The notes beneath the pieces are model-generated. The model was not told where the DNA came from. It was given only the letters and a program-made list of their open reading frames with translations, and did no database searches. From a virus, in the IMG/VR virus record IMGVR_UViG_3300010885_009545, positions 1-23,083 of that record: a DNA stretch of 23,083 bases. One strand, 5' to 3'. This document shows, in pieces, positions 1 to 23,083 of this stretch. The translations under genes and the position numbers were made by a program. Numbering within the stretch: the stretch's first letter is position 1; the number at the start of each line of letters is the position of its first letter.

Positions 1-1
1 C

Positions 2-478
2 AGCACATTCAAAGAAGTTTCAGACATGACAGATGTTTTGCCGAAACTGTTTGCCGCTGGATATGAACCAAAGAACATTCATGTATCTTGGGTGTTGACT
101 AACTATCAAATTGCAATCAAGAACAATAAGAAAAGAGATAGAGTTGTGCCAGAAGATATTTTACTTGCAACACATGCAGGTGCAGCACAGACTGTATATA
201 ACTTAGTGACAACATCGATGCCGCCATCTGTTCAAGGCGGAGTTTATGTCATTCTAAATAATCCAGAGAATACAATTTTTGTTGTTGATCCAAAAACAAA
301 TAAACCATACAGAGATAAGAAAGATAATCCTGTTATCAAAGACTTCAAGTACTTGACACTTAAAGAACCAGGAAAACCTGCAAAGACAGAACTTGATGTG
401 AAAAAACAATTACTAACATGGATACGTGATAACGTTCCTCCAGGCGCAGTAGACACATCAGAATTAGACAGACTATGA
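2..478 (+). CDS. C-terminal part of a probable zeta-toxin-like P-loop kinase (5' truncated by window edge)
   Basis: The frame is open from base 2 with no stop upstream, so the Met at base 26 is probably internal and the gene begins outside the window. The visible 159 codons contain a hydrophobic strand followed by an Arg-rich segment and a VPEDIL motif (IAIKNNKKRDRVVPEDIL). This arrangement resembles the C-terminal lid and substrate region of zeta-toxin/AAA-type small kinases, where Arg residues and a V-P motif follow a strand reading like a nucleotide-kinase core. Proteins of this kind are common next to the baseplate genes of T4-like marine phages. The Walker A loop would lie upstream and cannot be checked. 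The stop overlaps the next start by four bases (ATGA at 475-478), so the two are translationally coupled. The substrate is unknown. The family assignment is inference from motif resemblance; that the gene is real is much more certain. Confidence 0.6.
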   Translation, partial: STFKEVSDMTDVLPKLFAAGYEPKNIHVSWVLTNYQIAIKNNKKRDRVVPEDILLATHAGAAQTVYNLVTTSMPPSVQGGVYVILNNPENTIFVVDPKTNKPYRDKKDNPVIKDFKYLTLKEPGKPAKTELDVKKQLLTWIRDNVPPGAVDTSELDRL

Positions 479-708
479 AAAAGTTTAAACAGTTTATACA
501 AGGCACTACTGTCTCACAAGAAGAGTGGGAAGAAGATGTTTTTGGTCCAGAACTGAGTGAGACACTCCAACAAGTAGATGGCAGATGGGCGTTAGTTTCT
601 AAGAAGACAGGCAAGCCATTACGATACTACAAGGGTGAAGGTAAACCATCAGATGAGTGGGTTGCAAATCAAGAGAAACAAATTCAATACTTTAAACATG
701 TGGGATAA
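475..708 (+). CDS. Small conserved phage protein, function unknown
   Basis: This 77-aa acidic/aromatic protein starts at an ATG overlapping the upstream stop by four bases. The N-terminus (MKKFKQFI) is amphipathic, like the leaders seen on several T4-like phage proteins. The middle carries a compact motif, RWALVSKKTGKPLRYY, followed by GKPSDEWV and a Lys/Gln-rich aromatic end (EKQIQYFKH). I recall this W-A-L-V-S-K-K...L-R-Y-Y pattern from short proteins or terminal domains in T4-like environmental phages, but I know no function for it. There is no signal peptide or membrane segment. It ends four bases before the ATG of the spike gene and is probably co-transcribed with it. Coupling to the kinase-like gene upstream suggests a shared role, but that is a guess. 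Confidence 0.7.
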   Translation: MKKFKQFIQGTTVSQEEWEEDVFGPELSETLQQVDGRWALVSKKTGKPLRYYKGEGKPSDEWVANQEKQIQYFKHVG

Positions 709-711
709 TTG

Positions 712-3018
712 ATGAGAAATTTTATTGGGCAAGACGGATTTGTTTGGTGGATTGGAATTGTTGAAGATATCAACGACCCGTTGACACTTGGCAGATGCAA
801 AGTACGATGCTTTGGATATCATCCAGCAAAATCAACTAATCTAGTTCCAACTGAAGACTTGCCATTTGCTTTATCCATTCATCCCCTAAACACACCAAAC
901 CTCTATGGAACACCTAGAGTGGGTGAATGGGTTTTTGGTTTCTTCTTAGATGCGCTGTCTGCACAAGAGCCTGCAATTTTAGGATATCTTCCTGCAATTC
1001 CACAAGCGGCTTCAACATATTTCGGTACTGCATCAAGTTTAACTAGAAACTTTGCAAGTGTGACCGAAAAAAATTCAATTGTGTGGGATGTAAATAATGC
1101 TAAAATAAGTTTAGCGAACAACGGAATTGCAGAAATGTCTGCAAATAACACTCTACTTCTTCATGGAAAGACGGGATTAAGATTTTCCGATGACGTAAAT
1201 AATATAAGTCTTGCAGAAATATTAGCCATATTTAATACTGTGTATGCTCAAGCCAATACATCAACAACATTAGCACAAACAGCGTATGCTCAAGCCAATA
1301 CATCAACAACATTAGCACAAACAGCGTATGCTCAAGCCAATACATCAACAACATTAGCACAAGAGAACGCAATCGGTCCTATTAATGATAGAATAATAGG
1401 AGACATAATTCCTGCTGACGGAACATTCACACAAGTTGCCGTAACTACCGCAACAAGCAATTCTGTGTTTACTGAAAACGGCACTACTAGTGGATGGATT
1501 TACTCGAACGATAGTTTTTCTGTTGCAGGACAAGAAACGGCATCTACAGGTTTGTTTTTCAAATCTGACGGCACAAAAATGTATTTGAATGGATCGACCG
1601 GTGACGATGTGAATGAATATAATTTAGCGACTGCGTGGGATATAACTACAGCATCATATTCAACTGTGTTTTCTACAGCCACAGAAGATACTTCGCCACA
1701 AGACATATTTTTTAAACCTGACGGTTTGACAATGTTTGTTATCGGAAGTACAAACGATACAGTTTTTCAATACACACTTGGAACGGCTTGGAGTGTTGCA
1801 ACAGCATCTTATGCAAGCAAATCATTTAGCGTGGCGGCGCAAGAAACTACTCCAACTGGTCTTTGGTTTAAACCAGATGGTTTAGTGATGTATGTTGTTG
1901 GATCAGGCACAGACACAGTTTATCAATACACGCTTTCGACTGCTTGGGATATTTCAACCGCATCTTATGCAAGTATTTCCTACAGCGTTACAACAATAGA
2001 ATCATCACCACAACAAGTAAATTTAAGCAATGACGGTTTAACAATGTGGATTCTTGGAAATACTATGGATGCCATTTTGCAGTACTCACTTGCCACGGCA
2101 TGGAATGTCAGTACTGCAACACTAATAGAAAAACTTTATGTTGGCTTTGAAGAAGCAACCCCTACTGGAATGTTTATTGATAGTACAACATATCCGAATC
2201 GTGTCTACATGTCGGGTAGTAGTGGTGACGCCATTTATCAATACAACACAAATGCCAATTCAATAAAACTAGATACAGAAAACTTGTATATTGGTGGTGG
2301 TTTATCTGCAAATGGCAACTTTGTTGCTGGTTCAAATGCTTTTGTTGATGGAACGTTGACTGTTCGTGGTGCAACAACTTTGTTAGTAACAACATTAAGC
2401 ACAACAAGTATTTCTGGAACACTTTCTGCCACTAGCACAATCACATTAGGTGGTGCTACGACTAGTGCAACAACCATTGGAACTACCGCTACAACAGGCA
2501 CAACAGTTATTGGCGGTACTACTCAAACTGGTGCTATCACGCTTGGCCAGTCTACAGCGGCACAGACACTTAACTTAGCTACTGGTGCAACAGCAACAGC
2601 GACAACTAAAACTGTCAACATTGGCACTGCTGGTGTATCTGGTTCGACAACAACCATCAACATTGGTTCTGCTGTTTCTGGCGCAAACAGCACTACCACG
2701 TTCGGCGGGTTTGTGATCGACAGCATTTCTGCGGCTGTATCTGCGGCTGGCTCTACTCAAGCAACTGCAACTGCATTGGTGTCAAACATTAATAACGTAA
2801 CTGTTGTCGCTTTGGCTGCTGATGGCGTAAGGCTTCCAACTGCTGTGGCTGGTATGCGTATACTTGTTAGAAATAGTGATTCGGCTGATATATTAAAGAT
2901 TTACCCTGCTACTGGTGCCCAAATCAATGCTTTAGGAGCAAATACATCTATTTCTTTGGCTATTAGCACATCAATTCAATTGTTTGCAACATCTACTACA
3001 CAATGGTATAGTGTATAA
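712..3018 (+). CDS. gp5: gp5-like baseplate spike: OB-fold head fused to repeat and fibre-like domains, no lysozyme
   Basis: A baseplate hub/central spike protein of 768 aa. I take the ATG at 712 rather than the TTG at 709. Residues 1-100 match the T4 gp5 N-terminal OB-fold: WWIGIVEDINDPLTLGRCKV, a TEDLPFA segment, then GEWVFGFFLDAL and AQEPAILGYLP. T4 gp5 (575 aa) next has a lysozyme domain; here no lysozyme-like sequence follows. Instead come a short linker, a 14-residue repeat (YAQANTSTTLAQTA) in three copies near 178-217, five propeller-like repeats of about 50 aa near 268-518 (core GLxFKPDGxxMYVxGSxxDTVYQY), and a Thr/Gly/Ala-rich region with NIG repeats typical of trimeric beta-structured fibres. 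The end (from about 705) is a small beta-rich domain commonly seen capping phage fibres. It probably sits at the tail tip, puncturing or binding the cell surface without cutting peptidoglycan. The OB-fold call is strong; the propeller is inferred from repeats. Confidence 0.85.
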   Translation: MRNFIGQDGFVWWIGIVEDINDPLTLGRCKVRCFGYHPAKSTNLVPTEDLPFALSIHPLNTPNLYGTPRVGEWVFGFFLDALSAQEPAILGYLPAIPQAASTYFGTASSLTRNFASVTEKNSIVWDVNNAKISLANNGIAEMSANNTLLLHGKTGLRFSDDVNNISLAEILAIFNTVYAQANTSTTLAQTAYAQANTSTTLAQTAYAQANTSTTLAQENAIGPINDRIIGDIIPADGTFTQVAVTTATSNSVFTENGTTSGWIYSNDSFSVAGQETASTGLFFKSDGTKMYLNGSTGDDVNEYNLATAWDITTASYSTVFSTATEDTSPQDIFFKPDGLTMFVIGSTNDTVFQYTLGTAWSVATASYASKSFSVAAQETTPTGLWFKPDGLVMYVVGSGTDTVYQYTLSTAWDISTASYASISYSVTTIESSPQQVNLSNDGLTMWILGNTMDAILQYSLATAWNVSTATLIEKLYVGFEEATPTGMFIDSTTYPNRVYMSGSSGDAIYQYNTNANSIKLDTENLYIGGGLSANGNFVAGSNAFVDGTLTVRGATTLLVTTLSTTSISGTLSATSTITLGGATTSATTIGTTATTGTTVIGGTTQTGAITLGQSTAAQTLNLATGATATATTKTVNIGTAGVSGSTTTINIGSAVSGANSTTTFGGFVIDSISAAVSAAGSTQATATALVSNINNVTVVALAADGVRLPTAVAGMRILVRNSDSADILKIYPATGAQINALGANTSISLAISTSIQLFATSTTQWYSV
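1243..1362 (+). repeat. 42-bp perfect tandem repeat, 2.9 copies, inside the spike gene
   Basis: Units begin at 1243, 1285 and 1327 and are identical at the DNA level; the third ends after 36 bases. Each encodes YAQANTSTTLAQTA, a pattern seen in coiled or trimeric stalks of phage fibres. Perfect identity including third codon positions points to recent expansion by slippage or unequal recombination, and the 42-base length keeps the frame. Confidence 0.95.
1513..2256 (+). repeat. Five degenerate ~50-aa propeller-like repeats in the spike protein
   Basis: The encoded units share a core: a Ser/Thr-Pro-x-Gly/Asp start, a strand F-K-P-D-G-(L/T)-x-M-(Y/F)-V, a turn G-S-x-x-D-(T/A)-V-x-Q-Y, then ATAWDxSTASY. 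They are diverged at the DNA level, unlike the 42-bp repeat upstream. The D-G...M-Y-V...Y pattern resembles YVTN/lactonase-type beta-propeller blades. Five copies are visible, the last one degenerate. Confidence 0.75.
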
Positions 3019-3039
3019 TAGTCATATATCACAGTCTAC

Positions 3040-3059
3040 ACAGTAATATATCATACTGT
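3040..3059 (+). other. Small hairpin in the gap after the spike gene
   Basis: ACAGTA (3040-3045) and TACTGT (3054-3059) are inverted around an 8-base AT loop, between the spike stop and the histone-like gene. No T-run follows, so it is not a typical intrinsic terminator. It could be an RNA stability element or chance. Confidence 0.3.
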
Positions 3060-3093
3060 CAAGCAAATGTCAACACTTTATAAGGAAATAATA

Positions 3094-3270
3094 ATGACAA
3101 ATCACGAAAACTTAGTAAATTTATTTGAATCATATCTTGCAGAGAATGATAAATTCGACAACAAAGGCAACAAAGCCGCTGGTACTAGAGCAAGAAAAGC
3201 ATTAGCAGAGTTTACCAAAGCCGCAAAAGAACGCAGAAAAGAAATTCAAGACGCAAAAACGGCAGAATAA
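3094..3270 (+). CDS. Small histone H1-like (Hc1-type) DNA-binding protein, predicted
   Basis: I chose the ATG at 3094 (58 aa) over the in-frame ATG at 3067 because AAGGAAAT lies just before it (ribosome binding site at 3083-3090) and the upstream extension looks non-coding. The protein is almost entirely helical and basic towards the C-terminus: a first helix NLVNLFESYLAENDKF, then NKGNKAAGTRARKALAEF, then KAAKERRKEIQDAK. The N-K-(G/A)-x-K-A-A-G-T-R-x-R-K motif is what I recall from histone H1-like Hc1 proteins of Bacteroidota/Chlamydiae and from small phage proteins annotated as histone-like. The expected role is non-specific DNA binding or compaction, perhaps during packaging or takeover of host DNA. 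Its place between spike and gp25 is odd for such a role. The gene is convincing; the family is an inference from memory of one motif. Confidence 0.7.
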   Translation: MTNHENLVNLFESYLAENDKFDNKGNKAAGTRARKALAEFTKAAKERRKEIQDAKTAE

Positions 3271-3274
3271 ACAA

Positions 3275-3282
3275 CATAAATA
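3275..3282 (+). promoter_or_regulatory. Weak T4-late-promoter-like motif (CATAAATA) before gp25
   Basis: CATAAATA is one base off the T4 late consensus TATAAATA. It lies only 10 bases upstream of the gp25 ATG, so a transcript starting a few bases downstream would be nearly leaderless. The A-rich stretch just before the ATG could equally serve only ribosome binding. Low confidence. Confidence 0.2.
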
Positions 3283-3292
3283 AAAGAAAAAA

Positions 3293-3676
3293 ATGGCTGA
3301 TATTGTTTTTTATAAAGATTTACCTCTAGATTTCACACCTCATCCTGTGACTGGTGACGTTCGTCCCATCACAAATGAAGTTGCGATCAGAAGGTCTTTG
3401 TCTAATTTAATTAACACACCAAAAGGTACACGACCATTTATGCCTGATTATGGCAGTAGCGTTAAAAATTATCTGTTCTCCAGAAATGGTGCATTTACAT
3501 TATACGAACTTAGGAACAGTCTTAAAATTGACATTGAGAAATACGAAAAACGTATAACTTTAAAAGACATAAAGGTTAACTACTCGGATGATGGATTTGA
3601 TATCAAGTTGGAATATACCATTAAAAATGCGACTGGTATTTCAGGTCTACAAACAACAATCAAGAGGACAGCATAA
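3293..3676 (+). CDS. gp25: Baseplate wedge subunit gp25 (GPW/gp25 family)
   Basis: This 127-aa protein has the length of T4 gp25 (132 aa) and its family layout. An N-terminal strand region (YKDLPLDFTPHPVTGDV) is followed by the conserved helix VAIRRSLSNLINTPKGTRPF, the PDYGSSVKNYLF segment, and beta-strands ending TIKNATGISGLQTTIKR. The GPW/gp25 family forms the inner core of the baseplate wedge in contractile injection systems, where it contacts gp6 and the sheath-initiating region. The stop shares one base with the next start (TAATG at 3674-3678), so gp25 and gp6 are translationally coupled, fitting partners made in stoichiometry. There is no strong Shine-Dalgarno, only an A-rich leader. 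Nothing appears truncated. Confidence 0.93.
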   Translation: MADIVFYKDLPLDFTPHPVTGDVRPITNEVAIRRSLSNLINTPKGTRPFMPDYGSSVKNYLFSRNGAFTLYELRNSLKIDIEKYEKRITLKDIKVNYSDDGFDIKLEYTIKNATGISGLQTTIKRTA

Positions 3677-5493
3677 TGGCATCCGATAACAATTTAAAAC
3701 TAGATGCGTTAGATTTTCAAGGAATTAAAACAAACTTTAAATCTTATCTGCAAGCACAGGATCAATTCAGAGACTATAACTTTGAAGGCTCTGGACTTAA
3801 TGTTTTGCTAGACTTGTTAGCGTATAACACATACTATAATTCATTCTACCTAAACATGGTAGCCGCTGAGGCGTTCTTGCCAACAGCACAAAAAAGAAAT
3901 TCAGTTGTTAACTTAGCTAAATCATTAAACTATACGCCACGTTCAGTTACATCTGCATCTATTAGCGGAACTGCAACATTGACACTTACTAGTTCTCCAG
4001 TAAGTATAACTATTCCTGCATATACTTCTTTTAGCGGTTCGGTGGATGGAAAAACATTTAACTTTTTAAATACAAGTTCGGTTATCGTATCACCAACAAA
4101 TGGTGTTTATAGTAGCACAATGTCTCTCAAAGAGGGAAGATATATTAACAGAAGATATTCGGTAAATTTGAATGATTCGGATCAAAGATTTTTAATTCCA
4201 AATAAAGACGTAGACACATCAACATTGACTGTTAGTGTTTTAAATTCTTCAGTTGATAGCACAACAAGAACATTTTCAAAGGTTACTAATTTGGTTGAAA
4301 TCACATCTACAACTAGAGTTTATTACGTTGAAGAAGTTGAAGATGGACAATTTGAAATTAAATTTGGTGATGGTGTTTTTGGTGTAGCGTTAGATTCAGG
4401 CAACATTGTTGTCCTTGAATATCTTGTGTCTAATGGATCTTTGGCAAATGACATTGAAACGTTGACATATTCAGATTCTATTGCAGGTGTGACAGCGATT
4501 GACTTTGTTGCATCCGATCCAGCCGCAGCCGGTTCTGACAGAGAAACAACCAATCAAATTAAATTTAATGCACCAAAAGCATACGAAGCACAGAATCGTG
4601 TGGTAACAGCCGATGACTATAAAACTTTAATGTTACAGCAGGCAACAGTAGATTCTTGCATTGTATGGGGTGGTGAAGATAATGATCCTCCAACATATGG
4701 AAAAGTGTTTATTGCAATTAAACCAACAACGGGTGATGTGCTGACTGCAACAGAAAAATTAAATTTAATTAATTCTATAATTAAACCTAAAAAAGTTTTA
4801 ACTATTGCTACAGAAATTGTTGATCCTGAGTATATATTTATTATTGTTGATGCAATTGTAAAGTATCAATCTGATGCAACGATATCAACTGCCGATGAAA
4901 TTAAACAACTTGTCATTGATACAATTAAATTATATAATTCAGACGAAATAAATCAGTTCTCCAAATATTTTAGATATTCTAAATTATCTAGACTAATTGA
5001 TGTTTCTGAGAGATCAATTTTAAGTAGCGTAACTATAGCACAAATGAGAAAAGAACTTGATGTTCAATTGGGTATTGGTACAAGGTATGAAATTAATTTT
5101 TCAAATTCAATAGACGATGCAACAAATGGCAGACCAACAACTCAATCATTTGGTGTTGGTAATAAAATAACATCCAATGCATTTACTTTTGGTGGATTTT
5201 CAGACTGTTTCTTAGAAGATAATAATGGTTTAATTCGTATCTACAGAGTACTAGGCATTGAAAATGTTGCGGTGTCTGTTGATGCGGGATCAATTAACTA
5301 CACTACGGGTAAAATTATTTTAACAAGTTTTGCGCCAACTGCATTTAACGATGGCAGCACAACATTAAAAATAACTGCGGTGCCACAAGACAAAGACATT
5401 CTTCCATTAAGAGGTCAGATTATTACAATTAGAGATGCTGACATATCAGTTACAATGATTGATGATAAATCAATTAGTTTAGTCAGTAGATAA
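3676..5493 (+). CDS. gp6: Baseplate wedge subunit gp6
   Basis: A wedge protein of 605 aa, against 660 in T4. The N-terminus has the gp6/baseplate-J-like signature: LDFQGIKTNFKSYL, FEGSGLNVLLDLLAYNT, YYNSFYLNMVAAEAFLPTA and RNSVVNLAKSLNYTPRS (about residues 12-95). The middle has beta-domains with the FGDGVFG motif (near 231-237), typical of J-like baseplate proteins, then EAQNRVVTADDYKTLM (near 303-318), which also recurs in that family. The C-terminus is mixed alpha/beta. gp6 dimers form the ring linking neighbouring wedges around the hub. A ribosome binding site (AGAGGA at 3663-3668) lies in the end of gp25, and the start overlaps its stop by one base. The next gene follows after three bases. 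Confidence 0.93.
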   Translation: MASDNNLKLDALDFQGIKTNFKSYLQAQDQFRDYNFEGSGLNVLLDLLAYNTYYNSFYLNMVAAEAFLPTAQKRNSVVNLAKSLNYTPRSVTSASISGTATLTLTSSPVSITIPAYTSFSGSVDGKTFNFLNTSSVIVSPTNGVYSSTMSLKEGRYINRRYSVNLNDSDQRFLIPNKDVDTSTLTVSVLNSSVDSTTRTFSKVTNLVEITSTTRVYYVEEVEDGQFEIKFGDGVFGVALDSGNIVVLEYLVSNGSLANDIETLTYSDSIAGVTAIDFVASDPAAAGSDRETTNQIKFNAPKAYEAQNRVVTADDYKTLMLQQATVDSCIVWGGEDNDPPTYGKVFIAIKPTTGDVLTATEKLNLINSIIKPKKVLTIATEIVDPEYIFIIVDAIVKYQSDATISTADEIKQLVIDTIKLYNSDEINQFSKYFRYSKLSRLIDVSERSILSSVTIAQMRKELDVQLGIGTRYEINFSNSIDDATNGRPTTQSFGVGNKITSNAFTFGGFSDCFLEDNNGLIRIYRVLGIENVAVSVDAGSINYTTGKIILTSFAPTAFNDGSTTLKITAVPQDKDILPLRGQIITIRDADISVTMIDDKSISLVSR

Positions 5494-5496
5494 AAA

Positions 5497-8262
5497 ATGA
5501 ATGATACATTTTTTAAGCCTTCATTAAATATAGAATCATTTATTGGTGAAAATTCTTCCGTTAACACGGAAAGATTTTTGCTATTTGTAAAAGCATACTA
5601 TGAATGGATGCAATCTACAACATTATCACTAACCAATAAAACTGGAACGTTTGTTGTTGGTGAAACTATTGTTGGCGCAACTTCTGGCGCAATTGCATCG
5701 ATCAAAGAATTTAAAACAAACTCTATTGTAATTGCATCAACATCAAGAACTGTATTTGCATATTCTGAAAGTATTACTGGTCAGACTTCTGGTGCTACTG
5801 CAACAATCAATATAATTAAAGACAACGTTGGTCGTGCATCAGGAAATATTTTAAACTACAAAAATATTGAAACTTCCATCGACAAATATGTTGATTATCT
5901 CAGAGAAGAATTATATCCTAGCATACCTTTATCATACTATGGTGATAAAAAATTAATTGCACAATACTTTAAAGATTTTTATGAATCTAAAAGTAATGAG
6001 CAATCTTACAGATTCTTGTTCAAACTTTTATACAATGAAGATATTGATTTTTATTATCCAGGAGAAGATATTCTTCGCATATCTGATGGTAACTTTGAAA
6101 AGACACAAATCATCAGAACAATTTCTGTGTCAGCCGACACTAGAGACATATTCTTATTTTTAAACAAAACTATTCGTGGACAGACTTCTGGTGTTCTTGC
6201 GAACGTAATTGATATTAAAAAATTCTTTATTGGTGCGGTAGAAATTGCTGAAATGACACTTAAACTTGTCAGTGGTACGTTTACTGCTGGTGAAAATATT
6301 GTTGATATTGAGGATGCAGATTTATCTACAACAATTTATGGTATTGTATCGGGTATTATAATAGTAGATGGTGGTTCTGGTTATGAAGAAGGTGATATTA
6401 TTATCATCACTGGTGATGGATTGGAAGCACAGGCAAAAGTATCTTCAATTAAAGAATCGCCAATTAGCGCATTAAAAATAAATACAATTGGGCATGGTTA
6501 TCAATTAAATACCGAAGCAACAATCAACAACACAGGAACTGGTGGTACTGGTTTTAGTTTTAAAGTTTCTGAACTTGCAAATACATACTCAGTAACTTCT
6601 GGTGCAAATACATATACTGTTGGTGAAATTTCTAAATTATCTATTATCAATAGAGGTGAGGGATATTTTAAAAAGCCTTCTGTTATACTACAAGATACAA
6701 TCATCGCATCTTTAGGATTATTGTCTAACAATTTAATTACAATTGTTAATGCTGGTACAAATTATGGTGTCGGAAACACATTGGTGTTTACTGGCGGTGC
6801 TGGCGTAAACGCAGCCGGACAAATTGCATCTGTCACAGAAACTATCACATACGATCTTCTTTTTGAAGATGGGCAACGAATGTTAGCTGATGGCAGTTAT
6901 TACGACATTATTAAAAATCAAGATTGGTCAGTAAAGGGTCCGATCAAACGTATTGAACTAACAAATTTCGGCACTGGATATACTTCAGCAAATTTACCTT
7001 CAATTACTATATCTACAACAACTGGTTCTAGTGCAAATTTAATAGCAACAAATATTCAAGGTAAAAGTGCAAATGTTAGTATAGACACTTCAAACAATAT
7101 TACTGGTATTGGATCTATTCGTTCTGTTGAAATTACCAATTTTGGTATCAACTATAGTACAGCCAATGCATCTACATCTACTGTTGGTGATGGTAACGCA
7201 AACGTTACCGTAACTATTTCAGGATTAGGAATCAAAGAAGGCGTTTTATTAAATGACGATGGTAAAATTGATTACAAAATTATTCAAGACTCATATTACT
7301 ATCAAGACTACTCTTATGTTATTCGAAGCGGATTAGTTTTTTCTGCGTATAGAGATACACTCAAAAGCATTATTCATCCGGCAGGTTTACAAGCGTTTGG
7401 TGAAATTTTAATCAAGAGTATATTTGACGTTACGCCAATTATCAGTAGCACAATTGACATTTTGAGTAACTTGAATGAATATATTTTGAGCATTCTTTCT
7501 ATCTTCAATATTTCTTCTAGTGTTGCACAATCTAAATATACTAGAATTATGAGTAGTATAGCAGATACAAGTTCTTCTTTGGTGTCAAATAGAGAAGTTC
7601 AAGTTTATATTTCACCAAGTACACTGGATACCACATCAACTTTTGATACAACATTAGGAATTATTACACAAAGTCAATTTGATCTTTCATCCGATATAAG
7701 TGACCAATATATATTATCAATTCCTTCGGAGTTTGATGCATATGAAAGTTCTTCTTTGGTGTCAAATAGAGAAGTTCAAGTTTATATTTCACCAAGTACA
7801 CTGGATACCACATCAACTTTTGATAGTGGAACATTAGGAATTATTACACAAAGTCAATTTGATCTTTCATCCGATATAAGTGACCAATATATATTATCAA
7901 TTCCTTCGGAGTTTCTTGCATATGGAACAATTTATGATGATTTTATTATTTCGAATTATGCAAATACGTTGATTTCAACATTCTCTTCATTTTCATTCAA
8001 TACAATCTTTACAACTGAGCCTAATGTAACTGGTGTATATGACAAGAATATTAAAATTACAGGAACAGTCACATTTTCAGGCAATAATGTTATTGGTACT
8101 GGAACAAGTTTTGCCAATAATTTCTCAATTAACGATTCTTTTATTGTTAATAATGAAAAATTTATTGTTAAAAGTGTGGCAAATTCAACATTTTTGCAGG
8201 TAAACGTAAATCCTGTGGGTTCTTACACAAATGTTTTAGCATATAAGCAACAAGTGGCTTAA
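5497..8262 (+). CDS. Large baseplate wedge protein in the gp7 position
   Basis: A 921-aa structural protein between gp6 and gp8, where T4 has gp7 (1032 aa). Residues 1-40 are a helical start (ERFLLFVKAYYEWMQ). Gly/Ser beta-modules of the type GETIVGATSGAIASI occur near 53, 88 and 225. A conserved helical block, about 128-200, includes YLREELYPSIPLSYYGDKKL and YNEDIDFYYPGEDILRISDG. Residues 285-575 carry six or so G-x-G-Y modules (GGSGY, GHGY, GEGY, GTNY, GTGY, GINY). DSYYYQDYSYVIRSG and HPAGLQAFGEI follow near 600-640. A near-identical 59-aa duplication lies at about 692-809, and a GTGTSF module ends the protein (854-908). I cannot show homology to T4 gp7 by eye; gp7 is a synteny-based inference. 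A virion baseplate role is very likely. Confidence 0.82.
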   Translation: MNDTFFKPSLNIESFIGENSSVNTERFLLFVKAYYEWMQSTTLSLTNKTGTFVVGETIVGATSGAIASIKEFKTNSIVIASTSRTVFAYSESITGQTSGATATINIIKDNVGRASGNILNYKNIETSIDKYVDYLREELYPSIPLSYYGDKKLIAQYFKDFYESKSNEQSYRFLFKLLYNEDIDFYYPGEDILRISDGNFEKTQIIRTISVSADTRDIFLFLNKTIRGQTSGVLANVIDIKKFFIGAVEIAEMTLKLVSGTFTAGENIVDIEDADLSTTIYGIVSGIIIVDGGSGYEEGDIIIITGDGLEAQAKVSSIKESPISALKINTIGHGYQLNTEATINNTGTGGTGFSFKVSELANTYSVTSGANTYTVGEISKLSIINRGEGYFKKPSVILQDTIIASLGLLSNNLITIVNAGTNYGVGNTLVFTGGAGVNAAGQIASVTETITYDLLFEDGQRMLADGSYYDIIKNQDWSVKGPIKRIELTNFGTGYTSANLPSITISTTTGSSANLIATNIQGKSANVSIDTSNNITGIGSIRSVEITNFGINYSTANASTSTVGDGNANVTVTISGLGIKEGVLLNDDGKIDYKIIQDSYYYQDYSYVIRSGLVFSAYRDTLKSIIHPAGLQAFGEILIKSIFDVTPIISSTIDILSNLNEYILSILSIFNISSSVAQSKYTRIMSSIADTSSSLVSNREVQVYISPSTLDTTSTFDTTLGIITQSQFDLSSDISDQYILSIPSEFDAYESSSLVSNREVQVYISPSTLDTTSTFDSGTLGIITQSQFDLSSDISDQYILSIPSEFLAYGTIYDDFIISNYANTLISTFSSFSFNTIFTTEPNVTGVYDKNIKITGTVTFSGNNVIGTGTSFANNFSINDSFIVNNEKFIVKSVANSTFLQVNVNPVGSYTNVLAYKQQVA
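7569..7925 (+). repeat. Near-identical in-frame direct duplication (~177 bp + ~180 bp) in the gp7-position gene
   Basis: The block starting SSSLVSNREVQVYISPSTLD is encoded at about 7569-7745 and again at about 7746-7925. The copies match almost base for base. The second gains three bases (Ser-Gly insertion near 7826), and the copies differ at their ends (GATGCATATGAA against CTTGCATATGGA). Synonymous sites are unchanged through the core, so the duplication is recent or kept identical by recombination. Confidence 0.95.
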
Positions 8263-8269
8263 AAAAAAG

Positions 8270-8277
8270 TATAAATA
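8270..8277 (+). promoter_or_regulatory. Candidate T4-type late promoter (TATAAATA) before gp8
   Basis: A perfect TATAAATA followed by G lies in the 56-base gap between the gp7-position gene and gp8, 41 bases before the ATG, with a ribosome binding site (AAAGGAAAAAA) downstream. T4-like late promoters need only this -10-like box, read by gp55/gp33. Being intergenic and well spaced makes it more credible than the copies inside genes at 10146 and 15902. Confidence 0.6.
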
Positions 8278-8318
8278 GTAAGTAAATTTAACGAACAAAT
8301 TTCAGTAAAGGAAAAAAC

Positions 8319-9599
8319 ATGCCTTCCATAGTAACTAGCAAATTCAGAGTCCACAATGCACAACAGTTTGTGGAGTCTTTCTCAGAGGCGTCAAACAACA
8401 TAATGTATTTGTTTGTCGGAAAAAACACCGCATTTCCAGACGATAATAACCCGCCAACACCAGTAAATTCTACAGCAAATATTGAATATACTCCGTGGCG
8501 TGACATGTTTGGCGCAAAGCGTATTCAATCGACTGATGTAACACACGCAATTGAACGCTATAACTGGACTTCAGGCACAGTTTATGACCAGTATGACGAT
8601 CAAGACACGAATATAACAGATGACGATTTCTATGTTATTACTGACGAATATAATGTATACAAGTGTTTGTTTAATGCGGTGGCTACAGCATCAACAACAA
8701 AACCAACAGGTATAAGCACGGTACCATTTACAACTGCTGATGGTTATATTTGGAAATACATGTATACAGTTACCACAGCAAATGCTTTGAAGTTTTTGAC
8801 AAATGATTATATTCCAGTTCAGACTTTACTCGCTGATGGTGGTGAAGATCAATGGGATGTTCAAGCGGCCGCAGTGAATGGTGGTATTCACGTTATTAAA
8901 GTGGTTTCTGGTGGTTCTGGATACGCTACTGCGCCTGCGGTTACAATTACTGGCGATGGCACAGGTGCTACCGCAAACTCTACAATTGTTGCTAACGTAG
9001 TCACAAGAGTTACAGTTATTGCGCCTGGAACAGGATATACAAGAGCAACAGTTGCATTTGCTTCTGGCGCGGCGACTGCCAACGCAATCATTTCACCAAG
9101 AGGTGGCCATGGTGCAGATGCGATTGAGGAGTTGGGCGGTAAGTTTGTTATGATTAACTCTCGTTTAGATGGTAGTGAATCTAATACAATTTCTACAGCA
9201 AACGAATTCAGGCAAGTTGGTTTGGTTAGAGACCCAACCTTGTTTGGAACTACAACAAGAGCAACAGCATCTTCATTTAGACAAACTTTCCGTTATACTG
9301 TAGCAAACACTGGTAACTATACATTAGATGAAATTGTTACGAGCGGAAGTAATACTGCATTTGTTGTTGAATGGGATGCAACAAATAGTTTGTTGTACAC
9401 AACAAAGCCACTCAACAGCAACTTTGCAAATGGTGCAACGATAACCGGTAGTAGTTCAGGAACAACTCGCACAATTACCGCAATTAGTACTGCAAGTTTA
9501 GAACCATACTCTGGTGATTTATTGTATGTTGAAAATAGAGTTCCAATTGCAAGAGCAACCGATCAAATTGAAGACGTAAAATTGATTATTCAATTCTAA
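8319..9599 (+). CDS. gp8: Baseplate wedge subunit gp8
   Basis: A 426-aa protein with the N-terminal pattern of T4-like gp8. MPSIVTSKFRVHNAQQFVES is followed by NIMYLFVGKNTAFPDD, PWRDMFGAKRI, YNVYKCLFNA and the conserved DGYIWKYMYTVTTANALKFL with NDYIPVQT (about residues 140-170). T4 gp8 is 334 aa. The extra length is at least partly a Gly-rich beta insertion near 195-265 (GGSGYATAPAVTITGDGTGA, then PGTGYTRA) of the same G-x-G-Y type as in the gp7-position protein, and a GATITGSSSGTTRTI module near the end. gp8 dimers bind the outer wedge and contact gp7 and gp10. The start is supported by the ribosome binding site at about 8307-8317 and by the TATAAATA box upstream. One GCGGCCGC site (8865-8872) encodes an Ala triplet here. 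Confidence 0.9.
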   Translation: MPSIVTSKFRVHNAQQFVESFSEASNNIMYLFVGKNTAFPDDNNPPTPVNSTANIEYTPWRDMFGAKRIQSTDVTHAIERYNWTSGTVYDQYDDQDTNITDDDFYVITDEYNVYKCLFNAVATASTTKPTGISTVPFTTADGYIWKYMYTVTTANALKFLTNDYIPVQTLLADGGEDQWDVQAAAVNGGIHVIKVVSGGSGYATAPAVTITGDGTGATANSTIVANVVTRVTVIAPGTGYTRATVAFASGAATANAIISPRGGHGADAIEELGGKFVMINSRLDGSESNTISTANEFRQVGLVRDPTLFGTTTRATASSFRQTFRYTVANTGNYTLDEIVTSGSNTAFVVEWDATNSLLYTTKPLNSNFANGATITGSSSGTTRTITAISTASLEPYSGDLLYVENRVPIARATDQIEDVKLIIQF

Positions 9600-9624
9600 G
9601 ATAAAAAATAGGTTAAAAAATTAA

Positions 9625-12600
9625 ATGGCAAATACAAATCCTGGTGGTGTGGAGTTAAACACCAGTCCATACTTTGATGATTATGATGAAGACAAAAAGT
9701 TTGTAAGGATTCTATATCGTCCTGGGCGTGCTGTTCAGGCTAGAGAACTCACACAAGCACAAACTCTTCAACAAGTGCAGACTAGACGTTTTGCTGAATA
9801 TTTTTTCAAGCAAGGCTCATTAGTTGACGGGTGTGAACAAAATCTAGATTTAAATTTAAGTTTTGTCAAACTTCAATCTACATATAATGGTAGTGCAGTT
9901 GATGTTGAGGACTTTAATGGTAGTATAGTTTATGGTGCAAACAGCGGCATTAAAGCATATTGTGGATTAGTTGCCGATATTGACGCAAACGATCCAAAAA
10001 CATTGTTTGTTAGCTATGCAACAAATGGAACGCAAGTTCTTACAGTAAACGTTGCGCCATCTACACTTACATCAGGAAATACAATTACCTTTTCAACAGG
10101 TAATACTGCAACAATTGAAGCATATCACATAGATCCGATTACGGGTATAAATAAAATCTTTGTTTCAAACACAACTGGAACATTGACTGCAACAACTGTA
10201 ACCACAGTACTAAGCACTGGTTCAACTCAAGTAATTAACGTAACAAATGTTTCAAATCAAACTGCAAATACTTCATTTGCAAACTCAGAAACTATTTTCA
10301 CAGCAAACACAACAAACAGAGCATATGCGGCTGGTGCATTAATAAACGCAACACGTAATGTTGTTGATGAGGGGCTTGCTACAGAACAAGTATATAATTA
10401 CGGATCTAAGATTACCATATCCGAAGGTGTTGTTTATGTTGCAGACCATTTTGTTAAACATTCTACACAAACAATTATTCTTGACAAGTACACGAACGAA
10501 CCTTCTTATAAAGTTGGATTAGTTCCAAGCAAATCTTTTGTTGATTATATTGAAGATCAAAGTCTTGTTGACAATGCACAAGGCACACCAAACTTTCAAG
10601 CGCCTGGTGCTGATAGATTAAAAATTGATACAATTCTAACAAAAGTTGCGTTAGATGAAACTACCGATGAAAATGAATTTATTACAGTTACAGAAATTGA
10701 TACTGGCGTTGCTAGAAAAAGAAAAATAATTACTGTAGATAGTAAGCTGGAAGATGTTTTAGCAACACGCACCCGAGAAGAATCCGGTAACTATACGCTG
10801 TCCGATCCAATTGTTTATGTTCGTGAGCATTTAGAAAATGGTGACAATGGTGGTAGATACACTTTGACTGAAGGTGGTAACACAGATTTGCTTTTGGTTG
10901 AAGTTGATCCATTTACATCTTATGTGTCTGGTTATAGAAATCAAATCATTGCAAAAACTCCAATAGAAATTGAAAAGGGTCTTAGCACAGCTTACGTGCA
11001 ACAAACTAATACACAAATCAATTATGGACAATACATTGAAGTTAATGAAGTTGTTGGTGGTTGGGACATTATGGAATCAACTACTGTTGATCTGTACGAT
11101 ACAGCACAACAAGTCATTACAAACTTAGCACATTCAACCGCAACAGTAACCGGTAATGCTATTGGTACTGCAAGAGTGCGTTCTATTGAATATGTGAGTG
11201 GTGCTAAAGGCACTGCCGATGCAAGATACTATTTTTACTTGTACGATATTGTAATGAGTAGTGGTAAAACATTTTCTCAAGTTCGTGCTATATTTGATTC
11301 CGCAACACCAAAACGTTTTGCTGATATTGTAACAACTACCTCTGGTGCTGTTTTGCAAGAAACATCATTTGGTACAATGATTTTTCCATTACCATATGAT
11401 GCAATTAAAACTGTGCGTGATTCTTCAGAAAACGTTGAATCTGCATTTAGATTTAAAAAGAAATTTGCTGTTACATTTTCTTCGGGTATTGCTACTATTG
11501 CAACTGACGTTGTTACAGAAACATTCATTGGTACGGATACATTAAACGCTACACAGAAAAACGATTACTACATGGTTGTTGTTAACAATGCTGGTGCAAA
11601 CGTAACAACTTCCGCGTTGACGGGCACTGTTACTATTGCGGCCGCAAATACTATTGTTACTGGAAGTGGAACTGCTTTTACCACACAATTGAATGTTGGT
11701 GATTTAATTACTATTAATGGTTTAACAAGATCAGTTGCCACCATTGTATCGGACACCTCATCAACTCTTTCAACTGCACACACAACTGGTGCTATTTCAA
11801 ACACATTCACCAAAACTCTTGCGTCAGGAACAATTCTTTCGCTTTCCGGTAATGGTGGCTCAGGAAGCACACGAACAGTTAGTGTTTCGTCTCCCGGAAC
11901 AGTAGCAATTAATGTTAAAGAAAACGCAACATTTACGGCTGATGTTATTGTCTCTATGGACAGAGCAAGTGCAAAAGAAAAAATTAAAACATTAAGTTTT
12001 CAAACACAAACAAACATCAATCCAAACACACATCCAAATTTATTGTCTGGACCATTTGGTTTAGGTGTTGGCGATATATATCAATTACGTGCTGTTTATC
12101 AATCATCGTCATTTGCAGTTGCAGCATCTACAGCAAACACAAACGTTACTGCAAATTATGTATTGGATAATGGACAACGTGACTATGCATACGAACACGG
12201 AACAATTACACCAATTACTGGTTACGTTCCAACGGGTAGATTGTTAGTAGTCTTTGACAACTTTACGCACGATACATCTCAAGGTGTTGGATATACATCA
12301 GTTAATTCATATCCAGTTAACGATGACGTATCATCAAATACTACAATCACAACTGCTGACATTCCTATATTCACAAGTCCTACGACTAAGAACATTTTTA
12401 AACTTCGTGACTGTATTGATTTTAGACCAATTAAAACCGCAAACACATCTTTGAATCCAATTGATGTTGGGACATATCAGGTTCCAACATTTGGACTTCG
12501 TATTCCTGAATCTGGTTCAGATTTTGATGCAGATTTAATTTACTACAAAGGTAGAGTTTCTAAAGTATACATCAGCAGTAGTGGTGTGTTTGGTATCAAC

Positions 12601-15600
12601 GATGGTGTTCCTGCACAAGCAGGCAATCAAAGAGCAGAGACACCACCAACCAAACCTGATACATTAGAGATTGCAGAATTAATTATTCCAGCATATCCAT
12701 CAATGCCATCTGAAGTTAAAATTAAATTGTTGAAAAACAAACGTTTTACAATGCGTGATGTTGCTAAAATGAATGAAAGACTCGAAAGACTTGAGTATTT
12801 TACAGCATTAAGTTTTTTAGAGAAACAAGCAACAGATACAACAGAATTAGATGCTGATGGTTTAGACAGATTCAAGAATGGTATTCTTGTTGATCCATTT
12901 ACAGGTTGGGCTATAGCATCTACGTCTGATGATGCTAAAAATTGTTCTATTGATAAAAGAAATAGGTTTTCAACTTGCTTGCAAGATAATTCAAACACAT
13001 CAGGATTTCGATATTCTACTACGTTGTCAACGACAACAATGAACTCCGGTAACAAAATTATGTTGCCATATGTTGAAATTGAAGCGCCAGGATTAAAACA
13101 ACAATATGCTTCTAAACAATTAAGACTTGCAGAAGAATTAAACTTTCTTTGGACCGGTGAATTGTCTATAATGCCATTTACGGATAACTTCTTTGAAACT
13201 GAAAATGATCCAGACAAAGCAGTTGTATATACTGATGACCAAGGCGCAGACAATTGGAAGGCCTTAATTAACGCATGGAACACAGAAGTTGCTCCATTAA
13301 CTCAGCATTGGCTTGGTGGCACCGCACAAACTGGAATTGTTGCTGGTACAACTCAAACTACTCAAGTGGGAACCAACATGGTTACCACAGCAACGCAACA
13401 AACAACTCAAGAAGCATACAATCAATTAGCATCAGGCAGCCAGGCGGCCGCAAGTACACAAGAAGTTAAATTCGACAGAGTTGTCAAGGTAGAAGTTGCA
13501 CTATGGATGCGTCAACGTGAATTTGTTATTCACGCTAGAGGACTAAAAAATAATTCTAGAGTGTATGCATTTTTTGATGGTATTAACGTTACCGCAAACT
13601 GCTATCAGATTGAATTGATTGGCGCTTCTACTACATTACAAACATTAAATTCTAAATTTGGCGTTAATACTACAACAGGTCTTATTGAATTGGGTGATGA
13701 AGGCGTAACATGGCGTGCAATTGCTGATGGTGCAAGTCAAGCATTCACTATCAAGAACAATCAAATCTATTTGTTGTTTCAAGTTCCTTCAACAAAATTT
13801 TACACTGGCCAGCGTGAATTCAGAGTCACAGACAGTCCTACAAATTCTGAAGGCACCACACTAACTAGCGCAAGAAATAACATTTATGCACAAGGTATTT
13901 TACAAAAGACTGGCACAGTTACAATTAACTCTCGACCGTTCAATGTATCATTTAATAATACAAACAACATTAAAAGTTTAGGTAAAAAAGTTGTTTCAAC
14001 AAAAACTGTTGAAATTTCAAGTGTGCCAATTCCGCCACCGCCGCCAGTAACTACCGACCCATTGTCTCAGAGTTTCTATGTTGATCCAGATACATATCCA
14101 ACAGGATTCTATTTGACTTCTATCGATTTGTTCTTCAGAGCAAAATCTCAAGACGATAACAGAAACGTTACTATTGAAATTCGTGAACTTGAAAATGGAT
14201 ATCCATCACCACAATTTATTAGTGACGGAGACATTGCACTTGTCAATAATAGAGATATTGCCATCAGTGAGGATTCAACATCAGCAACAAAATTCACATT
14301 CAAAAATCCCATTTACTTGAATGCTGGTAATGATTATTGTTTCGCAGTTAAGCCCGAAAACAATGATCCGGACTTTGCGATTTGGGTTGCAGAATTAGGC
14401 GCAATTGACATTACTAATCCAGATAAGCAAACAAGAATTGAACAAGCATACAATAGCGGATTGTTATTCACATCTTCTACTGACAGAACGTGGACAGCAA
14501 AACAAAATACTGATATGAAATTCACAATGAGGATTGCAGAATTCAATACTTCCGCTAAACTTGCCTATTGGACTAATATTTCAGTGCCAACTGCGTTCAC
14601 ATACGATGCATTAACTCCTGCTATTAGCGACCAGATTCTTCCGGGAACAAATATAAATTATGATATTAAGACAACAGATAGCACATATGCAGTTGATTCT
14701 GATTATACTACAATTAAGAATTATGAAAGATTGGTATTTCTTTCTAGAAAACAAATTTCAACATCTACCGTAGAGACAGCAAACGCATTTAAATCTCTGC
14801 AAGTAAGAGCAACATTGTCTACAACGGATAGATTTATCAGCCCATATATTGATGATGAGAATATTATCTTTCACTTTGATAAAAACATTATCAATAATTC
14901 TTATGAAACAGCAATAACTGGTACAGTCAGATATGGATCAAGTAACAATATTGTTGTAGGCACTGGCACAAGTTTTACGACTGAAGTATTTCCTGGTGAA
15001 TATGCATACTTTGGTGATGAGTATCGCAGAATTGCTTCAGTATCAAATAACGTATATTTGACTGTTACAAATAACTTTACAACAGCCAATGCTGTCAGCC
15101 AAGCAATGACTATTCGCAATGAAGAAAATCCAACAGGACCATATTCTTCAGAGTCTAGATACATCACTAAAGTTGTGACATTGAATGACGAATTTGAAGC
15201 ATCCGATTTAGTTGTGTATTTGAAAATCAATCGTCCACCAGGAACTTCAGTTAAAGTTTACTGTAAGCTATTGAATGAAAATGATACAGATGCATTTGAC
15301 TATAAATTCTATACTCCTATGGAATTAGTTGGAACAGAAACGTTCACGCTAAATCAGAATCAGTACAAAGATGAAAAGTTTATTGTTCCTTCGGGCACAA
15401 AAACTGGTGGTTCTGAATTGCTTTTGGGTACAGTTGCAGTCTCTAACGTATCAACTACAGTTACTGGCACATCTACTCGCTTCACAGAAGACTTGAAAAT
15501 TGGCGATATTATTGCTGTTGGTACTGCTAGAACAGAGCGTGTAGTTTCTACAATTGCAAATAACGTATCATTGACAGTTGAATCTGCATTCTCTACACTT

Positions 15601-15771
15601 GCTTCTACGCAAAACTTTTTCCGTGTTCTAAATAACACAGTCGCATATACAACACCTGACGGAAGAACATTTCAAGGATACAAATATTTTGCAATTAAAA
15701 TTGTTTTCTTATCTGGCAATCCAAGTTATGCGCCAAAAGTTAAAGAGTTAAGAGGAATAGCATTAGCATGA
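9625..15771 (+). CDS. Giant baseplate/fibre-attachment protein with DUF4815-like N-terminus
   Basis: At 2048 aa this is the longest gene in the window. The first 75 residues (NTSPYFDDYDEDKKFVRILY, PGRAVQARELTQAQTLQQVQ, KQGSLVDG) match what I know as the DUF4815 family of phage structural proteins, found after gp8 in T4-like aquatic phages where T4 has gp9/gp10. After long beta-rich and Thr-rich segments come a charged helical stretch (MRDVAKMNERLERLEYF, about 1040), a Pro run (PIPPPPP, 1468-1474) that looks like a hinge, and a beta-sandwich-like domain (DPLSQSFYVDPDTYPTGFYL, LFFRAK, VTIEIRELENGYPSP). Three GTGTSF-type modules sit near 665-715, 1764-1820 and 1934-1992. It probably forms the outer baseplate rim and anchors fibres. 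The start follows a weak TAGGTT. The end overlaps the next gene by four bases. It is unusually long but shows no break. Confidence 0.82.
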   Translation: MANTNPGGVELNTSPYFDDYDEDKKFVRILYRPGRAVQARELTQAQTLQQVQTRRFAEYFFKQGSLVDGCEQNLDLNLSFVKLQSTYNGSAVDVEDFNGSIVYGANSGIKAYCGLVADIDANDPKTLFVSYATNGTQVLTVNVAPSTLTSGNTITFSTGNTATIEAYHIDPITGINKIFVSNTTGTLTATTVTTVLSTGSTQVINVTNVSNQTANTSFANSETIFTANTTNRAYAAGALINATRNVVDEGLATEQVYNYGSKITISEGVVYVADHFVKHSTQTIILDKYTNEPSYKVGLVPSKSFVDYIEDQSLVDNAQGTPNFQAPGADRLKIDTILTKVALDETTDENEFITVTEIDTGVARKRKIITVDSKLEDVLATRTREESGNYTLSDPIVYVREHLENGDNGGRYTLTEGGNTDLLLVEVDPFTSYVSGYRNQIIAKTPIEIEKGLSTAYVQQTNTQINYGQYIEVNEVVGGWDIMESTTVDLYDTAQQVITNLAHSTATVTGNAIGTARVRSIEYVSGAKGTADARYYFYLYDIVMSSGKTFSQVRAIFDSATPKRFADIVTTTSGAVLQETSFGTMIFPLPYDAIKTVRDSSENVESAFRFKKKFAVTFSSGIATIATDVVTETFIGTDTLNATQKNDYYMVVVNNAGANVTTSALTGTVTIAAANTIVTGSGTAFTTQLNVGDLITINGLTRSVATIVSDTSSTLSTAHTTGAISNTFTKTLASGTILSLSGNGGSGSTRTVSVSSPGTVAINVKENATFTADVIVSMDRASAKEKIKTLSFQTQTNINPNTHPNLLSGPFGLGVGDIYQLRAVYQSSSFAVAASTANTNVTANYVLDNGQRDYAYEHGTITPITGYVPTGRLLVVFDNFTHDTSQGVGYTSVNSYPVNDDVSSNTTITTADIPIFTSPTTKNIFKLRDCIDFRPIKTANTSLNPIDVGTYQVPTFGLRIPESGSDFDADLIYYKGRVSKVYISSSGVFGINDGVPAQAGNQRAETPPTKPDTLEIAELIIPAYPSMPSEVKIKLLKNKRFTMRDVAKMNERLERLEYFTALSFLEKQATDTTELDADGLDRFKNGILVDPFTGWAIASTSDDAKNCSIDKRNRFSTCLQDNSNTSGFRYSTTLSTTTMNSGNKIMLPYVEIEAPGLKQQYASKQLRLAEELNFLWTGELSIMPFTDNFFETENDPDKAVVYTDDQGADNWKALINAWNTEVAPLTQHWLGGTAQTGIVAGTTQTTQVGTNMVTTATQQTTQEAYNQLASGSQAAASTQEVKFDRVVKVEVALWMRQREFVIHARGLKNNSRVYAFFDGINVTANCYQIELIGASTTLQTLNSKFGVNTTTGLIELGDEGVTWRAIADGASQAFTIKNNQIYLLFQVPSTKFYTGQREFRVTDSPTNSEGTTLTSARNNIYAQGILQKTGTVTINSRPFNVSFNNTNNIKSLGKKVVSTKTVEISSVPIPPPPPVTTDPLSQSFYVDPDTYPTGFYLTSIDLFFRAKSQDDNRNVTIEIRELENGYPSPQFISDGDIALVNNRDIAISEDSTSATKFTFKNPIYLNAGNDYCFAVKPENNDPDFAIWVAELGAIDITNPDKQTRIEQAYNSGLLFTSSTDRTWTAKQNTDMKFTMRIAEFNTSAKLAYWTNISVPTAFTYDALTPAISDQILPGTNINYDIKTTDSTYAVDSDYTTIKNYERLVFLSRKQISTSTVETANAFKSLQVRATLSTTDRFISPYIDDENIIFHFDKNIINNSYETAITGTVRYGSSNNIVVGTGTSFTTEVFPGEYAYFGDEYRRIASVSNNVYLTVTNNFTTANAVSQAMTIRNEENPTGPYSSESRYITKVVTLNDEFEASDLVVYLKINRPPGTSVKVYCKLLNENDTDAFDYKFYTPMELVGTETFTLNQNQYKDEKFIVPSGTKTGGSELLLGTVAVSNVSTTVTGTSTRFTEDLKIGDIIAVGTARTERVVSTIANNVSLTVESAFSTLASTQNFFRVLNNTVAYTTPDGRTFQGYKYFAIKIVFLSGNPSYAPKVKELRGIALA

Positions 15772-16016
15772 TGGTAGAAAAAATTAAAATTGCCGAGCCT
15801 GTCCGTGGGTTCACAGAGAGAGACAAAAATTCTAAAGCTATTTTAAATACGGATATGAATTCTCTCTTAAAGTATAAAATTCAGAAACGAAAAATTTCTG
15901 ATATAAATAAAAGTACAAACGAAATTGAATTGATTCGTAAAGAAATAGACGAAATTAAATCCGATTTGAATGAAATTAAAAACATGCTGTTTCAAATCAC
16001 CAATAGTAAAAAATAA
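15768..16016 (+). CDS. Small coiled-coil protein between the giant baseplate protein and the tail fibre
   Basis: 82 aa. Two adjacent ATGs (15768 and 15771) both overlap the upstream TGA; either could be used, and coupling to the giant gene is clear. Residues 1-35 are basic with FTERDKNSKAILNTDMNSLL. From about 40 to 78 the protein is a regular heptad coiled coil (NEIELIRKEIDEIKSDLNEI continuing to KNMLFQI) with Ile/Leu at core positions. A short N-terminal binding segment plus a coiled coil suits an adaptor or a trimerising connector between baseplate and fibre, but no family is recognised. The next gene begins three bases after its stop. Confidence 0.75.
   Translation: MMVEKIKIAEPVRGFTERDKNSKAILNTDMNSLLKYKIQKRKISDINKSTNEIELIRKEIDEIKSDLNEIKNMLFQITNSKK
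15902..15909 (+). promoter_or_regulatory. TATAAATA motif inside the coiled-coil gene, possible fibre promoter
   Basis: A perfect TATAAATA lies 110 bases upstream of the fibre ATG, within coding sequence (D-I-N-K). T4-like phages do use late promoters inside genes, but in AT-rich DNA about two such octamers are expected by chance over a window of this size. Confidence 0.25.
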
Positions 16017-16019
16017 AAA

Positions 16020-18311
16020 ATGTCAATTATTACAGTAGCACTATCAAATACGTTCGGCGAATTTAGAACAACAGTTAATGAAATTATCACCACACTTAAT
16101 GCGGTGTCTAGTGGTTCGGGCATCATCAATGCAAACACTTTAACTGGTGGTACAGTTGCTGCAAACAATTTAACTTCGGGAAGAGTCACACTTGCGACTA
16201 CCGCAGGTCAACTAACGGATGATTCTGCACTTACATATGATACAGCAACAGACATATTAACACTTGCGGGTACGACAGATTCTAGCAATTCAATTACTGG
16301 CACACTTAAAGTGGCTGGTGGTGTTGGTATTGCTAAGAAATTGTATGTCGGAACAGATATTGTTACCGGTGATAATAACCTTTTACAATCCGGTAGAGTA
16401 AAAATAACATCAAATTCTTCTGGTGGTTATATTCTTCAAAATGATAATAGTCCTTTGTATCTTGGTGCTAATACTAGTTATCCTTTAACAATAGAGACAG
16501 GTGCAACTGCGGCTACAAGTAATGTTAGAATTCTTAGTAATTTAACAATCGATAACAACTTAATCTTGGGCAATGCAGAAGCCAGCGACATTCATACGAT
16601 TAAAGGCGCTACTACACTGCTGGCCAACAGCGCCAACGCAGCCTTAATCGTTACTCAAACAGGAGCAGGAAATGCTTTTGTGGTCGAGGATTCGACCAGT
16701 CCGGACAGTACGCCGTTTGTGATTGATGCAGATGGTGCTATTGTTCAAGGCTATACGGCAACCGTAAACAACTGGAATGCTACGCCAGATTCAATAGCAA
16801 GTCATTCAACCGCCAGCCCAAAACCTAGTGTTGGTCTTTACAACTGGTCTAACAACACTGCGAGAATTCCGGGTTTTTATTTAAATAAGAGCGTAAGCAA
16901 TACTATTGGCACGCGAGGAATTGTTAGTAATCTTCAGCAGCTTGGAAGGGTTGTTTTTAGCGGGGATGATGGAGCGACATTTATACGTGCTGCTGAGATT
17001 GACGCATTTGTAGACGGGACACCGGGTTTAAATGATATGCCGGGTGGTTTACGATTTAATACCACGGCAGACGGGGCTAGTTCGCCGACTGAGCGTATGC
17101 GGATTGATAGTGCGGGGAACGTGGGGATTGGTAACACTTCACCAATCACTAAACTTCATGTCGGCGGCGCAGGCACTACGGCAGCGTTTTATACCAACGG
17201 TGATGCAAATGGTTCTACTGCATATCTTCAATCGACTGGAAGCACTGCGGGAGACGGTGGACAAATACTGTTTGGTGCTTCTCAAGGTGTTTTTGCTGGC
17301 ATCAAAGGCATGATTGCTAGTGGCACTGGGCCTTCGGGTGACTTAATATTTCAAACTCGCACAACGTCTGGAAACGTCATTGAGCGTATGCGGATTAATA
17401 GTACGGGAGGTGTTGGAATTGGTACCGCTTCGGTTGCCACTTGGGGAACATTTGCGGTGCGAGCCAACAATGCCGGCGGAACAATAGTTTCCGCAATTGT
17501 TAATGAGAGCGGCACAGCAAACTCACAAGCTGTCTTGTCGCTTGATCCAGGCGGCAGCGGTTTTAATGTTCGTGATAGTCAAATTAGAGCAAGAAATAAC
17601 GGCTCCAATCAAACATCTTTAGAGTTTTACACATCAAATGCCGGCACACCAGCAGAGCATGTACGGATTACAAACTTAGGCGATGTGGGTATTGGGACAA
17701 CTTTGCCATCTACAAAGTTGCAGGTAATTGGCACTGTCACGGCAAATACATTTGTTGGACCACTAACTGGTAACGTCACTGGTAACGTCACTGGTACTGC
17801 TGGTTCTGCAACAGGCAACGCCTTAACAGCGACTACATTACAAACCGCCCGTGCAATTAACGGTGTATCGTTTAACGGTTCTGCTGCTATAACAATAACG
17901 GCGGCTGCAACAAACGTATCAACACAATTGTTATCTCTTGGTGTAGGAACAGCGGCAAGTGGCAACACTGGTGAAATTAGAGCGACCGATAGCATCACAT
18001 CATTTTTCTCTGATGAAAGACTAAAAAACTTTCACGGTCGTATTGACGGCGCCCTTGGCAAAGTGCAACAGCTTAACGGATATTACTTTAAAATAAATGA
18101 TCTCGCTAAAGAGTTAGGTTACGATAATGATCGTATGCAAGTTGGTGTCTCTGCTCAAGAAGTGGAAAGTGTAATGCCTGAAGTAGTCACAGATGCGCCA
18201 ATTAGCAATGAGTACAAAACTGTTTGGTACGAAAAATTGGTGCCATTGTTGATAGAAGCAATTAAGGAATTAAAAGCCGAAGTTGATGATCTTCGCACGA
18301 AAGTAAAATAA
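16020..18311 (+). CDS. Tail fibre with C-terminal S74 intramolecular chaperone
   Basis: A fibre protein of 763 aa. The N-terminus (ALSNTFGEFRTTVNEIITTL) resembles attachment segments of T4-like phage fibres. The shaft is Thr/Gly/Asn-rich with fibre phrases such as ITGTLKVAGGVGIAKKLYVG and three RMRIxSxGxVGIG-type repeats (near 360, 458 and 550). The last ~100 residues are a peptidase S74/endosialidase-type chaperone domain. It starts SFFSDERLK, with predicted catalytic Ser664 and Lys669 in the same spacing as the known Ser-Lys dyad, and continues with GYYFKIND, VGVSAQEVESVMPEVV, WYEKLVPLLIEAIKELK and a terminal coiled coil. Known S74 domains fold the trimer, then cleave themselves off before the Ser, leaving a mature fibre of about 663 aa. 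Bases about 16560-17720 look richer in G+C than the flanks, suggesting a swapped shaft segment. It is a likely receptor-binding or fibre component. Confidence 0.9.
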   Translation: MSIITVALSNTFGEFRTTVNEIITTLNAVSSGSGIINANTLTGGTVAANNLTSGRVTLATTAGQLTDDSALTYDTATDILTLAGTTDSSNSITGTLKVAGGVGIAKKLYVGTDIVTGDNNLLQSGRVKITSNSSGGYILQNDNSPLYLGANTSYPLTIETGATAATSNVRILSNLTIDNNLILGNAEASDIHTIKGATTLLANSANAALIVTQTGAGNAFVVEDSTSPDSTPFVIDADGAIVQGYTATVNNWNATPDSIASHSTASPKPSVGLYNWSNNTARIPGFYLNKSVSNTIGTRGIVSNLQQLGRVVFSGDDGATFIRAAEIDAFVDGTPGLNDMPGGLRFNTTADGASSPTERMRIDSAGNVGIGNTSPITKLHVGGAGTTAAFYTNGDANGSTAYLQSTGSTAGDGGQILFGASQGVFAGIKGMIASGTGPSGDLIFQTRTTSGNVIERMRINSTGGVGIGTASVATWGTFAVRANNAGGTIVSAIVNESGTANSQAVLSLDPGGSGFNVRDSQIRARNNGSNQTSLEFYTSNAGTPAEHVRITNLGDVGIGTTLPSTKLQVIGTVTANTFVGPLTGNVTGNVTGTAGSATGNALTATTLQTARAINGVSFNGSAAITITAAATNVSTQLLSLGVGTAASGNTGEIRATDSITSFFSDERLKNFHGRIDGALGKVQQLNGYYFKINDLAKELGYDNDRMQVGVSAQEVESVMPEVVTDAPISNEYKTVWYEKLVPLLIEAIKELKAEVDDLRTKVK

Positions 18312-18338
18312 ATATGAAAGATGCACTCTCATATTTAC
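18310..18338 (+). other. AT-rich inverted repeat at the end of the fibre gene
   Basis: TAAATATGA (18310-18318) pairs perfectly with TCATATTTA (18330-18338) around an 11-base loop. The stem overlaps the fibre stop codon and lies in the 43-base gap before the first kelch-like gene. No T-run follows, so termination is doubtful; an RNA processing or stability role is possible. Confidence 0.35.
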
Positions 18339-18354
18339 AAACTAAACAAAAAAC

Positions 18355-19296
18355 ATGGCAATCTCACTAACCGCAACTGGTGTGCTATTTCCGAATGGCT
18401 CCGCTAGAACCACAGCGAGCGTCCTTCGCTACCGAAATAAAGCTATATTTGGTTATGGGGTCCCTGGCAGTGTTGGCTCATTAACAAACCAAGTAAACAA
18501 CACCGGTCTTGTTGCAACGGATGTAACTGGTGTTGGTACTGCTAGAGGACTTCTTGCTGCGGCCGCTTATGGAGGTGATAAAGCTATATTTGGTTATGGA
18601 CAAAATGATGCCCCTACATCCTTATCAATGACCAATCTTGTATCAAACACAGGTGTTGTGGGCACCGATGTTACAGGTGTAGGCACTGCTAGATATCGTC
18701 TTGCAGCAGCTGGATATGGTAATGATAAAGCTATTTTTGGTTATGGACTCGATGACACCCCCACAAACTTATCACTCACTAACCTAGTATCAAACGTTGG
18801 TGTTGTAGGCACCGATGTTACAGGGGTAGGTACTGCTAGACATTCTCTCGCAGTTGCTAGTTATGGTAACGATAAAGCTATATTTGGTTATGGGTCTACT
18901 GGTGTTGATGTATCAACCACCAACCTAGTATCAAATATAGGAGTTGTTGGCTCTAATGTAACGGGGGTCGGTACTGCAAGGTCTAATCTAGCTGCTGCTG
19001 GTTATGGCGGTGATAAAGCTATATTTGGTTATGGGTCCACAGGCGTTTATCTTTCAATGACCAACCTAGTATCAAATACAGGTGTTGTTGGTACGGATGT
19101 GACAGGAGTTGGTACAGCAAGATCAGGTCCAGCGGCGGCCGCTTATGGTGGTGATAAAGCTATTTTTGGATATGGATCTAACGGAACAAATCTATCACTC
19201 ACTAACCTAGTATCAAACGTTGGTGTTGTGGGCACCGATGTTACAGGGGTTGGAACTGCCAGACGCTTTCTTGCTGCTGCTGGTTTTGGATCGTAA
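18355..19296 (+). CDS. Six-repeat kelch-like propeller protein, paralogue 1 of 3
   Basis: 313 aa. Residues 1-25 (MAISLTATGVLFPNGSARTT) form a short leader resembling virion-attachment starts of phage fibre proteins. Six units of 47-49 aa follow. Each reads AIFGYG, a variable loop of 5-9 residues, a strand (S/T-x-TNLVSNxGVV), TDVTGVGTAR, two variable residues, then LAAAGYGGDK. The R-x-x-L-A-A-A-x-Y-G-G-D-K-A-I-F-G-Y-G order parallels a kelch blade (R-x-x-hydrophobic run, then I-Y-x-x-G-G). The protein begins mid-unit (NKAIFGYG) and ends with the missing half (RRFLAAAGFGS), as a propeller closed by its C-terminal strand would. It lies just after the S74 fibre gene. It is probably a surface-exposed adhesin or fibre-tip protein; function and fold are inference. 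No clear ribosome binding site is seen. Confidence 0.85.
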   Translation: MAISLTATGVLFPNGSARTTASVLRYRNKAIFGYGVPGSVGSLTNQVNNTGLVATDVTGVGTARGLLAAAAYGGDKAIFGYGQNDAPTSLSMTNLVSNTGVVGTDVTGVGTARYRLAAAGYGNDKAIFGYGLDDTPTNLSLTNLVSNVGVVGTDVTGVGTARHSLAVASYGNDKAIFGYGSTGVDVSTTNLVSNIGVVGSNVTGVGTARSNLAAAGYGGDKAIFGYGSTGVYLSMTNLVSNTGVVGTDVTGVGTARSGPAAAAYGGDKAIFGYGSNGTNLSLTNLVSNVGVVGTDVTGVGTARRFLAAAGFGS

Positions 19297-21174
19297 GAAA
19301 GTAAAATGACAACATCATTAGTATCAACAGGTATTCAGTATGCCGATGGTTTCATTGAAACATCGCTGTATGCAAGCACATCCCGTGCTATTTTTGGGTA
19401 TGGAAACAGCACGACCTACACAACATTAACAAACCAAATAAACAACATCGGACTTTGTGCAACGGATGAAACTGGTGTTGGTACTGCTAGATCAGGTCTA
19501 GCGGCGGCCGCCTATGGAGGCGATAAAGCTATTTTTGGGTATGGGTATAATGGTGCATATGTATCGATGACTAACTTAGTATCCAATCTAGGTGTTGTCG
19601 CTGCTGATGTAACAGGTGTTGGGACTATTCGGTGGACTCTCGCAGCGGCCGGCTACGGCGGAGATAAAGCTATTTTTGGGTATGGAGAAAATACTACGGA
19701 AAGATCAATGACTAATCTAGTAACAAACACGGGTGTTGTTGGAACCGATGTAACTGGTGTTGGTACTGCTAGATCAGGTCCAGCGGCGGCCGCTTATGGA
19801 GGCGATAAAGCTATTTTTGGGTATGGTAGTGATTTTTCAAATGCATATACACTTACCAACCTAGTATCCAATCTAGGTGTTGTTGCTGCTGATGTAACGG
19901 GTGTTGGAACTGGTAGGTCTGATCTTGCTGCGGCTGGTTATGGTGGTGACAAAGCTATATTTGGTTATGGCAATGCCTCAGGTACGGACGTATCAGTTAC
20001 CAATTTAGTATCAAACACAGGAGTTGTTACTGCTAACGTTACTGGGGTTGGCATAATAAGAAGGCGTCTTGCGGCCGCTGGTTATGGTGGTGATAAAGCT
20101 ATATTTGGGTTTGGTAGTTCAGGTGCCGCCACAAAAAGATCAATAACTAACTTAATATCAAACATAGGAGTAGTATCCGCCGATACTACAGGGGTAGGCA
20201 CTGCTAGAAATTATATAGCCGCGGCCGGATACGCATCTTAAGGAAATATTATGGCAACAATAATTAATTATGATGGTATTCTGTATCCTGACAGTGTACA
20301 GTCATACTCTCTGGGTAGATTTCAACGTGCTATATTTGGATATGGATTTACCACTACAGCAGTATCAATAACAAATCAAGTGAATATTAATGGGCTTGTT
20401 GCTGTTGATGTAACAGGTGTTGGTACTGCTAGATACTTTCCTGCCGCGGCCAGATATGGCGGGGATAAAGCTATTTTTGGGTATGGGAGGGATAACAATC
20501 CTGTTAATGTATCAATGACTAATCTAGTATCTAATACAGGTGTTGTTGCAGCAGATGTAACTGGTGTTGGTACTGCTAGATTTGGGCTTGCGGCCGCAAG
20601 TTATGGCGGTGATAAAGCTATTTTTGGGTATGGAGATACTGGCTCTTTCACAGCAATAACCAACAAAGTATCAAATATAGGAGTTGTCGCTACTGATACT
20701 ACCGGAGTTGGAACCGTTAGAGCTTATTTGTCTGCTGCTGGTTATGGCGGTGATAAAGCTATTTTTGGGTATGGATACACCGGCTCTTTTGTTTCAATGA
20801 CTAATCTAGTATCTAATACAGGTGTTGTTGCAGCAGATGTAACAGGTGTAGGCACTGCTAGAGAATCTTTGGCTGCTGCTGGTTATGGCGGTGATAAAGC
20901 TATTTTTGGTTATGGGGAAGATGGTACAGATAGATCAATTACTAATCTAGTATCAAACACGGGAGTTGTAGCTACAGATACGACTGGTGTTGGTACAGCA
21001 AGGTACGGTCTTGCCGCCGCTGGTTATGGTAGTGATAAAGCTATTTTTGGTTATGGAATCGCAGGAACAAACTCATCACTAACAAACCTAGTATCCAATA
21101 CTGGTGTTGTTGGTACTGATGTGACCGGAGTTGGAAGTGCTAGACGCTATCCTGCAGCGGCAGGTTTCGGATCG
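18436..21174 (+). repeat. Array of 18 kelch-like repeat units of 141-147 bp over three genes
   Basis: In paralogue 1 the D of DKAIFGYG falls at 18577, 18724, 18871, 19012 and 19153, giving 147- and 141-base steps; in paralogue 2, 19522 and 19663 are 141 bases apart. The conserved blocks are long enough for homologous recombination within and between genes, while loop lengths change by whole codons. Confidence 0.9.
19306..20241 (+). CDS. Six-repeat kelch-like propeller protein, paralogue 2 of 3
   Basis: 311 aa, nine bases after paralogue 1, with AAGAAAG as a weak ribosome binding site. The leader (MTTSLVSTGIQYADGFIETS) keeps the pattern T-G-(I/V)-x-(Y/F)-x-(D/N)-G of paralogue 1 but differs elsewhere. 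It has six units with the same start- and end-half arrangement (begins RAIFGYG, ends RNYIAAAGYAS). Its variable loops differ from those of the neighbours (NSTTYTT, YNGAYVS, ENTTERS, SDFSNAYT, NASGTDVS, SSGAATKRS), as do the two residues after each GTAR/GTIR. Some repeat joints are the same DNA as in paralogue 1, for example the RSGPAAAAYG segment near 19770-19800 against 19120-19148. Four of the nine GCGGCCGC or near-match Ala tracts of this cluster lie here. Duplicated from a common ancestor; the role is the same inferred one. Confidence 0.85.
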   Translation: MTTSLVSTGIQYADGFIETSLYASTSRAIFGYGNSTTYTTLTNQINNIGLCATDETGVGTARSGLAAAAYGGDKAIFGYGYNGAYVSMTNLVSNLGVVAADVTGVGTIRWTLAAAGYGGDKAIFGYGENTTERSMTNLVTNTGVVGTDVTGVGTARSGPAAAAYGGDKAIFGYGSDFSNAYTLTNLVSNLGVVAADVTGVGTGRSDLAAAGYGGDKAIFGYGNASGTDVSVTNLVSNTGVVTANVTGVGIIRRRLAAAGYGGDKAIFGFGSSGAATKRSITNLISNIGVVSADTTGVGTARNYIAAAGYAS

Positions 21175-21177
21175 TAA
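20251..21177 (+). CDS. Six-repeat kelch-like propeller protein, paralogue 3 of 3
   Basis: 308 aa, nine bases after paralogue 2, with a good ribosome binding site (AAGGAAAT just before the ATG). The leader is the most diverged (MATIINYDGILYPDSVQSYS) but keeps D-G-I-L-Y-P-D. Six units follow, again starting mid-unit (RAIFGYG) and ending with the complementary half (RRYPAAAGFGS). Variable loops are FTTTAVS, RDNNPVNVS, DTGSFTA, YTGSFVS, EDGTDRS and IAGTNSS. Units two and four share a run of about 50 identical bases (20511-20560 and 20797-20846), so repeats within the gene have recently exchanged sequence. The stronger ribosome site compared with paralogues 1 and 2 may change relative dose. Likely a virion-surface protein; not demonstrated. 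Confidence 0.85.
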   Translation: MATIINYDGILYPDSVQSYSLGRFQRAIFGYGFTTTAVSITNQVNINGLVAVDVTGVGTARYFPAAARYGGDKAIFGYGRDNNPVNVSMTNLVSNTGVVAADVTGVGTARFGLAAASYGGDKAIFGYGDTGSFTAITNKVSNIGVVATDTTGVGTVRAYLSAAGYGGDKAIFGYGYTGSFVSMTNLVSNTGVVAADVTGVGTARESLAAAGYGGDKAIFGYGEDGTDRSITNLVSNTGVVATDTTGVGTARYGLAAAGYGSDKAIFGYGIAGTNSSLTNLVSNTGVVGTDVTGVGSARRYPAAAGFGS

Positions 21178-21210
21178 ATTAATTTTAACATGAAAAGGAA
21201 ATAAAATATT

Positions 21211-21864
21211 ATGGCATCAAATTTAAATAGTGAATTCAACTATCGCTATCAAGTGAATGGGGAAACACCATGGGAAAAACTCAAACACCTTCAAAACTTC
21301 CTTGAAGGCAGAAAACGTGCTGCCGCTCTCGAAGAGGTGGCGGATCTAAAGCGCCAAGCAAAACACGCTGAGTTGCAATCGCTTAAAGACAACAATGCTC
21401 TACCTCATTTGATTTTGAACATGAGGGCTGAGATCATTGAGATGGAATCTGTACAGGAAGATCAACGACACAACTTTGATTTGAACCGCAAAGAGTTGCA
21501 GATTCTATACAAACTGATCGATGAGTTGTATGTGATTGTAGAGCCAACACGACAAAAACACAAAGATGGCACACCGTACACAGACGATGAAATGTTTGAG
21601 GCAAATGCTGCAAACGAATTCACTGTGATGATTGGTAAAGAAATTCAAGCTGAAATTGTAGCAACAGGACGCCCATCGCCAGCAAAGTTGCGTAATGCAA
21701 TGTCTAACCCTTATACGTTTCATGCCTTGCAGCAAGTAGGATTCATACCTAAAGAGATGGTTCTATTGGAAGGCAATGCTGATCCCTTGAAAATTGAATT
21801 GCGCCAATCGCCTTCAATGATTCAATTGACAACAGAAGAAACACAACAATTGGAGAATAAGTAA
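21211..21864 (+). CDS. Conserved helical protein of unknown function
   Basis: 217 aa with a clear ribosome binding site (AAAAGGAAAT upstream). The sequence is mostly helical and charged. It has an aromatic start (NYRYQVNGETPWEKLKHLQN), a long basic-acidic helix (FLEGRKRAAALEEVADLKRQ continuing to about residue 60), a second helical stretch (NMRAEIIEMESVQEDQ to about 110), and a C-terminal domain with DGTPYTDDEMFEANAANEF and GRPSPAKLRNAMSNPYTFHA. I recall similar proteins near fibre genes of aquatic T4-like phages but know no function. It has no signal peptide and no metal or nucleotide motif. It is coupled to the next gene by a one-base overlap (TAATG at 21862-21866). A fibre-assembly or chaperone role would fit the position but is a guess. 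Confidence 0.75.
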   Translation: MASNLNSEFNYRYQVNGETPWEKLKHLQNFLEGRKRAAALEEVADLKRQAKHAELQSLKDNNALPHLILNMRAEIIEMESVQEDQRHNFDLNRKELQILYKLIDELYVIVEPTRQKHKDGTPYTDDEMFEANAANEFTVMIGKEIQAEIVATGRPSPAKLRNAMSNPYTFHALQQVGFIPKEMVLLEGNADPLKIELRQSPSMIQLTTEETQQLENK

Positions 21865-22271
21865 TGTTCCGCCTTTGCACAGTAGAATCAACAACCCTAC
21901 AAACAATATTTGGAAACCGTGGCATTGGTCTGGAAGATGCCACACAACCAAAGTATACAAATCTTCATACCATCACAATCGGGCAGAAGCCTGATTGTTC
22001 TGGTTATCTCTTGTTCTCAGATCAGGTGGTTGAAGAATTCACACAACAATCCTCAGTACCCGAAGGATATGATTTCATCTTTAGGCAAGCGTGGGGTCTT
22101 AGAATCACAGAAGAAATTTTGCATCGTGTGATTGATACTCTTAGATCCGAATCGTATCCACCAATGGCCGACTACCTTGATGCTAAAGTCAAGGGGGATG
22201 CTGCACAAGAAGCTGATTACATTGCTAAGTGTCAAGCGGTGAAGACCAAGTATCCCAAGTTTTCTTTCTAA
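21864..22271 (+). CDS. Small protein with YPPMADYLDA/VKxKYPK C-terminal motif, possible fibre-assembly factor
   Basis: 135 aa, starting at the ATG that shares one base with the upstream stop. The N-terminal ~80 residues are an alpha/beta domain (LHTITIGQKPDCSGYLLF, WGLRITEEILHRVID). The C-terminal ~40 residues carry YPPMADYLDAKVKGD and CQAVKTKYPKF. A similar pattern (tyrosine-proline, then D-x-L/A-D-A, and a final VK-K-Y-P-K) occurs at the ends of short phage proteins encoded beside tail fibres or tail genes, some annotated as tail-assembly or XkdW-like. That resemblance is from memory and low in confidence. The gene is the last before the intrinsic terminator, so it closes the baseplate/fibre transcript. 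Confidence 0.75.
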   Translation: MFRLCTVESTTLQTIFGNRGIGLEDATQPKYTNLHTITIGQKPDCSGYLLFSDQVVEEFTQQSSVPEGYDFIFRQAWGLRITEEILHRVIDTLRSESYPPMADYLDAKVKGDAAQEADYIAKCQAVKTKYPKFSF

Positions 22272-22295
22272 GTACATTACAAGATTATTTTGAAT

Positions 22296-22318
22296 CCCGG
22301 GCTTGTCCCGGGTTTTTT
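22296..22318 (+). terminator. Strong intrinsic terminator
   Basis: CCCGGG (22296-22301), a 5-base loop CTTGT, CCCGGG (22307-22312), then six T (22313-22318). It is a pure G+C stem in AT-rich surroundings, 24 bases after the last stop codon, so it ends the baseplate/fibre transcription unit. Confidence 0.93.
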
Positions 22319-22334
22319 ATTGAAATTTCAATAT

Positions 22335-22342
22335 TATAAATA
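22335..22342 (+). promoter_or_regulatory. Candidate T4-type late promoter before gp13
   Basis: A perfect TATAAATA lies right after the terminator and 32 bases before the gp13 ATG, with AGGGG (22361-22365) as ribosome binding site between them. The terminator-promoter-RBS order makes this the best-supported late promoter in the window. Confidence 0.7.
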
Positions 22343-22374
22343 GAAGAAAGAAATTCATTAAGGGGCACAAGTAA

Positions 22375-23083
22375 ATGAGTACAAGCAAACCAGCATCAAG
22401 AGAAGAATTTAAACAATTCTGCCTTAGAAGACTAGGTGCGCCTCTCTTAGAGATAAACGTAGCAGACGAACAAGTTGAAGACTGCATTGAGATTGCATTT
22501 CAATATTACTACGACTATCACTATGATGCAACAGAAAAAGTTTATCTAGCACACGCAGTCACAGAAGAAGATAAAACAAACAAGTATATCACAGTACCAG
22601 ATGCCGTCATTGGTGTTATGAATATTTTTGACATTGGTGACAGTTATTCTACGAACAATCTTTTCAATTTGCGATATCAGATTTCTTTGAATGATTTATA
22701 TTCATTCAATACTGGTCCGTTTGCGCCATACTACATGGCATTTCAAAACGTTGCAATGGCAGAAGAACTTTTTGTTGGTAAACAATCTCTGAGATTCAAT
22801 CGCCACATTAACAGAGTTTACATTGATATGTCTTGGGACACAAAAGTAACTGTTGGTGAATTCATTATCGTTGAAGGGTATCAAAAGATTGATCCCGACA
22901 CATTTACAGATGTGTACAATGATAGATTCTTGCAAAAGTATTGCGCCGCACAAATCAAAAAACAATGGGGCGAAAACCTTAAAAAGTTTGAAGGACTTTC
23001 TATGCCAGGTGGTATCACATTCAACGGACAGAAAATCTGGGATGAAGCTACAGACGAAATTCAAGCATTAGAAGCAGAAGTCA
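22375..23083 (+). CDS. gp13: Neck protein gp13 (3' end beyond the window)
   Basis: The frame opens at the ATG at 22375, nine bases after AGGGG, and stays open to the window edge: 236 codons of an expected ~300 (T4 gp13 is 309 aa). The N-terminus SREEFKQFCLRRLGAPLLEI followed by ADEQVEDCIEIAFQYYYDYH matches T4-like gp13, and so do the later segments ITVPDAVIGVMNIF, RFNRHINRVYIDMSWD and the helical QKYCAAQIKKQWGENLKKFE with MPGGITFNGQKIWDEA. gp13 completes the head-to-tail neck together with gp14, which should follow outside the window. It starts a new transcription unit after the terminator, consistent with its different assembly stage. The partial length is due only to the window edge. Confidence 0.93.
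   Translation, partial: MSTSKPASREEFKQFCLRRLGAPLLEINVADEQVEDCIEIAFQYYYDYHYDATEKVYLAHAVTEEDKTNKYITVPDAVIGVMNIFDIGDSYSTNNLFNLRYQISLNDLYSFNTGPFAPYYMAFQNVAMAEELFVGKQSLRFNRHINRVYIDMSWDTKVTVGEFIIVEGYQKIDPDTFTDVYNDRFLQKYCAAQIKKQWGENLKKFEGLSMPGGITFNGQKIWDEATDEIQALEAEV

Follow-up and report, generated by a model that had tools for sequence, protein, structure and literature searches.

The NotI octamer in a clade of T4-like phages: a probable by-product of restriction-site avoidance

Avoidance of restriction sites has been described in phage genomes, and GCWGC was one of those investigated (Rusinov et al. 2018, PMC6286503). As in the phages analysed here, short palindromes were strongly under-represented in non-temperate dsDNA phages, with near-complete elimination in some viruses. 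HIP1 and the other highly iterated palindromes of cyanobacteria share with the octamer described below the character of a G+C-rich 8-base palindrome occurring above compositional expectation, and a possible tie of the core word to a methyltransferase (Elhai 2015, PMC4390886). The nearest named relatives of our phage are the Pelagibacter phages HTVC008M and Mosig and the Methylophilales phage Melnitz (Kyanoviridae), with gp6 identities of 37-40%. Each carries one copy of GCGGCCGC, the NotI octamer, encoding Ala-Ala-Ala as it does in our sequence. A literature search on an excess of the NotI octamer in phages returned nothing relevant.

The octamer in the window and in related phages

The window, that is the whole stretch of DNA analysed, is a virus record of 23,083 bases without any other contig. 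It represents a fragment of a T4-like myovirus, in which baseplate and neck homologues follow one another in order and the PHROGs families baseplate hub/lysozyme, tail fibre and head-tail adaptor were recognized. Its gp6 matches 2359 phage records, the best being Pelagibacter phage HTVC008M with 40% identity. Positions 18355-21177 contain three consecutive, tandem paralogous fibre-like genes with the repeat context AAA-x-YGGDKAIFGYG. Fibre genes with DKAIFGYG repeats are widespread in IMG/VR (412 relatives confirmed); the window's fibre protein had no match among isolate phage records.

At a G+C content of 37.9%, the window holds nine exact copies of GCGGCCGC (Table 1), the commonest of its 8-base palindromes. 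A preliminary description had located these copies and set the chance expectation at about 0.04. Its coordinates were exact, and the expectation was 0.038 from composition only and on average 0.01 in dinucleotide shuffles, which never yielded nine. Its statements that each copy reads GCG-GCC-GCN in frame and that other Ala tracts of the window are spelt differently were likewise borne out, the former for 9/9 copies. Three copies are single sites in baseplate-type genes, the other six lie in the tandem fibre repeats.

Table 1 Copies of the octamer and zones of GCWGC avoidance in the window
Feature	Position	Strand	Context
GCGGCCGC	8865..8872	+	GCG-GCC-GCA, gp8-like baseplate gene (8319-9599)
GCGGCCGC	11638..11645	+	GCG-GCC-GCA, 2048-aa structural gene (9625-15771)
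GCGGCCGC	13444..13451	+	GCG-GCC-GCA, 2048-aa structural gene (9625-15771)
GCGGCCGC	18559..18566	+	fibre repeat, ORF 18355-19296, AAAAYGGDKAIFGYG
GCGGCCGC	19135..19142	+	fibre repeat, ORF 18355-19296; context near-identical to 19786
GCGGCCGC	19504..19511	+	fibre repeat, ORF 19306-20241
GCGGCCGC	19786..19793	+	fibre repeat, ORF 19306-20241; likely duplicate of 19135 context
GCGGCCGC	20071..20078	+	fibre repeat, ORF 19306-20241
GCGGCCGC	20590..20597	+	fibre repeat, ORF 20251-21177
GCWGC-purged part	1..15771		baseplate genes, 3 octamers; [ACT]GCWGC[AGT] 2 seen / 15.6 expected
Part without GCWGC purge	15772..23083		fibre module to gp13-like, 6 octamers; [ACT]GCWGC[AGT] 23 seen / 29.3 expected

Relatives were collected by scanning IMG/VR with gp6, fibre, gp13 and gp8, which gave several hundred loci, some 215 of them classifiable. 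Genes were called mechanically. The IMG/VR loci overlap and are related to one another; they were de-duplicated by context, and homology-collapsed counts were used where possible. In the first gp6 set, GCGGCCGC topped all 8-mers in over-representation (62-fold over dinucleotides), occurring in non-homologous genes and nearly always in the Ala frame. The over-representation thus recurs in many related phages, and its presence across non-homologous genes makes it a property of the clade rather than an accident of the window. The enrichment amounts to about 50-fold over the dinucleotide expectation. Sorted by frame, the octamers of the relatives numbered 69 against 5.4 expected for Ala, 5 against 0.8 for Gly-Gly-Arg-type sites and 0 against 0.04 for the third frame. 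The earlier characterization as always Ala-Ala-Ala therefore holds for all nine copies in the window and not for the relatives. Measured against codon usage, the octamer is in 10-30 fold excess.

Avoided words and the spelling of alanine tracts

Depletion of short words was assessed by synonymous shuffling within genes, which preserves the protein and the codon usage. Most classifiable loci lacked [ACT]GCWGC[AGT]: nine GCAGC contexts totalled 4 occurrences against 1328 expected, and with Ala tracts masked the word was seen 5 times against 1208. The depletion of GCWGC is bimodal over the loci: the observed/expected ratio (O/E) is under 0.1 in 133 of them and exceeds 0.6 in about 60; the thresholds for these two classes, hereafter erasers and non-erasers, were set after the histograms had been seen. 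Plain GCWGC was discarded as the erased word on the evidence of the flank tables and replaced by [ACT]GCWGC[AGT]. In erasers GGCAGCC was seen 86 times against 30 expected, and GGCWGCC is in about threefold excess. In a 150-kb relative (G001), GCWGC occurs 19 times against 170 expected (17/148, 0/12.2 and 2/9.6 in the three frames). Its O/E of 0.11 compares with 0.9-1.35 for most one-base neighbours, but GGAGC (0.35) and GCAGG (0.67) are also low. CGCG is absent from this genome (0 seen, 89 expected); its depletion extends to many, but not all, of the phages (158/138 in G436).

Many classical restriction sites are missing or nearly missing from erasers as well: AAGCTT (0 seen/343 expected), AGATCT (0/394), ACGCGT (0/90), GAGCTC (0/67) and CTGCAG (13/477). 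In G001 (loci L169-L176) and about 149 eraser loci, AAGCTT, AGATCT, ACGCGT, AGCGCT, GAGCTC, CTGCAG, CGWCG and the non-palindromic GAGCT are jointly near-absent. As is expected of restriction-site avoidance, the depletion stands out against the protein and codon background, is mostly word-specific and extends to all reading frames. The pattern of avoided words thus resembles the signature of such avoidance, and the putative restriction targets are read from that pattern. The genome of G001 also encodes a tmRNA (tag ANDSRFALAA; L170:4378-4767) and 24 tRNA genes that together serve almost every amino acid (tRNA block L170-L171); the tmRNA tag may point to a beta-proteobacterium as host. A search for hosts with gp6 in genome contigs returned unrelated bins only, and a search by tmRNA over 398 genomes gave matches limited to short conserved parts.

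Octamer density differs between the two classes. It was 5.9 per 100 kb in purged contigs (55 copies over 927 kb) and 0.28 per 100 kb in 12 non-eraser contigs, excluding a subgroup B treated below (2 copies over 727 kb; Mann-Whitney p = 1e-5, or 0.002 with subgroup B among the unpurged), the contigs being those long enough to search and not a random sample. Two near-complete erasers contain 4 copies in 150 kb (G001) and 9 in 143 kb (G436).

We propose that GCGGCCGC arises mainly as a by-product of the avoidance of restriction sites and is not a signal, a reading to which we assign a probability of about 0.6. The counts show that [ACT]GC[AT]GC[AGT] has been erased, in every reading frame, from the genomes of most members of this T4-like clade. 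Given the genetic code, GCA or GCT before GCN makes GCWGC, so that Ala-Ala would be written GCS-GCN; with GCA-GCD and GCT-GCD forbidden, Ala-Ala-Ala would be pushed to GCS-GCS-GCN. Among the spellings left, GCC-GCG makes the depleted CGCG, and GCG-GCC makes GGCC, which the counts show as depleted except within CGGCCG. GCG-GCC-GCN therefore escapes all three avoidances and becomes the common spelling. The erased words would correspond to recognition sites of type II restriction enzymes that the phages encounter, or once encountered, in their hosts.

Several observations bear on these steps. As neither GCA nor GCT can precede GCD without forming the erased word, Ala-Ala pairs of erasers start with GCC or GCG: 89% of isolated pairs did so in purged loci against 20% by codon usage, compared with 21% against 17% in unpurged loci. 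In erasers with a strong GGCC purge, CGGCCG was found 45 times against 16.4 expected (2.7), and all other GGCC contexts reached 0-0.37 of expectation. At the site orthologous to 8865, 31/31 purged sequences use codons free of [ACT]GCWGC[AGT], 21/31 of them GCG-GCC-GCN (mostly GCG-GCC-GCA), and non-erasers mostly have GCT-GCA-GCA. The tract orthologous to 11638 reads GCG-GCC-GCN in 7/8 eraser loci; for 13444, no orthologous tract occurred among the loci fetched.

The window itself is divided. Avoidance of [ACT]GCWGC[AGT] changes sharply where the fibre module starts (Table 1). Upstream, other avoided sites are scarce (GAGCT 0 seen/11.1 expected, CGWCG 0/8.1, CGCG 2/10.4), and three of four Ala tracts are octamers against 0.04 expected from codon usage. 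Downstream, other avoided sites remain low, e.g. GAGCT (1/6.3) and CGWCG (0/4.7). The break could reflect mosaicism of the genome, a purge that was lost recently or an assembly that is chimeric. Erasers and non-erasers both occur among phages whose gp13 is 97-98% identical to that of the window, so either the trait switches fast or these phages have mosaic genomes. The avoidance account applies directly to the three baseplate copies. The six fibre copies probably came from purged relatives and increased in number as the repeats were duplicated. Their position in the unpurged stretch (6/9 window copies) counts against avoidance as the full account.

Residual excess and alternative explanations

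Avoidance leaves part of the excess standing. A phased fifth-order Markov model with Ala tracts masked predicted 21 octamer tracts in erasers against 65 found (12 against 38 homology-collapsed), and 0.5 against 9 in non-erasers. An explicit site-penalty model with flank rules, CGCG and GGCC contexts gave 9-20 against 65, varying with the sites included. A simpler codon-pair model predicted 14 against 17 in a first sample and 31 against 64 in a larger one. The purge hence explains a large part of the excess and the contrast within the clade, and what is left is a real excess of about threefold that is specific to the octamer or to CGGCCG. Since the octamer is also in excess in the Gly-Gly-Arg frame, this residue acts at the DNA level. 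Subgroup B (L050, L056, L061, L311 and L313), which was singled out after its hits had been seen, shows no GCWGC purge, yet contains 10 octamers in 116 kb; 7 of its 20 Ala tracts are octamers against 0.4 expected, and the contig behind L313 (G441) later added two sites. Four isolate phages carry one octamer each, all as Ala-Ala-Ala, and the parts of them that were read show no GCWGC purge. The residue may owe something to GC-rich codons clustering within genes and to a protected or favoured CGGCCG. In erasers, GGGCGCCC is likewise about 20-fold over the synonymous expectation (15 seen/0.7), with several homologous copies (NTGARSNLF).

Two other explanations were weighed against avoidance and appear very improbable. 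A few founder copies arisen by chance could have been multiplied by the tandem fibre repeats, and six of the nine window copies do lie in paralogous repeats, at least two of them in near-identical contexts. With the copies at 19135 and 19786 at least apparently recent duplicates, the independent events are fewer than nine. However, the three single-copy baseplate sites and the distinct contexts among relatives (71 in erasers, 10 in non-erasers) have no such origin, as the preliminary description had already argued from the window. Duplication, which does add to the number of copies in the fibre genes, is refuted as a complete explanation. To be rated slightly lower still is a translational codon-pair bias at Ala-Ala-Ala, acting on the mRNA or ribosome and not on DNA. 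Almost every copy is read in the Ala frame, and Ala-Ala pairs are strongly biased, with GCA and GCT avoided as the first codon. The GCWGC depletion behind this pair bias is, however, present in three frames, which largely refutes the explanation; it depends on flanking bases outside the codons, non-erasers of similar codon usage lack the pair bias, and Gly-Gly-Arg copies exist. The possibility raised in the preliminary description, that codon context might account for the spelling entirely, pointed the right way: much of the codon-triplet bias, though not the full excess, is explained by purging of [ACT]GCWGC[AGT] at the DNA level. Pure codon usage was rejected (2 expected against 65), as was an mRNA hairpin, the one 20-nt context tried folding worse than most of its shuffles.

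A less improbable alternative, which we nevertheless hold to be unlikely, is that the octamer or its core CGGCCG is favoured at the DNA level, either as a HIP-like word or because a methyltransferase of the phage or of its host protects it. A protected site would escape, or help against, GGCC restriction, with Ala-Ala-Ala as its easiest placement. The excess beyond hexamer context (about 3-fold in erasers and 17-fold in non-erasers), the enriched Gly-Gly-Arg frame, the exemption of CGGCCG from the GGCC purge and the excess of the full 8-mer over its 7-of-8 neighbours agree with this, and in both classes no other 6-base palindrome is as over-represented as CGGCCG (2.9x and 2.2x). The near-complete erasers G001 and G436 encode a protein of 533-542 aa with a TSPPY amino-methyltransferase motif (L398:1495-3096, L397:283-1902), 79-80% identical among three contigs. 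On the other hand, octamer density tracks the GCWGC purge, and CGGCCG outside the octamer reaches only 1.3x in strongly GGCC-purged loci. The weak N6/N4-methylase match of the TSPPY protein is below the Pfam cut-off, and its gene, found in 3/28 contigs, also occurs in one non-eraser contig. The C5-methylase family PF00145 is missing from 23/24 contigs, including all searched erasers. A phage C5-methylase was accordingly rejected as the protector. In its specific form, in which modification of CGGCCG by phage or host shields the inner GGCC and the word is positively favoured in purgers of GCWGC and GGCC as well as in GCWGC non-purgers, the idea is offered tentatively, at somewhat lower odds. 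The earlier suggestion of a modification site keeps only indirect backing: CGGCCG is exempt from the GGCC purge, and the roughly threefold octamer-specific excess extends to phages without a GCWGC purge, but no GGCC- or CGGCCG-specific methyltransferase was assigned. For the proposed binding, packaging or host-wide motif, nothing positive was found.

Comparison with known systems

If restriction-site avoidance is the main cause, avoiding a single short word can produce what looks like a signal at another place, here a HIP1-like octamer that is largely the spelling still permitted for poly-alanine. Avoided words should be controlled for when phage genomes are searched for enriched motifs. Since the purge is discrete, differs at 97-98% gp13 likeness and follows sharp flank rules, it could reveal restriction systems met by uncultured phages.

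In contrast to the avoidance described by Rusinov et al. (2018, PMC6286503), the purge observed here follows a flank rule, with [ACT]GCWGC[AGT] erased and GGCWGCC in excess. It also differs between close relatives and, as judged from sequence, creates an over-represented octamer. HTVC008M, Mosig and Melnitz differ from the erasers in that the regions read show no GCWGC purge; GATC and CGCG are purged instead. The analogy with HIP1, drawn in the preliminary description, fails on density, the long contigs having about 6 copies per 100 kb. The octamer GCGGCCGC further differs in its core from HIP1 (GCGATCGC), and it occurs in phages, where it largely tracks the avoidance of another word.

Follow-up and report, generated by a model that had tools for sequence, protein, structure and literature searches.

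A tandem array of genes for predicted six-bladed kelch-type propellers with variable loops in an uncultured T4-like phage

Three adjacent genes and their repeat units

The window, that is, the whole stretch of 23,083 nucleotides analysed here (IMG/VR virus record IMGVR_UViG_3300010885_009545, positions 1 to 23,083), covers part of a T4-like phage genome and codes for the baseplate proteins gp25, gp6 and gp8, for a DUF4815 protein, for a tail fibre of the S74 kind and for a head-tail adaptor. The nearest deposited relatives of the DUF4815 protein, at about 30-35% identity, belong to phages of Ochrobactrum, Pelagibacter, Caulobacter and others. The features of interest are the following:

16020..18311, plus strand: tail fibre with a C-terminal Peptidase_S74 chaperone domain, the upstream neighbour of the propeller array
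18355..19296, plus strand: propeller gene 1, 313 aa; leader of class A (18355-18441) and six blades
19306..20241, plus strand: propeller gene 2, 311 aa; leader of class B (19306-19386) and six blades
20251..21177, plus strand: propeller gene 3, 308 aa; leader of class C (20251-20328) and six blades; its protein was used for the alignment-based model
21211..21864, plus strand: conserved partner gene, 217 aa, usually directly 3' of propeller genes
21864..22271, plus strand: second conserved follower, 135 aa, with weak PHROG matches of unknown function, found behind the partner in relatives with tandem arrays

The three propeller reading frames are intact, with 9 nucleotides between neighbours; identity to protein 1 is 67% for protein 2 and 70% for protein 3. 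No enrichment was seen for the T4 late-promoter string TATAAATA, which is absent in front of the propeller array, and an Rfam search of the window gave no match. Two other repeats lie in the window. At 709-3018, a baseplate-hub-like protein with a gp5-type N-terminus has a region of SGL/SMP-30-like repeats, a second and unrelated propeller-like repeat within the same tail module; at 5497-8262, a gp7-like wedge protein has about 55 residues duplicated in tandem (SSLVSNREVQVYISPSTLDTTSTF...SIPSEF).

The original prediction described three adjacent genes, each made of a leader and six units, and both the reading frames and the unit calls bear this out: the leaders of proteins 1, 2 and 3 are 29, 27 and 26 amino acids long, and six units follow in each. 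A unit length of 47-49 amino acids had also been announced; it holds for units 1 to 5, but the last unit, of 45, 47 and 45 amino acids, falls short of it in proteins 1 and 3. This last unit stops after the motif R-x-x-x-A-A-A-G-(F/Y)-(G/A)-S, at position 43-45 of the unit model, and thereby supplies the strand-A half that is missing from unit 1, just as predicted.

That the triplicated repeat family is real, and not a product of chance, is seen from a scan of IMG/VR: 543 related stretches were found, and 79 loci were retained. Exactly six units are present in 149 of the 162 distinct complete genes of the family. A further two add one weak, spurious match to the six, while 12 units are present in two genes and 18 in another two. 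In the remaining seven, three or five units can be recognised; some of these genes may be truncated or contain one diverged blade. The genes with 12 and 18 units are sets of six separated by linkers of 8-48 amino acids, each set ending with the truncated closing unit. A number of units that is six, or a multiple of six with linkers, fits a closed ring rather than an open solenoid, and the unit count would thus support a six-bladed ring independently of AlphaFold.

The family is far wider than one triplication: it also includes lone genes, pairs, arrays with as many as five members, and fusions in which propeller domains follow long N-terminal regions. Sorted by their longest run of adjacent complete genes, 62 loci have one gene, 53 have two, 16 have three, 3 have four and 1 has five; these counts are not independent, since some contigs are listed under several loci. 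The genes are carried by phage contigs of widely differing size and context, up to 524 kb. Among 50,697 deposited phages, no relative was found by tblastn or distant blastn; the low-complexity filter does not mask the family, as a local check established, and short blastn matches were set aside because they resemble chance. When a divergent, longer member of the family was compared with the same phages by tblastn, the matches fell mostly in its N-terminal part. Bacterial and archaeal species genomes gave a single match, on a 168-kb contig (L153), possibly of phage origin, in an Oligoflexia metagenome bin, and a literature search on the motif strings of the family returned nothing.

The predicted fold

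Given an alignment of 67 sequences, AlphaFold2 models protein 3 as a six-bladed propeller (pLDDT 90.6, pTM 0.86) whose terminal strand is at 302-307. Foldseek searches with this model rank kelch domains at the top (E 2e-16, TM up to 0.84), and VIA gives Z scores near 34 for alignments of about 275 residues: Z 34.1 to the designed kelch protein SAKe6BC (rmsd 2.1, 271 residues aligned) and Z 34.0 to KLHL17 and to KLHL20. Two traits define the kelch fold, a closed ring of six, or up to seven, four-stranded blades of about 50 residues each, and a terminus that gives a strand of blade 1; the model and the unit calls show both. The six-bladed kelch-type propeller closed by its C-terminal strand, which the original prediction had proposed, is therefore supported by the alignment-based model, by kelch matches at Z 34 and by the six units of 149 of 162 genes.

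This fold is not accompanied by a match to kelch sequence families: nowhere in the window does a Pfam Kelch model, Kelch_1 (PF01344) included, match above its curated cut-off, and comparison of the family with E. coli NanM by hhalign gave no match. PHROGs do not recognise the propeller domain, apart from one short match of unknown function. The proteins resemble the eukaryotic Keap1, KLHL12, KLHL17 and KLHL20 in their six blades, their closure by a C-terminal strand and their overall fold, but they differ from them in sequence (12-18% identity, no Pfam Kelch match), in having no BTB or BACK domains, and in their phage context. The SAKe designs, the best structural match, have the same regular ring of six blades; the phage family, however, is natural and has another blade sequence, at 13% identity.

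Two other folds have to be weighed here. AlphaFold2 run on a single sequence yields a beta-solenoid (pLDDT 76, pTM 0.76) whose best structural alignments were with proteins of the beta-helix and beta-solenoid types, which would suggest that the proteins are solenoids and not propellers. However, false but confident beta-solenoids are a documented AlphaFold2 artefact for repeat proteins (PMC11795689), and the five single-sequence models ranged from 76 down to 31 pLDDT; since the model based on the alignment is a propeller, at a pLDDT of 90.6, the solenoid was rejected. With a number of units locked at six or its multiples, we find it hardly credible. The other candidate comes from sequence: the only convincing matches in the PDB are the seven-bladed PLL lectins of Photorhabdus (E 1e-4), and the match disappears both in a period-preserving permuted control and in a reversed control. 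The family could then be related to these lectins rather than to kelch proteins, and bind sugars as they do. Yet its blades number six and not seven, the structure search lists kelch domains first, and the match appears to align the blades in a strand register that differs from the kelch register of the model. We consider this relationship to the exclusion of kelch improbable; the PLL match may reflect a distant relationship between blades.

Constant scaffold, variable loops and probable exchange of heads

When 654 distinct units are compared, the entropy of the scaffold columns is mostly 0-0.7 bits, and that of the loop columns 2.2-3.6 bits. The variable columns are 7-12, 14, 36 and 37; placed on the predicted strands, they fall in the B-C loop and the start of strand C, and at the tip of the D-A loop. 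This amounts to about nine positions per blade and about 54 per protein. In Keap1, loops of these two kinds make up the ligand-binding face.

Between blades of one gene in the window, loop residues differ at 82% of positions, close to the 0.835 of random draws from the whole family, and scaffold residues at 18%, so that the diversified loops foreseen between copies are present both in the entropies and in these differences. Four-fold silent sites differ by 54% between blades of the same gene and by 55% between genes. Because silent sites have diverged so strongly, the similarity of the blades must be old and kept by selection, and not the result of recent copying. WRAP and other newly amplified repetitive beta-propellers also have high internal blade similarity (PMC9218822). 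In such proteins the blades may be alike because they were amplified recently and silent sites have changed little, whereas the near-identity at silent sites that marks them is absent here. A search for RVT_1, the reverse transcriptase of DGRs, found none in 20 records of uncertain completeness, which include contigs of 524, 297 and 180 kb.

The leaders follow a different pattern. In nine tandem arrays, those of the window and eight relatives, leaders of the same class in different phages share 61% of their residues, and those of different classes 31%; the propeller bodies of the same arrays have almost no class signal (0.684 versus 0.665). Leader and body thus evolve separately. The different leaders noted at the outset in the three window genes turn out to be three distinct conserved classes, A, B and C. 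Each of the seven relatives with complete and readable arrays (L003, L021, L024, L034, L054, L063 and L086) likewise has three genes and three leader classes, the sets being A/B/C, D/E/F or D/G/H in a partly permuted order. Another, L020, carries five, whose leaders belong to classes A, B, B, C and C, and in the wider family most loci have one or two genes, often with a repeated leader. In other parts of the family, one and the same leader is joined to a kelch head in some genes and to a Gly-rich or different head in others. Leaders of the kelch-gene type are also found on heads without kelch units at L104:2671-3855, L123:4739-6295 and L120:4612-5985.

Pairs of contigs whose downstream genes are 97-99.5% identical in DNA have propeller proteins that are mostly only 73-83% identical, and the borders of the divergence are at the leader and at the gene end. 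In L084 and L085, the partner DNA is 99.5% identical against 75% for the propeller protein, and within the propeller a low silent change (13%) stands against a loop change of 64%; the contrast, which is not a formal test, hints at selection on the loops. In L113 and L030, the partner proteins are identical, with 6% change at silent sites, while the propeller scaffold has 64%, which fits replacement by a diverged cassette and not local mutation. L075 and L047 share blade-sized patches of identity, a mosaic in which two blades are almost the same and the others have diverged, and near-identical blades are also found in different genes at different positions. Replacement is not universal, since the propellers of the group L118, L119 and L137 have changed little. 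Judged from these comparisons, the propeller would be a hypervariable, exchangeable and mosaic cassette.

The neighbourhood is partly conserved. Searched from the side of the 217-aa partner, propeller genes precede it in 46 of the 67 testable loci; at the others, there is an upstream diverged kelch gene, a Gly-rich or LamG-like-looking head, or nothing recognisable. The partner has no Pfam or PHROG match, and its position suggests that it is probably an assembly or chaperone factor. A very large phage contig of 524,565 bp (L121 and L139) carries the partner twice, after a kelch head in one case and after a different, LamG-like-looking head in the other. The original prediction placed the array beside the tail fibre, and this is so in the window but not in general: in the five close relatives with a readable upstream flank (L003, L021, L024, L054 and L063), the array, partner and follower are located behind exonuclease and phoH genes, assigned by PHROGs in L021 and L024 and by sequence resemblance in L003, L054 and L063.

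Candidate role on the virion

The interpretation that we regard as probable is that the propellers are virion-attached, interchangeable host-recognition heads carried on leader tags. Each gene would produce an adhesin whose short N-terminal leader docks on a fibre or baseplate component, a role suggested by the conservation of leaders and the swapping of heads. The remainder would fold as a six-bladed kelch-type propeller, with the C-terminal strand completing blade 1; its rigid scaffold would stay nearly constant, while the B-C loop and the D-A tip vary freely and make up the face that recognises, presumably, glycans or proteins on the surface of bacteria. With a different leader on each of the three copies, one phage would have three different recognition heads. 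Surface recognition and the combination of several heads on one virion, both suggested in the original prediction, are plausible. Homologous recombination could swap these heads wholesale or blade by blade, the conserved leader, the scaffold codons and the downstream gene providing the homology, and the downstream 217-aa protein would probably aid assembly.

The number three also admits another explanation, in which the proteins are not alternative heads but the three chains, one per leader class, of a single obligate heterotrimeric fibre tip. The seven complete arrays of three genes and three classes agree with it, and so does a resemblance of the leaders to a short strand motif, G-x-x-Y-x-D-G/T, common in trimeric fibres. 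The five genes of L020, with two leader classes used twice, and the one or two genes, often with a repeated leader, of most loci in the wider family make such a trimer unlikely. It is also conceivable that the propellers serve as virion decoration with nonspecific binding to mucus, glycans or particles, or act as decoys, without setting the host range. Their presence on phage contigs of very unlike size and context, up to 524 kb, and in arrays away from tail genes would be in keeping with this; on the other hand, loops as diverse as random draws and different heads between near-identical flanks suggest selection for changing specificity, and other fibre-tip-like heads alternate with propellers on the same leader. 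We think decoration or decoy roles quite improbable. Still, some observations count against the adhesin reading itself: no member of the family is known from virions, no relative was found among the deposited phages, several relatives have the array away from tail genes, the partner gene has no known relatives, and some function besides adsorption could account for the variability of the loops.

A bolder version of the host-recognition reading, which we put forward tentatively, is that uncultured phages share a natural antibody-like scaffold: a near-invariant six-bladed kelch ring with about 54 hypervariable loop residues, recombined by blades and by heads, and combined in sets of as many as five whose docking tags differ. 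To our knowledge, host recognition by most uncultured phages is not understood, and their tip proteins have no annotated relatives. The propeller family would offer one common, searchable module with a fixed scaffold and readable variable positions, so that receptor specificity would become approachable through loop comparisons across populations, and the designed kelch scaffolds would have a natural counterpart.

The closest precedent is the group of clustered kelch virion proteins of the Pectobacterium phage vB_PcaM_CBB: the kelch proteins CBB_550, CBB_552 and CBB_554 are interleaved with LamG and other structural proteins, and CBB_552 was detected in the particles (PMC5259590). The claim that the arrangement has no established name has to be softened to this extent, since kelch and LamG virion proteins are already clustered in CBB. 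In the CBB sequences, a common leader, MLPF..EYGN, bears kelch or LamG heads. Both systems thus have clustered small kelch proteins and a short leader tag with interchangeable heads. However, the CBB kelch heads match Pfam Kelch models, unlike those of the window, and are strongly diverged from one another; leaders hardly differ within CBB but fall into three distinct kinds in the window; and the invariant scaffold with hypervariable loops of the present family is not seen in CBB. Taken together, the modularity of the leaders and the CBB precedent make a receptor-binding role plausible. The module of tail fibre and cognate chaperone known from the Alteromonas phages A5 and V22 is likewise a host-recognition module, and unrelated phages have it in common (PMC10579305); its proteins differ from the propeller and partner proteins of the window, and a chaperone role for the partner is putative. 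A last observation concerns CBB itself, and a trait that the available part of PMC5259590 does not mention: at L155:24369-35465, proteins 536, 537 and 548-554 have a common leader of 12 residues, joined to kelch or LamG heads.
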